64,000 nt of DNA from a virus. Numbering within the stretch: position 1 is the stretch's first letter; every line of letters begins with the position of its first letter. Positions 1 through 64,000 of this stretch are shown here, piece after piece. The stretch is from IMG/VR virus record IMGVR_UViG_3300027917_001949, positions 62,001-126,000 of that record; one strand, 5' to 3'. Below the pieces are notes generated by a model that was not told the DNA's origin, ran no database searches, and worked only from the letters and a program-made list of their open reading frames with translations. The position numbers and the translations under genes are program-made.

Positions 1-13
1 TCTAGACTCACAT

Positions 14-86
14 GCTAGGGTAGCCAAATGGTTAAGGCACGTTCTCGGTAAGAACGGGATTGTCGGTTCGAATCCGTCCCCTAGCT
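14..86 (+). tRNA. tRNA-Thr(GGT)
   Basis: A cloverleaf with acceptor GCTAGGG/CCCTAGC, an anticodon stem CGTTC/GAACG and loop TCGGTAA gives anticodon GGT. The 3' end is followed by CAC rather than CCA, so CCA must be added by an enzyme. The T stem has one T-T mismatch. The array probably continues to the left of the window. Confidence 0.93.
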
Positions 87-89
87 CAC

Positions 90-175
90 GGAGTAGTGGC
101 AGAGAGGTTTATTGCGAACGGTTGCTAACCGTTTGGGCTAACGTCCCACAGGTTCGAATCCTGTCTACTCCGCCA
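90..175 (+). tRNA. tRNA-Ser(GCT)
   Basis: Acceptor GGAGTAG/CTACTCC, anticodon loop TTGCTAA and a long class II variable arm identify a serine tRNA. CCA is encoded. It lies 3 nt after tRNA-Thr. Confidence 0.94.
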
Positions 176-184
176 AAATAGGAC

Positions 185-213
185 TTGACAAATGATTGAA
201 TTTGTGGTATAAT
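185..213 (+). promoter_or_regulatory. sigma70-type promoter TTGACA-N17-TATAAT
   Basis: A perfect -35 (185-190) and -10 (208-213) are separated by 17 nt, directly after tRNA-Ser. The ATG at 212 overlaps the -10 and is therefore unlikely to be transcribed as a start codon. Confidence 0.85.
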
Positions 214-235
214 GAGAGTAGCGATAACTGGAGAA

Positions 236-427
236 GTGTCTCCAAGTCGGTGGGGAAAAATTTATCTTGAGTGCACTCCACTCTTGGATAAATGTCTTAC
301 GTGTAGAATAAGGTTTAGATGTTATACACACAAGGAATTTGATAACTGTGGTGGGTATGTGCGAGGTCGGGATGATTGTTTGCAACCCAGAGAATTTATG
401 GAGTTTATGAATAAGTCGAATGAATGA
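236..427 (+). CDS. small RF-box protein
   Basis: Unknown 63-residue protein with the RF box near residues 20-31 (CLTCRIRFRCYT) and an additional Cys upstream at 13. The frame is open from an ATG at 212, but that ATG sits inside the -10 element, so I chose the in-frame GTG at 236, preceded closely by GGAG; the start remains uncertain. It overlaps the next small gene by 8 nt. No other domain is visible. Confidence 0.65.
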   Translation: MSPSRWGKIYLECTPLLDKCLTCRIRFRCYTHKEFDNCGGYVRGRDDCLQPREFMEFMNKSNE

Positions 428-593
428 AGTTGAAATTATATCCGAGATAAATAGAGTACAGGAAAAAATGGTATCCGCAACTGAAGAAGAGAAGGTTGTC
501 CTTCAGGAAAAATTAGCGGTACTGATGCGTCAATTGCAACCAGTCGAGAGAAGCAGAGACCAGAAAGCGTTTCTCGATGAGTGTGCTGGTTAA
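420..593 (+). CDS. 57-residue coiled-coil-like protein
   Basis: A short open frame starts at ATG 420, overlapping the end of the preceding gene, and stops at TAA 591-593, 6 nt before tRNA-Lys. The product is Glu/Lys-rich with heptad-like spacing of hydrophobic residues, consistent with a short helix or coiled coil. It has no Cys motif. Function unknown. Confidence 0.6.
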   Translation: MNEVEIISEINRVQEKMVSATEEEKVVLQEKLAVLMRQLQPVERSRDQKAFLDECAG

Positions 594-599
594 GAAGAA

Positions 600-677
600 G
601 GAAGTGTAGCTCAATTTGGTTAGAGTAGCGGTCTTTTAAACCGTTCGTTGAGAGTTCGAGTCTCTCCACTTCCACCA
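600..677 (+). tRNA. tRNA-Lys(TTT)
   Basis: Acceptor GGAAGTG/CACTTCC, anticodon loop CTTTTAA and T arm GAGAG/CTCTC form a canonical tRNA with encoded CCA. It is followed after 1 nt by a tRNA-like gene. Confidence 0.95.
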
Positions 678-678
678 T

Positions 679-780
679 GCAGGGGATAGTTTAACGGTAA
701 AATAGCTGTAAAGTTGAAAGAGTTGACTTTATTATCCTAGATAAGGAGTAGCTGTCGGTTCGAGTCCGACTTCCCTGCCA
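679..780 (+). tRNA. aberrant 102-nt tRNA-like gene
   Basis: The acceptor (GCAGGGGA/TTCCCTGC, up to 8 bp), a glycine-like D arm (GTTTAACGGTAAAAT) and a good T arm (GTCGG/CCGAC) are present. The anticodon region is expanded to about 50 nt with two internal hairpins (TAAAGT/ACTTTA and TTATC/GATAA). I cannot assign an anticodon. It could hold an insertion, be a pseudo-tRNA, or be a tRNA-like regulatory RNA. Confidence 0.6.
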
Positions 781-783
781 CAT

Positions 784-860
784 GAGGTCGTAGCTCAATT
801 AGGCAGAGCACTGGTCTCTTAAACCAGTCGTTAAGGGTTCGATTCCCTTCGACCTCACCA
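784..860 (+). tRNA. tRNA-Lys(CTT)
   Basis: Acceptor GAGGTCG/CGACCTC, anticodon stem CTGGT/ACCAG with loop CTCTTAA, and encoded CCA give a canonical lysine tRNA, the second lysine isoacceptor in the array. Confidence 0.95.
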
Positions 861-862
861 AT

Positions 863-919
863 GGGCTAGTGAGTTAATGGTAACGGTGCACAATATGGGT
901 CCGATTCCCATCTAGTCCA
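863..919 (+). tRNA. truncated tRNA-like gene lacking an anticodon arm
   Basis: Acceptor GGGCTAG/CTAGTCC and T arm ATGGG/CCCAT are intact, but only about 27 nt separate them, so no canonical anticodon arm can form. It resembles a minihelix (acceptor plus T arm). It sits exactly where a tRNA would punctuate two ORFs, and the next ORF starts 1 nt after its end. Confidence 0.6.
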
Positions 920-920
920 C

Positions 921-1028
921 ATGGGCATCGATAGGACAATCCCTACGTTGTTCAATAGGCATAAGCAGTTCCTATTTTTACAGAAATGTCTTTTGTGTTT
1001 TACTGCTCGCCGATTAATGGGGCTATAG
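921..1028 (+). CDS. 35-residue ORF bounded by two tRNAs
   Basis: The frame starts with an ATG immediately after the truncated tRNA and stops at TAG 1026-1028, which is T8-A9-G10 of the following tRNA-Glu. The predicted peptide ends in a Cys-rich stretch (KCLLCFTARR) reminiscent of a degenerate RF box. The exact fit between the tRNAs argues for coding, but the length makes it tentative. Confidence 0.45.
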   Translation: MGIDRTIPTLFNRHKQFLFLQKCLLCFTARRLMGL

Positions 1029-1092
1029 TCTAATGGCAGGACACTACCCCCTCAAGGTAGCATTGTCGGTTCGAATCCGTCTAGCCCTACCA
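1019..1092 (+). tRNA. tRNA-Glu(CTC)
   Basis: Acceptor GGGGCTA/TAGCCCT, anticodon stem CTACC/GGTAG and loop CCCTCAA give CTC. The final A of the encoded CCA (1092) is also the A of the next ATG. Its T8-A9-G10 is the stop codon of the upstream small ORF. Confidence 0.92.
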
Positions 1093-1430
1093 TGAAAAAA
1101 GTAGAAACTTTTACGGCACGAATATACTTAGGACTCAAGGAAGGATATAATGGTCGTGTTCGTGGGTTTGATGAGGTTAGAAAGTGTCTGGAAGAGTATG
1201 TGAAGGTTAATCCCTTCTGCTTTACTCTTGAGCATACTATCTTTATCCACACGGATGGCACAGAACCTGGTGCAGTGATTGGGATTATTAACTATCCACG
1301 TTTCCCCAGAACTAGACCAGAGCTAAAGAAGATAGCTTTAAAAGTGGCAGAAGACCTGCGTGTGTTGTTCGTGCAAAACAGAGTATCTGTAGTGTTTACA
1401 GATGAAACGGTAATGCTTGGTGACGAGTAG
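1092..1430 (+). CDS. 112-residue protein of unknown function, start fused to tRNA CCA
   Basis: The ATG shares its A with the CCA end of tRNA-Glu, so there is no room for a ribosome-binding site on a processed transcript. The product has alternating hydrophobic segments compatible with a small alpha/beta fold (residues 55-105) and no RF box. It is followed directly (TAG-ATG) by an RF-box gene. I do not recognise it. Confidence 0.8.
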   Translation: MKKVETFTARIYLGLKEGYNGRVRGFDEVRKCLEEYVKVNPFCFTLEHTIFIHTDGTEPGAVIGIINYPRFPRTRPELKKIALKVAEDLRVLFVQNRVSVVFTDETVMLGDE

Positions 1431-1673
1431 ATGCCGAACACTCGCTACTTGAAACTAATTTGTGTATCCTGTCACAAGCGTAAGAAGGATTGTACATGTC
1501 ACTCTCATTACGCAAAGTATCATGGTGCAAAATATGGGTATACGTGGTGTGTTGATGTTGGTGTTGGCGCATATTGTGATGAATGCGTAAATAGGTTTTA
1601 TTGTTTTACTCATCGAGGATGGTTTGGGACAGATTTACCAGACTATAAATCGTATTACGGAGTATTGAATTAG
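1431..1673 (+). CDS. Cys-rich RF-box protein
   Basis: 80 residues with an N-terminal Cys cluster (CVSC, CTCH around 11-23) and an RF box at 49-60 (CDECVNRFYCFT). Start ATG abuts the previous stop. The stop TAG (1671-1673) overlaps the first base of the next tRNA. Metal binding is likely from the Cys spacing; function unknown. Confidence 0.85.
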   Translation: MPNTRYLKLICVSCHKRKKDCTCHSHYAKYHGAKYGYTWCVDVGVGAYCDECVNRFYCFTHRGWFGTDLPDYKSYYGVLN

Positions 1674-1768
1674 GGAGCGTAGCACAATTTGGCAGTGCAG
1701 CAGTCTTATAAGCTGTTTAGGGTCTGATACACCCGAGGTTACAGGTTCGAGTCCTGTCGCTCCTACCA
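1673..1768 (+). tRNA. class II tRNA with anticodon TAT
   Basis: Acceptor GGGAGCG/CGCTCCT, D arm GCAC/GTGC, anticodon loop CTTATAA (TAT, isoleucine AUA), T arm ACAGG/CCTGT, CCA encoded. It has a 24-nt variable region with a GGGT/ACCC hairpin, which is unexpected for an isoleucine tRNA. The amino acid identity is therefore uncertain. Confidence 0.8.
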
Positions 1769-1772
1769 ACAA

Positions 1773-1825
1773 ACTCGTCACGCTTTTAATAATGTGGTCA
1801 TTACTTTAAGCGCAACCTGACGAGT
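1773..1825 (+). ncRNA. nested hairpin RNA between tRNAs
   Basis: An 8-bp outer stem ACTCGTCA (1773-1780)/TGACGAGT (1818-1825) encloses CGCTT/AAGCG and a terminal TAATG-tggt-CATTA hairpin. The element fills the space between two tRNAs and encodes no credible ORF. Confidence 0.6.
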
Positions 1826-1831
1826 GTTTAT

Positions 1832-1909
1832 CCCCCTGTAGCTCAATTGGATTTAGAGCACGACGCTACGAACGTCGGTTAGTTGCGGGTTCGAGTCCTG
1901 TCAGGGGGT
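1832..1909 (+). tRNA. tRNA-Arg(ACG)
   Basis: Acceptor CCCCCTG/CAGGGGG, anticodon stem CGACG/CGTCG with loop CTACGAA. No CCA is encoded (TCGATG follows). The next ORF starts 2 nt after the discriminator position. Confidence 0.92.
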
Positions 1910-1911
1910 CG

Positions 1912-2064
1912 ATGATTAAGAATTGGTGTAGAGGATACAGAGAGTATTCGAAAGAGATACCAATGTGTAAGTTCTACGGAACAACTGAACATCCAGATTT
2001 TAAGCCAACATGTTCGAAGAAATTGAAAGCAGGGGTTCACTGCCATGTTAAACCCGATAAGTGA
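1912..2064 (+). CDS. 50-residue four-Cys protein
   Basis: ATG lies 2 nt after tRNA-Arg. Cys residues at 6, 19, 34 and 44 in a basic 50-residue peptide suggest a small metal-binding or disulfide protein. No RF box. TGA stop at 2062-2064 is 14 nt before the next tRNA. Function unknown. Confidence 0.6.
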   Translation: MIKNWCRGYREYSKEIPMCKFYGTTEHPDFKPTCSKKLKAGVHCHVKPDK

Positions 2065-2078
2065 TTTCCTTAGCGAAT

Positions 2079-2154
2079 GCTCCCGTAGCTGAATTGGAAC
2101 AGCAACTCCCTTCTAAGGAGAAGTATAAGGGTTCGAGTCCCTTCGGGAGTACCA
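2079..2154 (+). tRNA. tRNA-Arg(TCT)
   Basis: Acceptor GCTCCCG/CGGGAGT, anticodon stem ACTCC/GGAGA with loop CTTCTAA, CCA encoded at 2152-2154 and immediately followed by an ATG. Confidence 0.95.
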
Positions 2155-2376
2155 ATGAATACTCAATTAACCGGAGTTCTGATTGAGCACACCAGTCACA
2201 ATAACAACATTGACGAGGTTATTGCGGCAATGAAGGGTGTGCGACTTGATGAGTATCTTGGTTACGTTGCACCAAATTATGTGATAACATTTCGAATGGT
2301 TTTGTTTCTTTGTAAACATGCTGGTACTAACTGTGATGACTGTGAACTACGTTTCAAATGTTGGACATTAAAATAA
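2155..2376 (+). CDS. RF-box protein, C-terminal box
   Basis: 73 residues. The ATG directly follows the tRNA CCA. The RF box (CDDCELRFKCWT, 60-71) forms the C-terminus, with an additional Cys at 53. The N-terminal 50 residues show no known domain. The TAA stop precedes a promoter that starts at 2380. Confidence 0.87.
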   Translation: MNTQLTGVLIEHTSHNNNIDEVIAAMKGVRLDEYLGYVAPNYVITFRMVLFLCKHAGTNCDDCELRFKCWTLK

Positions 2377-2379
2377 GAC

Positions 2380-2408
2380 TTGACAAAGTCGAAAAAATAT
2401 GATATAAT
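2380..2408 (+). promoter_or_regulatory. sigma70-type promoter TTGACA-N17-TATAAT
   Basis: Perfect -35 at 2380-2385 and -10 at 2403-2408 with a 17-nt spacer, placed between an ORF stop and a small ORF whose ATG (2420) lies only 11 nt after the -10. Confidence 0.87.
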
Positions 2409-2419
2409 AGAAGGAGAGC

Positions 2420-2530
2420 ATGGAGAAGATTTTAGAAGTATTTTGTAGAGTTTTTGGTCATGACCATACATACAATCATGGTGAACAGATTTGTAGTGTA
2501 TGCGGTAATGTCAAAGAAGACGACGAGTAG
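2420..2530 (+). CDS. 36-residue zinc-knuckle protein (DUF1660-like)
   Basis: A short protein with the pattern of small phage DUF1660-type proteins: a hydrophobic start with F-C-x-F-G-H, then CxxCG (CSVCG) near residues 25-29, so one zinc-ribbon half plus His/Cys. AAGGAGAG precedes the ATG. It is the first gene after the promoter and ends 9 nt before a tRNA-like gene. Family assignment is from motif memory. Confidence 0.65.
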   Translation: MEKILEVFCRVFGHDHTYNHGEQICSVCGNVKEDDE

Positions 2531-2539
2531 TCGTCAAAT

Positions 2540-2619
2540 CTCGCTGTAGTCGGGGGAGTTTCCTAAACTCTTAGCCGTAAGAGGTATCTGTAAATGAGGG
2601 TTCAAGTCCCTCCAGCGAG
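2540..2619 (+). tRNA. tRNA-like gene apparently lacking a D arm
   Basis: Acceptor CTCGCTG/CAGCGAG and T arm GAGGG/CCCTC are perfect. The best anticodon arm is GGAGT-TTCCTAA-ACTCT, giving CCT (Arg AGG), which leaves only about 7 nt where a D arm should be and a long variable region (CTCTTA-TAAGAG can also pair). No CCA is encoded. A degenerate or D-armless tRNA is the most direct reading. Confidence 0.55.
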
Positions 2620-2621
2620 TC

Positions 2622-2692
2622 GGGGACGAGTACAGCCGATGAAAAGGTATTCAAAGGTAATTGCTGTATGACTTGCAATACTGGTACTCCCC
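2622..2692 (+). ncRNA. structured RNA element ending CCCCAACATG
   Basis: Outer stem GGGG...GAGTAC/GTACTC...CCC with inner GTATT/AATAC and ATTGC/GCAAT stems. A second element at 9174-9244 has the same outer GGGGA/CCCC closure and ends in the same CCCCAACATG before a tRNA. No ORF fits. Confidence 0.55.
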
Positions 2693-2697
2693 AACAT

Positions 2698-2774
2698 GCG
2701 GGTATGATGCAATTGGCAGACATGCTACGCTTAGAACGTAGATTTTGCAGGTTCGAGTCCTGCTACCCGCACCA
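2698..2774 (+). tRNA. tRNA-Leu(TAG) with short variable loop
   Basis: Leucine-type D arm (ATGCAATTGGCAGACAT), anticodon stem CTACG/CGTAG with loop CTTAGAA, acceptor GCGGGTA/TACCCGC, CCA encoded. The variable loop is only ATTTT, whereas bacterial leucine tRNAs normally have a long class II arm. Confidence 0.88.
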
Positions 2775-2894
2775 TACTAATATACTGAGGGAATCTGAAA
2801 AAGATGAGACTGGAAGTTGATGGTTACTATCCCAGTCATGGGTGTCCGAGAAGCGGCAATGGTGGAGCGTCCATAGTAGGTGTATTAGTACTAC

Positions 2895-2970
2895 GGTGCA
2901 TTGGTGTTAATGGTGAGCATACTACCCTGTCAAGGTTGAGGGAGGGGTTCGTGTCCCCTATGCACCGCCA
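2895..2970 (+). tRNA. tRNA-Asp(GTC)
   Basis: Acceptor GGTGCAT/ATGCACC, anticodon loop CTGTCAA, T arm AGGGG/CCCCT, G73 and encoded CCA. The anticodon stem has one mismatch. The stretch 2775-2894 before it holds no feature that I can support. Confidence 0.88.
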
Positions 2971-3246
2971 ATGAATAAGATTGTCCGTTATCGGATTCTT
3001 TTCAGTGATGAGTTTAAAGAAGGTGTGATACAATGTAGCACTACGCTATGCGGTGACTGTCCGGTCAGGTTTAAATGCTGGACAAGTCGTGTGGTCAGTG
3101 ACTACTTTTCTATCGCTTTCGAGGTAACACCGTATGAGCTTTTCTCGCTACAGTGGTTTAAGTTTGGAGAAAAGTTTAACGGAATGAAATATGAAACGGA
3201 CACTAAAAAACGATTGGTAGAGTGGCGACGTAGCCAAGAGGTTTAA
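2971..3246 (+). CDS. RF-box protein, N-terminal box, stop inside tRNA-Cys
   Basis: 91 residues. ATG directly follows the CCA of tRNA-Asp. The full Cys pattern C-x4-C-x2-C-x5-C is at 22-36, with the RF box at 27-38 (CGDCPVRFKCWT). The last 8 codons lie inside tRNA-Cys and the TAA stop is in its D loop, so tRNA release would remove the stop from the message. Function unknown. Confidence 0.87.
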   Translation: MNKIVRYRILFSDEFKEGVIQCSTTLCGDCPVRFKCWTSRVVSDYFSIAFEVTPYELFSLQWFKFGEKFNGMKYETDTKKRLVEWRRSQEV

Positions 3247-3297
3247 GGCGGCTGTCTGCAAAACAGCTTTTCATGGGTTCGAATCCCATCGTCGCCT
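3224..3297 (+). tRNA. tRNA-Cys(GCA)
   Basis: Acceptor GGCGACG/CGTCGCC, anticodon stem GCTGT/ACAGC with loop CTGCAAA. The 3' end reads TCA, so CCA is not fully encoded. Its 5' third is also coding sequence. Confidence 0.94.
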
Positions 3298-3299
3298 CA

Positions 3300-3647
3300 A
3301 TGAGTCCTAACGAATTATGTTTGGAGATTGCGAAAGCAATCCACGTACCATCAAGGTATATAGAGTTTGATACGAGTAAATATATCTATAAGTGTACGTG
3401 CGGTCTCTGTGACGAAGCTTGGACACATGAGATAGTGCGTGAAGCATTTGTTGCAGAAGATGAGGTTGAACAAAGACGGCTTCAAGGTTTGATGTGGTAT
3501 TACCACCGAACTAGAATTGGGGGTAACATATTCATTTTAAGTAATATGATGTGTTATGAACTTGGTCGCAGGTCTGGTTTACTGCAAGCATGTAACGACT
3601 GTACTCATAGGTACAAATGTATCACTAATAGTTTTATTCTGGTGTAG
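3300..3647 (+). CDS. RF-box protein, stop is T8-A9-G10 of tRNA-Asn
   Basis: 115 residues from the ATG 2 nt after tRNA-Cys. An earlier in-frame ATG lies inside the tRNA and is rejected. A Cys pair region at 32-37 (CTCGLC) may bind metal. The RF box at 98-109 (CNDCTHRYKCIT) has Tyr in place of Phe. The stop TAG is tRNA-Asn positions 8-10. Confidence 0.85.
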   Translation: MSPNELCLEIAKAIHVPSRYIEFDTSKYIYKCTCGLCDEAWTHEIVREAFVAEDEVEQRRLQGLMWYYHRTRIGGNIFILSNMMCYELGRRSGLLQACNDCTHRYKCITNSFILV

Positions 3648-3712
3648 TACAAAGGTAGTGCACTCGGCTGTTAACCGAGGATATAGTGGTTCGAGTCCAC
3701 TCACCAGAGCCA
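3638..3712 (+). tRNA. tRNA-Asn(GTT)
   Basis: Acceptor TCTGGTG/CACCAGA, anticodon loop CTGTTAA, T arm AGTGG/CCACT, G73 and encoded CCA immediately followed by ATG. Confidence 0.95.
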
Positions 3713-3994
3713 ATGTTAATATTTGAAGTAGTACGAGATAGAGAGTTAAAGGTAGCATACGTTAACAGACTTGATTGCGGTGCTCGTGATTGTAATCAAT
3801 GTATCGGACGCTTCATTTGTTTTACCCAAAAAACTGGGTATTTCATGGGTGAGAAAGGTCTTATAATGGAGGAAGAACAGGCTAGACGATTAAGACACCA
3901 TCCATCTATCGAAGTAAACATGTTTTACGATGGGCAGAGACACGCAGTGGGTAAGAAATGGGACGGGGATAACTATGTCCCAGAGTTTGAATAA
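3713..3994 (+). CDS. RF-box protein
   Basis: 93 residues from the ATG abutting the tRNA-Asn CCA. The RF box at 27-38 (CNQCIGRFICFT) has its fourth Cys at 22. The C-terminal half is charged with no recognisable domain. The TAA stop ends exactly before the first base of tRNA-Glu(TTC). Confidence 0.87.
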   Translation: MLIFEVVRDRELKVAYVNRLDCGARDCNQCIGRFICFTQKTGYFMGEKGLIMEEEQARRLRHHPSIEVNMFYDGQRHAVGKKWDGDNYVPEFE

Positions 3995-4072
3995 GGCAGC
4001 ATGGACTAATCTGGTTATGTCACCACTCTTTCAAAGTGGAGATTACGGGTTCAAATCCCGTTGCTGCTACCA
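3995..4072 (+). tRNA. tRNA-Glu(TTC)
   Basis: Acceptor GGCAGCA/TGCTGCT, anticodon stem CCACT/AGTGG with loop CTTTCAA, T arm ACGGG/CCCGT, CCA encoded. Confidence 0.94.
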
Positions 4073-4081
4073 TGATAGTAT

Positions 4082-4157
4082 AGCGGGGTGGAGCAGTGGT
4101 TAGCTCGACTGGCTCATAACCAGTAGGTCGAGGGTTCAAATCCCTCCCCCGCCACCA
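4082..4157 (+). tRNA. initiator-like tRNA-fMet(CAT)
   Basis: Anticodon loop CTCATAA. The body follows bacterial initiator tRNA closely (GGGGTGGAGCAG, AGCTCG, AGGTCG), with A1 facing C72 unpaired, the hallmark that permits formylation and blocks elongation. The anticodon stem reads CTGG/CCAG rather than the usual three G-C pairs. CCA is encoded and followed by an ATG. Confidence 0.9.
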
Positions 4158-4532
4158 ATGGAATATTGCACTTATAATAGGATATGTGCTAATAAGATAA
4201 GTTGTTTGGAGTGGACCGATGTCGGTACTTGTGATTATTATGGTCACTACCGACGGGTAACACCACCAGAGAAAACGGTTTATCACATGCGGAGTCAGGA
4301 TTGTCAACACCTTACTCGTACCATCACTCCAGAGCATCAGAAGTTATGCGAAGATTGTGACCATAGATTTTACTGTTGGACTTCTGAATACTGGGGTAAT
4401 GATATGTATGAGCAACATAAGCATTATATCTATGTTAAGAGTACTGCAATAGCACGAGCACGTAATATCGCTCGTCAAGAGAAGGAAGCACGGTTGCTTA
4501 GTATTGAAACATATGGATTGACAAGTGCGTAA
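4158..4532 (+). CDS. Cys-rich RF-box protein
   Basis: 124 residues, ATG directly after the tRNA-fMet CCA. Five Cys in the first 50 residues (4, 10, 16, 25, 49) and an RF box at 64-75 (CEDCDHRFYCWT) suggest two metal sites. The C-terminal third is a basic, Ala/Arg/Glu-rich probable helix. It overlaps the next gene by 8 nt. Confidence 0.87.
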   Translation: MEYCTYNRICANKISCLEWTDVGTCDYYGHYRRVTPPEKTVYHMRSQDCQHLTRTITPEHQKLCEDCDHRFYCWTSEYWGNDMYEQHKHYIYVKSTAIARARNIARQEKEARLLSIETYGLTSA

Positions 4533-4827
4533 AGGTATCAAGATACCGAAATTAAGTGTACGTTTATGTAATAACTGCGGCTTAATCATGGTCGTCCAGG
4601 GTGACAGTCAATGGCTTTCGTGTCGTAGATGTCGTTCGAAACACCTGAAATTCTTGTGTTCCACTGAAGAGAATGATATTACAACAGGTATGATGGAAGA
4701 GTGTAATACCTGTAAGCATCGATTTAGATGTATTACTCAACGGTCACGTGCATATGTATACACTCCTATTTATCGAAACTCCGAGGGTGTGAGACGGAAA
4801 ATTGGACAACGTTCAAGACCACGATGA
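4525..4827 (+). CDS. zinc-ribbon plus RF-box protein
   Basis: 100 residues from GTG 4525. A classical zinc ribbon (C15/C18 and C33/C36) is followed by an RF box at 60-71 (CNTCKHRFRCIT) and a basic tail. The overlap with the preceding gene suggests translational coupling. A nucleic-acid role is possible from the ribbon and basic tail, but not shown. Confidence 0.83.
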   Translation: MRKGIKIPKLSVRLCNNCGLIMVVQGDSQWLSCRRCRSKHLKFLCSTEENDITTGMMEECNTCKHRFRCITQRSRAYVYTPIYRNSEGVRRKIGQRSRPR

Positions 4828-4833
4828 TTTTAT

Positions 4834-4905
4834 TTCCCCGTAGTCTAATTGGTATGACTGCTGGCTCTGAACCAGTCAATTCAGGTTCGAATCCTGACGG
4901 GGGAA
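4834..4905 (+). tRNA. tRNA-Gln(CTG)
   Basis: Acceptor TTCCCCG/CGGGGGA, anticodon stem GCTGG/CCAGT with loop CTCTGAA, T arm TCAGG/CCTGA. The 3' end is ACAG, so CCA is not encoded. The next ATG is 3 nt away. Confidence 0.92.
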
Positions 4906-4908
4906 CAG

Positions 4909-5181
4909 ATGAAGCGAGTATTTAAGCTAAATAAAAGCGGTAATAATACTTACATATGTATGGGTGGTGGATGTGATAGATGTTGTATGAGATTTAAGTG
5001 CTTTTCTGTTAGTAAGTATGAGTATTTTGTCGTTGACTGGCATCTGATACACACCAATGAAAGCCCGACAAAATACTTGGAACGGCAGACTCATAGCAGA
5101 GTGTACGTGAAAGGAAGTAAACGATATAACAAAGCATTGTTAGACATGGGAATATCACCATTGTTGTTTACAACCTATTAG
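4909..5181 (+). CDS. RF-box protein
   Basis: 90 residues starting 3 nt after tRNA-Gln. C17-x4-C22-x2-C25-x5-C31 with RF box CDRCCMRFKCFS (22-33); Ser replaces the final Thr. The remaining 55 residues are basic. The stop TAG shares its G with the first base of tRNA-Leu(AAG). Confidence 0.86.
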   Translation: MKRVFKLNKSGNNTYICMGGGCDRCCMRFKCFSVSKYEYFVVDWHLIHTNESPTKYLERQTHSRVYVKGSKRYNKALLDMGISPLLFTTY

Positions 5182-5255
5182 GCGTTGTAACCCAACCAGG
5201 CAGAGGTAACTGGCTAAGAACCAGTGAAGTGCAGGTTCGAATCCTGTCAACGCCA
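5181..5255 (+). tRNA. tRNA-Leu(AAG) with short variable loop
   Basis: Acceptor GGCGTTG/CAACGCC, anticodon stem ACTGG/CCAGT with loop CTAAGAA, variable loop GAAGT only. It ends ACA, so CCA is not fully encoded, and the next ATG starts 1 nt after the discriminator. Confidence 0.88.
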
Positions 5256-5256
5256 C

Positions 5257-5487
5257 ATGAGGAATCCAGATAGAATACCTTTAATATTGGAAACCATATA
5301 TGAGATATGGATAGAAAACCCAGATTTAAGGTTGATGCAACTTTTAGGTAATTGTTTTTCTCCGGCAGATAATTACCACCGTGAGGATGACGTATTACTT
5401 GAACGATTGCGACAAGTATATGGTAAGTCGAGTGAACGCTCTACGAGAGAGGAAAGTCCGAACACCGCAGAGCAGGATGCAGGGTAA
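5257..5487 (+). CDS. small conserved phage/bacterial protein overlapping rnpB
   Basis: 76 residues. The first 55 (R-N-P-D-R-I-P ... N-P-D-L-R-L-x-Q-L-L, then an acidic E-D-D motif) match a widespread small-protein family that I know from phages and bacteria (R-D-P-x-R-I start). Function unknown. The last ~22 codons run into the RNase P RNA gene, including its conserved GAGGAAAGTCCG, so the C-terminal tail is dictated by the RNA. Confidence 0.8.
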   Translation: MRNPDRIPLILETIYEIWIENPDLRLMQLLGNCFSPADNYHREDDVLLERLRQVYGKSSERSTREESPNTAEQDAG

Positions 5488-5820
5488 CACCCTGGCAGAG
5501 TAATCTGACGACTAGTGCAACAGAGACGAGTCAGTAGTTCGAGGTATGGGGTATTGGTAGCTCATATCCCTGTGGAATAGTATGGTTGTTTCTCTATATA
5601 GACACGTCATCGTACTGTGGAGGATGGCTACTTTCAGTAGGACTTACTGGGTGAAACGGGTAAACTCCATCCGGTGCAACCCCAAGCAGAAAGCAAATCG
5701 GCGATTCCGTTTAAGACCTGCTCGGTCAAGCTTTCGGGTCGGGGGCAAGGAGTTTAATGGTAACATTAAACCAAGATAAATGTTCACATAGTACAGAATT
5801 CGGCTTATAGATTTACCATA
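5419..5820 (+). ncRNA. rnpB: RNase P RNA, bacterial type A
   Basis: Catalytic RNA that cleaves tRNA 5' leaders. All conserved blocks are present in order: GAGGAAAGTCCG (CR I), AGTGCAACAGAGA (CR II/III), GGTAAACTCCATCCGGTGCAA (CR IV region) and ACAGAATTCGGCTTAT (CR V). P1 is a 10-bp helix TATGGTAAGT/ATTTACCATA, P2 is GTGAAC/GTTCAC, and P4 shows CCGAA/TTCGG where E. coli has CCGGG/CCCGG, a compensatory change. It lies among the tRNAs it would process. No rnpA protein gene is seen. Confidence 0.96.
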
Positions 5821-5824
5821 TTAA

Positions 5825-5900
5825 GTGTCCGAAGTGTAACGGTTGTGCACGGGAGATTGTGGCTCTCTCTGAGTGGGTTCGATTCCCACCGGACACTCCA
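5825..5900 (+). tRNA. tRNA-His(GTG), atypical end
   Basis: Acceptor GTGTCCG/CGGACAC, anticodon loop TTGTGGC, T arm GTGGG/CCCAC. The discriminator is T73 and the preceding base is A, so an A(-1):U73 pair would replace the near-universal G(-1):C73 histidine identity element. CCA is encoded and its A is the A of the next ATG. Confidence 0.9.
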
Positions 5901-6124
5901 TGTACCTTATCGCAAATAACTATCGATATTCCTACAGTAGAGAATATCCATACTTTAACGGTGACCTTGTCGTATGTTGGCAAGATATACCATGTGAGGA
6001 ATGTAAAGATAGGTTTTATTGCTTTACCCATGTAACTCACGTAAACAGTCCTTATTTTAGTTTAAGTGATGAACTTAGAAGGAGACCGAGTAGTGCAGAC
6101 TTATCTCAGAAGCAAGATACGTAA
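5900..6124 (+). CDS. RF-box protein
   Basis: 74 residues; the ATG shares its A with the tRNA-His CCA (an upstream in-frame ATG inside the tRNA is rejected). RF box at 32-43 (CEECKDRFYCFT), preceded by a Tyr-rich stretch and C26. The 3' end overlaps the panD gene by 32 nt and contains its ribosome-binding site. Confidence 0.85.
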   Translation: MYLIANNYRYSYSREYPYFNGDLVVCWQDIPCEECKDRFYCFTHVTHVNSPYFSLSDELRRRPSSADLSQKQDT

Positions 6125-6440
6125 TTTAGTAGTTACTGATGTTAACGTCAGTTACGATGGAAGTATTAGTTTAGACCCAGAATTAATGGAAATGGCTGGC
6201 ATTTCCCCGTTCGAACAAGTTCATGTGCTTAATGTTACGAATGGTGAACGGTTCATAACATATGCAATTAAGGGTGAAAAGGATGAGGTTTGTGTGAATG
6301 GTGCGGCAGCTCATTTGGTGGAGTTTAACGATGTATTAATGGTTCTTACCTATGAGATTGTTGACCATGGTGTGGTAAGACATTACGCTAATCACCCAAC
6401 TATAGTCGATGCCGAAGCACGGCACAAGTATTTGATATAA
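6093..6440 (+). CDS. panD: aspartate 1-decarboxylase
   Basis: Pyruvoyl enzyme converting L-aspartate to beta-alanine for pantothenate and coenzyme A. The 115-residue length is near the family norm (~126). SKI near 7-9, the self-cleavage site YDGS (Gly23-Ser24, the Ser becoming the pyruvoyl group), NGERF with the substrate-binding Arg, TYAI, and NGAAAHL are all present. I chose GTG 6093 because GAAGGAG lies 8 nt upstream and it aligns with PanD N-termini; earlier ATG/GTG codons would add residues. It is the only metabolic enzyme inside the tRNA array. Confidence 0.93.
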   Translation: MQTYLRSKIRNLVVTDVNVSYDGSISLDPELMEMAGISPFEQVHVLNVTNGERFITYAIKGEKDEVCVNGAAAHLVEFNDVLMVLTYEIVDHGVVRHYANHPTIVDAEARHKYLI

Positions 6441-6442
6441 TT

Positions 6443-6518
6443 GCGGATGAAATTCATTTGGTTGAATGCTGCGTTGCCAACGCAGATGTAGCGGGTTCGA
6501 ATCCCGCCATCCGCTCCA
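6443..6518 (+). tRNA. tRNA-Gly(GCC)
   Basis: Acceptor GCGGATG/CATCCGC, anticodon stem CTGCG/CGCAG with loop TTGCCAA, T arm GCGGG/CCCGC, T73 and encoded CCA. Confidence 0.95.
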
Positions 6519-6519
6519 C

Positions 6520-6593
6520 GCTAGAGTGATGCAACTGGCAGACATGTCCGTCTCAAAAACGGGATTTTGAGGGTTCGAATCCCTCCTCTAGCA
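6520..6593 (+). tRNA. tRNA-Leu(CAA) with short variable loop
   Basis: Leucine-type D arm (ATGCAACTGGCAGACAT), anticodon loop CTCAAAA, variable loop ATTTT, acceptor GCTAGAG/CTCTAGC. The 3' end is ACA; the next ATG starts at 6595. Confidence 0.88.
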
Positions 6594-6594
6594 C

Positions 6595-6687
6595 ATGAAA
6601 ACAAATCGATTAGATTTCGTTTTATTGATATTTTTTATAGCTATGTTTGTAGCATTGGCATTTTTGGGAGTGTCGGTTAATGGATAA
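6595..6687 (+). CDS. 30-residue single-span membrane peptide
   Basis: ATG starts 1 nt after the tRNA-Leu discriminator. Residues 8-26 are uninterrupted hydrophobic (LLIFF, FVALAFLG) after a short polar N-terminus, so a single transmembrane helix is expected. The TAA stop lies in the D loop of tRNA-Trp. Too short for family assignment. Confidence 0.6.
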   Translation: MKTNRLDFVLLIFFIAMFVALAFLGVSVNG

Positions 6688-6740
6688 ACCAACGGATTCC
6701 AAACCCGTGACTGAGAGTTCGAATCTTTCCACTCCCGCCA
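6666..6740 (+). tRNA. tRNA-Trp(CCA)
   Basis: Acceptor GGGAGTG/CACTCCC, anticodon loop TTCCAAA, G73 as usual for tryptophan, CCA encoded. The first 22 nt also encode the end of the membrane peptide. Confidence 0.93.
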
Positions 6741-6748
6741 AATCTATC

Positions 6749-6940
6749 GTGGTAGATACTGGTATACTTGGAATGGTAGGGAACATTGGCAGTTTCACAG
6801 TTAGATGTTTCGGTGACAACTGTGAGGAATGTTTTTTGCGGTTTAAATGCTATACTACTCGTTCTGATGAGATACATATTCATATGGATGAGTGGTTTAA
6901 AGTGAAACCGAAAATCGTTTATACACGAGTAGAGGTATGA
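6749..6940 (+). CDS. RF-box protein
   Basis: The frame is open from inside tRNA-Trp; the first plausible start after the tRNA is GTG 6749, giving 63 residues. C20-x4-C25-x2-C28-x5-C34 with RF box CEECFLRFKCYT (25-36). The start is uncertain since no ribosome-binding site precedes it. Its 3' end overlaps the next gene by 4 nt. Confidence 0.75.
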   Translation: MVDTGILGMVGNIGSFTVRCFGDNCEECFLRFKCYTTRSDEIHIHMDEWFKVKPKIVYTRVEV

Positions 6941-7245
6941 TGCGTGGTAAAAGATTACGTGATGCGACTATAAAAGCTGAACATACTTTCGAGAAATATC
7001 AGGGCTATAATCCACGGGATGAGAAGCTATTAACGGCTCGTTGGATACCTTGGACAGAGGACGAAATAGCACGTACCGTAGGAATTTTTAGAAAAACTAA
7101 AGTACCATGTTCATGTGTAATGTGTGGTAATCCAAGAAGATACTTTGGAGAATTGACATTCGGAGAGATAAGACAACATTTAGATGCTGATGCACAATGT
7201 GAAGAAGTAGATTGGTATCATAAAAAAGTAAGATGGTCGGTGTAG
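6937..7245 (+). CDS. CSCxxCGNPRR small protein
   Basis: 102 residues. The signature CSCVMCGNPRR (about residues 58-68) followed by F-G-E is shared with a widespread family of small uncharacterised bacterial proteins that I recognise by motif. Three Cys suggest metal binding. ATGA-type overlap with the previous gene. Stop TAG equals T8-A9-G10 of tRNA-Leu(TAA). Confidence 0.85.
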   Translation: MMRGKRLRDATIKAEHTFEKYQGYNPRDEKLLTARWIPWTEDEIARTVGIFRKTKVPCSCVMCGNPRRYFGELTFGEIRQHLDADAQCEEVDWYHKKVRWSV

Positions 7246-7312
7246 CCCAACTGGCAGAGGTGATAGGCTTAAACCCTATTCAGTGTGAGTTCGAATCTCA
7301 CCACCGACACCA
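7236..7312 (+). tRNA. tRNA-Leu(TAA) with short variable loop
   Basis: Acceptor GTCGGTG/CACCGAC, D arm GCC..GGT, anticodon stem ATAGG/CCTAT with loop CTTAAAC, variable loop TCAGT, CCA encoded. Fourth leucine tRNA of class I shape in this array. Confidence 0.9.
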
Positions 7313-7328
7313 AGCCATATACTGGGTA

Positions 7329-7357
7329 TTGACAAATTGCAGTAACTGTGGTATAAT
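7329..7357 (+). promoter_or_regulatory. sigma70-type promoter TTGACA-N17-TATAAT
   Basis: Perfect -35 (7329-7334) and -10 (7352-7357) with 17-nt spacing. Start expected near 7364, so the first product is the structured RNA and then tRNA-Phe. Confidence 0.88.
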
Positions 7358-7365
7358 GGTATTGT

Positions 7366-7502
7366 AACCTGATGAGGGAGATGCCTAACTAGCCGTAGTG
7401 AAGGGCAGATGCGGGAAAATCTAACCGGTGGTTCTAGGGGATTAGCACCCATGCTAGATAGTTAAAAGTCCATCGTGGAAGGTAGACACCCTGACTCAGG
7501 TT
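7366..7502 (+). ncRNA. promoter-driven structured RNA upstream of tRNA-Phe
   Basis: No ORF of useful length is present. A 7-bp perfect closing stem AACCTGA (7366-7372)/TCAGGTT (7496-7502) spans 137 nt; AGGG/CCCT continues it, and TCTAG...CTAGA and GCC...GGC hairpins lie inside. It starts at the expected +1 of its own promoter. It does not show the conserved cores of tmRNA, SRP RNA, RNase P RNA or a hammerhead that I can recognise. Confidence 0.55.
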
Positions 7503-7507
7503 CGCAA

Positions 7508-7584
7508 GCTGACTTAGCTCATTCTGGTAGAGCGACAGGTTGAAGCCCTGTGCGTAGGTGGTTCGATTCCGCCAGTCAGCACCA
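7508..7584 (+). tRNA. tRNA-Phe(GAA)
   Basis: Acceptor GCTGACT/AGTCAGC, anticodon stem ACAGG/CCTGT with loop TTGAAGC, T arm GGTGG/CCGCC, CCA encoded and its A shared with the next ATG. Confidence 0.94.
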
Positions 7585-7745
7585 TGGAAATTAATTGTTA
7601 TGAATGTCCCTTAACTCATGCGTGTAGTGTAAGAGCACGTAAGGAAGTGGGACGAGTGTGGGATGGTATAATTGAATCTTGGGAACTTAATGATTGTCCA
7701 CTCTACAGATTACTTCAAATAATGGAAGCAATTAAGTATCTTTAA
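7584..7745 (+). CDS. 53-residue Cys-motif protein (divergent RF box)
   Basis: ATG shares its A with the tRNA-Phe CCA. C5-x2-C8-x5-C14 (CYECPLTHAC) has the spacing of the RF box but lacks the Arg-Phe core; a fourth Cys lies at 38 (DCPLY). The TAA stop is 1 nt before tRNA-Tyr. Cluster or zinc binding is plausible. Confidence 0.7.
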   Translation: MEINCYECPLTHACSVRARKEVGRVWDGIIESWELNDCPLYRLLQIMEAIKYL

Positions 7746-7746
7746 T

Positions 7747-7833
7747 GGCGTAGCGGCAACGTGGGAGAGTTGCCCTGGTCTGTAAAACCAGTGTCCTTGG
7801 GCTTAGTAGGTTCGAATCCTATCTGCGCCACCA
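7747..7833 (+). tRNA. tRNA-Tyr(GTA)
   Basis: Acceptor GGCGTAG/CTGCGCC, anticodon stem CTGGT/ACCAG with loop CTGTAAA, class II variable arm, CCA encoded. Confidence 0.94.
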
Positions 7834-7834
7834 A

Positions 7835-8074
7835 ATGTTAAAAGAATTACGTCAAGCTAAAAAATTATACTGTTATCATTGTGATGCATTGTATGAACCA
7901 GTATCATTTTTAACGTGTCCGTCATGCGGTACACCACTTGTTACGTGTTGGTGGGGATTGATTTACGGAATGAATAAGGACGAAATTCATAAATTATGTC
8001 CTGATTGTAAGAATAGATTCTGGTGTTGGACACAGCGACCAGAACTACCCACAATGAGTGGGACATACATGTAA
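7835..8074 (+). CDS. zinc-ribbon plus RF-box protein
   Basis: 79 residues, ATG 1 nt after the tRNA-Tyr CCA. Zinc ribbon C13/C16 and C28/C31, then RF box at 55-66 (CPDCKNRFWCWT). The stop is 3 nt before tRNA-Ala. The pairing of a ribbon with the box recurs at 4525-4827 and on the other strand. Confidence 0.86.
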   Translation: MLKELRQAKKLYCYHCDALYEPVSFLTCPSCGTPLVTCWWGLIYGMNKDEIHKLCPDCKNRFWCWTQRPELPTMSGTYM

Positions 8075-8077
8075 AAT

Positions 8078-8151
8078 GGGGGTTTAGTTCAGTGGGAGAA
8101 CACTTCCCTTGCAAGGAAGGAAGACGAGTTCGAGTCTCGTAACCTCCACCA
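8078..8151 (+). tRNA. tRNA-Ala(TGC)
   Basis: Acceptor GGGGGTT/AACCTCC with a G-T pair, anticodon stem CTTCC/GGAAG with loop CTTGCAA, T arm ACGAG/CTCGT, CCA encoded. Confidence 0.94.
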
Positions 8152-8153
8152 AG

Positions 8154-8648
8154 ATGATTAAACCAAAACTTGGTGAAATTAGAACTGGTAAAGAACTTGG
8201 ATATATATCAAGGAACAAGCATATTGGTCATGCTTGTGAAATATGCGGCAAATTACGTTGGGTTCGTTTGATAGGTGGTAAACCACAGCGAACAAAATGC
8301 GAAGCACATAACGGTGGTAACTATGTAGATAGCAGTGGTAATGCTGCTGGTAATTTTAAACATGGTTTTCGTAATACTAGATTGTATCGAGTATGGAAAG
8401 GGATGAAACAGCGGTGTTATTTACCAACATTTGATTCGTATAAAACGTATGGTGCTCGTGGTATTAAAGTTTGTGACGAGTGGCATGAATTTATTCCATT
8501 CAAAGATTGGGCATTATCACACGGATATTCAGATGACCTATGTATAGACAGAATTGATAATGATGGGAATTATGAGCCGGATAACTGTCAATTTCTTACT
8601 CGAAGTGAAAATAGTCGTAAACAAAAATTAGATAGACTCGGTGTGTAG
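8154..8648 (+). CDS. HNH/AP2-type phage endonuclease-like protein
   Basis: 164 residues from ATG 8154. An N-terminal CxxC zinc half-site is followed by R-L-Y-R-V-W-K-G-M-K-Q-R-C, Y-G-A-R-G-I-K-V-C-D-E-W and a C-terminal I-D-R-I-D-N-D-G-N-Y-E-P-D-N-C block, characteristic of phage HNH/AP2-like proteins related to homing endonucleases. It may be a selfish gene within the tRNA array. Stop TAG equals tRNA-Pro T8-A9-G10. Confidence 0.85.
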   Translation: MIKPKLGEIRTGKELGYISRNKHIGHACEICGKLRWVRLIGGKPQRTKCEAHNGGNYVDSSGNAAGNFKHGFRNTRLYRVWKGMKQRCYLPTFDSYKTYGARGIKVCDEWHEFIPFKDWALSHGYSDDLCIDRIDNDGNYEPDNCQFLTRSENSRKQKLDRLGV

Positions 8649-8715
8649 CACAGCTTGGTAGTGCGCCTGATTTGGGGTCAGGAAGTCGTAGGTTCAAATC
8701 CTATCACACCGACCA
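8639..8715 (+). tRNA. tRNA-Pro(TGG)
   Basis: Acceptor CGGTGTG/CACACCG, anticodon stem CCTGA/TCAGG with loop TTTGGGG, T arm GTAGG/CCTAT, CCA encoded. Confidence 0.94.
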
Positions 8716-8806
8716 ATACATATCATCTTGGAAGGATATTGTATTCATTTGGAGTATAAGCTTCAAGATTATATTTAGATACGATGGACGATACCAAGAT
8801 ATTGTC
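8716..8806 (+). ncRNA. structured spacer RNA between two tRNAs
   Basis: A long-range stem ATCTTGG (8725-8731)/CCAAGAT (8794-8800) encloses a 62-nt AT-rich segment. No convincing ORF. Comparable in position and size to the elements at 1773, 2622 and 9174. Confidence 0.4.
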
Positions 8807-8811
8807 CTCGG

Positions 8812-8888
8812 CAGGGTGTACGTCAGCGGACAAGACTACCTGTTTTGGATACAGGAGGACGGTGGTTCGAATCCACCCACCCTGACCA
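8812..8888 (+). tRNA. second tRNA-Pro-like gene (anticodon TGG)
   Basis: Acceptor CAGGGTG/CACCCTG, anticodon stem CCTGT/ACAGG with loop TTTGGAT, T arm GGTGG/CCACC, CCA encoded. The D loop (AGCGGACAA) is atypical. The body is unlike the first tRNA-Pro, so it is not a recent duplicate. Confidence 0.88.
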
Positions 8889-8898
8889 GAGGTGAGGA

Positions 8899-9117
8899 AT
8901 GATAAAGCATAGTATTAGTAACGAGATTATTCCAGAAGAGCAGTGGGGTGACATTGGTGGTTATTATACTCTCACTAATGATGAATTAGAAGAGTGGAGA
9001 CATAATCAAACACGTGAACAACGTAAACTTGCGTACTGGGTAAAAACAGTCGCACGTGGAAAACCGCTACTTACACTTGGTACTAATCCCGTTTTAAATG
9101 CCACTGAAGCTCATTAG
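8899..9117 (+). CDS. 72-residue protein of unknown function
   Basis: One of the few genes in this array with a normal leader: GAGGTGAGG precedes ATG 8899. The product is charged and probably helical, rich in Glu/Arg at 28-50, with no Cys motif. Stop TAG lies in the D loop of tRNA-Thr(TGT), so the last six codons are tRNA sequence. Confidence 0.75.
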   Translation: MIKHSISNEIIPEEQWGDIGGYYTLTNDELEEWRHNQTREQRKLAYWVKTVARGKPLLTLGTNPVLNATEAH

Positions 9118-9172
9118 GATGAGCGGTGGTTTTGTAAACCACAGGTAACGGGTTCGAATCCTGTCAGTGGCT
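9100..9172 (+). tRNA. tRNA-Thr(TGT)
   Basis: Acceptor GCCACTG/CAGTGGC, D arm GCTC/GAGC, anticodon stem GTGGT/ACCAC with loop TTTGTAA. No CCA encoded (TCGG follows). Confidence 0.94.
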
Positions 9173-9173
9173 C

Positions 9174-9244
9174 GGGGAGAAAGAGTTATGAAGCATGAGC
9201 GATGCTGTAGCTCATTTTGGCATCATAACTAACAGCCGTTCCCC
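9174..9244 (+). ncRNA. structured RNA element ending CCCCAACATG
   Basis: Strong stem AGTTATGA (9184-9191)/TCATAACT (9223-9230), inner GATGC/GCATC or ATGAGC/GCTCAT alternatives, outer GGGGA/TCCCC. Same flanks and same CCCCAACATG end as the element at 2622-2692. Part of its interior (TGTAGCTCATTTTGGCA) resembles a tRNA D arm, so it may derive from a tRNA. Confidence 0.55.
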
Positions 9245-9249
9245 AACAT

Positions 9250-9321
9250 GCTACCGAAGCTCAAAGGTTGAGCATCCGCTTCGTAAGCGGGAGATTGTGA
9301 GTTCGAGTCTCACCGGTAGCT
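9250..9321 (+). tRNA. tRNA-Thr(CGT)
   Basis: Acceptor GCTACCG/CGGTAGC, D arm GCTC/GAGC, anticodon loop TTCGTAA, T arm GTGAG/CTCAC. The end is TCA, so CCA is incomplete. The next ATG is 1 nt away. Confidence 0.93.
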
Positions 9322-9322
9322 C

Positions 9323-9769
9323 ATGAAGATACATGAAATAAAAGATAACTATAGTGGTTGGGATGATGTGGCGACCGTCGGTGTCTTTTATTATGATGGG
9401 ACATTCGATAATCTGAAAGACAAGACTCTTGTTATAACTACATTCGGTGAGTTATCGAGTCTCCGATATTATGGATTACCATGTAAAGCAATCTTACGAA
9501 TACGGCACGCACCGAAGCAACCATTTGAAACAACCTTTATTTTAGAAAGTGATAAGGTGGGTAAGGAAATGGCAAGAGACCAAGTTAAATTCGAAACGGA
9601 TTTAGAAACTTTGAAGTCGTTAGCTGACATAGCTGTTGACATCGAAAAGATACAACATGGTGATGTCGAGAACGTAACAGAAGCTGGTTTTGTTAGGGGT
9701 GAAGTTTACGTCAAGTGGACTCGTGGTGATACGGTAGAAATAGCATTACCCGCAAAACCACATGGCTAA
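9323..9769 (+). CDS. 148-residue protein of unknown function
   Basis: ATG starts 1 nt after tRNA-Thr(CGT). Predicted alternating beta strands and an acidic helical segment (95-120); one Cys only, no RF box. The longest unknown protein in the array. No family recognised. Confidence 0.8.
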   Translation: MKIHEIKDNYSGWDDVATVGVFYYDGTFDNLKDKTLVITTFGELSSLRYYGLPCKAILRIRHAPKQPFETTFILESDKVGKEMARDQVKFETDLETLKSLADIAVDIEKIQHGDVENVTEAGFVRGEVYVKWTRGDTVEIALPAKPHG

Positions 9770-9780
9770 ATTTTTATAAT

Positions 9781-9866
9781 GGAAGGTGTCCGGCTGGACG
9801 AGGAAGCTGTCCTGAAAACAGTGGGGCTGTAAAGTCTTAGGGGTTCGAGTCCTCTACCTTCCGCCA
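9781..9866 (+). tRNA. tRNA-Ser(TGA)
   Basis: Acceptor GGAAGGT/ACCTTCC, class II variable arm, anticodon stem GCTGT/ACAGT with loop CCTGAAA giving TGA. Position 33 reads C rather than the near-universal T. CCA encoded and followed by ATG. Confidence 0.9.
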
Positions 9867-10082
9867 ATGAGATACGTTGTTACAAGACACGGTAATGTAC
9901 TTGAAGCATTCTGGTGTTATTACACTAAATGTGAGACATGTCCTAGTAGATTTAAGTGTCTCACGAGTGCTATCGCTATAGTTGATGACTGCATAAATTT
10001 AACAGGTAGCGAAGTGCGAAAGAAAATAAATGATATTATAGAGAAGCACGGTTTACATGTTGAACATCTTGCAGAAATGTAA
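9867..10082 (+). CDS. RF-box protein
   Basis: 71 residues, ATG abutting the tRNA-Ser CCA. C17-x4-C22-x2-C25-x5-C31 with RF box CETCPSRFKCLT (22-33), then a helical C-terminal tail. The TAA ends exactly before tRNA-Gln(TTG). Last protein gene of the array. Confidence 0.87.
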   Translation: MRYVVTRHGNVLEAFWCYYTKCETCPSRFKCLTSAIAIVDDCINLTGSEVRKKINDIIEKHGLHVEHLAEM

Positions 10083-10160
10083 TGCCGAGTAGTCTAAAAC
10101 GGTTTGGACGACTGGCTTTGACCCAGTAGGCTGAAGGTTCGACTCCTTCCTCGGCAACCA
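10083..10160 (+). tRNA. tRNA-Gln(TTG)
   Basis: Acceptor TGCCGAG/CTCGGCA, anticodon stem ACTGG/CCAGT with loop CTTTGAC, T arm GAAGG/CCTTC, CCA encoded. Final tRNA of the array. Confidence 0.94.
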
Positions 10161-10170
10161 GGCAGAATTA

Positions 10171-10198
10171 ACCCCACGCTTTCACGTGGGGTTTTTTA
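10171..10198 (+). terminator. rho-independent terminator closing the tRNA array
   Basis: Stem CCCCACG/CGTGGGG with a 6-nt loop followed by TTTTTT (10192-10197). The opposite-strand operon ends at 10218, so transcription converges here; the hairpin may serve both strands. Confidence 0.92.
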
Positions 10199-10217
10199 GT
10201 GCCTATTTTTTTTTCAG

Positions 10218-11141
10218 TTATTCAAGAACTACAGCATTATCAATTACGTCAGTAAATGAACCAACGTATACCCAGTTTGCACCGTACCATTCACCGTAGA
10301 TGTCCATATACATCGGACCATCTGCTTGATATACTTCAACAGGATTACTGAAAGTCATCTGCGTAAAGGTAGCATCTAGGTTCATACCATCGATGTTCTT
10401 GATATAAAGTCCGAATGGTCGTGACCCATCAGTCTTGTTGACCGTCGTTCCCTCTGGAATGACAAACTTGTACTTGACACCGTCAACCGTGCCGATTGCC
10501 ACTAATTCCTTGTTCATCCCAGTCTTTCCCCATAGACCGTACTCTACAATACCACAACCGAACGGTATATCAAGTCTGAAATATAGTTCTGGATGGTGTG
10601 CTTGAACATAGAATTCTGTTGTTGCTTCCGCATACACATCACCACTACCGTCAACATCGTCAACCCAGAACCATACCATATCTATGAATGAATATGCCCA
10701 ATAACCGTGTGCATATTGGTTGATAGTATACACACCCTCATCTGTAGGGTTGATTGTATATTCCCAATCGTATGTTAGTGTTACATCTGCGTCAACTGGA
10801 CCAATTAAAGCGGAGTCGCAATCTTCGTCAACTATGTCAACATCTATGACGGCTGCACCGTTAGGATTCAATACCGTTACACCAGCTTCTGCTCCCGCTA
10901 GTGCATTGGCAAACAGAAAGATGTCAAACCAATTGTCAGGGTATACCCCTGCCGATGCTTCGATAATTATTGTTCCGGTTAATGTTACGTCCTCACCTAC
11001 CCAAGGGTCTTCCGATACAACAACTTCACCAATTGTTGCGGTAGCGTCACCCGTTCCTGTTGCTGCCATTGCTGTACCAGCCGGAACAAGTAGCACTATT
11101 GCTGCCAACACCGTGGCAAGAAAGATTTTTACTTTGTTCAT
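10218..11141 (-). CDS. secreted protein with Sec signal peptide
   Basis: 307 residues. N-terminus has a Lys, a hydrophobic core at 6-20 and an AMA cleavage site near residue 26. The mature part is acidic, rich in Val/Asp/aromatics with many short beta-strand-like repeats and no recognised domain. A clear GAGGT ribosome-binding site precedes ATG 11141. It is the last gene of its operon, unlike its cytosolic Cys-rich neighbours, so it probably acts at the host surface or outside. Confidence 0.85.
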   Translation of the reverse strand: MNKVKIFLATVLAAIVLLVPAGTAMAATGTGDATATIGEVVVSEDPWVGEDVTLTGTIIIEASAGVYPDNWFDIFLFANALAGAEAGVTVLNPNGAAVIDVDIVDEDCDSALIGPVDADVTLTYDWEYTINPTDEGVYTINQYAHGYWAYSFIDMVWFWVDDVDGSGDVYAEATTEFYVQAHHPELYFRLDIPFGCGIVEYGLWGKTGMNKELVAIGTVDGVKYKFVIPEGTTVNKTDGSRPFGLYIKNIDGMNLDATFTQMTFSNPVEVYQADGPMYMDIYGEWYGANWVYVGSFTDVIDNAVVLE

Positions 11142-11203
11142 TTTTTACCTCATTTTATTTGATTTATATTAAGGGTTTTCACCTCGTTATACCTTACACT
11201 TCA

Positions 11204-11290
11204 TTATCTACCCCACTTTGATTTCCTATTTTTCTCTGCAATGATTGTACCAAGAATTATTATCACAAGTATTACTATTAGAACTGTCAT
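11204..11290 (-). CDS. 28-residue single-span membrane peptide
   Basis: ATGA overlap with the upstream gene. Residues 2-18 (VLIVILVIIILGTII) form a transmembrane helix, then a basic tail (NRKSKWGR). Positive-inside orientation would put the C-terminus in the cytosol. Function unknown; one of several such peptides here. Confidence 0.65.
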   Translation of the reverse strand: MTVLIVILVIIILGTIIAEKNRKSKWGR

Positions 11291-11484
11291 TCAGCATTGT
11301 CTTCCTTCTCTTCGTCTAACCCAAAATACCGCACATTCCATGCTCGTTCCTGTGCCATCAACAGTTTGACACCGGTTTCAGTTTTTGCTAATTTAATGTT
11401 TCCTCTCAAGGCAAGGAGTCTATCGAGAGCCATGTCAACATAACCCTCGATAAACTCATCTTTCAACTTATCCAACTCGTTCAC
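11287..11484 (-). CDS. small helical protein downstream of the CCA enzyme
   Basis: 65 residues from GTG 11484, with GGGAG 8 nt upstream inside the end of the CCA-adding enzyme gene; longer in-frame starts lie deeper in that gene. Charged, probably all-helical. The 17-nt overlap implies coupling to the enzyme. Function unknown. Confidence 0.75.
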   Translation of the reverse strand: MNELDKLKDEFIEGYVDMALDRLLALRGNIKLAKTETGVKLLMAQERAWNVRYFGLDEEKEDNAE

Positions 11485-12826
11485 GTAGATACTCCCTCGC
11501 TTTCGCAAATGCACCTTGTCTGTCGTCTTTATCCAGCTTGCCATCAATCACGAGGTTGGTCAGGTAGTTCTTTATATTACCAACAACTTCTCCAGGTTTT
11601 AGACCAAACTCTTTCATGATTTCGTTACCATCAATTGGAGAGGTCATGGTGTCTGGTTGTTCCGCTAGGCATTCGGTAACCATTCTGGTAAGAACGTTCA
11701 TGAATTTGTAACGTGGATTCTTTGATGAACGGATGTCACATTTTACTAAGTCCATCAGTAGTCCAATGTTGTTCTCACCAACCTTGCGAACCAGACGCAT
11801 GATGATTCTCTTTTTGATTTTACCACGTACCACTTCTTTTTGAAGTACGATAGGAGTCATGTGGTACTTAATCAGATGACATACACTGTTGATGACCTCG
11901 TTGTTAAAGCGAAGTCTACGCAGTATCTTTCTTGCCTTTCGTGCACCAACGTTGTGGTGTGAGTAGAAGTGGACACCATCATCGTCCTCGACCTTAGTTT
12001 CCGGTTTACCAATATCGTGTAAGATACAGGCAAGACGGAATATCAGGTTTCGGTTACCGTGGTCAACTTTAGTACCTTTGTATAGGACAAGTAGTGAGTG
12101 CTCGTAGGCATCCTTAATGTGGTTCTTTCCCTGTTGGATGTTACGCAGTTGCATAAATTCTGGTGAGATGTAGTCCATCAGACCAGTTTGGCACAGCTTT
12201 CTCCAACCGAAAGAAGCTCTACGTGATAGCAGGATTCGACTTACCTCGTCACGTACTCTTTCTCTAGAGATAACTTGCAGTCGTTCTGGATGTTGAATAG
12301 TGACGTCGAACTTGAAGTTCAGTTCGCAGGCAAAACGGACTGCACGAAGCATTCGTAGAGGGTCTTCGTCGAATCTGTCTTCACTACCTACAACTCTGAT
12401 ACGTTTGGCATTGAGGTCTTCAACACCACCAAATGGGTCGATAATTGCACCAGTCAGCGGGTTGCGTGCCAGAGCGTTGATGGTGAAGTCTCTACGAGCT
12501 AGGTCGTTCTCAAGTGAGTAACCGAACATGACAGTTGGTTTACGTGAGTTTGAACGGTATACTTCGCTTCTGTAAGTAGTTATCTCAACGGTATGACCGT
12601 TGGCATTGAGACCTATAGTACCAAATTCCTCACCCATAGTGTATAGAGAACCGAAGTCATTTATGATTTCTTTTATCTCGTCAGGGCGGGCATTAGTAGC
12701 TAGGTCAATGTCATGTGATTCTCTACCAAGTAGTGAGTCACGCACACGACCACCGACTTCGAAAAGTTCAAAACCTTTCTCGTTGAACTTCACTGCTATT
12801 CTGTTGATTAGAGTTTCCTCGTTCAT
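11468..12826 (-). CDS. cca: CCA-adding enzyme (class II tRNA nucleotidyltransferase)
   Basis: Adds or repairs the tRNA 3' CCA. 452 residues. Class II signature GGRVRDSLLGRESHDIDLAT near 25-44 with the catalytic DxD, RRDFTINAL near 110, EDPLRMLRAVRFA near 154, and an HD domain (HDIGKPE near 269) as in bacterial enzymes with added phosphatase activity. About ten tRNAs of the neighbouring array lack an encoded CCA, so this gene makes them usable. First large gene after the convergent terminator. Confidence 0.95.
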   Translation of the reverse strand: MNEETLINRIAVKFNEKGFELFEVGGRVRDSLLGRESHDIDLATNARPDEIKEIINDFGSLYTMGEEFGTIGLNANGHTVEITTYRSEVYRSNSRKPTVMFGYSLENDLARRDFTINALARNPLTGAIIDPFGGVEDLNAKRIRVVGSEDRFDEDPLRMLRAVRFACELNFKFDVTIQHPERLQVISRERVRDEVSRILLSRRASFGWRKLCQTGLMDYISPEFMQLRNIQQGKNHIKDAYEHSLLVLYKGTKVDHGNRNLIFRLACILHDIGKPETKVEDDDGVHFYSHHNVGARKARKILRRLRFNNEVINSVCHLIKYHMTPIVLQKEVVRGKIKKRIIMRLVRKVGENNIGLLMDLVKCDIRSSKNPRYKFMNVLTRMVTECLAEQPDTMTSPIDGNEIMKEFGLKPGEVVGNIKNYLTNLVIDGKLDKDDRQGAFAKAREYLRERVG

Positions 12827-12838
12827 GTCGTTTCCTTT

Positions 12839-13045
12839 TTATTTTAATAAATAGACATATATTATATTATCACGTGTAACTACTTCCGTGTCATCGTTAC
12901 AATATAAATCATAAAAGTGCTCTTCTGACAGCAGTTCACCCTGTCTTTCAAATCTATTCTTTATAACAAGAATAAACCCAGAGTCTTGAATTAGTCCAAC
13001 CACCACTGCTAGATTTACGTCTTCTTTTATTTTGTTAATAGTCAT
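12839..13045 (-). CDS. 68-residue protein of unknown function
   Basis: Hydrophobic beta segment (LAVVVGLIQ, GFILVIKN) followed by an acidic part and a C-terminal strand. The N-terminus recalls the first strands of NUDIX folds, but no Nudix box is present. Overlaps the SLOG gene by 4 nt. Confidence 0.7.
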   Translation of the reverse strand: MTINKIKEDVNLAVVVGLIQDSGFILVIKNRFERQGELLSEEHFYDLYCNDDTEVVTRDNIIYVYLLK

Positions 13046-13446
13046 GTAACCTCCAATTCACGAGTTTTTTCGTCGTATTCTATCGTCAGAATACCTTCTT
13101 TCTTCGCTCGTTTTACGGTGTCTGCCGTCCCTCGTGATGTGCTTTTATCAGTATAAAAAGCATACACAATATCTGGGTTCATGAATTTTATCATCCAACC
13201 ATTTCGCATCACACCGGCAGGTTTACCATAATAAGTCCAATTTGCTGAGAATTCGGCGACGGCAAATCCATCGAGCCTAGCTAGGCTTCCAGCAATAGAA
13301 TCTGCACCACGAGCCGTGCCCTCAATGATACACACCTCACTACGTCTAAATTCGCTTAATAAGTTACTAAAGACTAGTGAACCTATTAAATCTCTGTCAG
13401 CAAACTCCACACTTCCACATATTAAGACTTTGATTGGTATAGCCAT
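13042..13446 (-). CDS. SLOG-fold (YspA/DUF2493-like) protein
   Basis: 134 residues: V-L-I-C-G-S near 8-13, E-G-T-A-R-G-A-D near 42-49, and P-A-G-V-M-R-N near 75-81 are the nucleotide-binding motifs of the SLOG superfamily branch common in phages. Ligand unknown, probably an ADP-ribose- or nucleotide-like molecule. It overlaps the phosphoesterase gene by 25 nt. Confidence 0.85.
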   Translation of the reverse strand: MAIPIKVLICGSVEFADRDLIGSLVFSNLLSEFRRSEVCIIEGTARGADSIAGSLARLDGFAVAEFSANWTYYGKPAGVMRNGWMIKFMNPDIVYAFYTDKSTSRGTADTVKRAKKEGILTIEYDEKTRELEVT

Positions 13447-13916
13447 CCTTTAATATAATCTATCGTGACCGGTCTGAATCCAGTAACGTCACATGAAACA
13501 TTGATTCGGTTACCTGAACACTGGGGGGTGTAGTGATGTGTATGCCCGTGGACTATCCACTCCCCATGGTAATCAGGTACAAGGAGTGCTTCTTTCGGGT
13601 TATGAACTAGGAGTACCTTTTCACCGGATATGTCGAGCCAGTAGTATCCCTCAGCGTCTATCCCCTCGTCATGACTTCCCTTAATATAGGTGATGTCACC
13701 GTTCAATAGTCCAAGCCAATATTCGGGTTTGCGAGACCCACGTCCGAATGACATATCACCAAGAAAATAGACAATGTCATCAGGTTTCACTCTCATATTA
13801 TACTGTTTCAATAGATGCTCGTTCATGATGTCCTTACTCAAAAACGGTCTATTGCAATACGCTATGATGTTTTCGTGGTCAAAGTGGGGGTCACTATAAA
13901 ACCATGTTTTACTCAT
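13422..13916 (-). CDS. calcineurin-like metallophosphoesterase
   Basis: 164 residues from ATG 13916, which overlaps the previous stop (ATGAGTAA). Motifs in order: SDPHFDH near 9, LGDMSFG near 50, G-S-H-D-E near 77 (a GNHD variant with Ser for Asn), L-V-H-N-P, and G-H-T-H near 123. These chelate two metals. Substrate unknown; phage relatives are thought to act on phosphodiesters. The Asn-to-Ser change at a catalytic position is notable. Confidence 0.9.
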   Translation of the reverse strand: MSKTWFYSDPHFDHENIIAYCNRPFLSKDIMNEHLLKQYNMRVKPDDIVYFLGDMSFGRGSRKPEYWLGLLNGDITYIKGSHDEGIDAEGYYWLDISGEKVLLVHNPKEALLVPDYHGEWIVHGHTHHYTPQCSGNRINVSCDVTGFRPVTIDYIKGWLYQSKS

Positions 13917-14199
13917 CAATACACTTCCTTGCAACTAATGTACCAAATACAAGAGGTGACATGTGCAACTGTTTGTTTTCATCTATCACCTCTTGTGCAA
14001 TTTTCTTGACATCTATATGGTCGAGTTGAGATATAATTCCCCTCATTGTTAGGATAAGGCAATCAGGTTCATGTACTATTCCCTTATTACCATATCTTCC
14101 GCTTCCACAGAAAATACAGAGCTTATCTTCTGTACCATTCTCTGCGTTGAAGTCGTCCAATCGTTTTTCGATTGCTTTTATCTGTTCCTTAAGATTCAT
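13909..14199 (-). CDS. 96-residue Cys-containing protein
   Basis: N-terminal charged helix, then CIFCGSG ... H-E-P-D-C near 28-48, a C2-HC-type possible zinc site, then helices. Such C-x2-C..HxxxC proteins are frequent in phages, function unknown. Overlaps both neighbours. Confidence 0.75.
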   Translation of the reverse strand: MNLKEQIKAIEKRLDDFNAENGTEDKLCIFCGSGRYGNKGIVHEPDCLILTMRGIISQLDHIDVKKIAQEVIDENKQLHMSPLVFGTLVARKCIDE

Positions 14200-14341
14200 T
14201 TTTCTTCATGAACATGTCAAACTCTTCGTCGTCAGTAATTATCTCGTTACATTTAGGACAACGATTAATATAACCATCTTCATCGTTTCCGCTACCGTTG
14301 AGGTAGTCAATTTCTTTTCCACATCTTGGACATACTGCCAT
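14189..14341 (-). CDS. 50-residue zinc ribbon protein
   Basis: From ATG 14341 (GGAGGT upstream, just after the previous stop). CPRCG and CPKC 20 residues apart make a complete C4 zinc ribbon. An acidic C-terminal tail follows. Likely an adaptor or nucleic-acid-binding peptide. Confidence 0.75.
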   Translation of the reverse strand: MAVCPRCGKEIDYLNGSGNDEDGYINRCPKCNEIITDDEEFDMFMKKNES

Positions 14342-14345
14342 GTAT

Positions 14346-14597
14346 TTACCAACCTCCCATAAATTCCCACCAGTATCCAGTTTCATTTTGAAACAACGTT
14401 GCCCACGCTTTTATGTGCCCCCGAAATCGTTTCCAGTTAGGACACCTGTATTCCGTTGCAACGTGGTATTCTTTATTTCCCGTATACCGATTAAAGTCGT
14501 GCGGGGTTATATGTATTTCCCCGTGTTCCAACTTTGACCCACACTTGCTACAGTAAAATAAATCATCTGGATAATGACTAGGTATTTTTTCAATCAT
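14346..14597 (-). CDS. 83-residue zinc-finger-like protein
   Basis: CSKCG near 16-20 and a later Cys (YRCPNW near 50) give an incomplete ribbon; Trp/His-rich C-terminus. Short overlap with the upstream gene. Unknown function. Confidence 0.72.
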   Translation of the reverse strand: MIEKIPSHYPDDLFYCSKCGSKLEHGEIHITPHDFNRYTGNKEYHVATEYRCPNWKRFRGHIKAWATLFQNETGYWWEFMGGW

Positions 14598-15135
14598 CTA
14601 CTGGTCTCCTGATACCAAATGACAAGCAACCAAACCTGATGTCGTCGTCTGTTCTAGCGTGGTCGAAAACCTCAGTCTGACCAAAGATGTCAGTAAACTC
14701 GTAACCATTTGGCAATATATCAAACCATTCTCCAGGGATAAGCCAAATGTCCTCATCAGGGTCGAGAAGCTCTGTCGGGACATCAAACTTCTTGCCGACA
14801 TCTACAACCAAATTACCGTTTGGATAATTTGGTCGTTCTTCGTCTGGAATCGCCTCAGCATTGATAATAGGGACATTGATTTTCTTATCAACAGGTTTGG
14901 TCATGTTTTCCTGTATGATGTTGTTCATCGTATCCCACTTGCGAAACCCCATCCCAAACAAAACATTGGGTGGTGCATGATTAATCACGTGCTCAAACTC
15001 TGCTTTGTTACTCGGTCTCCACTCATACTCTAGAGGTTCTTGCCGATAGTGCATCGATGTTCCGACAATCTCAATACCTTCGACCTCGAAGTTACCTTTA
15101 AAGTTGTTATTTATCCATTCTATTACCTCGTCCAT
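14590..15135 (-). CDS. 181-residue protein of unknown function
   Basis: Acidic protein with several Trp and Pro residues, two predicted helices at the N-terminus and beta-rich remainder. No Cys cluster. Overlaps the next gene by 8 nt. No family recognised. Confidence 0.78.
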   Translation of the reverse strand: MDEVIEWINNNFKGNFEVEGIEIVGTSMHYRQEPLEYEWRPSNKAEFEHVINHAPPNVLFGMGFRKWDTMNNIIQENMTKPVDKKINVPIINAEAIPDEERPNYPNGNLVVDVGKKFDVPTELLDPDEDIWLIPGEWFDILPNGYEFTDIFGQTEVFDHARTDDDIRFGCLSFGIRRPVDD

Positions 15136-15314
15136 GCCAAAAACCTCTTTACTATTTTATCTTTTGGGTTATATTTGTGTATCCAAGATGAGACTCTATC
15201 ACCGTGGCAAGCGGGACATTTACCATCTATCTTTTCTATCCACGCTATCTGGTCTTCGTCATAAGTGATATAACCACACTTAGGACACCGAAATCTCCTG
15301 ACTGTCTCTATCAT
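15123..15314 (-). CDS. 63-residue zinc ribbon protein
   Basis: CPKCGY near 10-15 and CPAC near 33-36 form a C4 ribbon; the C-terminus is basic. Ends in an overlap with the neighbouring gene. Possible nucleic-acid or protein adaptor. Confidence 0.75.
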   Translation of the reverse strand: MIETVRRFRCPKCGYITYDEDQIAWIEKIDGKCPACHGDRVSSWIHKYNPKDKIVKRFLAWTR

Positions 15315-15699
15315 TTTTAAACCTCTGTAATTGTGTTCTCAAGCATTGTAAGCTTGTCCACCCATCTTCTGGTATCCACCAAAAATCTGGGAAACCGGTA
15401 TGACTCCATATGATGTGCTCTATTTCCTCGTCACTTGCATCAGGGAAGTATTCTTTAGCTATGTCAAAAGCGTTGAACGATGGTTTGTCATCTACCTTAT
15501 CTGGGTCATCACAGTAACCGTCCATCAATACTTCTCTCGCTTCGGTATCAGTCTCGATTAATGTGCAGAACCATAAACCATTACGATTATCTAAAGCCGG
15601 ACATACGTCCCCCATGTGTGAATCGAACTTTACTCGTGCGAATACACAGGGTAACATGAGACAACACTTTCCACAATGTTTACATTCAAATTTATCCAC
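15280..15699 (-). CDS. YkgJ-like Cys-cluster protein
   Basis: 139 residues. C-x2-C-x2-CC (CKHCGKCC, 6-13) followed by further Cys (CVF, CPALD, FCTL) is the YkgJ family pattern, which binds zinc or an Fe-S cluster. The family is widespread and uncharacterised. A good candidate for a metal-handling role together with the NifU-like and radical SAM genes. Confidence 0.85.
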   Translation of the reverse strand: MDKFECKHCGKCCLMLPCVFARVKFDSHMGDVCPALDNRNGLWFCTLIETDTEAREVLMDGYCDDPDKVDDKPSFNAFDIAKEYFPDASDEEIEHIIWSHTGFPDFWWIPEDGWTSLQCLRTQLQRFKNDRDSQEISVS

Positions 15700-15931
15700 G
15701 TTTCTTCACCGCTATGTACAATAAAAACCACCACATTGCTGCTGTTAATGCACCTGAAATAAAACCTAGCCATAGTTCGAGTGAAAAATATACCGCAAGA
15801 TAGCTGGTAAGTATTACTGCCGTTATTAGCGGAGTCAGTATCGGCATTGGTGTTTTCTTAATCACACTCGGAAGAAGAGCTAGACTAAAACCGAATCCTC
15901 CGCACATAAGAACCATGTCTTCCCATATCAT
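15692..15931 (-). CDS. 79-residue membrane protein
   Basis: Three hydrophobic segments (about 5-22, 30-50, 55-73) with a basic C-terminal KKRG suggest a small three-helix membrane protein. No family recognised. Confidence 0.75.
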   Translation of the reverse strand: MIWEDMVLMCGGFGFSLALLPSVIKKTPMPILTPLITAVILTSYLAVYFSLELWLGFISGALTAAMWWFLLYIAVKKRG

Positions 15932-16303
15932 TTACGTTTCATTCTCTCTTTTATCTTGTGCATCCTTTGGAACTCCTGTCATGTAGAAATTACCTATCTT
16001 ATACGGTGCATTACGGGTCACCAAATCATTGTTAATAGTGCTTACACCCTCATATTTAAACAACTTATAGAGGGCTTTAAACTGCTTCATCGCTTCACCA
16101 CAATTAGGACACACTGGATATGCCCAGTGTGGATAACCGGCATCATCATCAAACTCTGTAATGTCGTGTTTGGTGCAATGCCACGTCCCGCATTTATCGT
16201 GCTTGATGAAGAGTTGTTTGGACATACACTTCCAACAAAACTTCCAATGACTCACAGCGTCACGATATTTTTGCTGTGTTTCTTCGTCTACCACAGTTTC
16301 CAT
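15932..16303 (-). CDS. 123-residue zinc-binding protein
   Basis: CWKC near 23-26, a C..H..C..H cluster (CGTWHCTKH, 38-46) and CPNCG near 65 suggest two zinc sites. C-terminal part is basic and polar. Unknown function. Confidence 0.75.
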   Translation of the reverse strand: METVVDEETQQKYRDAVSHWKFCWKCMSKQLFIKHDKCGTWHCTKHDITEFDDDAGYPHWAYPVCPNCGEAMKQFKALYKLFKYEGVSTINNDLVTRNAPYKIGNFYMTGVPKDAQDKRENET

Positions 16304-16392
16304 ACTTTACCTAACTTTACTATCCCTATTACACCGAGTGCAACACCTAATGCACCGAGCATAATGAGAATGAATGTGACTGCATCTTCCAT
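16288..16392 (-). CDS. 34-residue single-span membrane peptide
   Basis: Met-Glu-Asp start, a Gly/Leu/Ile-rich helix (residues 5-24), then a basic Lys/Trp tail. Overlaps the following gene start by 16 nt. Unknown. Confidence 0.62.
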   Translation of the reverse strand: MEDAVTFILIMLGALGVALGVIGIVKLGKVWKLW

Positions 16393-16395
16393 ATC

Positions 16396-16662
16396 TTACC
16401 TCGTTGTAAAGCATGTAAATCTGTATCGACATCCGTCACACACAGTCTCACACGCTAGTTTTATTTCAGATTCAAATGCTATAAACCCGTTCGGACTAAT
16501 ACGATATACTGTTTCAGTATGATATGTATGGCTAGCATCGGATATTTCCTGTATCCTCCGTAACCCGTCGAACCACATTCGTTCGTGAGGACGAGTAGAT
16601 ACAACTGGGTCACCAACTTTTAATGGTCGGTGCTGTGTATAGAATAGTTTAACCTTATCCAC
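16396..16662 (-). CDS. RF-box protein, probably leaderless
   Basis: 88 residues from GTG 16662, which lies 8 nt after the -10 of a consensus promoter, so the message would start at or near its own start codon. An upstream ATG overlaps the -10 and is rejected. The RF box (CDGCRYRFTCFT, 75-86) is at the extreme C-terminus with another Cys at 71. Confidence 0.75.
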   Translation of the reverse strand: MDKVKLFYTQHRPLKVGDPVVSTRPHERMWFDGLRRIQEISDASHTYHTETVYRISPNGFIAFESEIKLACETVCDGCRYRFTCFTTR

Positions 16663-16669
16663 TATCTCC

Positions 16670-16698
16670 ATTATATCACATCTTACCACTTTTGTCAA
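16670..16698 (-). promoter_or_regulatory. sigma70-type promoter TTGACA-N17-TATAAT
   Basis: On the minus strand, -35 at 16698-16693 and -10 at 16675-16670, spacer 17. It lies inside the end of the upstream gene and drives the RF-box gene. Confidence 0.85.
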
Positions 16699-17389
16699 GT
16701 CTACGTGCAAATATATGTTTCTGAGTACCTTTACCCCATTCCTTGTTTAACCATTTAGCATGGTCACCCGAACGTCTACAGGTAACTCCCTGTGTCAATC
16801 CGAGGTAATCCCAGTTATCTGCTTTGTATAATGCCCCGTCTCTTGGTGGTTCGACAAAAGTCACCAACCCAATCAACGGGAAGTTATACTTACGTTCATA
16901 ATCTTGCTGTACCGTCTGCCGGAATAGTTTAAGTACTCTCGTACCAAGATTCTTTTCGTGAAGTATCAGATTGAAGACATTATTGTTCATCCAGTTATCT
17001 TCGGTGTAGCCTTCAAAGTATTCATTAAACTTCTTGTAGTTTATCGGTGGACTGTTAGCTCCAACAATACCTGCCACTTCTCCTCGTAACCATATCAGGT
17101 AGTGACACTGCCTACCAACTACACCCTTACTTTGTGGATAATGCGTAAGAAATAAATTTGCGTATACTTTGTGACCCTTTGGAACAGCTTCAAGTTCTAG
17201 GTCATTATCCCACGTATCACGGTGAGGCATTTCTAGGTCTGGGGTAAATACCATTCCACCGTGCCCTTTTCCTGGACGTTTTGGTTTGGCATCCCAACAA
17301 GCACGGCAATAGAACTTTCCCCACGTTTCGATTACTTTACCACGTGTACCGCATACGCCACAGACTTCGTTTTGAAATACTTTACCCAT
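16676..17389 (-). CDS. DUF4338/Mom-like protein with N-terminal zinc ribbon
   Basis: 237 residues. CGVCG/CRAC zinc ribbon at 9-35, then a GNAT-like core with blocks typical of the DUF4338/Mom-like group (C-H-Y-L-I-W near 92; a conserved N-N-x-F-N-L-I segment near 135; T-F-V-E-P-P; Y-K-A-D-N-W; Y-L-G-L-T-Q-G). Mom adds a carbamoyl-type group to adenine in phage Mu DNA; relatives are associated with DNA modification or defence. Activity here is inferred from motifs only. Confidence 0.7.
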   Translation of the reverse strand: MGKVFQNEVCGVCGTRGKVIETWGKFYCRACWDAKPKRPGKGHGGMVFTPDLEMPHRDTWDNDLELEAVPKGHKVYANLFLTHYPQSKGVVGRQCHYLIWLRGEVAGIVGANSPPINYKKFNEYFEGYTEDNWMNNNVFNLILHEKNLGTRVLKLFRQTVQQDYERKYNFPLIGLVTFVEPPRDGALYKADNWDYLGLTQGVTCRRSGDHAKWLNKEWGKGTQKHIFARRLDKSGKM

Positions 17390-17600
17390 TTATAATGTGT
17401 CTTCCAAAACTTATTTTATTCCAGATTCGTTCAAACCCGTAATGCAATAAAAAGCATATAACTTCAAAGGAGATAGCTAAACCTATCGCTATGTGTGGTT
17501 CGACGAAAAAGGAGAGAATACCGAAGTCAACTCCTATTTCAATGAGTCTAAAGGAGATAGCTTTTATAAGTGACCTTGTGTGTGTTTCATTTATCCGCAT
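17382..17600 (-). CDS. DUF2061-type membrane protein
   Basis: 72 residues. T-R-S-L-I-K-A-I-S-F-R near 8-18, two hydrophobic helices, and a C-terminal Y-G-F-E-R-I-W-N-K-I-S-F-G follow the DUF2061 plan (short paired-helix membrane proteins also found fused to adenylylsulfate kinases). Role unknown. Confidence 0.82.
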   Translation of the reverse strand: MRINETHTRSLIKAISFRLIEIGVDFGILSFFVEPHIAIGLAISFEVICFLLHYGFERIWNKISFGRHIING

Positions 17601-17725
17601 TTATTAAATACTCCACAACACCCTAGAATTGAGATAATCACCAAAACTATTAAAGCTATCGTGATAAACCTATCCATTCCCTTGGGTACTTTCTGATTTG
17701 TACTTCCGCTACCTATTGCTGGCAT
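17591..17725 (-). CDS. 44-residue single-span membrane peptide
   Basis: Polar Gly/Ser N-terminus, one helix (ITIALIVLVIISILG, about 22-36), then a Cys-rich end (CCGVFNKCG). Overlaps the DUF2061 gene start by 10 nt. Confidence 0.63.
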   Translation of the reverse strand: MPAIGSGSTNQKVPKGMDRFITIALIVLVIISILGCCGVFNKCG

Positions 17726-17731
17726 ATTGCT

Positions 17732-18217
17732 TTATCCAAACGCTACTTTACCTTTTTCTTCTGCTGTTGTTTTACCTCGGTACGTTCCCTTCTCGTCGAT
17801 TAGAATACCGTCAAGATGGTCTACCTCATGTTCAACCACACTTGTTTCATGGACATCACGACACCTGAACTTTAGTGGTCTACCGTGAATGTCTTCACCG
17901 TACAGGGTAAGTCGTTGTGGTCGCTTAACTTCATATACTTTGTTACCTAAGCTCAGGCAACTTTCATGTACTTTAATCGAACCTTTTCGATGTTTGATAT
18001 GCGGGTTAATAATAGTATGCTCTCTGCCACGCAGCATTACAGTGATAATTCGCAACAACTCACCTACTTGTGGCGCAGCAAGACCGACACCATTATGCTC
18101 TTGACGTACTCGTGACATTTCCTCTGCTACCTCACGAGCATGTTCCATAGCTTCTTCCTCTTCTTCGACAGGAAGAGCTTTTTGTCGTAGAGTTGGGTCT
18201 GGGTCTTTTATTAACAT
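17732..18217 (-). CDS. def: peptide deformylase
   Basis: Removes the N-formyl group from new proteins. 161 residues from ATG 18217 (GGAGGAA upstream). All three motifs are present: GVGLAAPQVG, E-S-C-L-S (usual Gly replaced by Ser) and HEVDH. Metal ligands are the Cys and two His. Together with the initiator-like tRNA in the array it suggests control of translation initiation and maturation. Similar genes are known in marine phages. Confidence 0.94.
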   Translation of the reverse strand: MLIKDPDPTLRQKALPVEEEEEAMEHAREVAEEMSRVRQEHNGVGLAAPQVGELLRIITVMLRGREHTIINPHIKHRKGSIKVHESCLSLGNKVYEVKRPQRLTLYGEDIHGRPLKFRCRDVHETSVVEHEVDHLDGILIDEKGTYRGKTTAEEKGKVAFG

Positions 18218-18369
18218 TATTCCTCCCTCACTAGGTCTACAGTTTCTTCCAATACCCACCGCAAGGTTTCAATTTCTCGGTGAATACCGGATGCCTCGAT
18301 GAGTGATGCATACTTTAACATCTCAGTTAGATTTCGAATTCTTGCTCGAATTTCCTCTTCTGTTTTCAT
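18217..18369 (-). CDS. 50-residue helical protein
   Basis: Glu/Arg-rich, predicted as two helices (residues 3-18 and 26-50). TAATG junction with the deformylase start suggests coupling. Unknown function. Confidence 0.65.
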   Translation of the reverse strand: MKTEEEIRARIRNLTEMLKYASLIEASGIHREIETLRWVLEETVDLVREE

Positions 18370-18370
18370 C

Positions 18371-18934
18371 TTACCCCCATTGCTCTGCCCATGCTTCCGC
18401 TATGCCCGTGTATGTTACACTTCGTTTCTTCCACCTATCTTCTGATGGTGATTCATGGTGTACTCGTGGTACTCGACCATCAACAAGATTAGTCGGTTCA
18501 AGTAATGGCAGGTTCTTTAACCATAAGCACGTTGCTTTAGTTTCCCCATGACCGAATTGATATGGTTGTATCTTTTGGTCATAAGTTCTACCAATAATTT
18601 CAACAGCGTATTTATGCGGGATGGGATTCTCCACGGCTATCTTATCGATTGGTGCTTCAAGCAAATCTCTAAAGAATATTGCACCATCCATCATGTCATC
18701 CCATCTACCATCCACTTCATACAACCACCGTACTCCGCTGTTGCAAAGGTACGTACAAGGTGGGTGAGCAATCATCATGTCCCAACCATCGTCTAACCAG
18801 TCAAAGATGTTGCCCTGAATATGTTTTCCAGGGATGTCAGTTGGCAATAAATCGCAACTCCAGGCATCATGACCCTTACGGGCAAATGCTTCTCTCACGA
18901 CACCGCTAAACTCACATGCTATTATAATTCGCAA
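18371..18934 (-). CDS. C5-methyltransferase-like protein
   Basis: 187 residues from TTG 18934 (GAGG upstream, overlapping the previous stop). I-I-I-A-C-E-F-S-G-V-V-R-E-A-F is an AdoMet-binding motif I, H-P-P-C-T-Y-L stands at the catalytic PC position, and E-N-P replaces the ENV motif. It belongs to the short phage/bacterial group annotated as cytosine methyltransferase-like; it lacks an obvious target-recognition domain, so activity is not certain. Confidence 0.8.
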   Translation of the reverse strand: MRIIIACEFSGVVREAFARKGHDAWSCDLLPTDIPGKHIQGNIFDWLDDGWDMMIAHPPCTYLCNSGVRWLYEVDGRWDDMMDGAIFFRDLLEAPIDKIAVENPIPHKYAVEIIGRTYDQKIQPYQFGHGETKATCLWLKNLPLLEPTNLVDGRVPRVHHESPSEDRWKKRSVTYTGIAEAWAEQWG

Positions 18935-19200
18935 GCTATAGCCTCTTTCAATACATTGAATACGAAGGGTATAGTATTTATCTCGTGGTCTACGATTTCG
19001 TACAGTTGTTCCCAACCATCCCAACTAAGTTGGTATCCAGCACCATAGACAGCTTGGAAGTTTAATCCATAGTGTTGTCTTGAGAACCGACCCGCATACC
19101 ATCTACCATGAATCTTGGCAAGATAATACCATTCCAGACTTATGTCTGGATGTTCGCATCCATTTATTTTCTCTAAATCTATTGGTTTCAACTTAACCAT
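18922..19200 (-). CDS. 92-residue protein of unknown function
   Basis: Trp/Tyr-rich, beta-strand-like, with C15 and C90 only. Overlaps the methyltransferase-like start. No family recognised. Confidence 0.75.
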   Translation of the reverse strand: MVKLKPIDLEKINGCEHPDISLEWYYLAKIHGRWYAGRFSRQHYGLNFQAVYGAGYQLSWDGWEQLYEIVDHEINTIPFVFNVLKEAIACEL

Positions 19201-19201
19201 T

Positions 19202-19651
19202 TTACCAATTTCCTCGCTCGGTAAAACATTTAAACCGAGCTTCGCAATTCCTGCATATCTCCTCTGGTAATTCTTCGTATGACCAGCATACTTTTAACGT
19301 GGTGTCACATTCTTTACAAGTAGGAAAGTAATGTATTGGCGACGTATAGGTAGTATCTATGATGGTTTTGCACGTCGTACAATACCAACGTGTAACTTTA
19401 CTTTCCCCGACGTTCTCTTTTACTCCAATATAATCTAATCCGAAAGGAGTGTGATTAAACCACAATCCACAGCGTGGATTGGCACATTTGATATTGATTG
19501 ACATACCACCACTTGGACCTTCGTACCACTGGTTGCCACCACAGTTTGGACATACTACCGATTTTGGTTGTTCATCAGGTTCGACCACTAACTCACCGTG
19601 ATTTGTCGGATACCGCATGATAATTCTTTTTAGTGTGTCAAGCATTTTCAT
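19202..19651 (-). CDS. multi-zinc-ribbon plus C-terminal RF-box protein
   Basis: 149 residues. CPNCG and CANPRC (32-56) form one ribbon, CTTC and CKEC (90-115) a second, and the RF box CRNCEARFKCFT (133-144) is at the C-terminus. It overlaps the next RF-box gene by 14 nt. Confidence 0.85.
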   Translation of the reverse strand: MKMLDTLKRIIMRYPTNHGELVVEPDEQPKSVVCPNCGGNQWYEGPSGGMSINIKCANPRCGLWFNHTPFGLDYIGVKENVGESKVTRWYCTTCKTIIDTTYTSPIHYFPTCKECDTTLKVCWSYEELPEEICRNCEARFKCFTERGNW

Positions 19652-19874
19652 TTATATGCTCCATATCGATGATACCATATTTGTCATAGTAAGCCCAATA
19701 CATCGCACTTTTTATCGGTCTACTAGCTGTCCAACATTTGAACCGCAAGTCACACTCAGAACACAAGTGTAGGCTGTTCTCTCGTTTTAACCATTCTTGA
19801 CATTTGCTAAAATTATAGTCGTTCACTTGAAAATCACTTATGTGTATGTCACCAGCTAGGTATACGTCTATCAT
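19638..19874 (-). CDS. RF-box protein
   Basis: 78 residues with a central box (CSECDLRFKCWT, 38-49) and C25 upstream. N-terminal beta-like segment (IDVYLAGDIHI). Overlaps neighbours by 4 and 14 nt. Confidence 0.85.
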   Translation of the reverse strand: MIDVYLAGDIHISDFQVNDYNFSKCQEWLKRENSLHLCSECDLRFKCWTASRPIKSAMYWAYYDKYGIIDMEHINENA

Positions 19875-20062
19875 CCAACTAACTCGTCAATACAATTATT
19901 ATGCCTCGCAGCAATCTGACGGGAAAGTGACTCGGCTTTTTCTACCGTCTTCGGGTCGGAAGAGTTATACGGTAGACACGCAATCTCCCCAACACCTGCT
20001 TGCCAGATGATGTATCCAGATTTCTGGGGTTCTTTGTTTGTAATCCATTTATAATTTTCCAT
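19871..20062 (-). CDS. 63-residue protein following a tRNA-like element
   Basis: Start ATG lies 7 nt after the CCA of the minus-strand tRNA-like element, repeating the tRNA-ORF layout of the plus-strand array. Mixed polar sequence, two Cys, no motif. Confidence 0.72.
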   Translation of the reverse strand: MENYKWITNKEPQKSGYIIWQAGVGEIACLPYNSSDPKTVEKAESLSRQIAARHNNCIDELVG

Positions 20063-20069
20063 AATCTTT

Positions 20070-20131
20070 TGGAGTAACTACAGGGTTCGAACCTGTACAA
20101 CGTATGCTACAACGAACTTCACGCAGTTACC
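20070..20131 (-). tRNA. truncated tRNA-like element
   Basis: On the minus strand, 5' GGTAACT pairs with 3' AGTTACT, and the T arm ACAGG-TTCGAAC-CCTGT is perfect and followed by CCA. Only 28 nt separate acceptor and T arm, too few for D and anticodon arms. It resembles the truncated element at 863-919. Confidence 0.55.
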
Positions 20132-20213
20132 GGTTTACCTCCACAGCTATTAACGACCATTCATCAATTGACTTAACCATGTTAAGCAGTTCGTTCCTTT
20201 TTAGGAGTGCCAC
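20127..20213 (-). CDS. 28-residue ORF ending inside the tRNA-like element
   Basis: From GTG 20213 (AGGT 9-10 nt upstream) to a TAA lying within the acceptor strand of the tRNA-like element. Probable amphipathic helix. The stop-in-tRNA arrangement mirrors the main array. Coding status tentative. Confidence 0.4.
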   Translation of the reverse strand: MALLKRNELLNMVKSIDEWSLIAVEVNR

Positions 20214-20226
20214 CAGCGTGTCTACC

Positions 20227-20514
20227 TCATTTCACCAAGCTACTCACAACTCCTTCTTTTCCTATAAGGATGATGTCATCACTTATGGGTTTTAAACGTT
20301 CTAATGGTGCACCGACGTACATCCACTTTCTGCCATCAGCATCAGTACAAAGGACTTCGAACCCATACATCATACTACCATTAACCTGAATGTCAGAGAT
20401 TATTCCTATGACGGGGTCTTCGTGTTTTGTAGTGTATGGGTAATCCGTAACGATTACTTCGTCACCAATATTAAGGTTACCGAACAGTTTATTAATTGCC
20501 TCGTCTCTAGTCAT
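20227..20514 (-). CDS. 95-residue beta-rich protein
   Basis: From ATG 20514, preceded by AAGGATGAGG. G-D-E-V-I-V-T-D-Y near 17 and repeated strand-turn patterns suggest an SH3-like barrel. No Cys motif. Overlaps the upstream stop. Unknown. Confidence 0.75.
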   Translation of the reverse strand: MTRDEAINKLFGNLNIGDEVIVTDYPYTTKHEDPVIGIISDIQVNGSMMYGFEVLCTDADGRKWMYVGAPLERLKPISDDIILIGKEGVVSSLVK

Positions 20515-20758
20515 CCTCATCCTTCCAAAACGCTTCTTTTGGGGGGAACATGCATGTAGAATACATTGCTCTATGTTCAAACTCGGCACGAGTTATTAGT
20601 TCCTCGTACCAGCTATACTGAAAGTTCTTTCTATCCCAACCATCAGGGTCATAGATAGTTACATTACTTTCCTTCTGCCATTCCTCAGAAGTTTTCACGT
20701 CTTCTTCGTGCAACCACTCGATAAGCTCTTCGGCTGAATCGAAGGTTCTATTCTCCAT
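20507..20758 (-). CDS. 83-residue protein of unknown function
   Basis: Acidic N-terminal helix (ELIEWLHEEDV), Trp/Tyr-rich centre, acidic end. Overlaps both neighbours. Confidence 0.75.
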   Translation of the reverse strand: MENRTFDSAEELIEWLHEEDVKTSEEWQKESNVTIYDPDGWDRKNFQYSWYEELITRAEFEHRAMYSTCMFPPKEAFWKDEDD

Positions 20759-21017
20759 CTTCTACCTTTTTCAACATTATCTCAGCTATCTCACGAGCCA
20801 CGGACGGTTTGATTATAATGTTCTGCCCTTTTCCAGGAAATTTCTCACCGTTCTGTCGTTCTTTCCAGACTCGCAATTGGATAAACTCGTGACCGTAGCA
20901 ACGTACCTTCGATACACGTACAGTCGAGTACTTGTTCTTGGTTACTTCACCAAGTTCCTCAAGTAATCTGTATTTCTCTTTCTCATCAAATTCTTTATCT
21001 ACTTCACCAAATGACAT
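20748..21017 (-). CDS. 89-residue transcriptional-coactivator-p15-like protein
   Basis: A strand-rich core (V-R-C-Y-G-H-E-F-I-Q-L-R-V-W, then G-K-G-Q-N-I-I-I-K-P-S-V) followed by a helix is reminiscent of PC4/p15-type single-stranded DNA-binding proteins. Charged N-terminal extension. Assignment is tentative. Confidence 0.6.
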   Translation of the reverse strand: MSFGEVDKEFDEKEKYRLLEELGEVTKNKYSTVRVSKVRCYGHEFIQLRVWKERQNGEKFPGKGQNIIIKPSVAREIAEIMLKKVEDGE

Positions 21018-21019
21018 AA

Positions 21020-21238
21020 TCAACTCCGGTGGCTCATAATTTCGCTTATCAATTCTCCGGTGGAGACGTAGTAAGCTTCATCATCCTCAAACTCTAATAC
21101 CAATCCAAGAATTAGATGGTCAGACTCAGTATCTACAAGAAGAGATAAAACGCACTTCTCTCCGCTTGTCTCATTATCACCACGAGCCATCGGTATTCGT
21201 TGAGCATCAGTATTTGAATCAAACTTCTCTATCTTCAT
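21020..21238 (-). CDS. 72-residue acidic protein
   Basis: Two hydrophobic strands (CVLSLLVDTES, LILGLVLEFEDD) and an acidic C-terminus. Starts with an ATGA overlap with the membrane peptide upstream. Unknown. Confidence 0.72.
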   Translation of the reverse strand: MKIEKFDSNTDAQRIPMARGDNETSGEKCVLSLLVDTESDHLILGLVLEFEDDEAYYVSTGELISEIMSHRS

Positions 21239-21336
21239 GAGTTAAAAACTCTCCCACACTCTGTTACCAACCCGATAATCGCAAGTATAACGATGGAACA
21301 TAAGAAAAGTAATAACACCAATTCCTGTTTTGTCAT
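21235..21336 (-). CDS. 33-residue single-span membrane peptide
   Basis: Short charged N-terminus (MTKQE), hydrophobic helix 6-24 (LVLLLFLCSIVILAIIGL), polar tail. ATGA overlap downstream and an almost contiguous membrane peptide upstream. Confidence 0.65.
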   Translation of the reverse strand: MTKQELVLLLFLCSIVILAIIGLVTECGRVFNS

Positions 21337-21337
21337 T

Positions 21338-21406
21338 TTACTTCCAATTTCCAAATAATAGATATGCAAGAGCAAGCACTAAACACACTATCTGTACCGT
21401 ATTCAT
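21338..21406 (-). CDS. 22-residue membrane peptide
   Basis: A minimal hydrophobic peptide (IVCLVLALAYLLFG core) starting in an overlap with the HTH gene end and stopping 2 nt before the next membrane peptide. Its tandem position supports coding, but size keeps confidence low. Confidence 0.45.
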   Translation of the reverse strand: MNTVQIVCLVLALAYLLFGNWK

Positions 21407-21612
21407 GCTTTCGGTTTCCTCCCTCGACCAGACCACTTACCGGTTGTCTCATGTTCCTGCATCCACTTAAGTATGCTAGTCGCTAAAAAGACTCGCTTAT
21501 TACCTAAGCGAACCACTGGAAAGTCATTATCACGAATCAATCTTGCCAGTTGATTCTGGTCAATATTCAGGAGTTCAAGGAGTCTATCCTCACTCCATAT
21601 TTCTGATTCCAT
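21403..21612 (-). CDS. excisionase/MerR-like HTH DNA-binding protein
   Basis: 69 residues. W-S-E-D-R-L-L-E-L-L-N-I-D-Q near 5-18 followed by R-L-I-R-D-N-D-F-P-V-V-R-L-G-N-K-R-V-F fits the helix-turn-helix 17/excisionase fold. The basic C-terminus (GRGRKPKA) would contact DNA. It could act in recombination direction or as a local regulator. Confidence 0.83.
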   Translation of the reverse strand: MESEIWSEDRLLELLNIDQNQLARLIRDNDFPVVRLGNKRVFLATSILKWMQEHETTGKWSGRGRKPKA

Positions 21613-21616
21613 ATAA

Positions 21617-21943
21617 TTATATAGTCTGTAACAATTTCAGGCAGGATTTTGATTTGAGGCAATTCAAACCCGATTTTTGAGCGTGAACTATTACCTTTTC
21701 TAACTTACTTTTTGAAGTCCGTGGGAAGTAGAGGTCCACTGCCACCGTACGGACTGAACGTTCGCTTTTCCCCCAGACTTCGTACGGGATTTCTTTAATC
21801 GCTTTTTCTTTGAGGATTTCTCTGAGGTCTTGACTCGTCGTGTAGAGGACGACTGTTTGGTTGTCCCCGAATTCCCTGATTTCCGTGACCTCTTGAGTCC
21901 TATCAGTTTCGCTTTTATTGGATGTTTCTTGTACTCTTCCCAT
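21617..21943 (-). CDS. 108-residue protein overlapping the upstream gene by 244 nt
   Basis: From ATG 21943. Mixed alpha/beta composition (VVLYTT, LREILKEKAIKEIP, VRTVAVDLYFP) looks like a real fold, unlike the Ser/Lys-rich alternative frame of the overlapping gene. It may be an independent gene or the natural C-terminal half of the upstream gene reached by frameshifting. Confidence 0.6.
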   Translation of the reverse strand: MGRVQETSNKSETDRTQEVTEIREFGDNQTVVLYTTSQDLREILKEKAIKEIPYEVWGKSERSVRTVAVDLYFPRTSKSKLEKVIVHAQKSGLNCLKSKSCLKLLQTI

Positions 21944-22218
21944 TGCTCTTCACTTAAGGCACAGGGATATGCTTCCGATGTGCCGTCCTTTCCTGCTTTG
22001 AATAAAGTAATCCAATAGAGTTTGCCATCAAAAAAGATGTCACCCTGTTCACCCCACACGTCATCAACCCACCTGCTGGTAGGATTTCGTGGGGTACTGA
22101 CTCCCTTACTTTTCTTTCGCTTCTTCTTAGGCTTTCCATTTAATACCTGTTCTCTAGCCTTCTTCTCCGCTTTCTGTATTTTCTTACGTATATTGGTTCT
22201 CAATATCCACCCCGACAT
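21700..22218 (-). CDS. basic protein with low-complexity C-terminal half
   Basis: 172 residues. The first ~100 are a Lys-rich helix and a small beta domain with W residues; the last ~75 are Ser/Lys/Arg-rich and coincide with the overlapping frame. The normal-looking part ends near residue 103, where the second frame begins, so a frameshift fusion is possible. Confidence 0.6.
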   Translation of the reverse strand: MSGWILRTNIRKKIQKAEKKAREQVLNGKPKKKRKKSKGVSTPRNPTSRWVDDVWGEQGDIFFDGKLYWITLFKAGKDGTSEAYPCALSEEQWEEYKKHPIKAKLIGLKRSRKSGNSGTTKQSSSTRRVKTSEKSSKKKRLKKSRTKSGGKANVQSVRWQWTSTSHGLQKVS

Positions 22219-22541
22219 GTTAATCGCAGAATCTTGTGCTCATCACCCTGCTCTACCACAGTCTCGATAACTACTCCCCAAAACAAATCCATTTCATTAT
22301 ACCTTACCATTAATCGCTGCCCCATCAGACAGTCTACCGAGGTGGTCGATGGTATAATTGCTTTAACATAAGCTTCCGGCAACCCAGTGATGCGCTGTGA
22401 AATGTCATATTGAAGCCAGTACATCACCTCAAATTTACGGGTTGTCCAGCACTTAAATCGATTATTACAACTATCACACTTTGAGGCATCCAAATGTACC
22501 ATGGTGATACTAATATCGATACTATTAATTTGATTTCGCAC
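22200..22541 (-). CDS. RF-box protein, N-terminal box
   Basis: 113 residues from GTG 22541. RF box at 22-33 (CDSCNNRFKCWT); the rest is beta-rich, hinting at a small barrel. Overlaps both neighbours; the upstream gene also carries a box. Confidence 0.8.
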   Translation of the reverse strand: MRNQINSIDISITMVHLDASKCDSCNNRFKCWTTRKFEVMYWLQYDISQRITGLPEAYVKAIIPSTTSVDCLMGQRLMVRYNEMDLFWGVVIETVVEQGDEHKILRLTCRGGY

Positions 22542-22743
22542 CTAGTTCTTCTATCACTTTCAATAAATCACTGAGCTTGGTTTGCGTTTCTAGTCCGACA
22601 CGCATATCAATGTCATCCCCACCGTCTCGTTCAGTGTAACATCGGAATCGCTTATTACAAGTCTTACACTCGTCCGGTGCGGTTTGCATTTTAGTGCATC
22701 TGGTTATAATTAGTGCATCATCTTCCCAGTCAAATACTATCAT
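22525..22743 (-). CDS. RF-box protein
   Basis: 72 residues; box at 26-37 (CKTCNKRFRCYT) with C16 upstream, then an acidic helical tail. ATGA overlap with the upstream gene. Confidence 0.85.
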   Translation of the reverse strand: MIVFDWEDDALIITRCTKMQTAPDECKTCNKRFRCYTERDGGDDIDMRVGLETQTKLSDLLKVIEELGAKSN

Positions 22744-22973
22744 ATCAGATAATTCTTCCCGTCATCCAGACCGTTTTGAATACGTATGGCAAACTGACGA
22801 ATCTCCATGATGGTTTCATCGTCTTGCTTCCATTTACTGGTGATGTCTTCTGGCATGTCACTCCAGGCAATGGTCATTTCCTCGGCAAATCTTAAGACCC
22901 GAAGCAACGTCCAGTAATCGTCATCTTCGAACAGGACTTTATACTGACACTCAGTCTCGTTCTTCACTGTCAT
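22740..22973 (-). CDS. 77-residue protein, probably leaderless message
   Basis: The ATG is 6 nt after the -10 of a consensus promoter, so transcription should start at the start codon. Probable helical protein with no Cys motif except one. It heads an operon of RF-box genes. Confidence 0.78.
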   Translation of the reverse strand: MTVKNETECQYKVLFEDDDYWTLLRVLRFAEEMTIAWSDMPEDITSKWKQDDETIMEIRQFAIRIQNGLDDGKNYLI

Positions 22974-22978
22974 ATCTT

Positions 22979-23007
22979 ATTATACCACGTGTTGAGCTAT
23001 TTGTCAA
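22979..23007 (-). promoter_or_regulatory. sigma70-type promoter TTGACA-N17-TATAAT
   Basis: Minus strand: -35 at 23007-23002, -10 at 22984-22979, 17-nt spacer. It overlaps the 3' end of the gene at 22997-23392 and has essentially no leader before the ATG at 22973. Confidence 0.88.
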
Positions 23008-23392
23008 GTGCTTTGACCATCTCTCGATAGTCGGTATACTTTTCTCGTATCTCTGCTAACACTTCTTCCTTTGAGAGTCCGAATTTATCCAGTAGGTAGT
23101 TTCGCATGTCGAAGTCACGAATATATTCGAACTGACATAAAGGACAATATTTTGATGGAAGCTCGTACCTCAAGTCGTAGAGGTCATCGCTTTCCTCGTC
23201 CTCACCGGCAAACTTTGCGTCAAGCTCACCTTTATTGAGTACATATTCTTCAAGGAAAGTGTGCCCCATTTCACACTGGTACATCTCAGCTTCGTCGAGA
23301 CTCATGTCCCAACCGGATGCTTCCTCGCCGGTAATATCACAGATATAACTACTAGAACTAGAGTTACTTACGAATCCTCGTCTTATTCTCAT
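22997..23392 (-). CDS. GFVSNSSSSS-tagged protein, C-x2-C type
   Basis: 131 residues. The N-terminus carries the signature R-x-G-F-V-S-N-S-S-S-S-S-Y (residues 4-16). The body is acidic with CDITG, CEMGH and CPLC residues, a possible zinc site. Last of an eight-gene cluster sharing the N-terminal signature. Confidence 0.85.
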   Translation of the reverse strand: MRIRRGFVSNSSSSSYICDITGEEASGWDMSLDEAEMYQCEMGHTFLEEYVLNKGELDAKFAGEDEESDDLYDLRYELPSKYCPLCQFEYIRDFDMRNYLLDKFGLSKEEVLAEIREKYTDYREMVKALDK

Positions 23393-23399
23393 TACTCAC

Positions 23400-23648
23400 C
23401 TACCAATCAAATTCACAAGGTATGTTGTTGTCCCTGAGATATTTGTGTATTATCTCGTCGTGAATACTCACCTGACCATGAAAGTGCTTCTCACTCTCAT
23501 AAACATCAGTATCACCACTACTATCGAAGTCCTCCGCTTCACGAATCGCTTCACGGAATCCCTCTATCTGTTCCTCTGTCATGTCGCACTTATCGAGCAC
23601 GAATGAAGAGGAACTGGAATTACTTACAAAACCATCTCTAATCTTCAT
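23400..23648 (-). CDS. GFVSNSSSSS-tagged acidic protein
   Basis: 82 residues; signature at 5-16, then an acidic helix and a His-containing C-terminus. Overlaps the upstream tagged gene by 1 nt. Body unrelated to its neighbours. Confidence 0.85.
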   Translation of the reverse strand: MKIRDGFVSNSSSSSFVLDKCDMTEEQIEGFREAIREAEDFDSSGDTDVYESEKHFHGQVSIHDEIIHKYLRDNNIPCEFDW

Positions 23649-24022
23649 TAGTCCGAACTCGTCTCCCCGTAGTCTAGGTCAACTTCGTTCTTAGTAAAGG
23701 TGACACCGTACCCTGCCGCAATCTTAATGAATTCTTTCTTGAGGTCATCAAGTGACTGACCAGCACGAAAACCACTTTCAGCTTCGACCCCTACAGCATA
23801 CGGGCTATAGTCCTGCATAAGTTGACCATCGTCAGCAGTCTCGTAGTCAGCCTCGTTACCAATGAATACCAATCGTTTACCCTCATTGAGACCACCCCAT
23901 CCCCACTTAGCTTCATCCTTTTCGGCTAACTCTCGGAGTCTCGGGTCACCGTAGTTGGCAACACCGACAATCATGTAGCTACTTGAACTACTATTACTTA
24001 CAAACCCTGCTCTTACTTTCAT
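23648..24022 (-). CDS. GFVSNSSSSS-tagged protein
   Basis: 124 residues; signature at 5-16 followed by a V-G-V-A strand. The body is Gly/Asp/Glu-rich; L-D-D-L-K-K-E-F near 91 and V-T-F near 110 are consistent with a small alpha/beta fold. No enzyme motif identified. Confidence 0.85.
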   Translation of the reverse strand: MKVRAGFVSNSSSSSYMIVGVANYGDPRLRELAEKDEAKWGWGGLNEGKRLVFIGNEADYETADDGQLMQDYSPYAVGVEAESGFRAGQSLDDLKKEFIKIAAGYGVTFTKNEVDLDYGETSSD

Positions 24023-24023
24023 T

Positions 24024-24215
24024 TTACCTTACCTTTCCGCAAGTCGGACAAATTTTCAACGACCAATACTTGTCTTGCCACTCTTTCAAGATACCTGAAT
24101 CGGTTTTCATATGCTTCACGGTGGCATATCTCAGGTCATCCATTTCGTCCACACTTTTAGCGTTATTAATTAACTGTCGTAATTCTGCGACTGTATCTAT
24201 TTGTCTCGCAACCAT
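24024..24215 (-). CDS. 63-residue helical protein with C-terminal CxxC
   Basis: From ATG 24215 with AGGGGAAAAGGG upstream. Helical body, ending I-C-P-T-C-G-K. Half a zinc ribbon. Lies between tagged genes but is itself untagged. Confidence 0.7.
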   Translation of the reverse strand: MVARQIDTVAELRQLINNAKSVDEMDDLRYATVKHMKTDSGILKEWQDKYWSLKICPTCGKVR

Positions 24216-24394
24216 CCCTTTTCCCCTAGCTGTTTCCACGCATCATCATAATTTCGTGCATTAACAAGTTCGACATCATCTATATCAGCCGTACCGTCTT
24301 GTCTGATGTCTTCAAGAACGTCATTGACACTTTGTATGTCATTTGCGTTATAGATGACGACTCCACTTATTTTGTACGCTATAAATTTACCCAT
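24197..24394 (-). CDS. 65-residue protein of unknown function
   Basis: From ATG 24394 (GGGGTGAT upstream, overlapping the previous stop region). Strand-helix-strand pattern with acidic centre. No motif. Confidence 0.72.
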   Translation of the reverse strand: MGKFIAYKISGVVIYNANDIQSVNDVLEDIRQDGTADIDDVELVNARNYDDAWKQLGEKGWLRDK

Positions 24395-24398
24395 TTTA

Positions 24399-24758
24399 TC
24401 ACCCCATATGTACTCGTGTGGCGTCATATGCTTCTTCGATTATTTCAAATAATGCATACGGTATAGTATTGTCGCTATGGCTGTAGATAATCACCTTACC
24501 CACCAAATCGTCGTTCTCTTGTAGTTTTGACGTCCTATAATATCCTAAATAATTTCTCAAAGTATCTGTGTTAGTGTTTTTATCAATTTTAATAGGTGTG
24601 TCAAATACTGCGTGAAACGCATACTCATGTCCGGTCATGACGTTGTAAAGCATTAGTAACCACCTGAGTTCGGTCTCTATTTGTTCTGGTTCTCTGTCCG
24701 TTTCACAAATAAACGCTTCACTAGAACTATTGCTTACGAACCCTATTCTAATCTTCAT
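24399..24758 (-). CDS. GFVSNSSS-tagged protein (divergent tag)
   Basis: 119 residues; tag reads G-F-V-S-N-S-S-S-E-A-F, so positions 14-15 differ from the polyserine of its siblings. Body alpha/beta, no Cys cluster. ATGA overlap with the NifU-like gene. Confidence 0.84.
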   Translation of the reverse strand: MKIRIGFVSNSSSEAFICETDREPEQIETELRWLLMLYNVMTGHEYAFHAVFDTPIKIDKNTNTDTLRNYLGYYRTSKLQENDDLVGKVIIYSHSDNTIPYALFEIIEEAYDATRVHMG

Positions 24759-24979
24759 TCTACTGCTACTACTGCGGTAACTTCGGGAATTTCGTGCTGT
24801 AGTATCCTCTCAATCCCTATTTTTAGAGTTAGGGATGCCATGGCACACCCATCACACGCACCTTTGAGCCTGACCGACACTATACCATCATCAGTAACAT
24901 CGACAAGCTCAACATCGCCGCCATCACGGATTAACATCGGTCTTATGTATTCTAGTATTTCTTCTACTTTCTCTCTCAT
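24755..24979 (-). CDS. NifU C-terminal-type Fe-S scaffold protein
   Basis: 74 residues, the whole length of a NifU/NfuA thioredoxin-like domain. R-D-G-G-D-V-E-L-V near 19 and the cluster ligands in GACDGCAMAS (CxxC near 41-44) are intact. Such proteins assemble or carry [4Fe-4S] clusters. Embedded in the tagged-protein cluster with 4-nt overlaps on both sides, it is the strongest hint that Fe-S proteins are made from this region. Confidence 0.94.
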   Translation of the reverse strand: MREKVEEILEYIRPMLIRDGGDVELVDVTDDGIVSVRLKGACDGCAMASLTLKIGIERILQHEIPEVTAVVAVE

Positions 24980-25302
24980 AACAATTCCTTTATTCTTTCC
25001 CTATTAACCAAGTAGATAGCTCCCTCTTCAGGTCCGGCTAATATCTCAACACCAACATCATACTCATTGAGTACCTCGCTCAGAACGATGATAGAATCAT
25101 TATCATCTTCCTCATACAACACCCCTTTATCAATAAGTTTCTTGAAGCTGTGTTGAACGTCCTCGACTGTTACTTCAAGCTCGTAGGGGTAGTTCTCGAT
25201 AGCTTTCTCGATGTCACCATCCGATAATGTAAAGTTATCCGGTAGCAATACCATGAACGAACTACTTGAACTGTTGGATACAAAACCATTTCTTATTTTC
25301 AT
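24976..25302 (-). CDS. GFVSNSSSSS-tagged protein
   Basis: 108 residues with the signature at 5-16 followed by hydrophobic M-V-L-L. Acidic helical body with G-V-E-I-L-A-G-P-E-E-G near 86. Overlaps the NifU-like gene. Confidence 0.85.
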   Translation of the reverse strand: MKIRNGFVSNSSSSSFMVLLPDNFTLSDGDIEKAIENYPYELEVTVEDVQHSFKKLIDKGVLYEEDDNDSIIVLSEVLNEYDVGVEILAGPEEGAIYLVNRERIKELL

Positions 25303-25451
25303 CTTCTCAATTCCTTTATTAACGCACTACAACGTTTATAGTACTTACATTTTTTACCAGTGCAATCGAAGTATCTACTCAGTCCACTCATAGTACTAAG
25401 ACTACGTTCCAGACAAGCTACTAAATCTTTAGCCTCGGTTAGACTGAGCAT
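25299..25451 (-). CDS. 50-residue Cys-motif protein
   Basis: C30-x4-C35-x5-C41 (CTGKKCKYYKRC) resembles the RF box without its Phe; another Cys at 13. ATGA overlap with the tagged gene downstream and a shared boundary upstream. Possibly a degenerate member. Confidence 0.68.
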   Translation of the reverse strand: MLSLTEAKDLVACLERSLSTMSGLSRYFDCTGKKCKYYKRCSALIKELRR

Positions 25452-25813
25452 TAAAACCCTTCCTCGCTATGAATTATGTCGATTCCTGGCGTTTCTGGTA
25501 TACCGTGGTTACATAAGAATGCTGCCAAGTCATCCCCATCATCTGTATAGAAGTTACCGACAAGTATTTTATTACCCTCATTCAATGATGCTATACACCG
25601 GTCATACTCGTTCTGTACGTACTCGTCACGTTCACCGTACTGCCAGTATATTTCTTCAAAGTATGCGTCTAAAGCTTCTTTACTTTCGATTACTTCATTT
25701 GCATATTGCGACAAGTCAACCCGTATATGTAGAACAATCTCTGTCGCATCCTGTACTCCGATAATAAAACTGGTCGAGCTTGAATTACTAACAAACCCGC
25801 TTCTCGTTTTCAT
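25451..25813 (-). CDS. GFVSNSSSTS-tagged protein
   Basis: 120 residues from ATG 25813 (GGAGGGAC upstream). Tag G-F-V-S-N-S-S-S-T-S-F at 6-16. Acidic body with an E-A-L-D-A-Y-F-E-E helix. No known domain. Confidence 0.85.
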   Translation of the reverse strand: MKTRSGFVSNSSSTSFIIGVQDATEIVLHIRVDLSQYANEVIESKEALDAYFEEIYWQYGERDEYVQNEYDRCIASLNEGNKILVGNFYTDDGDDLAAFLCNHGIPETPGIDIIHSEEGF

Positions 25814-25985
25814 AGTCCCTCCTGACTTTTGCACAAATTTCTATGATGTTCTCTTGTGCCGTTATTAAACCATTGATAAGTTTAAGTTCTTTCTCCAATT
25901 GGTCACGTACACCGATTAAATCTTTTTGAAGTAACTCAAACTCAAAGGCTGCTTTATTTATTTTAGCTATAAATTCTTCATTCAT
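25788..25985 (-). CDS. 65-residue coiled-coil protein
   Basis: Continuous heptad-like hydrophobic spacing from residue 5 to 55 with Glu/Lys elsewhere. Overlaps the tagged gene by 26 nt. Probably oligomeric; unknown function. Confidence 0.72.
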   Translation of the reverse strand: MNEEFIAKINKAAFEFELLQKDLIGVRDQLEKELKLINGLITAQENIIEICAKVRRDYENEKRVC

Positions 25986-26152
25986 TCTATTGGATACTCA
26001 TAGAAATACAGTTTCCACGGTTTCTCCTTATTCGATGCTTTAAACCGTAATGTGCAATAAAACGGTGCAGGGTTACCCTCATCGTTCCAAAACCATTGTT
26101 CTTCTAGTGCGTGCTTTCTATACTTGAATGTTTTCGTCGCACAGTACTTCAT
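25982..26152 (-). CDS. 56-residue aromatic-rich protein
   Basis: ATGA overlaps at both ends. Rich in Trp, Tyr and Phe with C4 and C33; predicted beta-sheet mini-protein. Unknown. Confidence 0.7.
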   Translation of the reverse strand: MKYCATKTFKYRKHALEEQWFWNDEGNPAPFYCTLRFKASNKEKPWKLYFYEYPIE

Positions 26153-26697
26153 AGATGACCTCGTTCTAAAAATTCTTTCCTGCTGATTCGTTCTATGCTT
26201 GGTTGTTTCAAGTGATATTTAACCATAACGTCATCAACACCATACATCTCCATCCATAACCCATAATTTTGAGCAATAACCATTTTATGATTACCACCTT
26301 TCCAGAAGACATGCTGGTGTCCGTAGTTTATCGTGGCTAAGAATGGTATCCTGTTTTCGAGCAACCATGTAATCACCTCACCCTGATTACACATTATGTA
26401 ATATCCGTAATTAAGTTCAAACTTAAAATACTGGTCTACCTCAATAATAAAATCATCCTCATCAACTCTTGGTTCTGGTGGTATATTACTCTTATAGTCT
26501 GCGTCTCGACGAATTCCAAGTTCTAATTCACTCGGTGAGTCGTGATTAATGGCAAAGAAACCGTAGTCCTTGAGTAGCTTGATTTGCTTGTCCGACAAAC
26601 GTGGTTTTATGCCATGAATTTCATCTAGGATTAACCTGTGCCGAACTACAAAACTACTAGAACTACTGTTACTGACGAAACCGTGCCTGATTTTCAT
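26149..26697 (-). CDS. GFVSNSSSSS-tagged protein
   Basis: 182 residues from ATG 26697 (ATGA with the upstream gene). Signature at 5-16. Long body with a strand-rich centre (FKFELNYGYYIM, GHQHVFW), no recognised fold. Largest tagged protein of the cluster. Confidence 0.85.
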   Translation of the reverse strand: MKIRHGFVSNSSSSSFVVRHRLILDEIHGIKPRLSDKQIKLLKDYGFFAINHDSPSELELGIRRDADYKSNIPPEPRVDEDDFIIEVDQYFKFELNYGYYIMCNQGEVITWLLENRIPFLATINYGHQHVFWKGGNHKMVIAQNYGLWMEMYGVDDVMVKYHLKQPSIERISRKEFLERGHL

Positions 26698-27203
26698 TGC
26701 CATTCCTCGTGGTACATGTTACGACACCACCTACCATCACGCATTTCAGCTTCAACATCACCTGAGCAACCCTCACCATAGTCACCGATACGGAAGCAAT
26801 AAACGACTTTCCCAGGAAAATTTACCAGGAGTCTTTCGGCTCTCTCGATACACTTTTCCATGTATTCGCTATCCCATTCCCACTCATAATCCCACTTGTA
26901 GGCATCTGCTTCGGTTTCGTCATCGTAACGCCAACCACCTGTACGTATCAGTCTGGCTAATTCACTCCTTTTTCCATTGCCGGTGAAGCACTTAAACCTT
27001 TCTTTGCACGAGTCGCACTCTGGTTGCGGTGGGTTGCAAAGTAATATTCCTTTCTGTCGTTTCATCCACGTAAGTAATAACTCAGCTTCTTCAAGACTTG
27101 CACCTTTGGACATAAGTTCAATAGGCAGAGTCGGTCTCTTATCCAATACGATAAGAAAACTAGCCGAACTGCTATTACTTACGAAACCACTACGAATTTT
27201 CAT
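26694..27203 (-). CDS. protein with both the GFVSNSSS tag and an RF box
   Basis: 169 residues. N-terminal tag G-F-V-S-N-S-S-S-A-S-F (6-16) and an RF box at 63-74 (CDSCKERFKCFT), with C56 upstream. C-terminal half is Trp/Glu/Asp-rich. It is the only protein here that carries both signatures, showing that they are independent modules used in the same proteome. Confidence 0.88.
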   Translation of the reverse strand: MKIRSGFVSNSSSASFLIVLDKRPTLPIELMSKGASLEEAELLLTWMKRQKGILLCNPPQPECDSCKERFKCFTGNGKRSELARLIRTGGWRYDDETEADAYKWDYEWEWDSEYMEKCIERAERLLVNFPGKVVYCFRIGDYGEGCSGDVEAEMRDGRWCRNMYHEEWQ

Positions 27204-27405
27204 GCTTTATCCATTGACTTGTCCAGCATGTGAATCTAAACTCACACCCACCACAAGCTTCGTTCTTCTCCATCCACGTTGCACTATTTTCACTTGCTTT
27301 AAATGTCACCGCTCGACATCTGTCCATGTATGACTGCATTGTATATGAATTTTCAGTGCCGAACGGTGACAATAATACATTGATATATCTAGTCTTACGT
27401 GTCAT
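27190..27405 (-). CDS. RF-box protein, C-terminal box
   Basis: 71 residues; box at 51-62 (CGGCEFRFTCWT), C30 further upstream. N-terminal segment basic. Short overlaps with both neighbours. Confidence 0.85.
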   Translation of the reverse strand: MTRKTRYINVLLSPFGTENSYTMQSYMDRCRAVTFKASENSATWMEKNEACGGCEFRFTCWTSQWIKHENS

Positions 27406-29261
27406 CGCAATAGACTTATAAACGTATCCTTTTCAATGGTCTCAGGAGACAGGTCAATGTCGGCATCATCTGGTGAATCAACCATTTCCGCACCTGCATC
27501 AGATAGAACCTCAGCTAGGTCAATCGGATTCTTGTAGTAGTTGATTAACCACTGCCTGCTATGCTCTGAATAGTCATTTGAGCGTGACGTTATTGACCTA
27601 CCAAGATTTGTCTCGGCAAAGTAGAATCTCGTCATCTCAGAACCAGTAACCAATAACCCCAACATTTTTTGTTTGTCGGTTTGCGTAGAGTTTGTGATAA
27701 CCTCGACGTTATTAGGGTCAACGGTACGCTTGTTCCATAATCTTTCCTTGTTTGATGCTACTAATATCTTGAATGGTACAGGAACGCTCGCATTGTAATT
27801 GAAGTAGTTCAAGTACATTAGATACGCTTTTTCCTCTTTCTGCTTCTTCACGTAGTACAACTCTGTCGCACCATTACGTGCATCAGTAAGGTCACCTGAG
27901 AATAGAACCCTATCCTCGTAACGGTATGAGGCATCCCATCCAAATTTCGTGTTCAGTTCAACTAACGAAAGGTCAAGGTCGATTCTGTGACCATCGACAT
28001 TCTTCCAGTAGACACCGGCAACCATGTTCGTTGGTAACTCTACATAACTTCCAGATGGTAAGTTACCAGTAAACTGCTTCTCTGTAGCAGGAAGAGCATA
28101 GTGTATGGTATCAGGTATGTATACTTTCTTACCCTCTACATTACCTGCTATATCCTCAACGATTGAATACATCACATCATCAAGAACTGATGTAACTTCG
28201 TCCTGCTTAATAAAGCTGAATGACTTCGCATAACCACGCCCATTACGTATCCTATAAAGGATTGATGGTGACTCGCTCAACCTGAACTTAAGAGCATATG
28301 CAAGTCTAATCTTTCTGAATACATTTACGTCATTAATTGCATTAGCAAATGTTTCGTGGTCAAATGTACCCTGAGCTATCTTTGCTGTAACAAGATTAAG
28401 GTAGTCCTCCGGTAGTGGTGTGTGATGTTTAGGGGCAAGACGACGTACCTTGTTAACCAATGTCTTTAGTCTCTGATTAGTTCTGAATGCTAAGAACAGC
28501 GGTTTGAACCTGTAGAATATCTTTGCCAATTCCTGTAATCCATACTGCTTCTCGTAATCGGTGAATATTTTGGTTACATGAAGATTGTCTGTTGATTTGA
28601 TTTCCTGTATTACAGCACGGCTCTTGATTAGAAGAGTCTTACCGGTTGCCTTGTAGATGGCATAACGTAATAGCTCAGTCGGATTCTTTGGAATTAGACC
28701 GGCATATTCATATAGCATTATTTTGACTTCTTTATTCTTCACCTTTTCGAAGTCAGTGAAGTCAACAAACAGAGCAACCTCTACCACCGCTTTGATGGTG
28801 TCGGTATGTAATGCAATACCAGATTCAAGCATTGCTATCAGCTTCTCAGTTAGTTCCTCTTTCGTATACCCCTTGATGACAGTCAGCTTTATTTTATCCA
28901 ACTTCACCTTGGGAACGTTTAGAGCTTCATCCGGTATATACACATAGTCGCTGTCAATACCAAAAGCTTCGAAACCATAGGTAGTAAAGTAGTGCATGAT
29001 TTGCTCAATAACAAGTTGCTCGATACTGGCATCACGAACTTTTGCCCAGGATTTGTGGAAGGTGCTGTTCATTTGCTCGCCAGAAAGACCAACGGTCTTG
29101 GTGACCAGTTCGACTAACTCGTTATAGTTGGTATAATTAGCAATAACCTCCGGTGCAAAAACGAATCCGAGTGGTATCGTTCGTTTCATCAATGCTTCAT
29201 CGGTCTTTGTCTCCCTCTTGTTTATAGGTAATGCTCTGAATAATTTAATTGTTGCTTCCAT
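27402..29261 (-). CDS. large protein with TerD-like C-terminal region
   Basis: 619 residues from ATG 29261 (GGGAGAAG upstream). The N-terminal two thirds is helical and unrecognised. Around 410-465 the blocks W-K-N-V-D-G-H-R-I-D-L-D-L-S and F-S-G-D-L-T-D-A-R-N-G-A resemble the acidic Ca-binding-type sites of TerD-superfamily stress proteins. A long inverted repeat lies just upstream of its ribosome-binding site. Function unknown; a phage stress or assembly role would be a guess. Confidence 0.7.
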   Translation of the reverse strand: MEATIKLFRALPINKRETKTDEALMKRTIPLGFVFAPEVIANYTNYNELVELVTKTVGLSGEQMNSTFHKSWAKVRDASIEQLVIEQIMHYFTTYGFEAFGIDSDYVYIPDEALNVPKVKLDKIKLTVIKGYTKEELTEKLIAMLESGIALHTDTIKAVVEVALFVDFTDFEKVKNKEVKIMLYEYAGLIPKNPTELLRYAIYKATGKTLLIKSRAVIQEIKSTDNLHVTKIFTDYEKQYGLQELAKIFYRFKPLFLAFRTNQRLKTLVNKVRRLAPKHHTPLPEDYLNLVTAKIAQGTFDHETFANAINDVNVFRKIRLAYALKFRLSESPSILYRIRNGRGYAKSFSFIKQDEVTSVLDDVMYSIVEDIAGNVEGKKVYIPDTIHYALPATEKQFTGNLPSGSYVELPTNMVAGVYWKNVDGHRIDLDLSLVELNTKFGWDASYRYEDRVLFSGDLTDARNGATELYYVKKQKEEKAYLMYLNYFNYNASVPVPFKILVASNKERLWNKRTVDPNNVEVITNSTQTDKQKMLGLLVTGSEMTRFYFAETNLGRSITSRSNDYSEHSRQWLINYYKNPIDLAEVLSDAGAEMVDSPDDADIDLSPETIEKDTFISLLR

Positions 29262-29276
29262 TCTTCTCCCTCTGCC

Positions 29277-29344
29277 GGAAAGGGTGGTCATATTCACGGT
29301 ATTTCCGATTGTGGAACTAATCCACTCAGCCTGACCACCCTTCC
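29277..29344 (-). repeat. inverted repeat in the leader of the large TerD-like gene
   Basis: GGAAAGGGTGGTCA (29277-29290) pairs with TGACCACCCTTCC (29332-29344), enclosing a perfect GTGGA-actaa-TCCAC hairpin. In RNA this places a long stem directly before the ribosome-binding site. 29345-29483 holds another imperfect hairpin (CAGCC...GGCTG) and no gene. Confidence 0.75.
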
Positions 29345-29483
29345 GAACTAATGCGGCGAGCAGTATAAAAATGCAAAGTTTATTTTATAGGAACTGCTTC
29401 TGCCGTTATTTACCTGAGCGAGTAGTAAATATCGCACAGCCATCCCACCCGTAGGTAGGTAGGCTGTAAGTCAGAAATAGGAA

Positions 29484-30497
29484 CTACTTATGCTCATATT
29501 CCAAACTGAGATTATACACTGGACAACTTCTACAATTACTTAATACTCGTGTACGGAACATCTTTGTTTCCTCAGCATTCCACACATCTCGTACAAAATC
29601 CTCACATCCCAGTACATCCACACCGGAGAACTCGGGTTCACCCTCAGAAAAACTGCATGGGTATCCTATTCCATCGACATTAATGTAGTAGGAAAACAGT
29701 GTACTCTCACACGGTTCGGACATTGTTTTGTATAGTTCGTAATTCTTATCGTCCTTAACAGCTTCCAAGAAATTGTTAGCCGTACAACTATCGAATCCGA
29801 ACTTACCACCGACCTTGACCGCAAGGTCTATCAACTCTTTGAATTTCTCCATAGAGTCCAGTTGTTTTAGAGTATTCCTTTCCCCTTTCGGTTTTAACCA
29901 CAAGAACACTACAGCGTTTAATTTCGCTAGACGGGGGTCTGCAATCCGGTCACGCAGCACGTTGCAGCATTTTTCATAGGTTAGTTTTGAAAGGAGACAG
30001 TGTATGTTAACCTGTTCCATGCCTTTGTCTGTTAAATTCTTAACAGCATTGTAACAGGTATCCTTGTCGTAGAGACTGACGGCGACTGCACCGCAGGTTT
30101 TCACCAGTCGGTCATACCGCTCGTCAGTCATCCGTTCACCGTTTATGGTGACATTGGGGATAACGTTGTTATCACGACAGTAATCCATTATCTTCCACAT
30201 ATCGGGATTGCCGTCAATGTCCCCGATTCCGAAAGCAATTTGTGTGAGGTGTTTGGGGAATTTATCGAACATTGTCTTAAATGTTTCAAATTCCATGTAG
30301 TCACCGTACTTAATGTTAGATTTGTAACACCATAGACATTGTCTACTACATACAGTGCTAATTTCTATGTCCATTATCTCCGGTCCAAATGGCGACCAAT
30401 CAGGGTCATCATCTTCAGTCTTACCCCAACGAGCAAAGAACCCGTTAGTTGTGTTGAATACAAAATTATAATCCGGTGATTTGAATTCTTTAAACAA
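29484..30497 (-). CDS. radical SAM protein
   Basis: 337 residues. C-x3-C-x2-C (VCSRQCLWCY, Cys near 51, 55, 58) binds the [4Fe-4S] that cleaves AdoMet; G-I-G-D near 95 and T-I-N-G-E near 139 fit the barrel. A C-terminal Cys group (C near 270-290 and CRSC near 325) suggests a SPASM/twitch-like auxiliary cluster, as in peptide-modifying enzymes. The substrate could be one of the small Cys peptides nearby, which is inference. Confidence 0.88.
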   Translation of the reverse strand: MFKEFKSPDYNFVFNTTNGFFARWGKTEDDDPDWSPFGPEIMDIEISTVCSRQCLWCYKSNIKYGDYMEFETFKTMFDKFPKHLTQIAFGIGDIDGNPDMWKIMDYCRDNNVIPNVTINGERMTDERYDRLVKTCGAVAVSLYDKDTCYNAVKNLTDKGMEQVNIHCLLSKLTYEKCCNVLRDRIADPRLAKLNAVVFLWLKPKGERNTLKQLDSMEKFKELIDLAVKVGGKFGFDSCTANNFLEAVKDDKNYELYKTMSEPCESTLFSYYINVDGIGYPCSFSEGEPEFSGVDVLGCEDFVRDVWNAEETKMFRTRVLSNCRSCPVYNLSLEYEHK

Positions 30498-30756
30498 CTG
30501 CTTTCTCCAATATCGACATTAAGTGGTCGATATTATCTTTAATTTTGTCTGGTTCGATGTAGAAATATTTACCGTTAGTATAATCACCCCTGACAGCTAA
30601 TACCGACCGCCATAATTCCTCATCATCTCGGTCTGTGTCCAAGTTTAAGTGGAAAAAACAGCTACCACACGTCCAACCATTATGTTGGATACCACAGCCT
30701 GTTTTGTCCAACAGTAACCTCTTAAGTTTACCAAGTTTATAATTGCTGATAATCAT
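30490..30756 (-). CDS. 88-residue Cys-containing protein next to the radical SAM gene
   Basis: C21, C30 and C33 (CGIQ ... TCGSC) in the N-terminal third, then an acidic D-T-D-R-D-D-E-E segment. Overlaps the radical SAM start by 8 nt, so it may be its partner or substrate. No RF core. Confidence 0.75.
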   Translation of the reverse strand: MIISNYKLGKLKRLLLDKTGCGIQHNGWTCGSCFFHLNLDTDRDDEELWRSVLAVRGDYTNGKYFYIEPDKIKDNIDHLMSILEKAVV

Positions 30757-31056
30757 TTATACTCCAATTTTCTCTGCAAAGTTTGCTACGTTGAGCATCT
30801 CGTCGATTAAATTATGTAGTCCGTTCGATAATTCTATGTAAACTTCTAATGGTATTGTTGGTTTCTCAATACGATTATCCCTAGTAAATGTCCTACTCCA
30901 ATTATCTGCCGCTGACCATCGTGACTTTTTCTGCTTTCTGGTTTGTCGTTGGTAATGGTCAAGATATAGTCGTGATTGCGACATGTCCACACTCATGTAG
31001 AACGTATATACTTCTCGCTCTAGGTCATTGACGTTATGTGTTATTTCGAATCTCAT
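30757..31056 (-). CDS. 99-residue protein of unknown function
   Basis: Basic, polar centre (QRQTRKQKKSRW) between a strand-rich start and a helical end. No Cys. Abuts both neighbours. Confidence 0.74.
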   Translation of the reverse strand: MRFEITHNVNDLEREVYTFYMSVDMSQSRLYLDHYQRQTRKQKKSRWSAADNWSRTFTRDNRIEKPTIPLEVYIELSNGLHNLIDEMLNVANFAEKIGV

Positions 31057-31287
31057 TTAATCCGTACCCATTTGTGCTTCTTCATATTCTCGAACAATAT
31101 CCCATCTCAGAATCAGTAGGAAGTATAATTCCTCAGCCGCTTCTTTGAGACGTAAACTTACGTCGAGTAGTTCGTCCATCGCTTTGGCTCGTTTCTTTGC
31201 TGCCCATCGTATCATTAACCAAGAGCAAACTCCGACGAACGCTGGAAGAGCAATACCAACCACCACTGCACCAGTTGTATTAATCAT
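31057..31287 (-). CDS. 76-residue single-span membrane protein
   Basis: N-terminal transmembrane helix (VVVGIALPAFVGVCSWLMI, 8-26), basic K-K-R-A-K stop-transfer, then a cytosolic acidic helix. Unknown. Confidence 0.76.
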   Translation of the reverse strand: MINTTGAVVVGIALPAFVGVCSWLMIRWAAKKRAKAMDELLDVSLRLKEAAEELYFLLILRWDIVREYEEAQMGTD

Positions 31288-31558
31288 AGTGAAATGCTCT
31301 CTTTTCTGCCAGTTGTTTTTCGATGTCCATGCTTAATGAGTAAACTTCCATGATTCTCTGCATGTTTACATCATCATATTCAGCTTCGACTTCACGAACA
31401 TCTTGGTCTCTCGTCACAAATACCGGATAATCTTCCCAACTAAAGGTGTCGCACACAACAATCATATGCGTTAAGTCATCCGGTGAGTAACCATGCATAC
31501 GACAATAAAACTCTCGGTATTCGTTGCTTAACCACTCTTTTATTTCAGCAGTTGTCAT
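31280..31558 (-). CDS. 92-residue protein, first gene after a promoter
   Basis: Starts 19 nt after the -10 with GGAG in the short leader. Acidic alpha/beta protein with two Cys, no motif. Heads the operon running to the secreted or large genes. Confidence 0.75.
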   Translation of the reverse strand: MTTAEIKEWLSNEYREFYCRMHGYSPDDLTHMIVVCDTFSWEDYPVFVTRDQDVREVEAEYDDVNMQRIMEVYSLSMDIEKQLAEKRAFHYD

Positions 31559-31576
31559 ATCTTCTCCAGTATCTTT

Positions 31577-31605
31577 ATTATAACATGTGCCAGGAGATTT
31601 GTCAA
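31577..31605 (-). promoter_or_regulatory. sigma70-type promoter TTGACA-N17-TATAAT
   Basis: Minus strand: -35 at 31605-31600, -10 at 31582-31577, 17-nt spacer, in a short intergenic gap. Confidence 0.88.
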
Positions 31606-31618
31606 GACTGGGTAACGG

Positions 31619-32188
31619 CTATTCATAATCCTTTGATTGGAGTAACTTAATTGCATTAAGGAATTCATCAGCGTCCGGTAAGTCATCTAAGGCAAACACC
31701 GCCACAGGTTTAACGGTGTCGTAATCACCATCAGTATCGTAGTCATCAAACCTACCAATAATAGTAATATCTTCCCTATCGTTCTTATCTCGGTCTATTT
31801 TCATACCACCTTCAAACACTTCAAACGTGTTCTCGTCAAGGTCAATCACATATGCCCACTCGCAAAATAAACTGTCACCGGCGAAATCAATGTTGTTGAC
31901 CAGCTTCAATTTTCTCTTGCTGTTTTGAATCATTGGCAATAGCTTGGCACTGGTATCACGGCTAAATTCTGCACGGTCTGCCAGTGTCTTCTGTGGTATT
32001 TTATCGTATTCTGCACCGGTTATCCATGTTAATTTGTCTACCTGTTTCTCAAACTTCGGTCTGTCCCACGTATGCAAGAACTGTAAAATGTCAATCCCCT
32101 GACCGCTAGGATAACCATCCCATTGTCCGTATTGAGCAACCTTGTACTCACCACCTTTATACACACAAATTAAATGTCTCGTTCCCAC
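31619..32188 (-). CDS. GTRHL-type conserved phage protein
   Basis: 190 residues from GTG 32188, with GGGAGGA upstream inside the previous gene. The N-terminal block G-T-R-H-L...Y-K-V-A-Q-Y-G-Q-W-D-G-Y-P-S-G-Q-G is a strongly conserved phage/bacterial family that I recognise, function unknown. C-terminal half acidic. Confidence 0.82.
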   Translation of the reverse strand: MGTRHLICVYKGGEYKVAQYGQWDGYPSGQGIDILQFLHTWDRPKFEKQVDKLTWITGAEYDKIPQKTLADRAEFSRDTSAKLLPMIQNSKRKLKLVNNIDFAGDSLFCEWAYVIDLDENTFEVFEGGMKIDRDKNDREDITIIGRFDDYDTDGDYDTVKPVAVFALDDLPDADEFLNAIKLLQSKDYE

Positions 32189-32583
32189 TATAGTCCTCCC
32201 GTATGACGAAATTCTTTTTCGGTATAACAACGAAACCTATCGTAACAGTCATCACATGACTTCACTGTAAAGGTTTCTTTAAGAAACTCCATACTATCGG
32301 TGTCACCATCCTCTGCCTTTTTCCTGATAAACTCAATCATCTTTGGTGATGCACAGATTATGTCAGCATTGGCTTTGTCTTCTACCTCACAATTCAAACC
32401 ATGCGTGAACCCTATGCTTCTTCCTTCTTGATGGAGTGTGGCAATTTCCATGACCGCTTCTCCGGTAAGCTCTCGCAAGCATTTCGAAGCTTTTTTACGG
32501 ACACAAATATCCTTGCATCCGTTGTCATCAGACGGATACCACTCGCCTTGTGTATAGTTAGGTAACTTAATTCTAACTGCCAT
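32188..32583 (-). CDS. RF-box protein, C-terminal box
   Basis: 131 residues from ATG 32583, overlapping the kinase end. Five Cys before the box; RF box at 110-121 (CDDCYDRFRCYT) near the C-terminus. Confidence 0.85.
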   Translation of the reverse strand: MAVRIKLPNYTQGEWYPSDDNGCKDICVRKKASKCLRELTGEAVMEIATLHQEGRSIGFTHGLNCEVEDKANADIICASPKMIEFIRKKAEDGDTDSMEFLKETFTVKSCDDCYDRFRCYTEKEFRHTGGL

Positions 32584-33283
32584 AACTGCTACGTGTTCCT
32601 TCGATGTATGTCCTACCCTCAATAATGAAGTCATCCAGTTCTTCTTCGTTGAGCCATTCCTTAATCTTGATGACTCGACCATTCCTAGTCGTCTCTCGTA
32701 TGACCTTTATTTGATTTGGCATCTCTTTTGCAAGCATTTCAAAGTTGTTGCGAACCACTCCAAGATAGTTAAAGTTTCTTTCGCACCACTTCACAGTACC
32801 TTCTTCCTGCCAACGTTCCTCAATTCGCTCAATGTTCCACTCTAATGGGGGAAGGAGAACGATGAACTTCTCCGGTTTTGGTGTGTTTGATATTTCATAT
32901 TGAAAATCAGCATTAATAAGAATCTTCTCAGCGTAATGAGCCGGTAACCACCCCATCTCCACACATGTACGCACATATGCGGTGTCATCAAGAAAACACC
33001 TGTCGCCAATCACAACTGACTTAGGTGGTTGTGTCATCGCATAGTTAAGGTTCTCCCTATGTTCAATACAGTGTAGTGCGTTTCTCCAAAGTTGGCGGCT
33101 GACATTATCTGTCAATCCCTCCATATGAGCTATTTGCTCTTTAACCCGACCAGTATCAAATTGTTTTAAGTCATCTATCAGCGTTGATTTGCCGACCCCA
33201 TGTGGACCACACAGATACACGATTTGTCTGTTGACCCTCGTATCAAACTCGAATACTGGTGGTGGTGTTATTTCACAAGTCAT
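32573..33283 (-). CDS. P-loop nucleotide/nucleoside kinase-like protein
   Basis: 236 residues. Walker A G-P-H-G-V-G-K-S-T near 30-38, D-R-C-F-L-D-D near 92, and a lid-like R-I-E-E-R-W near 150 suggest a dNMP/NadR-type kinase. Would phosphorylate a small nucleotide-like substrate; specificity cannot be read. N-terminal 25 residues precede the core. Confidence 0.8.
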   Translation of the reverse strand: MTCEITPPPVFEFDTRVNRQIVYLCGPHGVGKSTLIDDLKQFDTGRVKEQIAHMEGLTDNVSRQLWRNALHCIEHRENLNYAMTQPPKSVVIGDRCFLDDTAYVRTCVEMGWLPAHYAEKILINADFQYEISNTPKPEKFIVLLPPLEWNIERIEERWQEEGTVKWCERNFNYLGVVRNNFEMLAKEMPNQIKVIRETTRNGRVIKIKEWLNEEELDDFIIEGRTYIEGTRSSYGS

Positions 33284-33636
33284 TCTTCGTCCTCCACAGT
33301 TACTTGAATGTGCCCAAATTCCGCAGGTACTTTAACGTGCCGTAACTCATCAGTATAAACCACGTCATTCTTTAATTCTGGTGTGGCTATTTTCTTAACT
33401 AAGTCACGGGCGGTCACATCTCGTAGTGACTTAACTCCCTTAAATGATGACAATGGTATCTCAATAGGTTCATTACGGTCTGTAAAACACTGAAATCGCA
33501 GACTACATTGCCCGCACAACGTATCAATGCTTCGCTCTCGCCCGTAACAATGATACTCCTTATATCTCTCGTTATCATAATTATGATTCTTGTCATCAAA
33601 TACTATTCGTATTACCTGACCATGGTCTCTACTCAT
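33280..33636 (-). CDS. RF-box protein
   Basis: 118 residues from ATG 33636, which overlaps the UDG stop. RF box at 41-52 (CGQCSLRFQCFT), C30 upstream. C-terminal part carries beta-strand segments. ATGA coupling with the kinase downstream. Confidence 0.84.
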   Translation of the reverse strand: MSRDHGQVIRIVFDDKNHNYDNERYKEYHCYGRERSIDTLCGQCSLRFQCFTDRNEPIEIPLSSFKGVKSLRDVTARDLVKKIATPELKNDVVYTDELRHVKVPAEFGHIQVTVEDEE

Positions 33637-34357
33637 AACAGTAAAACCTCTGTTTACATGATTTACATTTATTATCTCCCGTCCACCACTTCTCACACGT
33701 GTCTCGGAATGCGTTCATTTCGGCAATAATAGGTTTTGCATTAATGTCCTTGCTGAGTGGTGAATCAACTAGACGGAATTGCTTATCGACATGCTGATGT
33801 TGCATAGCATATTCGACAGCCTCTTTTATCTTAGTCCTTATATCTCTACCACGTTCGCTATTCTTTCCCCCACTATGAGCTATTGCCGCAGGATGGTATG
33901 ACACGATTACATCATAATTTCTCCAATCAAAGGTAGTGCAGACAATCTCTTTCATTGGTATCTTACCATTCCCACCAAGAGCTACGTACGGTACTTTACC
34001 CATACAAACAATGACTTCTGGTAATAGATTATCTATCTCCGCTATCATCCGTTCGTTGCACCACGTAATTTCTGCGTCGTTGGGGGTGCGATTATAGATT
34101 CGTCCGTCATTTACCTTTGTAGGTCTACATGTGACAGCGTTAACATAACTCGCATCTTCACGCCTGCCACCACACTCCTCTATAATATCCATCAAGTCTC
34201 TGCCAGCAATCCCCACTAGAGGACGACCTTCTTGTGTCTCATTGAATCCTGGAGCTTCGGCAAGATAAAGTATCTTAGTGTCGTTTATCTCTGACGGCAC
34301 AAGAACTGCTTGTTTTAGCGTACATTCGTCGCACTTACCCTTTGGTGCTTTTTCCAT
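33629..34357 (-). CDS. uracil-DNA glycosylase (family 4/5-like) with C-terminal RF box
   Basis: 242 residues. Removes uracil from DNA. C9/C12, later C-R-P-T and W-C-N Cys give the four [4Fe-4S] ligands of this family; A-E-A-P-G-F-N-E is the uracil-site motif and S-Y-H-P-A-A the catalytic-loop motif. Beyond the normal end the protein finishes with CKSCKQRFYCYE, an RF box appended to an enzyme (the Thr/Ser is missing). Confidence 0.9.
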   Translation of the reverse strand: MEKAPKGKCDECTLKQAVLVPSEINDTKILYLAEAPGFNETQEGRPLVGIAGRDLMDIIEECGGRREDASYVNAVTCRPTKVNDGRIYNRTPNDAEITWCNERMIAEIDNLLPEVIVCMGKVPYVALGGNGKIPMKEIVCTTFDWRNYDVIVSYHPAAIAHSGGKNSERGRDIRTKIKEAVEYAMQHQHVDKQFRLVDSPLSKDINAKPIIAEMNAFRDTCEKWWTGDNKCKSCKQRFYCYE

Positions 34358-34514
34358 TTATCCTTGTCGTTCTCCCATTTATAACTGCCCATGCACTTCC
34401 GCCTTGGTCAACTGCCAGTCCACAATTAGGACATGCAACAATAGTCATCGCTATCTCAGGTTCATTCTCCCATACAAATTCATGCCCACAGCTACTACAC
34501 GTTATCTTGTCCAT
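34335..34514 (-). CDS. 59-residue zinc ribbon protein
   Basis: CSSCG near 5-9 and CPNCG near 29-33 form a C4 ribbon; basic C-terminus. Start chosen at the ATG nearest a plausible site; alternatives lie 3 and 12 nt upstream. Confidence 0.74.
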   Translation of the reverse strand: MDKITCSSCGHEFVWENEPEIAMTIVACPNCGLAVDQGGSAWAVINGRTTRINGKSTKG

Positions 34515-34803
34515 CATCCCATCCATTAAAAGGTTTGAAACATCTACCAGTTTTTAGGAAGTCATCTTCGGTCTCCATTATTGCTGGTTCTCTGTCAGGA
34601 CAATAATGAAACCCTCTTTTAAGCATTTCTGCCTCGACAGTTTTTACCAACCTATCTAGAAATTGCTTATAAGTTTCAGATGATTCTCTAAGATAGATAA
34701 ACTCATGGTCACATACACCGGACATTGGCAATATATGTCTACCCTTAAACTTTTGGTCTTGCCAACCGTCTACGAATATCCAACCGTCTTTATATCGTGT
34801 CAT
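34495..34803 (-). CDS. 102-residue protein of unknown function
   Basis: Trp/Asp-rich start, C31 and C68 and C88, helical middle (TVEAEMLKRG). Overlaps the zinc-ribbon gene. No family recognised. Confidence 0.76.
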   Translation of the reverse strand: MTRYKDGWIFVDGWQDQKFKGRHILPMSGVCDHEFIYLRESSETYKQFLDRLVKTVEAEMLKRGFHYCPDREPAIMETEDDFLKTGRCFKPFNGWDDGQDNV

Positions 34804-35132
34804 TCTAAATTCTCTGGATAGTTTTTATCGCTCTTATCGACCTTTACCACATCTTTACCGGTTGCCACATAAGAGTCATGTTTGCTCATCGTATAGTTTA
34901 TTCTTCCCTCACCAAACATATACTCCGCCAACCCCTTTAAGTCCTTTATTCCGTGTTCAAGTGCCATCTCCTGAGAAATGAACACCTCATTCCGTTCCGA
35001 TAGACATTTGAATCTCAATCGACAACCCACACACAGATATTTCTCTCTGCCACGACAATCAAATCTCTCTGTTGTCGTTATTATATCATGGTTGTGAGTT
35101 ACCTTTGGTAATTCAAGCTTAATTGTTACCAT
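34800..35132 (-). CDS. RF-box protein
   Basis: 110 residues; box at 34-45 (CVGCRLRFKCLS) with C26 upstream, Ser instead of Thr. C-terminal basic segment. 7-nt overlap with the RuvB-like gene. Confidence 0.85.
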   Translation of the reverse strand: MVTIKLELPKVTHNHDIITTTERFDCRGREKYLCVGCRLRFKCLSERNEVFISQEMALEHGIKDLKGLAEYMFGEGRINYTMSKHDSYVATGKDVVKVDKSDKNYPENLE

Positions 35133-36112
35133 ATTTCCACTGGTTGTCTGTCTCCCAAGATTCTTCCTCTTGATGTGCGTTGCACAAATCCATGTGTAAG
35201 GAGATAAGGCTCAACCGTCTCTTCCAATGTTGCTCGGTCAAGTCCGGTCATTGCCGATAAATTCTGAAGACCTATTGGTTTATCGGACAAACACTTCAGA
35301 TATGCTCGGTCAGCGTTGTCCAACCCATCTGGGTCAATCTCCATGTCATCAAACCATTGCTTCAGTAACTCTGGGGTTACTTGTTTGTCATTAAGGATTA
35401 TCCGGTCATAGATTCGTTTGAAGAGGAAGAGTGCAATTCTCGCAACCGTCTTACCTCGACGAGCTACCTCGTAGCTCACATAGTCTGGACAATCATACTT
35501 CAAGTTACGTGCCGCACCTGTTACCATCTTCTGTAATTCACCTACTGAGTAGGGTTGTAACACCAACGATACGAAACGAGAACGAAGAGGACCACTCAGA
35601 CTACCTGCCGTAGTTGTTGCAGCGAGTACTGTTTGTGTCCCCTTATCCATGACAGTCAATAACCATTCCTCGTCTCGAATTGTGTGTACCTCATCTACGA
35701 CCACAACTTGAGAGGTCGGAAAGTCATCAATGTCACGTAAGTTGACAGCAGTAACATAATCATTACGACCTATCATGTCAGCAAATATCCTTGCCAAGGT
35801 GGTTTTACCGAGACCGAAACTGCCGCTAAATAATACGTGCTGTACCGGAATTCCATGCACCTTTGTTGCTTTAAGTATTGTGTCAAGTTCATCCTTAATG
35901 ACCTCTTGACCTATAAAACTCTTAAAATCAGTTGGTGTAATCAGGTCATTCCAGGCACGTTTAGAACCCTTACTCCTTCGTCTTGGCTTATCCTGTTTCT
36001 TTATACATTCCTTACATATATATCGACCATCATCAAGCGGAGTTAATTTACTATTATTTCTACCGCAGATATAACATTTATCATATATATCAAAGAATTT
36101 AAAGATGTTCAA
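35126..36112 (-). CDS. RuvB-like AAA+ ATPase with N-terminal zinc finger
   Basis: 328 residues. CYICG/CKEC zinc finger at 12-35 precedes a RuvB-type core: F-I-G-Q-E near 65, Walker A GSFGLGKTT near 96, Walker B V-V-V-V-D-E-V-H near 135, sensor A-T-T-T near 164, and a C-terminal winged helix with P-Y-L-L-T-H-G-F-V-Q-R-T-S-R-G-R. RuvB drives Holliday-junction migration; a clamp-loader-like role is the alternative. The zinc finger is not normal for RuvB. Confidence 0.9.
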   Translation of the reverse strand: MNIFKFFDIYDKCYICGRNNSKLTPLDDGRYICKECIKKQDKPRRRSKGSKRAWNDLITPTDFKSFIGQEVIKDELDTILKATKVHGIPVQHVLFSGSFGLGKTTLARIFADMIGRNDYVTAVNLRDIDDFPTSQVVVVDEVHTIRDEEWLLTVMDKGTQTVLAATTTAGSLSGPLRSRFVSLVLQPYSVGELQKMVTGAARNLKYDCPDYVSYEVARRGKTVARIALFLFKRIYDRIILNDKQVTPELLKQWFDDMEIDPDGLDNADRAYLKCLSDKPIGLQNLSAMTGLDRATLEETVEPYLLTHGFVQRTSRGRILGDRQPVEIW

Positions 36113-36136
36113 ATTTTCCTCACCCGTTTATTTGTT

Positions 36137-36170
36137 GGGGGATACCAGTTTAGTAGGGTTAGTATCCCCC
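36137..36170 (-). repeat. perfect 9-bp inverted repeat upstream of the RuvB-like gene
   Basis: GGGGGATAC (36137-36145) and GTATCCCCC (36162-36170) with a 16-nt loop, 25 nt before the RuvB-like start. Could be an operator, an attenuator hairpin or a weak terminator after the small ORF upstream; no U tract follows. Confidence 0.75.
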
Positions 36171-36230
36171 ACCACCTAAATCAACTTTCTTTTCATCCTC
36201 ATTTACTCAAGTTAAGTATTATAACAAATC

Positions 36231-36386
36231 CTACAAAATTTCTGGTGACTGACACCAGTCCTCAAAATAACCTCTCATCGTATTGGCGACTCGTTCACCA
36301 AGGTCAGTTAAATCTTTACATGCCAATTTATCAGACCAAAACTTGAAACTCACCTCCGAACATATTTGGGTTCTATTACCCCACAT
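36231..36386 (-). CDS. 51-residue protein from a probable leaderless message
   Basis: ATG 36386 lies 5 nt after the -10 of a consensus promoter. The sequence (two Trp-containing segments, D-L-T-D-L-G-E-R, three Cys) reads like a real helical protein. A GTG at 36353 next to GGAG is an alternative start. Unknown function. Confidence 0.6.
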   Translation of the reverse strand: MWGNRTQICSEVSFKFWSDKLACKDLTDLGERVANTMRGYFEDWCQSPEIL

Positions 36387-36390
36387 ATCT

Positions 36391-36419
36391 ATTATACCAC
36401 ACAACTGTTCTCATGTCAA
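36391..36419 (-). promoter_or_regulatory. sigma70-type promoter TTGACA-N17-TATAAT
   Basis: Minus strand: -35 at 36419-36414, -10 at 36396-36391, 17-nt spacer. Probably serves the RuvB-like operon via the small ORF. Confidence 0.88.
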
Positions 36420-36422
36420 CCC

Positions 36423-36986
36423 CTAGTAATGGGCATCTGCTGGTACTGCATATATATTGAGGTCGGCATATTCTTTTCTTGGTGACCCGTCATTGAGTAC
36501 ACTCCACTTCGATAAAACATTTTTTAGATGTTCCTCGTTACGAATACCCTCACCGTCTTGGTCGTATAGTTTTATAGTATAACCAGCATACCTGCCACAA
36601 TTATAACACCAATGTCTGAATTGACCATCATCCATTAATTCATCATCCGTTTTAATGTTTATGTCATTTCTGATGTACCTGATGTTCTCTATAAAATGTT
36701 CCTTCGTATACCCCATCGCCTCGTCAAGAATACTATTAATTTTTCCGGTGAAGCAACGAAATCTTTCACTACAAAAATCACACTTAACAGACCCAAATTC
36801 ACCACATATCTTCGTAGCCACGGGAAGCTCACCCCACCGTGCAGTGGCATATGTTTCTTTAAAGGTACTGTAGTAATCGAATGGGAAATGTGATTCACCA
36901 CAAAGGTCATCAAAGATACTCTCTGCCTGTGCTAGAGCATCTTCCTCATCCTCAGCGTAGACTAACGCATATATAACTGTGTGCAT
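36423..36986 (-). CDS. RF-box protein with extra Cys pairs
   Basis: 187 residues. RF box at 69-80 (CDFCSERFRCFT), C61 upstream, and a later CYNCG near 137. N-terminal ferredoxin-like alpha/beta pattern (TVIYALVYAEDEEDALAQAE). Unknown. Confidence 0.83.
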   Translation of the reverse strand: MHTVIYALVYAEDEEDALAQAESIFDDLCGESHFPFDYYSTFKETYATARWGELPVATKICGEFGSVKCDFCSERFRCFTGKINSILDEAMGYTKEHFIENIRYIRNDINIKTDDELMDDGQFRHWCYNCGRYAGYTIKLYDQDGEGIRNEEHLKNVLSKWSVLNDGSPRKEYADLNIYAVPADAHY

Positions 36987-37435
36987 TATTCTTCACCCCA
37001 TCCAAGTTTGTCTAAACCAAATTCTCGTACAATCTTATTCGCAGTTTTCTCACCCCACCCCGATGCTACCGACCTCAATGAAAGGGTGATTATGTTGTGA
37101 GAGTATTCTTTCACATCAACGTATGGTAGCTCATTCAGAATCAAGTTCTTCCACTGTAGTAACGTCCTACCTGTTCCGTTCGTTGTATCAACTTGCTTCC
37201 ACTCCTCTGCCGTCAGGATAAGGTCATCACGATGCGTCCAGCACTTGAAACGAGCAGGGCATCGATTACATGTCATACGTGGACATTTCTCCGTAACAAT
37301 TTCATTCCATCCGTTTTCTGGGTTCAAGTATTCAACACGAATCTGACGAACTTTCCTACGTACTCGTCGCTTCTTTGGTTCTTGTGATGCCAGTACTCGG
37401 TAGCGTTTATTCCACGCTTCTTCTACCTTGTTCAT
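36986..37435 (-). CDS. RF-box protein with basic N-terminus and HhH-like end
   Basis: 149 residues from ATG 37435 (GGAGAGAT upstream). Basic segment at 20-33, C51-x4-C56-x2-C59-x5-C65 with RF box CNRCPARFKCWT (56-67), and a C-terminal G-W-G-E-K-T-A-N-K-I-V-R-E-F resembling a helix-hairpin-helix. Nucleic-acid binding is plausible. Confidence 0.83.
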   Translation of the reverse strand: MNKVEEAWNKRYRVLASQEPKKRRVRRKVRQIRVEYLNPENGWNEIVTEKCPRMTCNRCPARFKCWTHRDDLILTAEEWKQVDTTNGTGRTLLQWKNLILNELPYVDVKEYSHNIITLSLRSVASGWGEKTANKIVREFGLDKLGWGEE

Positions 37436-37440
37436 ACCGG

Positions 37441-37902
37441 TTATCTCTCCGTAAAACATTTGAATCGATGTAAACAAGTATTGCAATTGTTACCTAACTC
37501 CATGTTTACCTGTGACCCCGCATCGTTTAATAACGAAGCAAGCTGGATGAGTTGCCCTTTTGTAAAGTCATTGGCAGTAAAGATACGTGGTACGGTCTCT
37601 TGAACAGCTTCGACCCAATCTTTACTTTCCTTTAACCCCCAATATGTGACTTCACGTACCGCACGAATTACCGCAATCTTATTCATCCCAATATCGGTAA
37701 TCTTCATGGTACACATGTTAGGTTGATACGCTGTTCTACGATACTCGGTATCACATGTTAGGCATTTGATTATCATTTCAGCTTCGTTAGTGTCGGTGTT
37801 GACTAACCGGATATAAAATGCTTCTTGCCCACAGCGTTCGCATGTAGCGTGTTCGAGTACGGTGTCTCCTATCAGCATTTTATTGGGTGGTGGTGGTTTC
37901 AT
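37441..37902 (-). CDS. zinc ribbon + ribosomal bL12 C-terminal-like domain + RF box
   Basis: 153 residues in three modules: a C4 zinc ribbon (C20/C23, C47/C50); a domain at about 66-135 whose N-K-I-A-V-I-R-A-V-R-E-V-T...G-L-K-E-S-K-D-W-V-E-A matches the factor-binding CTD of ribosomal bL12 (K-V-A-V-I-K-A-V-R...G-L-K-E-A-K-D-L-V-E); and a terminal RF box (CNTCLHRFKCFT, 140-151). The bL12 CTD recruits translation GTPases, so the protein may act at the ribosome. Confidence 0.82.
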   Translation of the reverse strand: MKPPPPNKMLIGDTVLEHATCERCGQEAFYIRLVNTDTNEAEMIIKCLTCDTEYRRTAYQPNMCTMKITDIGMNKIAVIRAVREVTYWGLKESKDWVEAVQETVPRIFTANDFTKGQLIQLASLLNDAGSQVNMELGNNCNTCLHRFKCFTER

Positions 37903-38185
37903 GTAAGTACTCGTCCTTAATCTCTATAGTCAAATCAAACACGTTAGGCATCTCCATACCTATATAGTCACCAAAGGTCTCTATCAGATTCCACATCTGC
38001 CACTCACTCCATCCGTCCTCATCCTCTTGGATTAATGGTCGGTTATACCATAGTGAATCAGGAGTACGTGAAGTTAGCGGAGTATGTGGCAATTGGCACA
38101 TTAGTTCGTCACGTTTTTGTTGCAACACCTTTCGTCCATGTTCTGTTAATCTGACTCTTACATTGTCGTTAATGTTGAACATCAT
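37880..38185 (-). CDS. 101-residue protein of unknown function
   Basis: From ATG 38185 (ATGA overlap). Basic start V-R-V-R-L-T-E-H-G-R-K, acidic centre with Trp residues, strand-like end. Unknown. Confidence 0.76.
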   Translation of the reverse strand: MMFNINDNVRVRLTEHGRKVLQQKRDELMCQLPHTPLTSRTPDSLWYNRPLIQEDEDGWSEWQMWNLIETFGDYIGMEMPNVFDLTIEIKDEYLHETTTTQ

Positions 38186-38715
38186 ACGATAATCACCCAA
38201 TCATCGTTTTTACCGACAAGGATAACACCAGTTCCGTTGCCCTCTTTTACTTCTTCGTCACCGGTAGGAATTTCTACACCATATTTCTCAAACTCGTACC
38301 AACTGGCAAGACCGTACGAAATATAACTACCCTGCATTAGCTCATATATCTCGTCCCCACTATACTCACTGGTATCAGGGTCTCGTAATACTAATAATGT
38401 TATTGCCGATTCCTCATTACTCCACCCACGTAATTCCATACCATGTTCACGAGCGTAGTCTCGAATGATATTGACTTTACCCACCGTCCAACTGTATTTG
38501 TTGTTACCGAACGCATGGTACGCATACTGTGCCGGAGGATACCCTCTCATTTTTCTCATTTCCTCAAGGTATCCATCAATATCGTCACTGGTAAACCTAG
38601 CTTCTAACTCTGCCAGACCCGTCTTTTCAATCTTAATATCCAGAGTCGGTGGTATAGGAGACTCTGCAAGCACAATATTATCATTGTGTAGTAGTTTTAT
38701 TTTATCGACTGCCAT
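38182..38715 (-). CDS. 177-residue protein of unknown function
   Basis: Mixed alpha/beta protein ending in hydrophobic V-I-I-V; Y-P-P-A-Q-Y-A-Y-H near 58. No Cys, no RF box. Abuts the upstream RF-box gene. Confidence 0.77.
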   Translation of the reverse strand: MAVDKIKLLHNDNIVLAESPIPPTLDIKIEKTGLAELEARFTSDDIDGYLEEMRKMRGYPPAQYAYHAFGNNKYSWTVGKVNIIRDYAREHGMELRGWSNEESAITLLVLRDPDTSEYSGDEIYELMQGSYISYGLASWYEFEKYGVEIPTGDEEVKEGNGTGVILVGKNDDWVIIV

Positions 38716-39222
38716 CTATATTGCTTCCTTCATATCTTTTAACTCATTATATGAGTCCACAACAATATCTGTATCGTTCGCCCACTGCCAATTACCGGTG
38801 GTACATTTCACACCGTATGGGTATCCATTACACTCAAGGTTGCTTATCAGGATACCATACTCACGCTCATTATTCAATGCCTTCAACTGGTCAACAGTCC
38901 ATCTCTCACCGAACAGTATCTCTGGTGACTCATTCTTTTTCTTACCCCTAATTTCCTCTGTCTTGTGAGATGTAGCACACTTAAATCTCTGACCACAGTC
39001 TTGGCACACATCTTCCAACCCCAACCGGTCAGCTTTGAACTCAATATCCTCGTCACATAGGACGTTTTGTGCTGAAATTACTTCTTGGTCGTAGAAGTAC
39101 AAACCATATGTACCTCTTGGTATGTCGTCTAAGTTGGCAGGTATGCGAGTAGTCACCTCTCGTGTTTCGCTCTCTGCCACAAAAGCTCCTGGTTGATAAA
39201 AAGTTACGTAATGTTTTAACAT
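38716..39222 (-). CDS. RF-box protein
   Basis: 168 residues; RF box at 73-84 (CQDCGQRFKCAT), C56 upstream. N-terminal 70 residues look like a beta domain, C-terminal part mixed. Ala replaces the usual aromatic after the third Cys. Confidence 0.83.
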   Translation of the reverse strand: MLKHYVTFYQPGAFVAESETREVTTRIPANLDDIPRGTYGLYFYDQEVISAQNVLCDEDIEFKADRLGLEDVCQDCGQRFKCATSHKTEEIRGKKKNESPEILFGERWTVDQLKALNNEREYGILISNLECNGYPYGVKCTTGNWQWANDTDIVVDSYNELKDMKEAI

Positions 39223-39476
39223 CGAATCACTCTCTCCACTAATTTCACTTGGTACGTCCCACCATATTCTTCCCTTACGACTCTGCCGCTTCGTACCAAG
39301 CTTTTAATTACTGACTCTGGTAGTGCTTTATATTTATGCTTCTCGTCAAACCTTGTCGCAAAACACGGAAATCTTGCCGGACAATCATCACACTGGTCAT
39401 CACAGGTAAGAATGCACATATCGTCAAGTAGACACTCTTCCTGACACTCGCTTCCACAATCAATTGATATTTTCAT
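39216..39476 (-). CDS. Cys-rich RF-box protein
   Basis: 86 residues with nine Cys in the first 40 (C7, 11, 15, 21, 25, 29, 32, 38 and one at the end region), RF box CDDCPARFPCFA (29-40). The regular four-residue Cys spacing suggests more than one metal site or a larger cluster. Basic C-terminal half. Confidence 0.82.
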   Translation of the reverse strand: MKISIDCGSECQEECLLDDMCILTCDDQCDDCPARFPCFATRFDEKHKYKALPESVIKSLVRSGRVVREEYGGTYQVKLVERVIRC

Positions 39477-39763
39477 TCTATTGGTGTACCAACTCCCTCT
39501 CTATCTACTGCAAAGCAGTCCTCGAAACCACGTCGTTTTTTGTACTCAGTCAACTCGGTTTCATCGTCGTATGCAACCACTTCGAGAAGAGTGTTGCTGT
39601 CTAGGAGTGCCAAGTTTTCATGTTCAGGGTATACATTATACATAACTTTCGTAAGATGTAACCCTAAAAACAATGACTCAGTGAACACAGGACGAATCCC
39701 GTATTGCTGACACACAAATATAAGTTCCGGTAAGTTGGTCGCTGCCTTGATTGTTCGTATCAT
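39473..39763 (-). CDS. 96-residue protein of unknown function
   Basis: From ATG 39763, ATGA-coupled to the upstream RF-box gene. Alpha/beta, C18 and C83 only. Unknown. Confidence 0.74.
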   Translation of the reverse strand: MIRTIKAATNLPELIFVCQQYGIRPVFTESLFLGLHLTKVMYNVYPEHENLALLDSNTLLEVVAYDDETELTEYKKRRGFEDCFAVDREGVGTPIE

Positions 39764-40059
39764 CCTGTCCTCATAAAAGTTATTTCTAGTTGCTGTTCTC
39801 CCCGCACATTCAACACTTGTTGCACGTTCATGATAGTCCATTGACCATGTGATACGTTGTGATTATAATCATATTTTAACATACCTTGACACGATATGTC
39901 AAATCTTGTCGGAACAATTGCCTTAGTCTTTAATATTGACGACACGGGATGACTATACACCACATGCCTTGCTCGTGTCATGCACTTGAACCTGTTCTCA
40001 CAATCGTCACAATAGTCACCGATTATGTCTTTGGTAGATAATGATAAAGCCATTTTCAT
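39760..40059 (-). CDS. RF-box protein, N-terminal box
   Basis: 99 residues; box at 17-28 (CDDCENRFKCMT). The remainder is beta-rich and basic. Overlaps both neighbours by 4 nt. Confidence 0.84.
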   Translation of the reverse strand: MKMALSLSTKDIIGDYCDDCENRFKCMTRARHVVYSHPVSSILKTKAIVPTRFDISCQGMLKYDYNHNVSHGQWTIMNVQQVLNVRGEQQLEITFMRTG

Positions 40060-40328
40060 TGTATTGCTCGGTTACGGATGTAGTACATGACGTACCCCAA
40101 ATCAGGGGAACGAAATGTATATCCCATATCTTCCTCAGTATCATTCTCGTCCTCGTAGTCATACCGCAACCACTCAATCTCGTGTTCGTAGTCACTCTCT
40201 GCCACTCGCTTTGCTTCATCAATATCATGATAAAGACCCATCGAATGTTCGGTAGTATACTCTGTTCCCATCGGTCCGCCAAGATGAGTTAAGTCCTCGT
40301 AGATGAGTTCGTACACACTATCGGTCAC
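40056..40328 (-). CDS. 90-residue acidic protein
   Basis: From GTG 40328 (GGGGGTG upstream). D-I-D-E-A-K-R-V-A-E-S-D-Y near 34 and an acidic D-E-N-D-T-E-E-D run. No Cys. Unknown. Confidence 0.74.
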   Translation of the reverse strand: MTDSVYELIYEDLTHLGGPMGTEYTTEHSMGLYHDIDEAKRVAESDYEHEIEWLRYDYEDENDTEEDMGYTFRSPDLGYVMYYIRNRAIQ

Positions 40329-40677
40329 GATACACCCCCGCTTGCCGGAGCTTGTTCAAGTCAAACTCGGCTTCTCTGTTCGTCCAGCAGATGAATCTCA
40401 TGTTACATTCGGTACACTGGTCGGGGTAGTTCTTACATAGTATTGGTACTTTCTGACCCCAATGTGATGCGTCCACACCCATGATTAATCTGCCCTGACC
40501 GTCCACAGTCAATCCGTCACGACGTAACGCATCGATGTGTTTACATGTACGGTTACCACGCTGGTTGTATATCCAGCTTGGGCAGTTACAGGAGAATAAG
40601 CCATTTTGGTCTACCTTGATGGTGTAGTTTCGTCTGCCACTAGACGATGGTACTTCTGCAAAAAAGTTATATTTCAT
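40318..40677 (-). CDS. SWIM zinc finger plus RF-box protein
   Basis: 119 residues from ATG 40677 (TAATG junction). A SWIM finger C-x-C-x(n)-C-x-H (C30, C32, C45, H47) with its usual L-F-S-C-N-C-P-S-W lead is followed by an RF box at 88-99 (CTECNMRFICWT). SWIM domains bind DNA or proteins, for example in Rad51-paralogue partners. Confidence 0.87.
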   Translation of the reverse strand: MKYNFFAEVPSSSGRRNYTIKVDQNGLFSCNCPSWIYNQRGNRTCKHIDALRRDGLTVDGQGRLIMGVDASHWGQKVPILCKNYPDQCTECNMRFICWTNREAEFDLNKLRQAGVYRDR

Positions 40678-40910
40678 TAATCCCACTCCAGATTAATAGT
40701 ATCACATTCTTCCATAATTGGACACAGTGTGCCCTGTTTCTGAGAAATCGAACATCCTTTACACTTACTGAAGTCAACGATTCTCGTTTCTTCTTCAGTA
40801 TAGTCGTAATCGTTGAGGGATGTCATCATCGCAGCTTGTGATGCCTCATCGATGTCACTAACATCAATATCATAAAATCCCTTGAGCTTCTTGTATATTC
40901 TTATTTCCAT
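40677..40910 (-). CDS. 77-residue Cys-containing acidic protein
   Basis: From ATG 40910 inside the upstream gene end. C..C..C..C in the second half (CKGC, LCP, EEC). Not a canonical RF box but similar Cys density. Unknown. Confidence 0.74.
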   Translation of the reverse strand: MEIRIYKKLKGFYDIDVSDIDEASQAAMMTSLNDYDYTEEETRIVDFSKCKGCSISQKQGTLCPIMEECDTINLEWD

Positions 40911-41254
40911 ACTGCACTTCCTACCCAACTCGGATTGCCAATTAATACTCCCCGTTCATCTATTTGGCGTGAACCATGATTAAATTTACGACAATAATGA
41001 CACATGAATTTCAAGTTATAGTTGTACTGATGTTCGTTTATCGCAAATATACGGTTACAATACGGACATTGCATAAGATAGTAACCCTGTAGTTCTGCCC
41101 CGATTACGATGGTTTTCGTTGGTTCAATATTCTCCAACACCAACCACCGGTCTGTTCTCGTAGTGTAACATTTAAACCGCCACGGACACTCGTCGCAGTT
41201 TCCCTCACATTCACCCCAAATTGCAGTATTACCAAAGTGTGTTATTATCTTCAT
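40901..41254 (-). CDS. RF-box plus zinc ribbon protein
   Basis: 117 residues. RF box at 20-31 (CDECPWRFKCYT) with C16 upstream, then a C4 ribbon (CPYC near 59 and CHYC near 82). Order is reversed compared with 4525-4827, where the ribbon comes first. Confidence 0.85.
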   Translation of the reverse strand: MKIITHFGNTAIWGECEGNCDECPWRFKCYTTRTDRWLVLENIEPTKTIVIGAELQGYYLMQCPYCNRIFAINEHQYNYNLKFMCHYCRKFNHGSRQIDERGVLIGNPSWVGSAVWK

Positions 41255-41275
41255 CTAATCATCTGCCACGATATT

Positions 41276-42265
41276 TCACCCACCCAAACTCTGGTACAAC
41301 ACGTATGTACCTAAGTCTTTCTCTTTGACGGCTATCATACATTCTTCGGAAGGGTTACCGTATGGTATTATCTCGGTATCGTACATACAATCTCGTCTAA
41401 ACTCATTTACCTGTGATGTAAAAGATACTATTTTATCTCGTCTGTTCTTAGGTTTAGCCAGAGTGACAACTATCAATGAATTAGGGAATTGCTCTTTCAG
41501 TCTGTTAATATATGCTGCCTTCTGGAATATTCCATACCCATCAACAATAATGACAGTTCGTTCCTGACTTCTCGTGAGCAAGTCTGCCGCATCTTTGCAG
41601 ATAGCTCTGACTTCTATTCCTTTTAGCTCTCCATATCGCACGACCTGATTTAGCTGGTGCAAGTCTATTGAGTTGGCTAAAACATAATTAATCTTCACGT
41701 CCGAACAGTAGTCGATAAATTTTGCAGTATTCAGATACGCTCTTTTATATTTACCCTTGATGAATCCCTCAATTGCACCACAGCAAACAAAGATTCCATT
41801 CTTAGCTTTATATTTCGATGTGTGTAAATATTGGTACAACTTTTTAGCCTTATCAACCTCTCCCTCTCCGGTTAAAAAAGGGTGACTCAGTATATTTTTA
41901 GATGTTTGTAAGAAGTTAACAAGGTAGAAGTCACTTATTTTGCTCATGACCGTATTAAAGTCATCGATTGCTGGTAACATAGTTACTGTTTCTTCTAGGT
42001 CTTTTGCCGGATTTAATACTAACTTAGAAACAGCCCCATTAAATTTTGACTTCCCTTTCTTACCATACATTCCAGAACCTTTACGAATAGTATTCATTCC
42101 TTTAGTAAATACATCTATGGTTACTAACCAAGATTCTGGATATTTGTATACTATCTGCTCTGCCATGGCTACTTTGTCCATGTCTTTATCCAACATAGAA
42201 AGTCCGGTATTTGGTATGCACTTTCGATTAAAAGCGTCCGTTATAATCTCAGTAAAGTTTATCAT
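41276..42265 (-). CDS. 329-residue protein of unknown function
   Basis: Lys-rich alpha/beta protein. A hydrophobic T-V-I-I-V-D-G-Y-G near 233-241 could be a strand ending in Asp as in Rossmann-like or P-loop-less ATPase folds, but no Walker A is seen. ATGA-coupled to the ParB-like gene. Unrecognised. Confidence 0.78.
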   Translation of the reverse strand: MINFTEIITDAFNRKCIPNTGLSMLDKDMDKVAMAEQIVYKYPESWLVTIDVFTKGMNTIRKGSGMYGKKGKSKFNGAVSKLVLNPAKDLEETVTMLPAIDDFNTVMSKISDFYLVNFLQTSKNILSHPFLTGEGEVDKAKKLYQYLHTSKYKAKNGIFVCCGAIEGFIKGKYKRAYLNTAKFIDYCSDVKINYVLANSIDLHQLNQVVRYGELKGIEVRAICKDAADLLTRSQERTVIIVDGYGIFQKAAYINRLKEQFPNSLIVVTLAKPKNRRDKIVSFTSQVNEFRRDCMYDTEIIPYGNPSEECMIAVKEKDLGTYVLYQSLGG

Positions 42266-43134
42266 AGTCCAATCTCACTTAGGAATATCGTTGCTAATCT
42301 ATCAATGTTTTGTTTATAGGCATCGTCTACGACGTATTCCGTCAGATTTGCATTATTCTTATCCAACACATAGTGAAGCTGTGCCCCTAACCACGTCCTA
42401 TTGCTAGGAGTTACCATAGTTGTCTGTGTGGCAATTTTTGATGTATACATGTCATCCATAAACTTCTGAACAATGGGTGAAGTTATACTTGGTGTCATTG
42501 AAGGATTACTCGCATAATTACACATGATGTTAAATTGCTCGACGATGTATTCCTCGTTGGTGGGATTCTCCCATAGTTGAAGCACCACCGCTTTTAATGA
42601 ATGAGCTTGCCGATAAACTGGTGCGTTACTGTCACAAAGCTTTGACAGGTAATGCTTCATCTTATCATGAGCTTTTATTAGTTCATCTACAGATGCTTTA
42701 GCCCTCGTATGACCGCTACTTAAAAGTGCGTTAAGTGTACTCTGTTCATTTTTAACCAACCTGTCATTAACATAGCTGTTAAAAATAGCCGTAGTTGTTC
42801 GTGGAAGTCCCCTATCCATGTGGATTATCAGTTCTTTCGGTACATGACGAGCAATAAAGAATGTTATACTTGCATCAGGAAATTTTGTAGTGTATTTCTT
42901 AGTCGCTTCCATACGATGTTGCCCATTCATCATTTCTTCTGTTCCATCATCGGCATCACAGAATACGATTGGGTCAAGTATTCCAGAAGTCCAGTTACCG
43001 TTCTCCATGTCTCTGGCATAGGAGTCCGCTGTAGCCTGATTTATATTTCTAATATTGTTTCCCTTAGCCAAATATTCAACTGCTATTGCGTGGGTAACTT
43101 CAACCATTTCCAGTGTATATGGAAGTCCTTTCAT
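42262..43134 (-). CDS. ParB/Srx-like phage protein
   Basis: 290 residues, strong AGGAGG site. The N-terminal domain has the ParB/sulfiredoxin-like core with M-N-G-Q-H-R-M-E-A near 73-81 and a following H-M-D-R-G-L-P-R-T-T segment. Relatives bind DNA or nucleotides and are common in phages and actinobacterial elements. Role here may be in partition or regulation. Confidence 0.82.
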   Translation of the reverse strand: MKGLPYTLEMVEVTHAIAVEYLAKGNNIRNINQATADSYARDMENGNWTSGILDPIVFCDADDGTEEMMNGQHRMEATKKYTTKFPDASITFFIARHVPKELIIHMDRGLPRTTTAIFNSYVNDRLVKNEQSTLNALLSSGHTRAKASVDELIKAHDKMKHYLSKLCDSNAPVYRQAHSLKAVVLQLWENPTNEEYIVEQFNIMCNYASNPSMTPSITSPIVQKFMDDMYTSKIATQTTMVTPSNRTWLGAQLHYVLDKNNANLTEYVVDDAYKQNIDRLATIFLSEIGL

Positions 43135-43139
43135 TATTT

Positions 43140-43340
43140 TTATCCTCCTTTATCTGCCACAATTCTCCAGGTGTCGATGCCAGGAATTAGCGATAATGTC
43201 CTACCATTATCCCAGTGCATCAGTAAGTGTCCCAGTCCGTCTACATCGTAGCATGTACCAACAGTACCGGCAGGCACTGGGTTGGGGTCGTACGGCATGG
43301 AGATTAGTTCTATTCGTTTGCCGATGTACTCGTTACTCAT
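43140..43340 (-). CDS. DUF4314 protein
   Basis: 66 residues from ATG 43340 (ATGAGTAA junction). G-K-R-I-E-L-I-S-M, P-V-P-A-G-T-V-G-T, H-W-D-N-G-R-T-L-S-L-I-P-G-I-D and W-R-I are the DUF4314 blocks, a small SH3-like barrel frequent in mobile elements. Function unknown. Confidence 0.9.
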   Translation of the reverse strand: MSNEYIGKRIELISMPYDPNPVPAGTVGTCYDVDGLGHLLMHWDNGRTLSLIPGIDTWRIVADKGG

Positions 43341-43566
43341 CTCCCTCACCCCTAAGTTCGTTAAGTATCGCTCCCAAGAATGCCACCGCTACCATCGGGA
43401 ACAATGTTCCGACAAACCAGAGAATCAACCACATCTGCCAATATCCGATGTGTGGTACATTAAATATCTCAGTAATCGGACCATTCCATACCAACATGGC
43501 GATAAGTGCTTCTACAAATGAACCAACAAATAACGAACCAAACCATAGTCTGGTTGATAATTTCAA
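43333..43566 (-). CDS. 77-residue membrane protein
   Basis: Two hydrophobic helices (about 8-27 and 43-65), with a short loop containing His/Tyr/Trp. Acidic C-terminus. Unknown. Confidence 0.76.
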   Translation of the reverse strand: MKLSTRLWFGSLFVGSFVEALIAMLVWNGPITEIFNVPHIGYWQMWLILWFVGTLFPMVAVAFLGAILNELRGEGDE

Positions 43567-43567
43567 A

Positions 43568-43714
43568 TTAAAGTACCTCTAGTTTAGCTTCAAGTTCTGC
43601 CAACCGTTCTCTATCCGCAGCAGACATGCCTATTGTCCCAATCTGCTCTGCTACAGTCAAGTATTTCTTGTATATTGTTACCATTTCCTGTAATATTGTT
43701 TCTCGTTCTGTCAT
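43568..43714 (-). CDS. 48-residue helical protein
   Basis: Two helices with heptad spacing, Glu/Lys-rich; ATGA overlap with the RF-box gene upstream. Possible coiled-coil adaptor. Confidence 0.66.
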   Translation of the reverse strand: MTERETILQEMVTIYKKYLTVAEQIGTIGMSAADRERLAELEAKLEVL

Positions 43715-44172
43715 CGCCAAAACCTCTTTGTTGTTCTCGTGTTCCGTTGCATTTTTTGTGGGTCTTGTGAGAATACCTTACTATCACGAGGTTCTTCGTG
43801 TTGTGTTGTATAACATTTGAACCTATCCTGACAAGTGGTGCATATCTCACGTATCTCCTTATTTAATAACTGCCGAATCTCGGAGTGTGGTCTGTTCTTA
43901 CACTCTCGACATAGCGGTATGACAAAGTTACATGTGCTGTTCGTGTTAAATTGTAGCCGTTCAACTGTGGTGGGGAACAGGTTTTCACCTTTTACCAATC
44001 CACACAACGTGCAATACACCATGCGACTACGCTGACGTTCTTCCTTCCGGCACTTATCACAGATAGGTTTAATGACGGTAACTCCGTCCTCTACCATCGT
44101 GTATGCCCGTACATTTTCATGTACGAAACCACAATTAACACACCAACCTATACGATGTTTTGTGTTACTCAT
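43711..44172 (-). CDS. multi-zinc plus RF-box protein
   Basis: 153 residues from ATG 44172. CVNC/CDKC, CTLC/CREC pairs give two ribbons, then the RF box at 111-122 (CTTCQDRFKCYT). ATGAGTAA junction with the upstream gene. Confidence 0.84.
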   Translation of the reverse strand: MSNTKHRIGWCVNCGFVHENVRAYTMVEDGVTVIKPICDKCRKEERQRSRMVYCTLCGLVKGENLFPTTVERLQFNTNSTCNFVIPLCRECKNRPHSEIRQLLNKEIREICTTCQDRFKCYTTQHEEPRDSKVFSQDPQKMQRNTRTTKRFWR

Positions 44173-44392
44173 AATTTTTTCTGTGCTGAACAATTGCGGA
44201 TAATCTATCTTCTCTGCTGAACAATTGCGGATAATCTAGTCGTACCTGCTTAAGCCGTTGCCAAACTTCCTCCGTAGGAGTGTCCAATTTCAGCATATCG
44301 ATTCCGCTGTCTGCCATCCGTACCACAGCTTCCGCAAATTGCGTGTCTGACATGTTAAGTAAATCTTGTGCCGTACAGTTTGAATAGTCCAT
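44165..44392 (-). CDS. 75-residue protein with a C-terminus altered by tandem duplication
   Basis: Helical protein. Its last ~20 codons contain two copies of a 23-nt sequence with a 32-nt period, which shifts the frame between copies, so the end of the protein differs from the presumed ancestor. Confidence 0.75.
   Translation of the reverse strand: MDYSNCTAQDLLNMSDTQFAEAVVRMADSGIDMLKLDTPTEEVWQRLKQVRLDYPQLFSREDRLSAIVQHRKNYE
44184..44238. repeat. 23-nt direct repeat, 32-nt period
   Basis: GCTGAACAATTGCGGATAAT plus CTA occurs at 44184-44206 and again at 44216-44238. The period is not a multiple of three. Looks like a recent tandem duplication. Confidence 0.9.
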
Positions 44393-44396
44393 TCTT

Positions 44397-44879
44397 TTAC
44401 CTCATCGTTGTGAGACACTTAAATCTATCTGGACAAGTGCCACAATTCTCACCTTCTCCTAGTGGTAACTCCTCGATAGTTATTCGTAAAAATTTATTGA
44501 GATTCTTCGTGAGTATATCAGTCACGTCTTTCAATGCTGAATATCGAACCGGACGGTGATTATAGTGCCATGCCCTTTTGGTTGCGGTGTTATCTCTGAA
44601 ATCTGGACAACCTAGATAGTGATAGATTAGATAACGAGTACCGTCCTCAAGTCGTTCCACCGCATCCTCTTCCTCTTTGAGAAAGCCTTCCATCACCGCA
44701 GGTTGTCTTGCCGCTTTAGATTCTCTTACCAGAAGTTCCTTTCGAGCATCCTGAACTTTGTCAATCAGATTATCAGCTTCGAAATGAAACTCTTGTGGTA
44801 TAACTGACAAACGTTTCATTAGGGCAGCAAGTTGTTCACGTATCTCATCGAATTCTTTAGCCGCTTCCGTTCTGTTCAA
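44397..44879 (-). CDS. helical protein with C-terminal RF box
   Basis: 160 residues from TTG 44879 (GGAAG upstream). The first 60 residues form a charged helical region; the RF box CGTCPDRFKCLT (146-157) ends the protein. Confidence 0.82.
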   Translation of the reverse strand: MNRTEAAKEFDEIREQLAALMKRLSVIPQEFHFEADNLIDKVQDARKELLVRESKAARQPAVMEGFLKEEEDAVERLEDGTRYLIYHYLGCPDFRDNTATKRAWHYNHRPVRYSALKDVTDILTKNLNKFLRITIEELPLGEGENCGTCPDRFKCLTTMR

Positions 44880-44997
44880 CAGTCACTTCCGACACTTTCT
44901 TTATACACTGTGGGCACTCGCTTCGACGTGGGGTATGTTCCCACATTCTGCCACACTCTTTGCATACCTGCATCAATACTTTAATACATGCTACCAT
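44857..44997 (-). CDS. 46-residue zinc ribbon protein
   Basis: C12/C15 and C28/C31 (CKECG, CPQC) form a compact C4 ribbon. Its end overlaps the next gene by 23 nt. The gap 44998-45090 shows no feature. Confidence 0.68.
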   Translation of the reverse strand: MVACIKVLMQVCKECGRMWEHTPRRSECPQCIKKVSEVTVEQNGSG

Positions 44998-45090
44998 TTT
45001 ATTTTCCAAACTTTCTCATAATATCAAAACCGCTTAACCCGATTTTTGGCTAAGAAAATTTTTCAAACTTCGCCCTGTTCTGCTGGTGGT

Positions 45091-45219
45091 TCATTTCTTT
45101 TTCACCACTATCAATATTAGAAAGAGTAACCAAATAATACCCATAACAACAATTGCCCACCCTGCATAGGTTGGGTTATGCCAAAGGTTGATGTACCAGT
45201 TACCAATTGTCTCAATCAT
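45091..45219 (-). CDS. 42-residue single-span membrane peptide
   Basis: Trp-rich N-terminal segment, transmembrane helix 20-38 (WAIVVMGIIWLLFLILIVV), KKK tail. Overlaps the end of the VWA-like gene. Confidence 0.66.
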   Translation of the reverse strand: MIETIGNWYINLWHNPTYAGWAIVVMGIIWLLFLILIVVKKK

Positions 45220-46960
45220 CTTCCATCACAATTATCTTGCCCAAACTTGGATTCCATCCGTTTGTATAGTTATTGGGAGTCATTACCCATATTGTAGGAC
45301 AAGTTATTTTGCTAGGATAAGAACCTGCCCCATCAGTACAGTAGATAACACCATCGACCTTCTTCTTGAGATGGAATGTTTCGCCATTATTATTGGTGTA
45401 TACCCTTTTTTCGACCAGTTCAAATACCGGTCTAAAATCAGTACCACCATAACCATATCTTTTTATGCCCTCACCCTTCGGTGGTTTGCGTTTATAATCC
45501 TGAACGTGAGTTATATCCGCATCACATTCGACATGGGTAATACCAATCCCTGCCTTAAACATAGCTCCTATTTCTTTCCAGAACATAGCAAATTCTTTGT
45601 CATCTACACTGCCGGAGCTATCTGTTGCTACCACGAAGTGAGCTTTACGTTTCACTCGATAGCCTGGAAATGTTATCGGGAAACGTCGATTCAGCCGTTT
45701 ACGAGTCGATACCCAACTAGCAAATTCTCTGAATCCATAGAATCTCTTTAACTCTGATTTCCAAGTGATAGTCTTGTGGTACAGACATTCATCGATTAAA
45801 CCCTTTAACCAAGCAGGCATCGTACCCTGAGACTTGTTCGCTGATTTATGTACCGCTTTCTTGACCATCTCTTTAATTTTCTCGTGAGCTAATTCACGGT
45901 TATCGCTACCCGCTGCCCATGCTGAATGATTATCCATCGGCATCGGTATCTTTGTACCGTTTACATCAACGTTACAACCACTTCCAGTATGCGGAACGCT
46001 GCCGTCACCCTGATTTCCACTGCCGTTTCCGCTGTCCTGTTTCTGTTGATATTCACCTTTTCCTTGTCCTTGACCATTGCCGGTTTGCTGATTCTGGTCT
46101 TGACCTTGACTCTGTCCATCCTTACCACCACCTTGTCCACTGCCTTGTTGTCCCTGACCTTGACCATCACCACCCTGACCCTGACCTTGACCACTGTCTT
46201 GTTCCTGCCCCTCACCCTGACCAGCACCTTGCTGTTGCTGTTGACCGTCACCCTGCTGACCTTGCCCCTGTCCTTCACCCATTTGCTGACGAGCCGCAGA
46301 CTCTTGTTGAGAAGTAACAGATGTACCAATTTCTACATACTGCTTCGGCATCTTATTCCAGATTATGTCGTAGTATATCTCAGATGCCTTATTTTCTTCA
46401 AGCGGTATTTTCTCGTCACCGATAAAGAACGATTTCAAATTCAAGGTTTCAAATTTGTGCGTATCTGGGTTAAGTGGCATGTCACATACTGGACATTCCT
46501 TACGATTTGCACCGGACGAGGTTTTACGAACAAAGATGTTACACTCTGGACACATCAGTCCGCTTGGTAGCCCTTTGATGAACTGGTTTATTGCAACATC
46601 ATTTGCCAAATTCCACACATAGTGATTTCTATTCTCTGCTCTGATAAGATGTTTGTTGAGTATGTGCAAAATTTCATGCTCAAGACAAGCTATTTTTTCT
46701 TCTTGAGTCAACCCCCAAGATTGGGCACTTGGATTGCTTTTATTATAGTCACCACTGTTGTAAAAATCGGTATTAATAAACAGATGAGGCTGTAACTCAC
46801 TACTAATCATTACTGCCATAGTAGTGATTACCCGACCACCGATGTTCAAAGGAGAGTTTTTGTTTACAGTGTGTCTACGAAACTGCTGTAACAAATGCCC
46901 ATAGAAGTGCTTTTGCTCAAGTAGTAATTCAATTACTTCCGGTTCGATTAATTCTTTCAT
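45212..46960 (-). CDS. DUF2201 metallopeptidase-like / VWA-domain protein
   Basis: 582 residues. H-E-I-L-H (near 91) resembles the metal site of the DUF2201 N-domain; CPEC/CPVC zinc pairs follow; then a ~100-residue Gly/Gln-rich linker (about 205-320); then a VWA-like domain with T-D-S-S-G-S-V near 440 (MIDAS DxSxS). It pairs with the MoxR ATPase upstream, the usual MoxR-VWA chaperone-like module. Substrate unknown. Confidence 0.85.
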   Translation of the reverse strand: MKELIEPEVIELLLEQKHFYGHLLQQFRRHTVNKNSPLNIGGRVITTMAVMISSELQPHLFINTDFYNSGDYNKSNPSAQSWGLTQEEKIACLEHEILHILNKHLIRAENRNHYVWNLANDVAINQFIKGLPSGLMCPECNIFVRKTSSGANRKECPVCDMPLNPDTHKFETLNLKSFFIGDEKIPLEENKASEIYYDIIWNKMPKQYVEIGTSVTSQQESAARQQMGEGQGQGQQGDGQQQQQGAGQGEGQEQDSGQGQGQGGDGQGQGQQGSGQGGGKDGQSQGQDQNQQTGNGQGQGKGEYQQKQDSGNGSGNQGDGSVPHTGSGCNVDVNGTKIPMPMDNHSAWAAGSDNRELAHEKIKEMVKKAVHKSANKSQGTMPAWLKGLIDECLYHKTITWKSELKRFYGFREFASWVSTRKRLNRRFPITFPGYRVKRKAHFVVATDSSGSVDDKEFAMFWKEIGAMFKAGIGITHVECDADITHVQDYKRKPPKGEGIKRYGYGGTDFRPVFELVEKRVYTNNNGETFHLKKKVDGVIYCTDGAGSYPSKITCPTIWVMTPNNYTNGWNPSLGKIIVMEDD

Positions 46961-46962
46961 AT

Positions 46963-48153
46963 TTACCCAATGTCATTCTTTCTGGCGTCTCTTAGGATAG
47001 CAAACAAGTCGTCACGTGCGAGAAGGAGACGTTCGTTTATGTCGTTATTATTTGACAGTTCCTTGAGAACATCAAATGCCAAGTCTTGAGGTAACATGAC
47101 AAAGAAGTCCGCAGCATTGTTAAGCTGTTTATCATTATAGTCATGTGATGTTTCTTCGCTTAAGCATTGCCCGATTTCATCAAGAGTAATACGAAGTAGG
47201 TCAAACCTAGTTGTACCATCACCTGCCTCGACCTGCTCAAGTATCCGGTCTTTAACTTTATCGAAACCATCAAATATCTCACGAGCTTTAATTGGTTTAT
47301 CGATTTCAGTCTTAAGCGACTGCCAGAAGCTTGTCGCTGCCGCAGAACCTATGACCATTTCTGCAACGTCCAACCAGTGTTTGCGTGGGATAGGTGTGCC
47401 TTTCTTAACCTTGTCGCTTATTAACAAGCTAAGAAATTCATAACCACGTGGAGTAGGAAGAATTTCAATCGGAATGTCGATTGACTCATTGCCGAGGAAT
47501 GATTCCTCTATCGCAATAAAGTCTACAATATTCTGGTCAATCCCATGTTTACGTGCCCACTTCAACCAGTTATCTGTTGATGTTACGTACTTAATATGTA
47601 CGAATCTGTTCATTAATGCAGGGTCAAGTTCTGTAACATTGTAATCCTGACCAGTGCCCGCATCACTTGACGGTGGATTACCGGCACATATTATCGGACA
47701 ATCATCCGGTATTTCATGGGTATGGATACGTCGGTCAAGTACAATCTGAAACGCTGCCTGTTGAACGTCCTCTCGACCACGATTGAACTCATCGAAGAAG
47801 AGAGCAACTTTTTCACCTGGCTGAGGAAACCAACTGGGTGGTAACCAAACCATTTTGCCAGCAATCGGTATGGTTGCACCGTCCTGTTCGCACATCGGAC
47901 AATTGGTGAACCGTGCCGCAAACCCATATTCCGTACCACATTTTGGACAATAATACAGTGAAGCAGGATGCCCAATAAGGTCACCAACTTCCATCTGACC
48001 GAGACGCAAGTCTCGTACTTTGTAGCCAAGAGCTTCATATACTGCTCTGGTAATCTGACTTTTACCGATTCCATGTTTGCCCCACAGGAACGGTGTCAGA
48101 CCGACTTCGCCACACCTTTTAAGAACCAATTCGATAAGTGCTATATCCTGCAT
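46963..48153 (-). CDS. MoxR-type AAA+ ATPase with zinc insertion
   Basis: 396 residues. Walker A G-K-H-G-I-G-K-S-Q near 23-31, Walker B A-L-F-F-D-E-F near 131, sensor N-P-P near 167, R-F near 190. A C4 zinc loop (CPKC...CPMC, about 70-95) is inserted, not usual for MoxR. Together with the VWA partner it likely remodels or inserts cofactors into proteins. Confidence 0.88.
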   Translation of the reverse strand: MQDIALIELVLKRCGEVGLTPFLWGKHGIGKSQITRAVYEALGYKVRDLRLGQMEVGDLIGHPASLYYCPKCGTEYGFAARFTNCPMCEQDGATIPIAGKMVWLPPSWFPQPGEKVALFFDEFNRGREDVQQAAFQIVLDRRIHTHEIPDDCPIICAGNPPSSDAGTGQDYNVTELDPALMNRFVHIKYVTSTDNWLKWARKHGIDQNIVDFIAIEESFLGNESIDIPIEILPTPRGYEFLSLLISDKVKKGTPIPRKHWLDVAEMVIGSAAATSFWQSLKTEIDKPIKAREIFDGFDKVKDRILEQVEAGDGTTRFDLLRITLDEIGQCLSEETSHDYNDKQLNNAADFFVMLPQDLAFDVLKELSNNNDINERLLLARDDLFAILRDARKNDIG

Positions 48154-48173
48154 ATATATCCCCCACTGTAATT

Positions 48174-48203
48174 ATTATACCATAAAGCCCTAGTCACTGT
48201 CAA
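48174..48203 (-). promoter_or_regulatory. sigma70-type promoter TTGACA-N18-TATAAT
   Basis: Minus strand: -35 at 48203-48198 and -10 at 48179-48174 with an 18-nt spacer, then a short leader with GGGGGA before the MoxR start at 48153. Confidence 0.85.
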
Positions 48204-48756
48204 CATCCTCTTTAGGCACGATTTGAAACCAACCGTCGAACGTCTCGTCGGTTAGCTTCGGTACTTGCGCCAATTTGTTGACCTGCCGTTTTGCGATGTT
48301 TCGCATTGCTCTCATCTGCCCAAATGAAAGTGGTCTACTGCTACTTTTGAACATTACATCATTTACAAACGTAAACGCATTGCCGAGATTAAGTTCAAGC
48401 AACCGGTATCCGAGTTTGCGTGCTTCTTGTTGTTCCTCTATCTTATCATCTGAGGTCATACAGGCATCAAGATAGAGTTTAGTAGCAAGACTCCTTTGTT
48501 TATCGGATAGTTCACCCTTAACAATTATCTGACTTTGGAGACTGTCAACCAAAGAACGTAGCCACGGTAATCTAGCCCTCGTCTCTTCTAGTCTGTCCCA
48601 CAAAGTGGCATTACCAGGAAGTTTTGCCCTGAACTCTTCCAGAGCTTTCTCCCTGTCAGCCATGGTAAAGCTGTCTTGGGGTATCTCCCTCCAATCGAGC
48701 TTATGACTAGTCACTGATTGAAATATGTTACGCTTTCTTCGATTCGCCATCATCAA
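48190..48756 (-). CDS. 188-residue protein of unknown function
   Basis: Helical, basic N-terminus (M-A-N-R-R-K-R-N). L-S-D-K-Q-R-S-L-A-T-K near 108 and two further helices. Likely start 48750 or 48756. No family recognised; overlaps the upstream gene. Confidence 0.77.
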   Translation of the reverse strand: MMMANRRKRNIFQSVTSHKLDWREIPQDSFTMADREKALEEFRAKLPGNATLWDRLEETRARLPWLRSLVDSLQSQIIVKGELSDKQRSLATKLYLDACMTSDDKIEEQQEARKLGYRLLELNLGNAFTFVNDVMFKSSSRPLSFGQMRAMRNIAKRQVNKLAQVPKLTDETFDGWFQIVPKEDVDSD

Positions 48757-49105
48757 GCTTATCCAGTCCTTTCAATCCGTCCGTACCAAACCATTTTGAC
48801 ATTGTGTCTGAAAATTCACTATCTGTCACACTACTGCCAATTCCGAGGTTAATCACACCAAGAATAAGCATATACTCCAATGCTATCGACACAGCAATAG
48901 ATTGTGGGTCACTTACAGCCAGTGCTCCCATCGCAAACTTATTTGCCCTGTCCGTGAGGAACTTGTACAAAGTAGGGTTCGTGGTCTGTAATGCTGTAAG
49001 CTGTTCGTCCAGCCACTGTTGAACCTGCCCCTGTGTTATGCTTTGGTTCAACGCTTTGAACTGCTCTCTTATATGTTTATCTGTGATTACTGGCAGATTT
49101 TCCAT
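48728..49105 (-). CDS. 125-residue protein with a hydrophobic middle
   Basis: Gln-rich helical start, then 65-100 rich in Ala/Ile/Leu/Gly (I-A-V-S-I-A-L-E-Y-M-L-I-L-G-V) that could be membrane-associated. Unknown. The gap 49106-49201 shows no feature. Confidence 0.74.
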   Translation of the reverse strand: MENLPVITDKHIREQFKALNQSITQGQVQQWLDEQLTALQTTNPTLYKFLTDRANKFAMGALAVSDPQSIAVSIALEYMLILGVINLGIGSSVTDSEFSDTMSKWFGTDGLKGLDKLDDGESKKA

Positions 49106-49201
49106 ATTTTCTCCCTACATTTCGATGAGTATAATAACACCGAGTCGGGCAGGTGACGAATTAACTCCTCTGGTCAACTCGCCCCCTGCACCGCAACTCC
49201 C

Positions 49202-49546
49202 TTACTGAAAGTGTCTGCGGTAACCGAAGTTAACTGGTTCGCCACCGGTCTTTGGTTTCCTTCGTGATGTTATTACAGTTGACCATAGCATTGTCCATAC
49301 CTTGCCAACACGCAGTACAATAACTATCGCATATACCAATAAGACGCTCTGTAACGCAGTAAGCCAATCGATAGATGCAACGGTTGGTAGTAGCGATGGT
49401 ACAACATAATTCCACAACACCATGACAAGCAATGCCACCGCACATGCGGTAGCCCCTGCTGTAATTGCAAGGACTAACGCACTAGCGATTATGCCGATGA
49501 GAAAACCAACACCGACAGCAAACAATGATAGCGGATTTAATTTCAT
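49202..49546 (-). CDS. 114-residue membrane protein
   Basis: Three hydrophobic stretches (about 5-28, 30-50, 62-82) and a basic polar C-terminus. Abuts Ku. Unknown. Confidence 0.75.
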   Translation of the reverse strand: MKLNPLSLFAVGVGFLIGIIASALVLAITAGATACAVALLVMVLWNYVVPSLLPTVASIDWLTALQSVLLVYAIVIVLRVGKVWTMLWSTVITSRRKPKTGGEPVNFGYRRHFQ

Positions 49547-50304
49547 TATTCACTCTCCGCCAACGCTTTGAGTGCGTCCTCAATATTCTGCTGTGGTACT
49601 TCCGGTTGACTGGTAATCACAATGTCCTTACCAGCAAGTTTATCTTCCGCCATCTTGTTGAGTGCATCCATGTAGTTATCTGAGTAATCATCATGACGGA
49701 ATGGTTTTGAAAACTTGCCGATAACCTGAGTTATCAGGTCAACCTGAACATCTGATACCTCTGATGCAGGTACTGCCGGTGATTCCTTCATCTCACCTGA
49801 CCAATAAAGGGTTGACAACACCAGACTCTTACCGGTGGGGCGAATAACACAGAGGTTTTCCCTCCGACTTATTGCCACCTTACCCACAGCAACCTTACCA
49901 GTTTTCTTCAATCCTTCAAACAGAAGGTTGAAGGCTGTGACCCCGACTTCGTCCGGTGAAATATGGTATGTCTTATCGGTCAGTAAAGGATTAACATCAC
50001 CTGCCTGAACGAACCGGTCAATCTCGATGTTCTTTGTGGTACTTAATGGTAGGCTATCGAGTTCCTCTTTCGTAAAGGTAACCACCTGCCCTTTACTTAT
50101 CTCGATACCTTTGATAATGTCAGCCTCAGTCAAATCCGCATTACATTTCTTACAGATTTTCTTTCTGCCACCATTACCCATATCATCTTTGTGGTACTCG
50201 TGCAGGTTGCTCTTAGCTTCCGTTGCTACCCCGCCAAGTCGTACTGGTATGAGGAATGTACCACCAATGGAAATTGTCATTTTCCATCCTCTACTTTGTG
50301 CCAT
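49546..50304 (-). CDS. ku: Ku protein (bacterial NHEJ)
   Basis: 252 residues, the length of bacterial Ku. W-K-M-T-I-S-I-G-G-T-F-L-I-P-V start, H-E-Y-H-K-D-D, CKKC zinc-like pair, D-I-I-K-G-I-E-I-S-K-G-Q-V-V, I-D-R-F-V, D-K-T-Y-H-I-S-P-D-E and R-P-T-G-K-S-L-V-L-S-T-L-Y-W match the Ku core beta-barrel ring that threads DNA ends. It normally recruits a ligase; an ATP-dependent ligase lies 2 kb upstream in the same operon. Confidence 0.93.
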   Translation of the reverse strand: MAQSRGWKMTISIGGTFLIPVRLGGVATEAKSNLHEYHKDDMGNGGRKKICKKCNADLTEADIIKGIEISKGQVVTFTKEELDSLPLSTTKNIEIDRFVQAGDVNPLLTDKTYHISPDEVGVTAFNLLFEGLKKTGKVAVGKVAISRRENLCVIRPTGKSLVLSTLYWSGEMKESPAVPASEVSDVQVDLITQVIGKFSKPFRHDDYSDNYMDALNKMAEDKLAGKDIVITSQPEVPQQNIEDALKALAESE

Positions 50305-50312
50305 TTTTCACC

Positions 50313-50492
50313 TCAATCCTGAAAATGTCTTATATTTCCGGTATCTGTAAATGCCGGTCTTACGCAGTCTCGTAGATGTTTCAATCCAGAGGTAGGTTTG
50401 TTACTGTATTCGGCATCTTGTATTTCCGCATCAATAACGTCGGCTATCCTCTGACGTGCTTTTTCATCTGATATTTCTTCTTTAAAACCCAT
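50313..50492 (-). CDS. 59-residue protein upstream of Ku
   Basis: ATG 50492 with GGGGGAAG upstream and a promoter 11 nt further back. Helical, charged, one Cys. First gene of the Ku transcription unit. Unknown. Confidence 0.72.
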   Translation of the reverse strand: MGFKEEISDEKARQRIADVIDAEIQDAEYSNKPTSGLKHLRDCVRPAFTDTGNIRHFQD

Positions 50493-50509
50493 GCACTTCC
50501 CCCATTATA

Positions 50510-50538
50510 ATTATAGCAGATGCCAACGATAATGTCAA
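50510..50538 (-). promoter_or_regulatory. sigma70-type promoter TTGACA-N17-TATAAT
   Basis: Minus strand: -35 at 50538-50533, -10 at 50515-50510, 17-nt spacer, with a second TATAAT immediately downstream. Confidence 0.87.
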
Positions 50539-51209
50539 CTGTTAGACTTATTCGCCAGGATTTCCGAGTTGAGCAATATCATTGCCACTTTTGGATTAAT
50601 TTTCCGTTTTTCAAGCGTATTACGTATCATCATAGTTTTATCGGTATCCCACAGTAATTTAAGTATTGATAGTAAATCATCTTTAGTTAGTTTCCACTTT
50701 GTGCCACCAAACTGAGCATACCATAAACCATTTTCGCACCGGAAACTCAGACCTATGTTGCCACACTCCTTCCGTAGTTTGTTAAGATTCACAACTCTAT
50801 CAAGCTCTTTCTTCTTTTCAACATGTGCCTTCGCTTTCTCTACCCTCTCTTCATATGTCGGCTCTACCGGTACATTGTATGTACCATCATCAACATTGCC
50901 CGTCCAACAGTTGAAGAAGCTCTTACAAGTTTTGTCACACTCACACGACAATCCTTTAGCACTTGTCACACTACCCCACACATGAGGTCGGCATTGTGGG
51001 TGAAGTATTATTGGTGGGATATTGACATCTGTAACCTCTTGGCTAAACGGATTCCACCTACCACCACTCTTATATCCTGCGTTGGTAGCGTGACAGTGTG
51101 GGCATTCCATTTTGTTTAATTGGACACCATGAATGGCACGCTTCTTCGCCTTATCTCTAATCGATAATGTAGTGAAATCGTTACCACATATATTACAGTG
51201 AAACTTCAT
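50535..51209 (-). CDS. zinc-ribbon protein with divergent RF box
   Basis: 224 residues. CNICG/CPHC ribbon (5-39); divergent RF box around 88-104 reading C-x-C-x3-C-x5-C (SCECDKTCKSFFNCWT), with Phe-Phe replacing Arg-Phe; C-terminal charged helices. One of the larger members. Confidence 0.78.
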   Translation of the reverse strand: MKFHCNICGNDFTTLSIRDKAKKRAIHGVQLNKMECPHCHATNAGYKSGGRWNPFSQEVTDVNIPPIILHPQCRPHVWGSVTSAKGLSCECDKTCKSFFNCWTGNVDDGTYNVPVEPTYEERVEKAKAHVEKKKELDRVVNLNKLRKECGNIGLSFRCENGLWYAQFGGTKWKLTKDDLLSILKLLWDTDKTMMIRNTLEKRKINPKVAMILLNSEILANKSNS

Positions 51210-51323
51210 TTATACAGTGCCAAAGCATAGTCCATATACTGCTAACGCTACCACCAAACCAACGACTATGATGTATATAGCCTTGAGTGCGTTTTCAGTT
51301 ATGTCAATTTTGATGATTTTCAT
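51210..51323 (-). CDS. 37-residue single-span membrane peptide
   Basis: Charged start, helix 14-33 (AIYIIVVGLVVALAVYGLC). Overlaps the next gene end by 20 nt. Confidence 0.64.
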   Translation of the reverse strand: MKIIKIDITENALKAIYIIVVGLVVALAVYGLCFGTV

Positions 51324-51669
51324 CTACTTCCCCATCCTCTATTATTTTAGCACGAGCCGCAATTTTTTGCAAGTCCACTCCATTCATTGCCAAGAACCTA
51401 TCTATCAACTCATGAATGGTTGGCTCTTGCATACCATTGAACGGTACTTTGGTCAAGTCTTTATCGACATTAATATTCAAGGCATCACCGGAGTAGCATT
51501 TGAATTTTAATTTGCAATCCTTACATATATGGTCGTAATCGAGCTTGCCAAGACACCGCTTGTCGGTGAGTAGTTTGTATTTCTTGTTATCAAAGGTAAG
51601 GTAAATCGGTTTGCCAGGAGCTTCCTTTAGCTCCTTAATTTCAGCCGTAAATACAACAGTATCATCCAT
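51304..51669 (-). CDS. RF-box protein (Lys variant)
   Basis: 121 residues; box at 49-60 (CKDCKLKFKCYS) with Lys-Phe core and C39 upstream. Acidic C-terminal tail. Overlaps neighbours. Confidence 0.82.
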   Translation of the reverse strand: MDDTVVFTAEIKELKEAPGKPIYLTFDNKKYKLLTDKRCLGKLDYDHICKDCKLKFKCYSGDALNINVDKDLTKVPFNGMQEPTIHELIDRFLAMNGVDLQKIAARAKIIEDGEVDENHQN

Positions 51670-52009
51670 TATTAACCTCTTTCTTTTTTAGATATGCTAC
51701 CCAATAATCGGCAGCGTCCACTCTAACATCCCTACGACCACGACCTGCACCACGACCACGCCACCGTATACCCCACCGTTGATGAACAAGAAATTTACTA
51801 CACAAACGTCTGAACTCCTGCCCCTCTTTATCATTAGGTACTTCGAATGTGTAATTTACGTCAATAGATACAGAATTTAATTGTCTACTTGTGACACAAG
51901 CAAACTTGTCATGACAACTAAGACATGGTTCATCATCATAATTAGGAGTGCCAATCTCTTGTCTACACCTTGCTATTCTTCTATCTACCGGTTTCATCGA
52001 CTGGTACAT
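51662..52009 (-). CDS. RF-box protein (Lys variant)
   Basis: 115 residues; box at 29-40 (CLSCHDKFACVT), C15 upstream. A very basic G-R-G-A-G-R-G-R-R run near 87-95 suggests nucleic-acid contact. GAGGG site in the overlap with the upstream gene. Confidence 0.82.
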   Translation of the reverse strand: MYQSMKPVDRRIARCRQEIGTPNYDDEPCLSCHDKFACVTSRQLNSVSIDVNYTFEVPNDKEGQEFRRLCSKFLVHQRWGIRWRGRGAGRGRRDVRVDAADYWVAYLKKKEVNNG

Positions 52010-52316
52010 CTAATCCCTCTTTCTTTAGGGTATAACATTTGAATCTATCCTCACATACCCCACAAGCATCCAGTGCCCTGAACGTATGACAATCTCTAAC
52101 GTCTACGAAGTCTTTCATTTGAGATGTATTTAGTATCCAAGAATTACCGTCCTCGAACGCTAGCCAGAAGCTGTCTTTACCTACCTTATGCCCGATGTAT
52201 CTAATCCAACCAAACTTTCCGAGAAACGTCTCTTCTCCGATTCTGCCGGTTTCCTTGACATAGACTCTATCACCGACATGGTATGTATTAGTCTCTAACC
52301 GTAATGATTTACTCAA
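51981..52316 (-). CDS. RF-box protein with SH3-like region
   Basis: 111 residues. V-G-D-R-V-Y-V-K-E-T-G-R near 11-22 begins a KOW/SH3-like barrel, followed by C75 and the RF box CGVCEDRFKCYT (85-96). Confidence 0.82.
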   Translation of the reverse strand: MSKSLRLETNTYHVGDRVYVKETGRIGEETFLGKFGWIRYIGHKVGKDSFWLAFEDGNSWILNTSQMKDFVDVRDCHTFRALDACGVCEDRFKCYTLKKEGLDVPVDETGR

Positions 52317-53241
52317 TGGTATCTATCTGCTCAACAGTTTTATCAAGTCTGATACCCCTGAACTGAGGATGCCGTATCGAACTAACACTACCATCAATAT
52401 TGCGTATAATACCATAATGTTTGACCGTAACAACAATCTCCGGTATCACTGTATACACGTCACCTTGCTTGCCGGTAGTAATTAGCTGTAGTTTCTTGAG
52501 CATATCCTCTTTCGTCATGGTCTTTGAGCCAAATCCACCACCAACTCTTGTGAGTCTTTCTACCTTACCATCAACCATATGCCCTACGACCACCGTCAAA
52601 TTTTTTGCCCTCTTTGTACCGGTCTCGTATCCCATAATCACAAGGTCAGCATCTGCCACATACTTACGCTTTGCCCATCTCCCTGTCATACCATCGATGT
52701 ATCTGGATAGGGGGTCTTTCACTACTACACCCTCAAACCCCGCACTAACCACCTTATTAAAGAAGGCATCAAGCTCTGCCTGGTTGTTGCATATTGCCAT
52801 CGGTACGAGTCCAACCTTCTTGTTGTAGAACGTTTGACGTTGTAGTAATTTCCTGATTTCTATATGGTTAGATGTTTTCCACACTTCCTCGCCATCATAC
52901 TTCAAACAACCGAACACTCCCAAGTTTAGGTCATCATCCAACTTGTGACGTGCGAAGTCATAGAAGTTATTCCCGCCACCATATACCAACTCAGCTAAGA
53001 ACACGCTATCATCTGGTATATCTATTTGAGTCACCGGCATGTCAGTGCGTATCCTACCATGCTCTGGTTTGTTTGCGAGATAAATGTCTCCCTGTTTCTT
53101 TATCAGATATTGAAACTCACCGTCCAGTTTAACCTCGGCAATGTTAGGAAATGAAATGTAATCACCCTCTATTTCCATGAAAGGTAATCCCTGATAAAGT
53201 GGGCTATTCTTATCTTGATATGTTTTCATAATGTCCAACAC
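52309..53241 (-). CDS. ATP-dependent DNA ligase
   Basis: 310 residues. Motif I E-V-K-L-D-G near 36-41 with the adenylated Lys, motif III F-L-A-E-L-V near 81, motif IV E-G-V-V-V-K near 171, motif V W-A-K-R-K near 188, and a C-terminal OB fold ending R-H-P-Q-F-R-G-I-R. Seals nicks or, with Ku, double-strand breaks. Length fits the minimal phage or LigC/D type ligase. Confidence 0.92.
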   Translation of the reverse strand: MLDIMKTYQDKNSPLYQGLPFMEIEGDYISFPNIAEVKLDGEFQYLIKKQGDIYLANKPEHGRIRTDMPVTQIDIPDDSVFLAELVYGGGNNFYDFARHKLDDDLNLGVFGCLKYDGEEVWKTSNHIEIRKLLQRQTFYNKKVGLVPMAICNNQAELDAFFNKVVSAGFEGVVVKDPLSRYIDGMTGRWAKRKYVADADLVIMGYETGTKRAKNLTVVVGHMVDGKVERLTRVGGGFGSKTMTKEDMLKKLQLITTGKQGDVYTVIPEIVVTVKHYGIIRNIDGSVSSIRHPQFRGIRLDKTVEQIDTIE

Positions 53242-53459
53242 CTGAATCTATATTTGCAACCTCGACATGCCTTGTCTCGTGTTAGGTATTTAGGATTTCT
53301 TAGGCTACCAAGTCTGGTTATTCCTTGACACTCGCTGAGGTCATGGTCAAATACGTTTCCGTCTGGATAATTCATACTATACTTTTTACGCATTGACTCA
53401 CATACATCTATGTACCGCTTCCTCACTTCGTACTCCAACACGCAAATCGTGCCTTGCAC
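53226..53459 (-). CDS. RF-box protein, box at extreme C-terminus
   Basis: 77 residues; CRGCKYRFRCWT at 65-76 is followed by a single Leu. C7 and C42 earlier. Overlaps the ligase start by 16 nt. Confidence 0.84.
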   Translation of the reverse strand: MQGTICVLEYEVRKRYIDVCESMRKKYSMNYPDGNVFDHDLSECQGITRLGSLRNPKYLTRDKACRGCKYRFRCWTL

Positions 53460-53755
53460 TCGCTACAATCATCTGGTGTAAGTGCCGTACGCCTACAAAA
53501 GGCAAAGATTGTAATATCGGATATACTCTCCCTTTCACGTGTTTCCACAACCAACTCTGCTTTTAGTTTTCGCCATGCCTTGACAAATGCTTCTGTATAC
53601 GCTACCGGTGTATTTGCTATTAACCTTGCGACTGCCGCAGCCGACTTCTCCATCTCCTGTCTACCGGCTGCACGGGTGACAGGAACAGATGTTATGTCAT
53701 ATAAGTCACTATCAGCGTCACCTGCCAACATAATCTTTGGTTCGTTAGCTTCCAC
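53423..53755 (-). CDS. RF-box protein, C-terminal box
   Basis: 110 residues; box CSECKARFACWS at 97-108, another Cys at 86. Ala/Glu-rich helical middle. Short overlap with the next gene. Confidence 0.84.
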   Translation of the reverse strand: MEANEPKIMLAGDADSDLYDITSVPVTRAAGRQEMEKSAAAVARLIANTPVAYTEAFVKAWRKLKAELVVETRERESISDITIFAFCRRTALTPDDCSECKARFACWSTK

Positions 53756-53987
53756 CTACTATTATCCTTTTATTCTTTGGGTCTGTTATCCAGTGCCATC
53801 CAATATGACATTCCTCGCAATATACAACCACATCTAACCAATATCGACTACAATGATGAACTGTTAGATGTGTCACCACACCGCAATTCTCACAGTGACC
53901 TACCCACTCTCTGATGTGCCGTAATATTCTAGTTTTGAGTATACCGACACGAGCTTTTTCCTCGTCCCATACGATGAGTGCCGTCAT
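53745..53987 (-). CDS. HNH-like zinc protein
   Basis: 80 residues. H-C-E-N-C-G...L-T-V-H-H...Y-C-E-E-C-H-I-G-W-H matches the treble-clef zinc core of HNH nucleases, with the His-His pair in place, but no clear catalytic Asn. Nuclease or DNA-binding remnant. Confidence 0.75.
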   Translation of the reverse strand: MTALIVWDEEKARVGILKTRILRHIREWVGHCENCGVVTHLTVHHCSRYWLDVVVYCEECHIGWHWITDPKNKRIIVGGS

Positions 53988-54235
53988 TCGGTTAGTAAGT
54001 ATCCTATTGCATTTTCAACCCGTAGTGCTTCCAGAAACCACTCACTCATACTCGTATTGTATGCCTCGTAACGGTCAACCAACTTCGGATTAAATTGACG
54101 TACCAAGTGCAACCCACAGTCATACTTATCTAATTCTTCCTCGCAATCACAGAAGTTTAAGTATGCCGCTTTCAAGTTTTTATTTGCGTGTTTAAGTAAC
54201 TTTTCCAGTCCTTTTAGTTGTTTGTCCCGCCTCAT
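53984..54235 (-). CDS. 83-residue helical protein
   Basis: From ATG 54235 (GAGGAC upstream). Basic start, K-L-L-K-H-A-N-K-N-L-K helix, C-x-C in the middle (CDCEEE). The longer upstream frame is the shadow of the membrane peptide. Confidence 0.75.
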   Translation of the reverse strand: MRRDKQLKGLEKLLKHANKNLKAAYLNFCDCEEELDKYDCGLHLVRQFNPKLVDRYEAYNTSMSEWFLEALRVENAIGYLLTE

Positions 54236-54342
54236 TTTGTCCTCTTTAATAATAGCGATAACCAACCCAGAACGCAACCCAAGAGAAATCCTCCGATGGC
54301 ACAGAGACAGATGAGTCCTGTCCATTCAAAGATAGTATCCAT
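54232..54342 (-). CDS. 36-residue single-span membrane peptide
   Basis: Helix 8-31 (GLICLCAIGGFLLGCVLGWLSLLL) with KRTK tail. TAATG with RtcB upstream and ATGA downstream. Confidence 0.66.
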   Translation of the reverse strand: MDTIFEWTGLICLCAIGGFLLGCVLGWLSLLLKRTK

Positions 54343-55520
54343 TAGTCACCGCCTGCCTTAAAGTTGTATACTGGTTTCATCATAAACTCAATATCAACGG
54401 TCTCACCGATAGCATCGACTATCATGTCTTTATCCTTGTACGCCATCGGTGACTCGTCGATTGTATCCAGTGTTGCGGTAGTAGTATAAATACCGTCCAT
54501 CTGAGCCGTAAACTCATCCATTGATAGGGTTGCTTTTGCTTTCTTTCTCGATAGGATTCTTCCAGCCCCATGCGGTGCGGAGTAATTCCATTTCTGATTG
54601 CCCTTACCAATACATACCGCAACACCGTCACGCATATTGAATGGTATAACTAACCGTTCACCATCATGTGCCGCAACTGCACCCTTACGGATGATTTTAT
54701 CTTTGAAATTGATGTAATTGTGAACTGTATCGAAGGCATTGTCCGGTGATATAATCTTACCACCTGTCTGAGAAGTCGCTACACCGAAATAATTGAGTAT
54801 AATCTCAAGCATGATACCACGATTTAGTGTGGCGTAGTGTTGTGCTATTCGCATTGCCTGTAGATATTGATAACCACCATGTTCCATTGGTAAATACTCA
54901 AGATTATGATAAGCTGATGCCCCTACGAACATTTCTTTCAATAATTCTTTAGCTTTATTTTGGTAGTAATTTGCAATCTTTAACCCGAAATTTCTGCTAC
55001 CGGAATGAACCAGAAGCCAGTACGTACCATCCTCTGCTTCGTCAATCTCGATGAAATGGTTACCACCACCAAGAGTGCCAAGCGAACCTTTAACCCTGCT
55101 TGACTCTTGTTTTGTCTCATTTGCATAGTACATAATCTCACTATCATCCGGTATGTATGAATCTGGTCGATAGCCGTTTATCATTCGCTGTGAATAATTT
55201 CTTATACTGAATCCACTTGGTATATTAGCCTTGATAAAGTTGTCAAGTTCCTCGAAATCGATTGAGTGAACTGGTAACGGACATGACAACACACCACAGC
55301 CAATATCTACTCCTACTACGTTCGGTATAACATAGTTATTCATCTTTGCTGTGAAACCAATGACCGCACCAGCACCAGCATGACAGTCTGGCATGATTGC
55401 TATGTACGTTTTAGCAAATGCCGGATGATTCAAGAATGAGTATATTTGTTTTACCGTTTCCTCATCTATCTCATCAATCATGACATTTGCCGAGTTGTAT
55501 TTACCCTTGTATGTTATCAT
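54342..55520 (-). CDS. rtcB: RNA ligase RtcB
   Basis: 392 residues. Joins 2',3'-cyclic phosphate or 3'-phosphate ends to 5'-OH RNA ends using GTP and Mn. D-C-H-A-G-A-G-A-V near 45, G-V-D-I-G-C-G near 69 (Mn-binding Cys), G-G-G-N-H-F near 148, H-S-G-S-R near 168, and the guanylylated His in H-G-A-G-R near 318 are all present. Would repair tRNAs cut by host anticodon nucleases. Confidence 0.96.
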   Translation of the reverse strand: MITYKGKYNSANVMIDEIDEETVKQIYSFLNHPAFAKTYIAIMPDCHAGAGAVIGFTAKMNNYVIPNVVGVDIGCGVLSCPLPVHSIDFEELDNFIKANIPSGFSIRNYSQRMINGYRPDSYIPDDSEIMYYANETKQESSRVKGSLGTLGGGNHFIEIDEAEDGTYWLLVHSGSRNFGLKIANYYQNKAKELLKEMFVGASAYHNLEYLPMEHGGYQYLQAMRIAQHYATLNRGIMLEIILNYFGVATSQTGGKIISPDNAFDTVHNYINFKDKIIRKGAVAAHDGERLVIPFNMRDGVAVCIGKGNQKWNYSAPHGAGRILSRKKAKATLSMDEFTAQMDGIYTTTATLDTIDESPMAYKDKDMIVDAIGETVDIEFMMKPVYNFKAGGD

Positions 55521-55740
55521 CCTCTACCTCTACTGTCACTGTCACTTTCTTGCCAATAAGTTTGTCAAAGTCAACGTGGTCTTTGTACTCGTCCCAACTC
55601 TGTAGCCGAACGAACATTCCCTCATCCTTATCATCGTTCGGTACGAACTGGTACATCTTTGCCATTCCACCATCTTCCACCGCAATCCAATCCTCATCGA
55701 CAATCTCTGTAACCTGAAAAACTATAGATTTTTTATCCAT
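55501..55740 (-). CDS. 79-residue beta-rich acidic protein
   Basis: Strand-rich (IVFQVTEIVDEDWIAVED, KKVTVTVEVED), OB-like in pattern, no Cys. Overlaps RtcB by 20 nt. The gap 55741-55808 is AT-rich with no feature. Confidence 0.75.
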   Translation of the reverse strand: MDKKSIVFQVTEIVDEDWIAVEDGGMAKMYQFVPNDDKDEGMFVRLQSWDEYKDHVDFDKLIGKKVTVTVEVEDDNIQG

Positions 55741-55808
55741 TTTTATTGCCTTTTATTAACTGTTTTAACATAAATTTCTGTTATTTTATGCTATTTTATT
55801 GCCGTTTT

Positions 55809-56051
55809 TTAACCGTTATTTTCGTCATTTTTTACTGATTTAGCTTCAGATTTTCCGGTTTCACTGGAGATTTCCGGCTTATTTCTAAAATTACGCACTT
55901 CTGAACCGCATAAAACACACTTTAGATAGTGCTGTTCCACACCTTTTACCCAATCCTTTTCCCATGCCATCGTTCCGTTCGCACACCTAGTACATGGGTA
56001 TGCCCAGAAGTCACCATCGAATGTCTTGACCACCTTAGTTCTTGGTTTCAT
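55809..56051 (-). CDS. 80-residue zinc ribbon protein
   Basis: From ATG 56051. CTRC near 20 and CVLCG near 44 form the ribbon; Lys/Glu-rich disordered C-terminus. Overlaps the upstream gene by 17 nt. Confidence 0.75.
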   Translation of the reverse strand: MKPRTKVVKTFDGDFWAYPCTRCANGTMAWEKDWVKGVEQHYLKCVLCGSEVRNFRNKPEISSETGKSEAKSVKNDENNG

Positions 56052-56343
56052 ACTCTGCCTCTTCCTTCCGGTGTCTACATGATGGACACAGGCTTTCAAG
56101 AATGTCGTTATCGCTCGTTGATATTATGTCTAGGTATGCCTCTACCATCGAACCTTCGATAATTTCCTCAAACAATTCTCCACAGTTGATGCACTTAAAC
56201 TTGAATGCTTGTCTCATACCCAACTGACTAAGAGCCTGATTATGAATCAGTTGCTTGATATTTCCAGGCAAATCGATAAAGTCCATCCCATATTCTTCTT
56301 TGGCTATCTTATCTTCCAATGTCTCTGTACTATGAACCATCAT
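56035..56343 (-). CDS. 102-residue zinc protein
   Basis: Acidic helical start, then CINCG near 50 and CPSC near 87. A ribbon with an unusually long 33-residue insert. Unknown. Confidence 0.75.
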   Translation of the reverse strand: MMVHSTETLEDKIAKEEYGMDFIDLPGNIKQLIHNQALSQLGMRQAFKFKCINCGELFEEIIEGSMVEAYLDIISTSDNDILESLCPSCRHRKEEAEYETKN

Positions 56344-56512
56344 CCCCTTCCCTCAGAGCATCGAACTTTAGTGCCGCTTCGATGCTTAATTCTTCAAGTT
56401 TTCTCCTCGCTTCTTTCATTTCCTGCCAGACTTCCATTCCTCGTTCTGTTCTTATCTCATCGATAAGCCTTTGCTGTTCTTCCTCATCAATGTTCATTTG
56501 CCTGCCCCTCAT
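56330..56512 (-). CDS. 60-residue helical protein
   Basis: Glu/Arg-rich continuous helix with heptad hydrophobics from 8 to 50. Overlaps both neighbours. Possible coiled coil. Confidence 0.72.
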   Translation of the reverse strand: MRGRQMNIDEEEQQRLIDEIRTERGMEVWQEMKEARRKLEELSIEAALKFDALREGDDGS

Positions 56513-56747
56513 ATTGCTCTCGTTCTCTATTAAGAGCCACTTTTACTTGGTTGCGTAATATATATGCTGTTAGGTTAGTATCCAAAGTGAGATAGTACGT
56601 TAATGCCCTCAGTTCAAGAACGGATAACCCGTCAAGCATTGGTTCAATTTTTCGCCAATACTCTCTATTAGCTTCCCAGAATCCTTCTGGGGCTACGAGA
56701 TTACCATGTTCATTGAAATGAATTTTAGTTGGGTCGCTGTTCTGCAT
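56487..56747 (-). CDS. 86-residue protein of unknown function
   Basis: From ATG 56747, with GGAGAAA upstream. E-F-W-E-A-N-R-E-Y-W near 25 and helical C-terminus. No Cys. Unknown. Confidence 0.74.
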   Translation of the reverse strand: MQNSDPTKIHFNEHGNLVAPEGFWEANREYWRKIEPMLDGLSVLELRALTYYLTLDTNLTAYILRNQVKVALNREREQYEGQANEH

Positions 56748-56865
56748 TATTAATGTTTCTCCATAACCACTTGTGCAGGGCATTACTATATCCACCACTA
56801 CAAAATTTCTTATGGATACAAGTGATGCAAACTCCTGCCGAACACGCTGTTCTAATCTTTATCAT
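56725..56865 (-). CDS. 46-residue protein with divergent RF box
   Basis: C8-x4-C13-x2-C16-x5-C22 is exactly the four-Cys spacing of the full RF-box arrangement (CSAGVCITCIHKKFC), but the Arg-Phe order is altered (Lys-Lys-Phe). The basic tail is Trp-rich. Shows what part of the motif is constant: the Cys spacing. Confidence 0.72.
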   Translation of the reverse strand: MIKIRTACSAGVCITCIHKKFCSGGYSNALHKWLWRNINNAEQRPN

Positions 56866-57019
56866 TTAATTTCTCTATTATCTTATCTAGTGCCGCTTTT
56901 AGTTCTGGTGACATGATTGACTCCTCTGTTGGTTCAGGTGGCTGTCTATATGGGTTTGTTTCCCACAGCCGTGACCAGTCAATGATAAATGGATACTCTG
57001 TATACTTGTCGCTATCCAT
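56852..57019 (-). CDS. 55-residue protein of unknown function
   Basis: From ATG 57019 (GGGAGAG upstream). Trp/Pro-rich centre and C-terminal acidic helix. An ATG at 57034 lies too close to the -10. Confidence 0.7.
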   Translation of the reverse strand: MDSDKYTEYPFIIDWSRLWETNPYRQPPEPTEESIMSPELKAALDKIIEKLNDKD

Positions 57020-57035
57020 ACACTCTCCCATCATT

Positions 57036-57065
57036 ATTATACCATATAGCCACGCTATCAGTCAA
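57036..57065 (-). promoter_or_regulatory. promoter TTGACT-N18-TATAAT
   Basis: Minus strand: -35 at 57065-57060 (one mismatch), -10 at 57041-57036, 18-nt spacer. It overlaps the end of the gene at 57058-57519. Confidence 0.78.
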
Positions 57066-57519
57066 CCGGATGAAAGATGCCGTCCACCATCTCCTCCACG
57101 AAATATTCGTCCTCTGTATCATCACCATGCTCACCTTCGAACAGGCTAGTCCAGTCACCTAACGTATCTTTCGCTTCATCGTCCGTCTCTCCATATACAA
57201 AATAGGTTGTATAACTGGTATATGTCTGAGTAATACGGAATTTTCTAGCTTTGATACTTAAACATTTGAAACGGTAACCACACTTGTCACACATGTCACT
57301 GCCACCATGTACAACCTGGCATGCAAGCATTTTCTGCCGATACTCAACTTTCTTCCCTCGACATTCCCTACATTCACCCTCATGTGATTGATTCTTACCA
57401 CAGTGAGGACACCTATACCATGTCAGTTTCCTGCCGGTGCGTACGTAATGACAGTCCTTGCAGTAACCATGATATGTTGGTACACCTTTCTTACCACAGC
57501 CGACACATGTGTTAATCAT
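57058..57519 (-). CDS. multi-zinc plus RF-box protein
   Basis: 153 residues. CVGC/CKDC and CPHC/CREC give two ribbons (5-53), then the RF box at 77-88 (CDKCGYRFKCLS) and an acidic C-terminal domain. Same architecture as 43711-44172 in different sequence. Confidence 0.85.
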   Translation of the reverse strand: MINTCVGCGKKGVPTYHGYCKDCHYVRTGRKLTWYRCPHCGKNQSHEGECRECRGKKVEYRQKMLACQVVHGGSDMCDKCGYRFKCLSIKARKFRITQTYTSYTTYFVYGETDDEAKDTLGDWTSLFEGEHGDDTEDEYFVEEMVDGIFHPVD

Positions 57520-57742
57520 CGTCGTTCCAATAATCCAGTGTTAGTGTGTCTCCATCTGGGCAATGTAAGTAAATACCATATCCATGTTCTATCCAGTATC
57601 CATCAGCTTCGAGTTCTGCCAATAGAGCTTCGTATCCCTTACGATAGTGTGCCACAGCAGACTTATTTGCCCATCTCTCTCGATGGACATAGTAGTATAG
57701 TTCTACTAATGTATATCTACGAAAATCATTTTGGTCTGACAT
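57512..57742 (-). CDS. 76-residue protein of unknown function
   Basis: Helix rich in Tyr/Ala (VAHYRKGYEALLAELE) and an acidic end, one Cys. Short overlaps on both sides. Confidence 0.74.
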   Translation of the reverse strand: MSDQNDFRRYTLVELYYYVHRERWANKSAVAHYRKGYEALLAELEADGYWIEHGYGIYLHCPDGDTLTLDYWNDDD

Positions 57743-58103
57743 AATAATTCTGGTCTAATTCCTCAACGTCTGTATCGTCGCCCCACGAGTTACTATTACC
57801 TTCCTCGTATACGTCTCTACCATTATCCCACACCAGTTCCCGTGCCTCATCCTTGTTCGTTGCATAGACGATACAACTATCGTAGCCGGAATAATACTCC
57901 ATCACATGGTATCGTTTCATTTTAACAGTATGACACTTGAATCGAAAGTCACAACACTGACACGCATCGATAGGTGTGCCAATAATATATCCACATTTAA
58001 GTATTTCCTGCCGGAGTTTTTCACCACGCATTTCACAATACCAACATGAATCATATTGGTTATGTATTCGCCCACATTCAGGACATTTCCAAGTATTAGC
58101 CAT
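57726..58103 (-). CDS. zinc ribbon plus RF-box protein
   Basis: 125 residues. CPEC/CWYC ribbon at 7-23, RF box at 48-59 (CQCCDFRFKCHT) with C37 upstream; acidic C-terminal region. His replaces the usual aromatic after the third Cys. Confidence 0.84.
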   Translation of the reverse strand: MANTWKCPECGRIHNQYDSCWYCEMRGEKLRQEILKCGYIIGTPIDACQCCDFRFKCHTVKMKRYHVMEYYSGYDSCIVYATNKDEARELVWDNGRDVYEEGNSNSWGDDTDVEELDQNYYVRPK

Positions 58104-58590
58104 CGCTCACCGAGGATTCCTTTGCCGGACACCCATCAAGTTTTTTCGTGGTTCGTTCTCCGGTGTATTCAATTTCCGCATTAAGATAATTACAGTACAG
58201 GTCATATTCGTAGCCAGCACCATTATCAAACAGTGGGCATTCTTCGCAGTACTCACCTTTCGGTATCCTGACCTTAACCTCGACGTATTTATCTGCCTCG
58301 ATTAATGTCTCAAAAAATTCAATGGTAGACCTGACGAAATATGCTGCCGTGGATAACCGTTCCGCTGATTTGGCATGAGTATGCATCGCACACCCATCAA
58401 CCCGCCACTCATTACCGTTGCTGTCCGGTGGGTTTAGTGGTATTAAACTCACACTGAGTTTATCTCTCTTGCCGTTAGAAAATTTAACCCAACAGTGAAA
58501 TGTCTCACTACCGTCACGATGAGTGACAACCGCCACCTCCACCGGATATACACCGCAATCGGTTTTTAATTCTATTTTATGCTTTTTCAT
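58096..58590 (-). CDS. 164-residue protein of unknown function
   Basis: Beta-rich N-terminal half with paired strands; later CEEC and C..C near 115-150 (CEECPLFDNG, YCNYL, GCPAK) give a possible cluster or zinc site. Not an RF box. Confidence 0.77.
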   Translation of the reverse strand: MKKHKIELKTDCGVYPVEVAVVTHRDGSETFHCWVKFSNGKRDKLSVSLIPLNPPDSNGNEWRVDGCAMHTHAKSAERLSTAAYFVRSTIEFFETLIEADKYVEVKVRIPKGEYCEECPLFDNGAGYEYDLYCNYLNAEIEYTGERTTKKLDGCPAKESSVSDG

Positions 58591-58871
58591 TTTGCCAACT
58601 TCTTTGGTACTCTCCCTGTACCGTTACACTTGAGACAAGTCCAGTTAGTAGTCGGTGAGCGATGCCCTGACGAACATACACCTGTACCCTTACACTCAGG
58701 GCACTGCTCGTAGAACTTAACTTCCATAGCTATCAAGTTAAGTTTCAGGTCGGTGTATGCAAATGCCAGTTCTTTGAAGCGAGGGTTCAAATAGAACCAG
58801 TCCTCATCAACCCCCGCTTCTCTGGCAAGTTCGTGAGTACAATCCATTAGGTATTCTTTCATAGCACCCAT
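58587..58871 (-). CDS. DnaJ-type zinc finger protein
   Basis: 94 residues. C-P-E-C-K-G-T-G...C-L-K-C-N-G-T-G-R-V is a CxxCxGxG pair as in DnaJ, without a J domain. Helical N-terminus. May act as a thiol or zinc adaptor. Confidence 0.82.
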   Translation of the reverse strand: MGAMKEYLMDCTHELAREAGVDEDWFYLNPRFKELAFAYTDLKLNLIAMEVKFYEQCPECKGTGVCSSGHRSPTTNWTCLKCNGTGRVPKKLAK

Positions 58872-59659
58872 TATAATTCACCCCAAATATTTTCGTAATG
58901 CGATATTACCGTGCCAACCATAAGTTCGGTCTTGGTTCGTATGGTTGACTCGAAGTCACGTCCTTTACCGGTTGCCCATGATTCACCACCAATCGTAACT
59001 TCATAGCTCGGTAGTTCAATGCTTTCCCTGATGCGTGCCCTTATCTTTCCTTCCTTTGTGATAAAGACTTCAACCTTTGGGAAGTGCTTCTGTGTATTTT
59101 CTGCCTCTATCACTCGGTCAATTATCGGTTTACACTCATGGTCAAGCATGTAGTGAGGACTGTCATAAAAGCCCCAACAACTGTCCACGTGTTCACCATC
59201 AGCGTCCTCGATAACGTAGCCGTACACCTGACCGGTGAGGTATTTATCATATGTTTCTACTTCACCCTCTAGTAACTTGATAGCCTTCTGCTCAACTGCT
59301 TTGCTAATCCGTTGCTTGCCGTACTCTTTTCTTAACGTGTCCTTTTCTACGTAGATGAATCCTACCTGCCCCCAATCCCATCCTTGTGGGTCGCAGTGCC
59401 TGAATCCACCGGTGTTCATGCTGATACCGGAATGGTCAATCAGAAATAGCGGTAATGCCACAACATCATCCTGCTCTACGAATTCAATCAAGTCGTGAGC
59501 ATCACCGAAGTCGTGACTATCACCCAAGTCATAGCGTCTGTGAAAACATGCCATTGTCCCGAGATTATCCCAATCTCTAGGACTGCCAGGGTCTATGTCC
59601 TGATAGATTTTAATTTTGTAACCCCTGTATTCCTCGTCCAGTGCCAAATATTCGTCCAT
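58871..59659 (-). CDS. conserved phage protein of unknown function
   Basis: 262 residues. Y-R-G-Y-K-I-K-I-Y-Q-D near 11, N-L-G-T-M-A-C-F-H-R-R-Y, L-I-D-H-S-G-I-S-M-N-T, G-Q-V-G-F-I-Y-V and E-V-E-T-Y-D-K-Y-L-T-G-Q-V-Y-G mark a family that I know from many phages and some archaea. Function unknown. Overlaps the next gene by 1 nt. Confidence 0.85.
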   Translation of the reverse strand: MDEYLALDEEYRGYKIKIYQDIDPGSPRDWDNLGTMACFHRRYDLGDSHDFGDAHDLIEFVEQDDVVALPLFLIDHSGISMNTGGFRHCDPQGWDWGQVGFIYVEKDTLRKEYGKQRISKAVEQKAIKLLEGEVETYDKYLTGQVYGYVIEDADGEHVDSCWGFYDSPHYMLDHECKPIIDRVIEAENTQKHFPKVEVFITKEGKIRARIRESIELPSYEVTIGGESWATGKGRDFESTIRTKTELMVGTVISHYENIWGEL

Positions 59660-59695
59660 TTTTCTTCCTTCTGAGGCTTAGCCCCATACTTTATT

Positions 59696-59977
59696 TTACC
59701 AACAGACTGTGATTAGATAATCTCCCGCTTCAATGATGCCCTTCCAGACAAGGTAACATAAGATGCCACCTGCTCGGTACATCAACTTACCTGATTCTAT
59801 ATCACTCACATCAAAGTCTGTCATGTAATCAACCTTTGCCACGTATGTTTTCGCTATATCGTTCGGTAATTCTTCGTACGCAACAAACTCATATGTGCCG
59901 TTTGCTGATGGTATATTGTCGTTTACGAGCCGGTCAAATTCCTGATAGTCCATAACATTATAAGTCAATTTTTTCAT
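59696..59977 (-). CDS. 93-residue protein of unknown function
   Basis: From ATG 59977. Alpha/beta with a hydrophobic C-terminal strand and Y-N-V-M-D-Y-Q-E-F start. Two Cys. Unknown. Confidence 0.73.
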   Translation of the reverse strand: MKKLTYNVMDYQEFDRLVNDNIPSANGTYEFVAYEELPNDIAKTYVAKVDYMTDFDVSDIESGKLMYRAGGILCYLVWKGIIEAGDYLITVCW

Positions 59978-60083
59978 GCCATCCACACCTATAACAGAAA
60001 AAGAATCGATATTTCCAACCCTTTACATTACGGTCAACGTAATGAGTCTCATGTCTTTGTAGGAAGTGCCGTAGATTTATCAT
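59958..60083 (-). CDS. 41-residue CxxC peptide
   Basis: ATGA overlap with the RF-box gene upstream. Basic, aromatic, with CYRCG near 30; overlaps the next gene by 20 nt. Half a zinc ribbon. Confidence 0.62.
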   Translation of the reverse strand: MINLRHFLQRHETHYVDRNVKGWKYRFFFCYRCGWHEKIDL

Positions 60084-60499
60084 AAGTCCTTTTTCCTTTT
60101 CACATCGAAGCAACGAACCAGATATTTCTGCCGGTTTTCCATCTGGTCATGTCTGAACTTACCTCTGGCATCCCACCTGTTTCGTGATTCAAGCGTGGTT
60201 TGATATTCATTTGGTTGACCGGCATTAACAGTGATAAGTTCATCGGTTTTTTCATACGGAAACATACCCCATTCAGCAAGTATGTCAAAAGCCGTCTCGA
60301 TATACTGTTCACCGTAACCGTAAGTAAATGGTACTCTACCTATCAACTCATTATTTACATAAACATTTACGCTATGGTACGTGTTGCCATTTGTTCGTTC
60401 AAACCATCTCTTTGCTTCAATCATCACGATACAATTGCCAGCACGATTTCCGGTCAAACATTTGAATCGATTATTGCATTGTTCACATACATTATCCAT
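60080..60499 (-). CDS. RF-box protein, box at extreme N-terminus
   Basis: 139 residues from ATG 60499 (GGAGAC upstream in the previous gene). The RF box CEQCNNRFKCLT occupies residues 5-16, the most N-terminal position seen, followed by a beta-rich domain and a basic end. Confidence 0.85.
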   Translation of the reverse strand: MDNVCEQCNNRFKCLTGNRAGNCIVMIEAKRWFERTNGNTYHSVNVYVNNELIGRVPFTYGYGEQYIETAFDILAEWGMFPYEKTDELITVNAGQPNEYQTTLESRNRWDARGKFRHDQMENRQKYLVRCFDVKRKKDL

Positions 60500-60704
60500 T
60501 GCCGTCTCCTTCATCCGGTATGACATTATCGAATGCCGTACTTCGTTTCTCAAGGTTTATTTCGTATACCGTACACGTACAATCGATTGTTGTCATTGTA
60601 ACATCATATACGTCACCCAATGTATGTAGTAGCCAAGTTAATTCGTTCAGGTCAAGTTCCATGTTTTGTGGTGTGTGTAGGTGTAGTTTAATTTTAGTGC
60701 CCAT
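60492..60704 (-). CDS. 70-residue protein of unknown function
   Basis: From ATG 60704 (TAATG junction). Strand-helix-strand with C44; acidic end. Unknown. Confidence 0.72.
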   Translation of the reverse strand: MGTKIKLHLHTPQNMELDLNELTWLLHTLGDVYDVTMTTIDCTCTVYEINLEKRSTAFDNVIPDEGDGNG

Positions 60705-60907
60705 TAATCCCACCTTACCGAATTGAACAGGAAGTATTTATACTCGCCACCAGACTTCGGAAACTGCTTGTTGAAATCCTGTGCCAGTTTGTTCACCGCT
60801 TCCTTCATCCAGTCGAACTTAGCTTTCCTATCGTCAAGCCGTTGCTGTTCTTCCTGTTCTGTCATTGGTTTCGCATGTCTCATGTTGCTACCCCACTCTG
60901 GCGCCAT
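60704..60907 (-). CDS. 67-residue charged helical protein
   Basis: Q-E-E-Q-Q-R-L-D-D-R-K near 17 helix, C-terminal aromatic strand. No Cys. Unknown. Confidence 0.72.
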   Translation of the reverse strand: MAPEWGSNMRHAKPMTEQEEQQRLDDRKAKFDWMKEAVNKLAQDFNKQFPKSGGEYKYFLFNSVRWD

Positions 60908-60910
60908 TGT

Positions 60911-61279
60911 TCACCTCGCTGTTCTATGCCCTACGACCACCTTATAGTCTCGCAAGTTCACTATGATTATCTCGTTGTGCATCAGTTCCCGTGCCGTATC
61001 TATCGGTATACCCAACTCTGCCAGGATTTTCGCTGTTCCATTCGGACCTTCGCCACCATAACCACAGGTACAACCAGACAGCAGAATATCATCTTGTGTG
61101 CCAATAATCATGACGTTCCACTCAAGAGGATATGACATACCATCATCCTCTACCATTTCATGATAAACGCCATCCTTACGAGCGTACACTGATAGAGGTT
61201 CACCGAGTCTACTTTTGTTCTCTTGCCAGAACTCAAGACTCCTTCGTGTAATTCCGTGCCCTTCGTCTTTAAGAATCAT
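60911..61279 (-). CDS. 122-residue protein of unknown function
   Basis: Beta-rich; one C-x-C (SGCTCGYGGEGPNG near 70), Gly-rich loop, helical segment with AKILAELGI. Ends basic. Unknown. Confidence 0.75.
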   Translation of the reverse strand: MILKDEGHGITRRSLEFWQENKSRLGEPLSVYARKDGVYHEMVEDDGMSYPLEWNVMIIGTQDDILLSGCTCGYGGEGPNGTAKILAELGIPIDTARELMHNEIIIVNLRDYKVVVGHRTAR

Positions 61280-61461
61280 CTGACACCCCCAATTACTTTT
61301 AGCTTCTTGAATCGTTCCGCCACACGAGTCTGTGGTACGGTTATATGACCGGATTTAACGCCATCCATAAAAGCAAATAATGTTTCGACATATTTATCTC
61401 TACGGTGGTCACAAACAATCCGATACTTATCTTTCTTATTAACTCCCTTTGCCAGTGACAT
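61276..61461 (-). CDS. 61-residue basic protein
   Basis: Lys/Arg-rich with a helix-turn-helix-like spacing (H-I-T-V-P-Q-T-R-V-A-E-R-F-K-K-L) in the second half; might bind DNA. ATGA overlap. Confidence 0.72.
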   Translation of the reverse strand: MSLAKGVNKKDKYRIVCDHRRDKYVETLFAFMDGVKSGHITVPQTRVAERFKKLKVIGGVR

Positions 61462-61763
61462 TATCTTACCCCCAACTTTCGCTGTGCAACAACGAGCGAT
61501 GCTTGTATGTTCTGCCTTTGCGATAGCTTTGTGATAACCTCACGTTCGACCTTGCCATCTTTTATCTGCTTTATCAGTTCTACCAGAACATCAGCAACTC
61601 GATTGATGCCACTGTGGACACCATCACCCGACTGGTATCGTTCAGCATCCCTGACCTTCTGTAGCCAATAATTGACTACTCCATTCTCATCAGAATTACT
61701 TGCTCGATTTTCTGTTGACCGGTGTGTGCCAAGTTCTCGCTTACGTTCTTTCTGTTTACTCAT
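61461..61763 (-). CDS. 100-residue charged protein
   Basis: From ATG 61763, ATGA-coupled. Disordered basic start, then helices (VADVLVELIKQIKDGKVE). No Cys. Unknown. Confidence 0.74.
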   Translation of the reverse strand: MSKQKERKRELGTHRSTENRASNSDENGVVNYWLQKVRDAERYQSGDGVHSGINRVADVLVELIKQIKDGKVEREVITKLSQRQNIQASLVVAQRKLGVR

Positions 61764-61978
61764 GGATGCAACTCCCAACTAAAATTATGCCAGTACCCGC
61801 ACTTCATGCACTCGAATGCGGCGTATACATTATCCGGTTCAATGTGTCCATTTTCATCGTAACTATGCCACGTATCCAAACTAAGTTGTATGTTCCTATG
61901 TGCCACTGTGTTCTTAACCGGACACACGTAACTCAGTTTGAGTTCAAAGCCATTAATAGTCATACTATTATGTATCAT
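61760..61978 (-). CDS. 72-residue protein with CxxCG
   Basis: C19 and a C-terminal C-M-K-C-G-Y-W-H half-ribbon. First gene after the promoter at 62017-62045. Start may be a later ATG. Confidence 0.7.
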   Translation of the reverse strand: MIHNSMTINGFELKLSYVCPVKNTVAHRNIQLSLDTWHSYDENGHIEPDNVYAAFECMKCGYWHNFSWELHP

Positions 61979-62016
61979 TTTGCCGTGAAATAGATTGCAT
62001 CTATCCTCTCATTATT

Positions 62017-62045
62017 ATTATACACCCTGCCGCTTAATTAATCAA
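62017..62045 (-). promoter_or_regulatory. promoter TTGATT-N17-TATAAT
   Basis: Minus strand: -35 at 62045-62040 with two mismatches to consensus, -10 at 62022-62017, 17-nt spacer, in a short gap and overlapping the previous gene end. Confidence 0.72.
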
Positions 62046-62364
62046 GTCTCGGTGTGATGTGTCTCGGAGTTATCTGACAGCGTATGCCAAATATCACCTG
62101 TTCAACATCTCTCACGTCATTTAAAAAGCCGTCCGCTTCCTCTACCGTATCAAATTCGTGGGTATGTATCTCTTCTCGGTAGTCCTCATACATTTGCCCG
62201 TTGTTTGACTTGACGAGTAATAAATACTTTGAGTGTTCTAGCAGTTTCAATGCATCTTCTGCCACCGCTAGTGCTTCGTTGAAACTGTTCGCTTCCTCTA
62301 AACCAGTATCGTCTGCCATTCCTACTCCCCTGTGTAGTATTTCTCGTGCCGTTTTGTAGTTCAT
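62038..62364 (-). CDS. 108-residue protein of unknown function
   Basis: Helical N-terminal half (A-L-A-V-A-E-D-A-L-K-L-L-E), strand-rich C-terminal half with T-P-R-H-I-T-P-R repeat. Overlaps the zinc gene by 1 nt. Confidence 0.75.
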   Translation of the reverse strand: MNYKTAREILHRGVGMADDTGLEEANSFNEALAVAEDALKLLEHSKYLLLVKSNNGQMYEDYREEIHTHEFDTVEEADGFLNDVRDVEQVIFGIRCQITPRHITPRLD

Positions 62365-62609
62365 TATTTCACTATCTCCAATGCTAGATAATGGTAGTCA
62401 AATTGCCGACAGTAGTCAAACCACTGTTTACGTGTCATAAATATCGGATGCTCACAACCATTGGCATCAATCTCTATTGCGTGGGTAAATGTTACGCTAC
62501 CACATTTAGGGCATGACCATCGAACCAACTCTTGCATTGTAGTTATACTATAACAATGACTTGATTCAATGACGCCAGACCCACATTCACAAAATTCACT
62601 CATAGCCAT
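62364..62609 (-). CDS. 81-residue zinc-binding protein
   Basis: C-E-C-G...C-Y-S and C-P-K-C-G near 33-37 with H-P...C-R later. C4 ribbon with paired aromatic core. Unknown. Confidence 0.76.
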   Translation of the reverse strand: MAMSEFCECGSGVIESSHCYSITTMQELVRWSCPKCGSVTFTHAIEIDANGCEHPIFMTRKQWFDYCRQFDYHYLALEIVK

Positions 62610-62770
62610 ACATACCTATTAAACCGTAATTCACCGAATAACCCACCGGACGCATACAGACGATAGCCAACTGTTCTACCATCATGAGTCACCGGTTCTC
62701 GGTAATGTGTGAATATCCAGTTCAAGCCGTACTCCTTTCGTTGTTCCTCTGTTAATTGTTCTTTAGCCAT
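62600..62770 (-). CDS. 56-residue basic aromatic protein
   Basis: Charged helix (KEQLTEEQRKEYGLNW) then a Gly/Tyr/Arg strand region. No Cys. Overlaps the next start by 10 nt. Confidence 0.68.
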   Translation of the reverse strand: MAKEQLTEEQRKEYGLNWIFTHYREPVTHDGRTVGYRLYASGGLFGELRFNRYVWL

Positions 62771-62782
62771 GTTGTTCTCCTT

Positions 62783-62989
62783 TTATTCTAATGGATATAA
62801 CTCTGACCATGTTCTAAACCTGTCGCCATCTTTCAACGGTTGCTTGAATTTAACTCCAAGCCAATCCTCATATATTCCGTATGTATCACCTTTCATAACA
62901 TAGTCTATGTCGGCTTCATATCTGTTCAATAACTCTTTGAGTTCTTTCTTAAATTCTACTAACTTCTGCTTGTCGTCCATTTTAGCCAT
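62783..62989 (-). CDS. 68-residue protein of unknown function
   Basis: Lys/Glu-rich helix (residues 5-28), then Tyr/Gly/Trp-rich end. The motif D-T-Y-G-I-Y-E-D-W-L-G recalls small phage proteins of unknown role. Confidence 0.7.
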   Translation of the reverse strand: MAKMDDKQKLVEFKKELKELLNRYEADIDYVMKGDTYGIYEDWLGVKFKQPLKDGDRFRTWSELYPLE

Positions 62990-63005
62990 GACACTCCTCT
63001 CTGTT

Positions 63006-63317
63006 CTATACCACCAATAGAAATGTATTCCATGCCACCACCATTACCATCATTAGATTGAACACTCCAAACGATACCAGACCAATTCGCTTGTGGCGTT
63101 TGCACACAATGACCATCATCATCGCTGCCAGGATTGTACCGACTATCTTTAATAGCCAGAAGTCAACTGAACTACCGGATAACAACCCATCCACGAATAC
63201 GTTCCCTTCCATGCCATACTCGTGTGTGAGTAGATACTGGGTCAGCAGAGCGTCAGCCACACCAAGCATGACTAACGCTCCTGCCATTCCCCGCACCGAG
63301 AACATTTCTGCCCTCAT
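63006..63317 (-). CDS. DUF5658-like membrane protein
   Basis: 103 residues with three transmembrane helices (about 10-30, 52-72, 80-102). A-D-A-L-L-T-Q-Y-L-L...G-M-E-G-N-V...F-W-L-L-K-I follows the pattern of the small DUF5658-type integral membrane family. Unknown role. Confidence 0.78.
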   Translation of the reverse strand: MRAEMFSVRGMAGALVMLGVADALLTQYLLTHEYGMEGNVFVDGLLSGSSVDFWLLKIVGTILAAMMMVIVCKRHKRIGLVSFGVFNLMMVMVVAWNTFLLVV

Positions 63318-64000
63318 TAGTCTACCCTTCCATCAGCCGACCACGAACCGATTGCTCGATTCTCATATGCCTTGAAGATGAGTGGGTGGTCACTGTTGGA
63401 TAATTTCAGCATCGGATGTTCCTGACGACTGTGCCGAATGTGTCCTGATACATACGTGTCACCGTTTAACATGATACCCCTTGTGGCGATGTGCGAACTT
63501 CCACCGGTATCACGATTCGGCAAGACAAACTTGTTTTCCATTGTTTTGTACATAAGTTTATTCAACTTATCTACTGGTATCGGATTGCCGTCCTTCAATA
63601 CTTCCATCGGTGCTTCTGTCTGGACGAAGAACCATTCACCCTGCCGGAGAAAGTCGTTGGTGGTCACTTCTTTCGGTTTCAGAAGTTCAAACGCATCCTC
63701 TACCGTTTCAGCCGGTTCAGGTAGTTCACAGATAAAATACTGTTGACCATCCATAGAAGATAGGAAGTATCTGCCATCCTGCTCTATCACTGCCGATTCT
63801 GGTCTACGTTCCTCGTTAGGAAACCAGCCATCCTGAGCTAGTCCACTCAATGCCTCATACTCTGCAACCGTAATGTGGATGGTTTTATCCATCGAATCCC
63901 TTTTCGAATAGCCAACCAAATCCCACCGCTGTTGTTCATGGTCAACTAAGTTAAACAGCATGTAGTCTATCTTTGCCTGTCTCAAAGTAGTGAATGGTAA
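63317..64000 (-). CDS. partial protein at the window edge
   Basis: The frame is open through the right edge, so the start may lie outside. The first usable starts inside are TTG 63985 or the ATG at 63961. At least 214 residues, acidic, with a D-G-R-Y-F-L-S-S and Q-Y-F-I-C-E-L-P-E-P strand region; no motif recognised. Confidence 0.7.
   Translation of the reverse strand, partial: LPFTTLRQAKIDYMLFNLVDHEQQRWDLVGYSKRDSMDKTIHITVAEYEALSGLAQDGWFPNEERRPESAVIEQDGRYFLSSMDGQQYFICELPEPAETVEDAFELLKPKEVTTNDFLRQGEWFFVQTEAPMEVLKDGNPIPVDKLNKLMYKTMENKFVLPNRDTGGSSHIATRGIMLNGDTYVSGHIRHSRQEHPMLKLSNSDHPLIFKAYENRAIGSWSADGRVD

Follow-up and report, generated by a model that had tools for sequence, protein, structure and literature searches.

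An uncultured phage family with near-complete tRNA sets carries many small protein genes that begin where a tRNA ends, and the pattern recurs in five relatives with syntenic tRNA arrays. This layout probably represents a phage version of tRNA punctuation, in which tRNA 3' processing would free leaderless or near-leaderless mRNAs. We observed the tRNA-ORF junctions themselves, the absence of Shine-Dalgarno (SD) sequences from them, a preference for AUG, preservation of the pattern among relatives, an RNase P RNA gene and a gene for a CCA-adding enzyme.

ORFs abut tRNA 3' ends throughout the array

The window analysed is a stretch of 64,000 nucleotides of viral DNA, and the tRNA/ORF array extends into it from upstream. 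tRNAs for all 20 amino acids are present when two at L002:13405 and 13787 are counted with the array; those at about 680-780, 9781-9866 and 10083-10160 of the window were missed by ARAGORN. The features of the array and its flank are listed below.

1-10196, +: window part of the tRNA/ORF array, which begins about 1 kb upstream at L002:~18980
185-213, +: sigma-70 consensus promoter behind tRNA-Ser(GCU)
1019-1430, +: tRNA-Glu(CUC) and ORF 1092-1430, A of CCA shared with ATG
1832-2064, +: tRNA-Arg(ACG) and ORF 1912-2064 at offset 2, tRNA 3' end SD-like
2079-2376, +: tRNA-Arg(UCU) and ORF 2155-2376, CCA and ATG abutting, CxxCxxRFKCWT motif, tRNA 3' end SD-like
2380-2408, +: sigma-70 consensus promoter
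2895-3246, +: tRNA-Asp and ORF 2971-3246, CCA and ATG abutting, 23 nt of the ORF end within tRNA-Cys
3224-3647, +: tRNA-Cys and ORF 3300-3647, stop formed by U8A9G10 of tRNA-Asn, overlap 10 nt
3638-3994, +: tRNA-Asn and ORF 3713-3994, CCA and ATG abutting, ORF end adjoining tRNA-Glu
4082-4532, +: tRNA-Met and ORF 4158-4532, CCA and ATG abutting
4834-5181, +: tRNA-Gln(CUG) and ORF 4909-5181, tRNA 3' end SD-like
5181-5487, +: tRNA-Leu(AAG) and ORF 5257-5487, sub-threshold DUF1040 match, running 68 nt into the RNase P RNA
5420-5823, +: RNase P RNA, class A by covariance model (RF00010, 196.2 bits, E 5.3e-62), 1 nt before tRNA-His
5825-6124, +: tRNA-His and ORF 5900-6124, CCATG
6093-6440, +: aspartate decarboxylase (PanD), GTG start and strong SD, an internal contrast to the tRNA-abutting ORFs
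6520-6687, +: tRNA-Leu(CAA) and 30-aa ORF 6595-6687, 22 nt overlap with tRNA-Trp
7329-7357, +: sigma-70 consensus promoter behind tRNA-Leu(UAA), in the same place in relatives
7508-7745, +: tRNA-Phe and ORF 7584-7745, CCATG
7747-8074, +: tRNA-Tyr and ORF 7835-8074, ortholog behind tRNA-Tyr in relative G001 (CCATG)
8078-8648, +: tRNA-Ala and HNH-like ORF 8154-8648 (HNH by inspection, no Pfam match), stop formed by U8A9G10 of tRNA-Pro
8812-9117, +: tRNA-Pro and ORF 8899-9117, start 11 nt downstream with strong SD (-11.2 kcal/mol), an internal contrast
9250-9769, +: tRNA-Thr(CGU), CCA not encoded, and ORF 9323-9769 (CTC and ATG abutting)
9781-10082, +: tRNA-Ser(UGA), missed by ARAGORN, and ORF 9867-10082 (CCA and ATG abutting)
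10170-10193, +: intrinsic terminator, array end
11468-12826, -: tRNA nucleotidyltransferase, CCA-adding type (PF01743, E 1.8e-35), convergent with the array

A preliminary description had listed about 15 ORFs beginning 0-5 nt after a tRNA. All 15 starts are ATG codons, each only 0-3 nt past the tRNA end, and two further ORFs, at 1912 and at L002:19368 upstream of the window, fit the pattern. The sharing of the A of CCA with ATG, noted there for several ORFs, was found at three (1092, 5900 and 7584). Of the 22 window tRNAs followed by 90 nt or more, 14 have a junction ATG-ORF of at least 35 aa, against a background of 3.5%; ORF 6595 has only 30 aa. The description had also excluded a ribosome-binding site between tRNA and ATG, and none lies there, but the G-rich 3' acceptor strand of the tRNA is itself a possible ribosome-binding site at 1912, 2155 and 4909. 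Its tRNA-punctuated operon at 860-9867 stands as regards the junctions, but the array is longer and is not one simple operon because three perfect sigma-70 promoters (185, 2380 and 7329) lie inside it. Within 11 kb, four or more promoters and a single terminator are predicted, and two of the internal promoters occupy the same place in relatives. The non-coding stretch at 7358-7507 gave no signal when tested as a structured RNA (z -0.48).

Junction starts are in excess, SD-poor and almost exclusively ATG

In the six related arrays taken together, 125 tRNAs leave space for an ORF downstream, and 59 of them are followed at offset 0-5 by an ORF with an ATG start, compared to 3.9 expected (p = 3e-54, a value that overstates independence because the arrays are related). 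The ATG counts by offset were 17, 18, 12, 15, 5, 4, 3, 2 and so on. Four arrays picked by a protein motif and not by their junctions (G037-G040) alone gave a junction ORF count of 30/74. An SD sequence was present at 8 of the 59 abutting starts versus 23 of 30 ORFs starting 9-40 nt downstream (Fisher 5.5e-9), and in 51-70% of the other ORFs of this phage. The start codon at junctions was ATG in 59 cases and GTG/TTG in one, and the distance from the discriminator base to ATG was 1-5 nt in 57 of 59 junctions. Leaderless initiation favours an AUG positioned at the 5' end or close to it (PMC9031893). The pattern is not shared by tRNA-rich phages in general: other viral tRNA arrays had 10/220 against a background of ~3%.

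tRNA order is constant among relatives while ORFs turn over

Further relatives were recovered via the RNase P motif and a CxxC protein motif. Among the relatives tRNA order is constant and ORFs turn over, such that the same tRNA is abutted by unrelated-looking ORFs in different phages (Glu(CUC), His and Met, four phages each). In two families of orthologous ORFs the alignment starts at residue 1 even though the junctions differ, the changes are biased towards the third position (6, 4, 22; 47, 29, 73; 9, 6, 16), and one ortholog switches its tRNA partner from Asn to Met. A CxxCxxRFxCxT motif recurs among junction ORFs, most of which lack a Pfam match and many of which have fewer than 100 aa. 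Among GenBank phages, the search for near DNA relatives returned short tRNA matches only, and blastn with the phage RNase P RNA returned no match. ORF 9323, the DNA polymerase and the Tyr-linked ORF, used as queries, found no relatives beyond one contig, and a host search by motif in bacterial genomes gave three scattered, uninformative matches.

Compaction, recombination and spacer as explanations of the junctions

The junctions could reflect compaction only, with ORFs packed against tRNAs and translated from uncut RNA via weakly SD-like tRNA 3' ends, reinitiation or tRNA unfolding. Tight gene packing is usual in phages, ORFs also meet or run into tRNAs at their 3' ends, the tRNA 3' strand is SD-like at the 8 SD-positive junctions of the 59, and in 19 of the 59 ORFs an in-frame codon further upstream could serve as the start. 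In the other 40, however, a stop is reached before any alternative in-frame start, and GTG/TTG is nearly absent from junctions. SD-dependent packing predicts offsets of ~9 nt or more with an SD; that class exists (the 30 ORFs above), but the SD-less starts form a separate, more numerous class with its peak at 0-3 nt. With a folded tRNA immediately before it, the AUG should be sterically difficult for a 30S subunit to reach, which also argues against loading on uncut RNA. We regard compaction alone as unlikely.

Less probable still is that tRNA 3' boundaries are recombination hot spots at which ORF cassettes were inserted, making ATG adjacency a product of insertion rather than processing. The constant tRNA order with ORF turnover, a homing-type HNH-like ORF in the array and the ortholog relocated from tRNA-Asn to tRNA-Met all fit such insertion, which alone neither puts an ATG at 0-3 nt nor removes an SD. 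Cassette insertion and punctuation are compatible, and leaderless starts would let cassettes be expressed wherever they land. That most junction ORFs are not genes at all but open frames serving as spacer between tRNAs is very hard to credit: the lack of Pfam matches and the short lengths would fit, but the orthologs have third-position-biased substitutions and their first residues in common, the cysteine motif recurs, and spacer does not account for the ATG excess itself.

RNase P RNA and the processing enzymes

The covariance model places the RNase P RNA of the array in bacterial class A, at nearly twice the gathering threshold of 100 bits; relatives scored 188.2 and 176. It was not detected in G037, G039 and G042 and is therefore not required for the layout. 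RNase P RNA is also present in 34 or more further viral contigs. In searches of openly available papers and a few subscription ones, we found no report of a phage RNase P RNA and no earlier description of the tRNA-abutting ORF layout. A CCA-adding enzyme gene is carried by 7/7 clade members. No gene for RNase Z or for the RNase P protein was found in the seven clade records, and host enzymes would therefore be needed. Many bacterial RNase Z enzymes act poorly on precursors that already carry CCA. Rfam, which may have no theta-ribozyme model, gave no ribozyme match besides RNase P in the array or its relatives.

A proposed model of phage tRNA punctuation

From this anatomy we infer a cleavage site, the enzymes and leaderless translation. 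The array would be transcribed from a few sigma-70 promoters as long precursors, from which the tRNAs, once folded, would be excised. A cut at the tRNA 3' end, most likely directly after the discriminator base, would release a downstream RNA with its AUG 1-5 nt from the new 5' end, to be translated leaderlessly, and the phage CCA-adding enzyme would then restore CCA. RNase P, probably with the phage P RNA, would generate the tRNA 5' ends and thereby set where the upstream messages end. Where a gene starts at a sufficient distance from the tRNA, a normal SD would be used instead. Where an ORF shares its A with CCA, a CCA-ended tRNA and an AUG-led mRNA could not come from one molecule unless the cut precedes CCA.

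The preliminary description had treated tRNA processing and mRNA 5'-end formation as one event. This is too simple, because RNase P makes the tRNA 5' end, and an mRNA 5' end could arise only through a second, endonucleolytic cut at the tRNA 3' side; the internal promoters and the failure to find a phage RNase Z also speak against it, as do the ORF ends. Near a tRNA, 14 of 27 ORF ends overlap it, so that an RNase P cut at this next tRNA would remove stop codons and leave nonstop messages. One base is common to the ORF stop and the next tRNA at 1431-1673 and 4909-5181; most overlaps are longer. The broader proposal, mitochondrial logic in a bacterial cell, fared better: abutting ATGs, missing SDs, AUG-only starts, a layout kept in relatives while ORFs change, the P RNA and the CCA-adding enzyme all favour it, with cleavage as its predicted part. 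More tentatively, at close to even chances, this may be a phage lineage with mitochondrion-like expression, using tRNAs as processing signals for leaderless mRNAs, with its own P RNA and CCA-adding enzyme, and the array may act as a plug-in rack in which an ATG placed at a tRNA end is enough for an ORF to be expressed, with no ribosome-binding site. If so, bacteria could support a way of making mRNAs by tRNA excision, message supply would be tied to tRNA maturation during infection, the arrays would hold a large natural set of processing-generated leaderless messages, and phage-encoded RNase P RNA would have a role.

Relation to known systems

In bacterial tRNA-mRNA co-transcripts such as E. 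coli thrT-tufB, an mRNA is released downstream of a tRNA. The thrT-tufB mRNA has a leader and an SD, whereas in the phage array ATG abuts the tRNA without an SD, dozens of times. tRNA punctuation is already known from animal mitochondria (Ojala, Montoya and Attardi 1981, as cited in PMC8003010), and a phage origin would be independent. As in mitochondria, the phage ORFs lie between tRNAs with hardly any spacer and have start codons at tRNA 3' ends, the predicted mRNAs begin at or near AUG without an SD, and overlaps occur at both ends; the next tRNA may complete some stop codons. Unlike in mitochondria, the DNA is that of a phage whose host cell is presumably bacterial, promoters and a terminator of bacterial type are present, SD-led genes are interspersed, CCA is mostly encoded in the tRNAs, and cleavage is predicted from the layout. 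Theta-ribozyme gut phages bring their own means of processing tRNA 3' trailers and are enriched for tRNA nucleotidyltransferase (PMC10879173); in the array, by contrast, coding sequence fills the site where such a ribozyme would lie. Leaderless bacterial genes (PMC9031893, PMC4633059) resemble the junction ORFs in lacking an SD, in starting with AUG only and in placing that AUG at the predicted 5' end or close to it, but the phage 5' end would arise by RNA processing and not by transcription start.

ORF starts at tRNA ends in the window and related arrays

The 152,753-bp IMG/VR virus record, of which the window is positions 62001-126000, encodes a tail tape-measure protein, a portal-like protein, a DNA polymerase and a ribonucleotide reductase. 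Its tRNA/ORF array begins in L002, the stretch upstream of the window, and the features relevant here are:

L002:~18980 (promoter) to window 10170-10193 (terminator), + strand: tRNA/ORF array, ~11 kb
Window 5420-5823, inside the array: RNase P RNA (P RNA), class A, 196 bits
Window 11468-12826, opposite strand to the array, among the next genes: CCA-adding-type tRNA nucleotidyltransferase (PF01743, E 1.8e-35)

The array holds more than 30 tRNAs, and all 20 amino acids are covered once those at L002:13405 and 13787 are added. Internal promoters subdivide it, and two of them, after Ser(GCU) and Leu(UAA), are kept in position in relatives. Also present are the aspartate decarboxylase gene panD (6093-6440; PF02261, E 1e-33) and two tRNA-like elements, one of ~100 nt with an oversized middle (679-780; Rfam 37.7 bits) and one of ~60 nt apparently without an anticodon arm (861-919).

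The preliminary description listed 15 ORFs starting at tRNA ends. All 15 have an ATG 0-3 nt past the last tRNA base, and two more were found; for most, this junction ATG is the earliest possible start after a stop. Of the 22 window tRNAs that have 90 nt or more of room downstream, 14 carry an abutting ORF of at least 35 aa, compared with 3.5% of random positions.

Related phage records were found by an RNase P core motif search (G001) and by the ORF-shared protein motif CxxCxxRFxCWT (G037, G038, G039, to which G042 is near-identical, and G040). All have tRNA arrays on one strand and in similar order. Across six distinct arrays, an ATG-ORF abuts 59 of 125 tRNAs at offsets of 0-5 nt (expected 3.9, p 3e-54, although pooled p-values overstate independence because the arrays are related), and in 40 of the 59 the junction ATG is the earliest possible start after a stop. 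The count was 30 of 74 in G037-G040, which were picked regardless of junctions. Unrelated viral tRNA arrays, mostly with P RNA, gave a summed 10 junction ORFs for 220 tRNAs, near the ~3% background, indicating that the layout belongs to the clade of the window phage and its relatives. The earlier observation is confirmed and widened to this clade.

Eighteen isoacceptors have an abutting ORF in at least two phages, with Glu(CUC), His and Met doing so in four each, and the majority of the ORFs look unrelated. One protein is encoded right after tRNA-Asn in G038 and G040 (offset +3), and its G039 counterpart follows tRNA-Met (offset 0). Every pairwise alignment of it starts at residue 1 and changes are third-position-rich (6,4,22; 47,29,73), as is likewise the case for the Trp-linked ORF of G001 and G039 (9,6,16). 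The starts are therefore correctly placed and the proteins under selection.

Junction starts lack Shine-Dalgarno pairing

Anti-Shine-Dalgarno (SD) energy at the 17 abutting window starts had a median of +0.5 kcal/mol. Only 3 of 17 reached -6, a level reached by 8.5% of random positions; among this phage's other ORFs the share was 51% when the first start was scored and 70% with the best start. In contrast, in-array genes away from tRNAs have normal starts: panD (6093, GTG) scores -8.8 and ORF 8899, 11 nt past tRNA-Pro, scores -11.2. Across the six arrays, 8 of 59 abutting ORFs had SD energies of -5 or below, versus 23 of 30 ORFs whose start lies 9-40 nt from the tRNA (Fisher 5.5e-9). A single GTG/TTG ORF occurred at junction offsets, though codon chance predicts more of these than of ATG; leaderless initiation is poor with GUG or UUG (PMC9031893). 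An SD-less AUG at or near the RNA 5′ end is the signature of leaderless initiation. ATG also lies just 6-11 nt past the -10 box at some consensus promoters (e.g. genome 133329 (+), window 2408), suggesting that transcription-start leaderless genes may exist too in this phage.

Proposed processing of the array

The AUG lies 1-5 nt from the discriminator, the tRNA base before CCA, in 57 of 59 cases, so a cut just after that base would leave the mRNA nearly leaderless whatever the context, even where the ATG and CCA have an A in common (offset 0 at 17 tRNAs) or where no CCA is encoded. The nucleotidyltransferase, present in 7 of 7 records, could put CCA back after the cut. The 3′ ends of upstream messages would come from RNase P; tRNA position -1 is A or U in 138 of 160 (86%). 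Neither RNase Z nor an RNase P protein was found among the phage genes searched, so host proteins must help. Judged from sequence, a tRNA-processing mechanism for junction ORFs is likely. By analogy, the array would work like mitochondrial tRNA punctuation, membership of which could be claimed only from RNA ends.

Overlaps with the next tRNA, the internal promoters and the lack of a detected P RNA in some relatives do not fit this mechanism. Across the six arrays, 27 junction ORFs end no more than 60 nt from the next tRNA; 14 of these overlap it, and in five the overlap is exactly 10 nt. In window ORFs 3300-3647 and 8154-8648, which were inspected, bases U8-A9-G10 of the following tRNA double as the stop codon (overlaps 3638-3647 and 8639-8648; also 7236-7245). 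If RNase P acts first, overlapping messages of this kind are left without a stop. Translation may come before the cut, nonstop messages may be tolerated, or these ORFs may be read from uncut RNA.

The window P RNA stops 1 nt short of tRNA-His (5823-5825), and in G001 it adjoins tRNA-Gln (L130, a stretch of that record, 535-894 and 460-534). Where a tRNA directly follows, its cut by RNase P would also make the P RNA 3′ end. No P RNA turned up in G037, G039 or G042; it is therefore not essential to the layout. Of 35 other records tested, all taken as viral, 34 matched RF00010 at E ≤ 0.001 and 20 were above the Rfam cut-off. Most matching P RNAs lie among same-strand tRNAs, in records (those behind stretches L008-L126) of up to 463 kb. 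We found no report of a phage-encoded RNase P RNA in the open literature searched.

Recurrent motifs and other genes

The 152.7-kb record contains 47 copies of CxxCxxRFxC[WFYL]T, counting both strands (e.g. window 292, 2331, 22478, 39392, 60487), of which 14 are in the array. The motif is plentiful in relatives too and is possibly a proliferated zinc-binding tag. Seven ORFs at window 22997-27203 (-) share the N-terminus M[KR][IV]RxGFVSNSSSSSF. The record also encodes a DruA-like protein (L002:15018-16019; PF14236, E 6e-25) and an RtcB-type RNA ligase (window 54342-55520 (-); PF01139, E 3e-67), which may act in tRNA repair.
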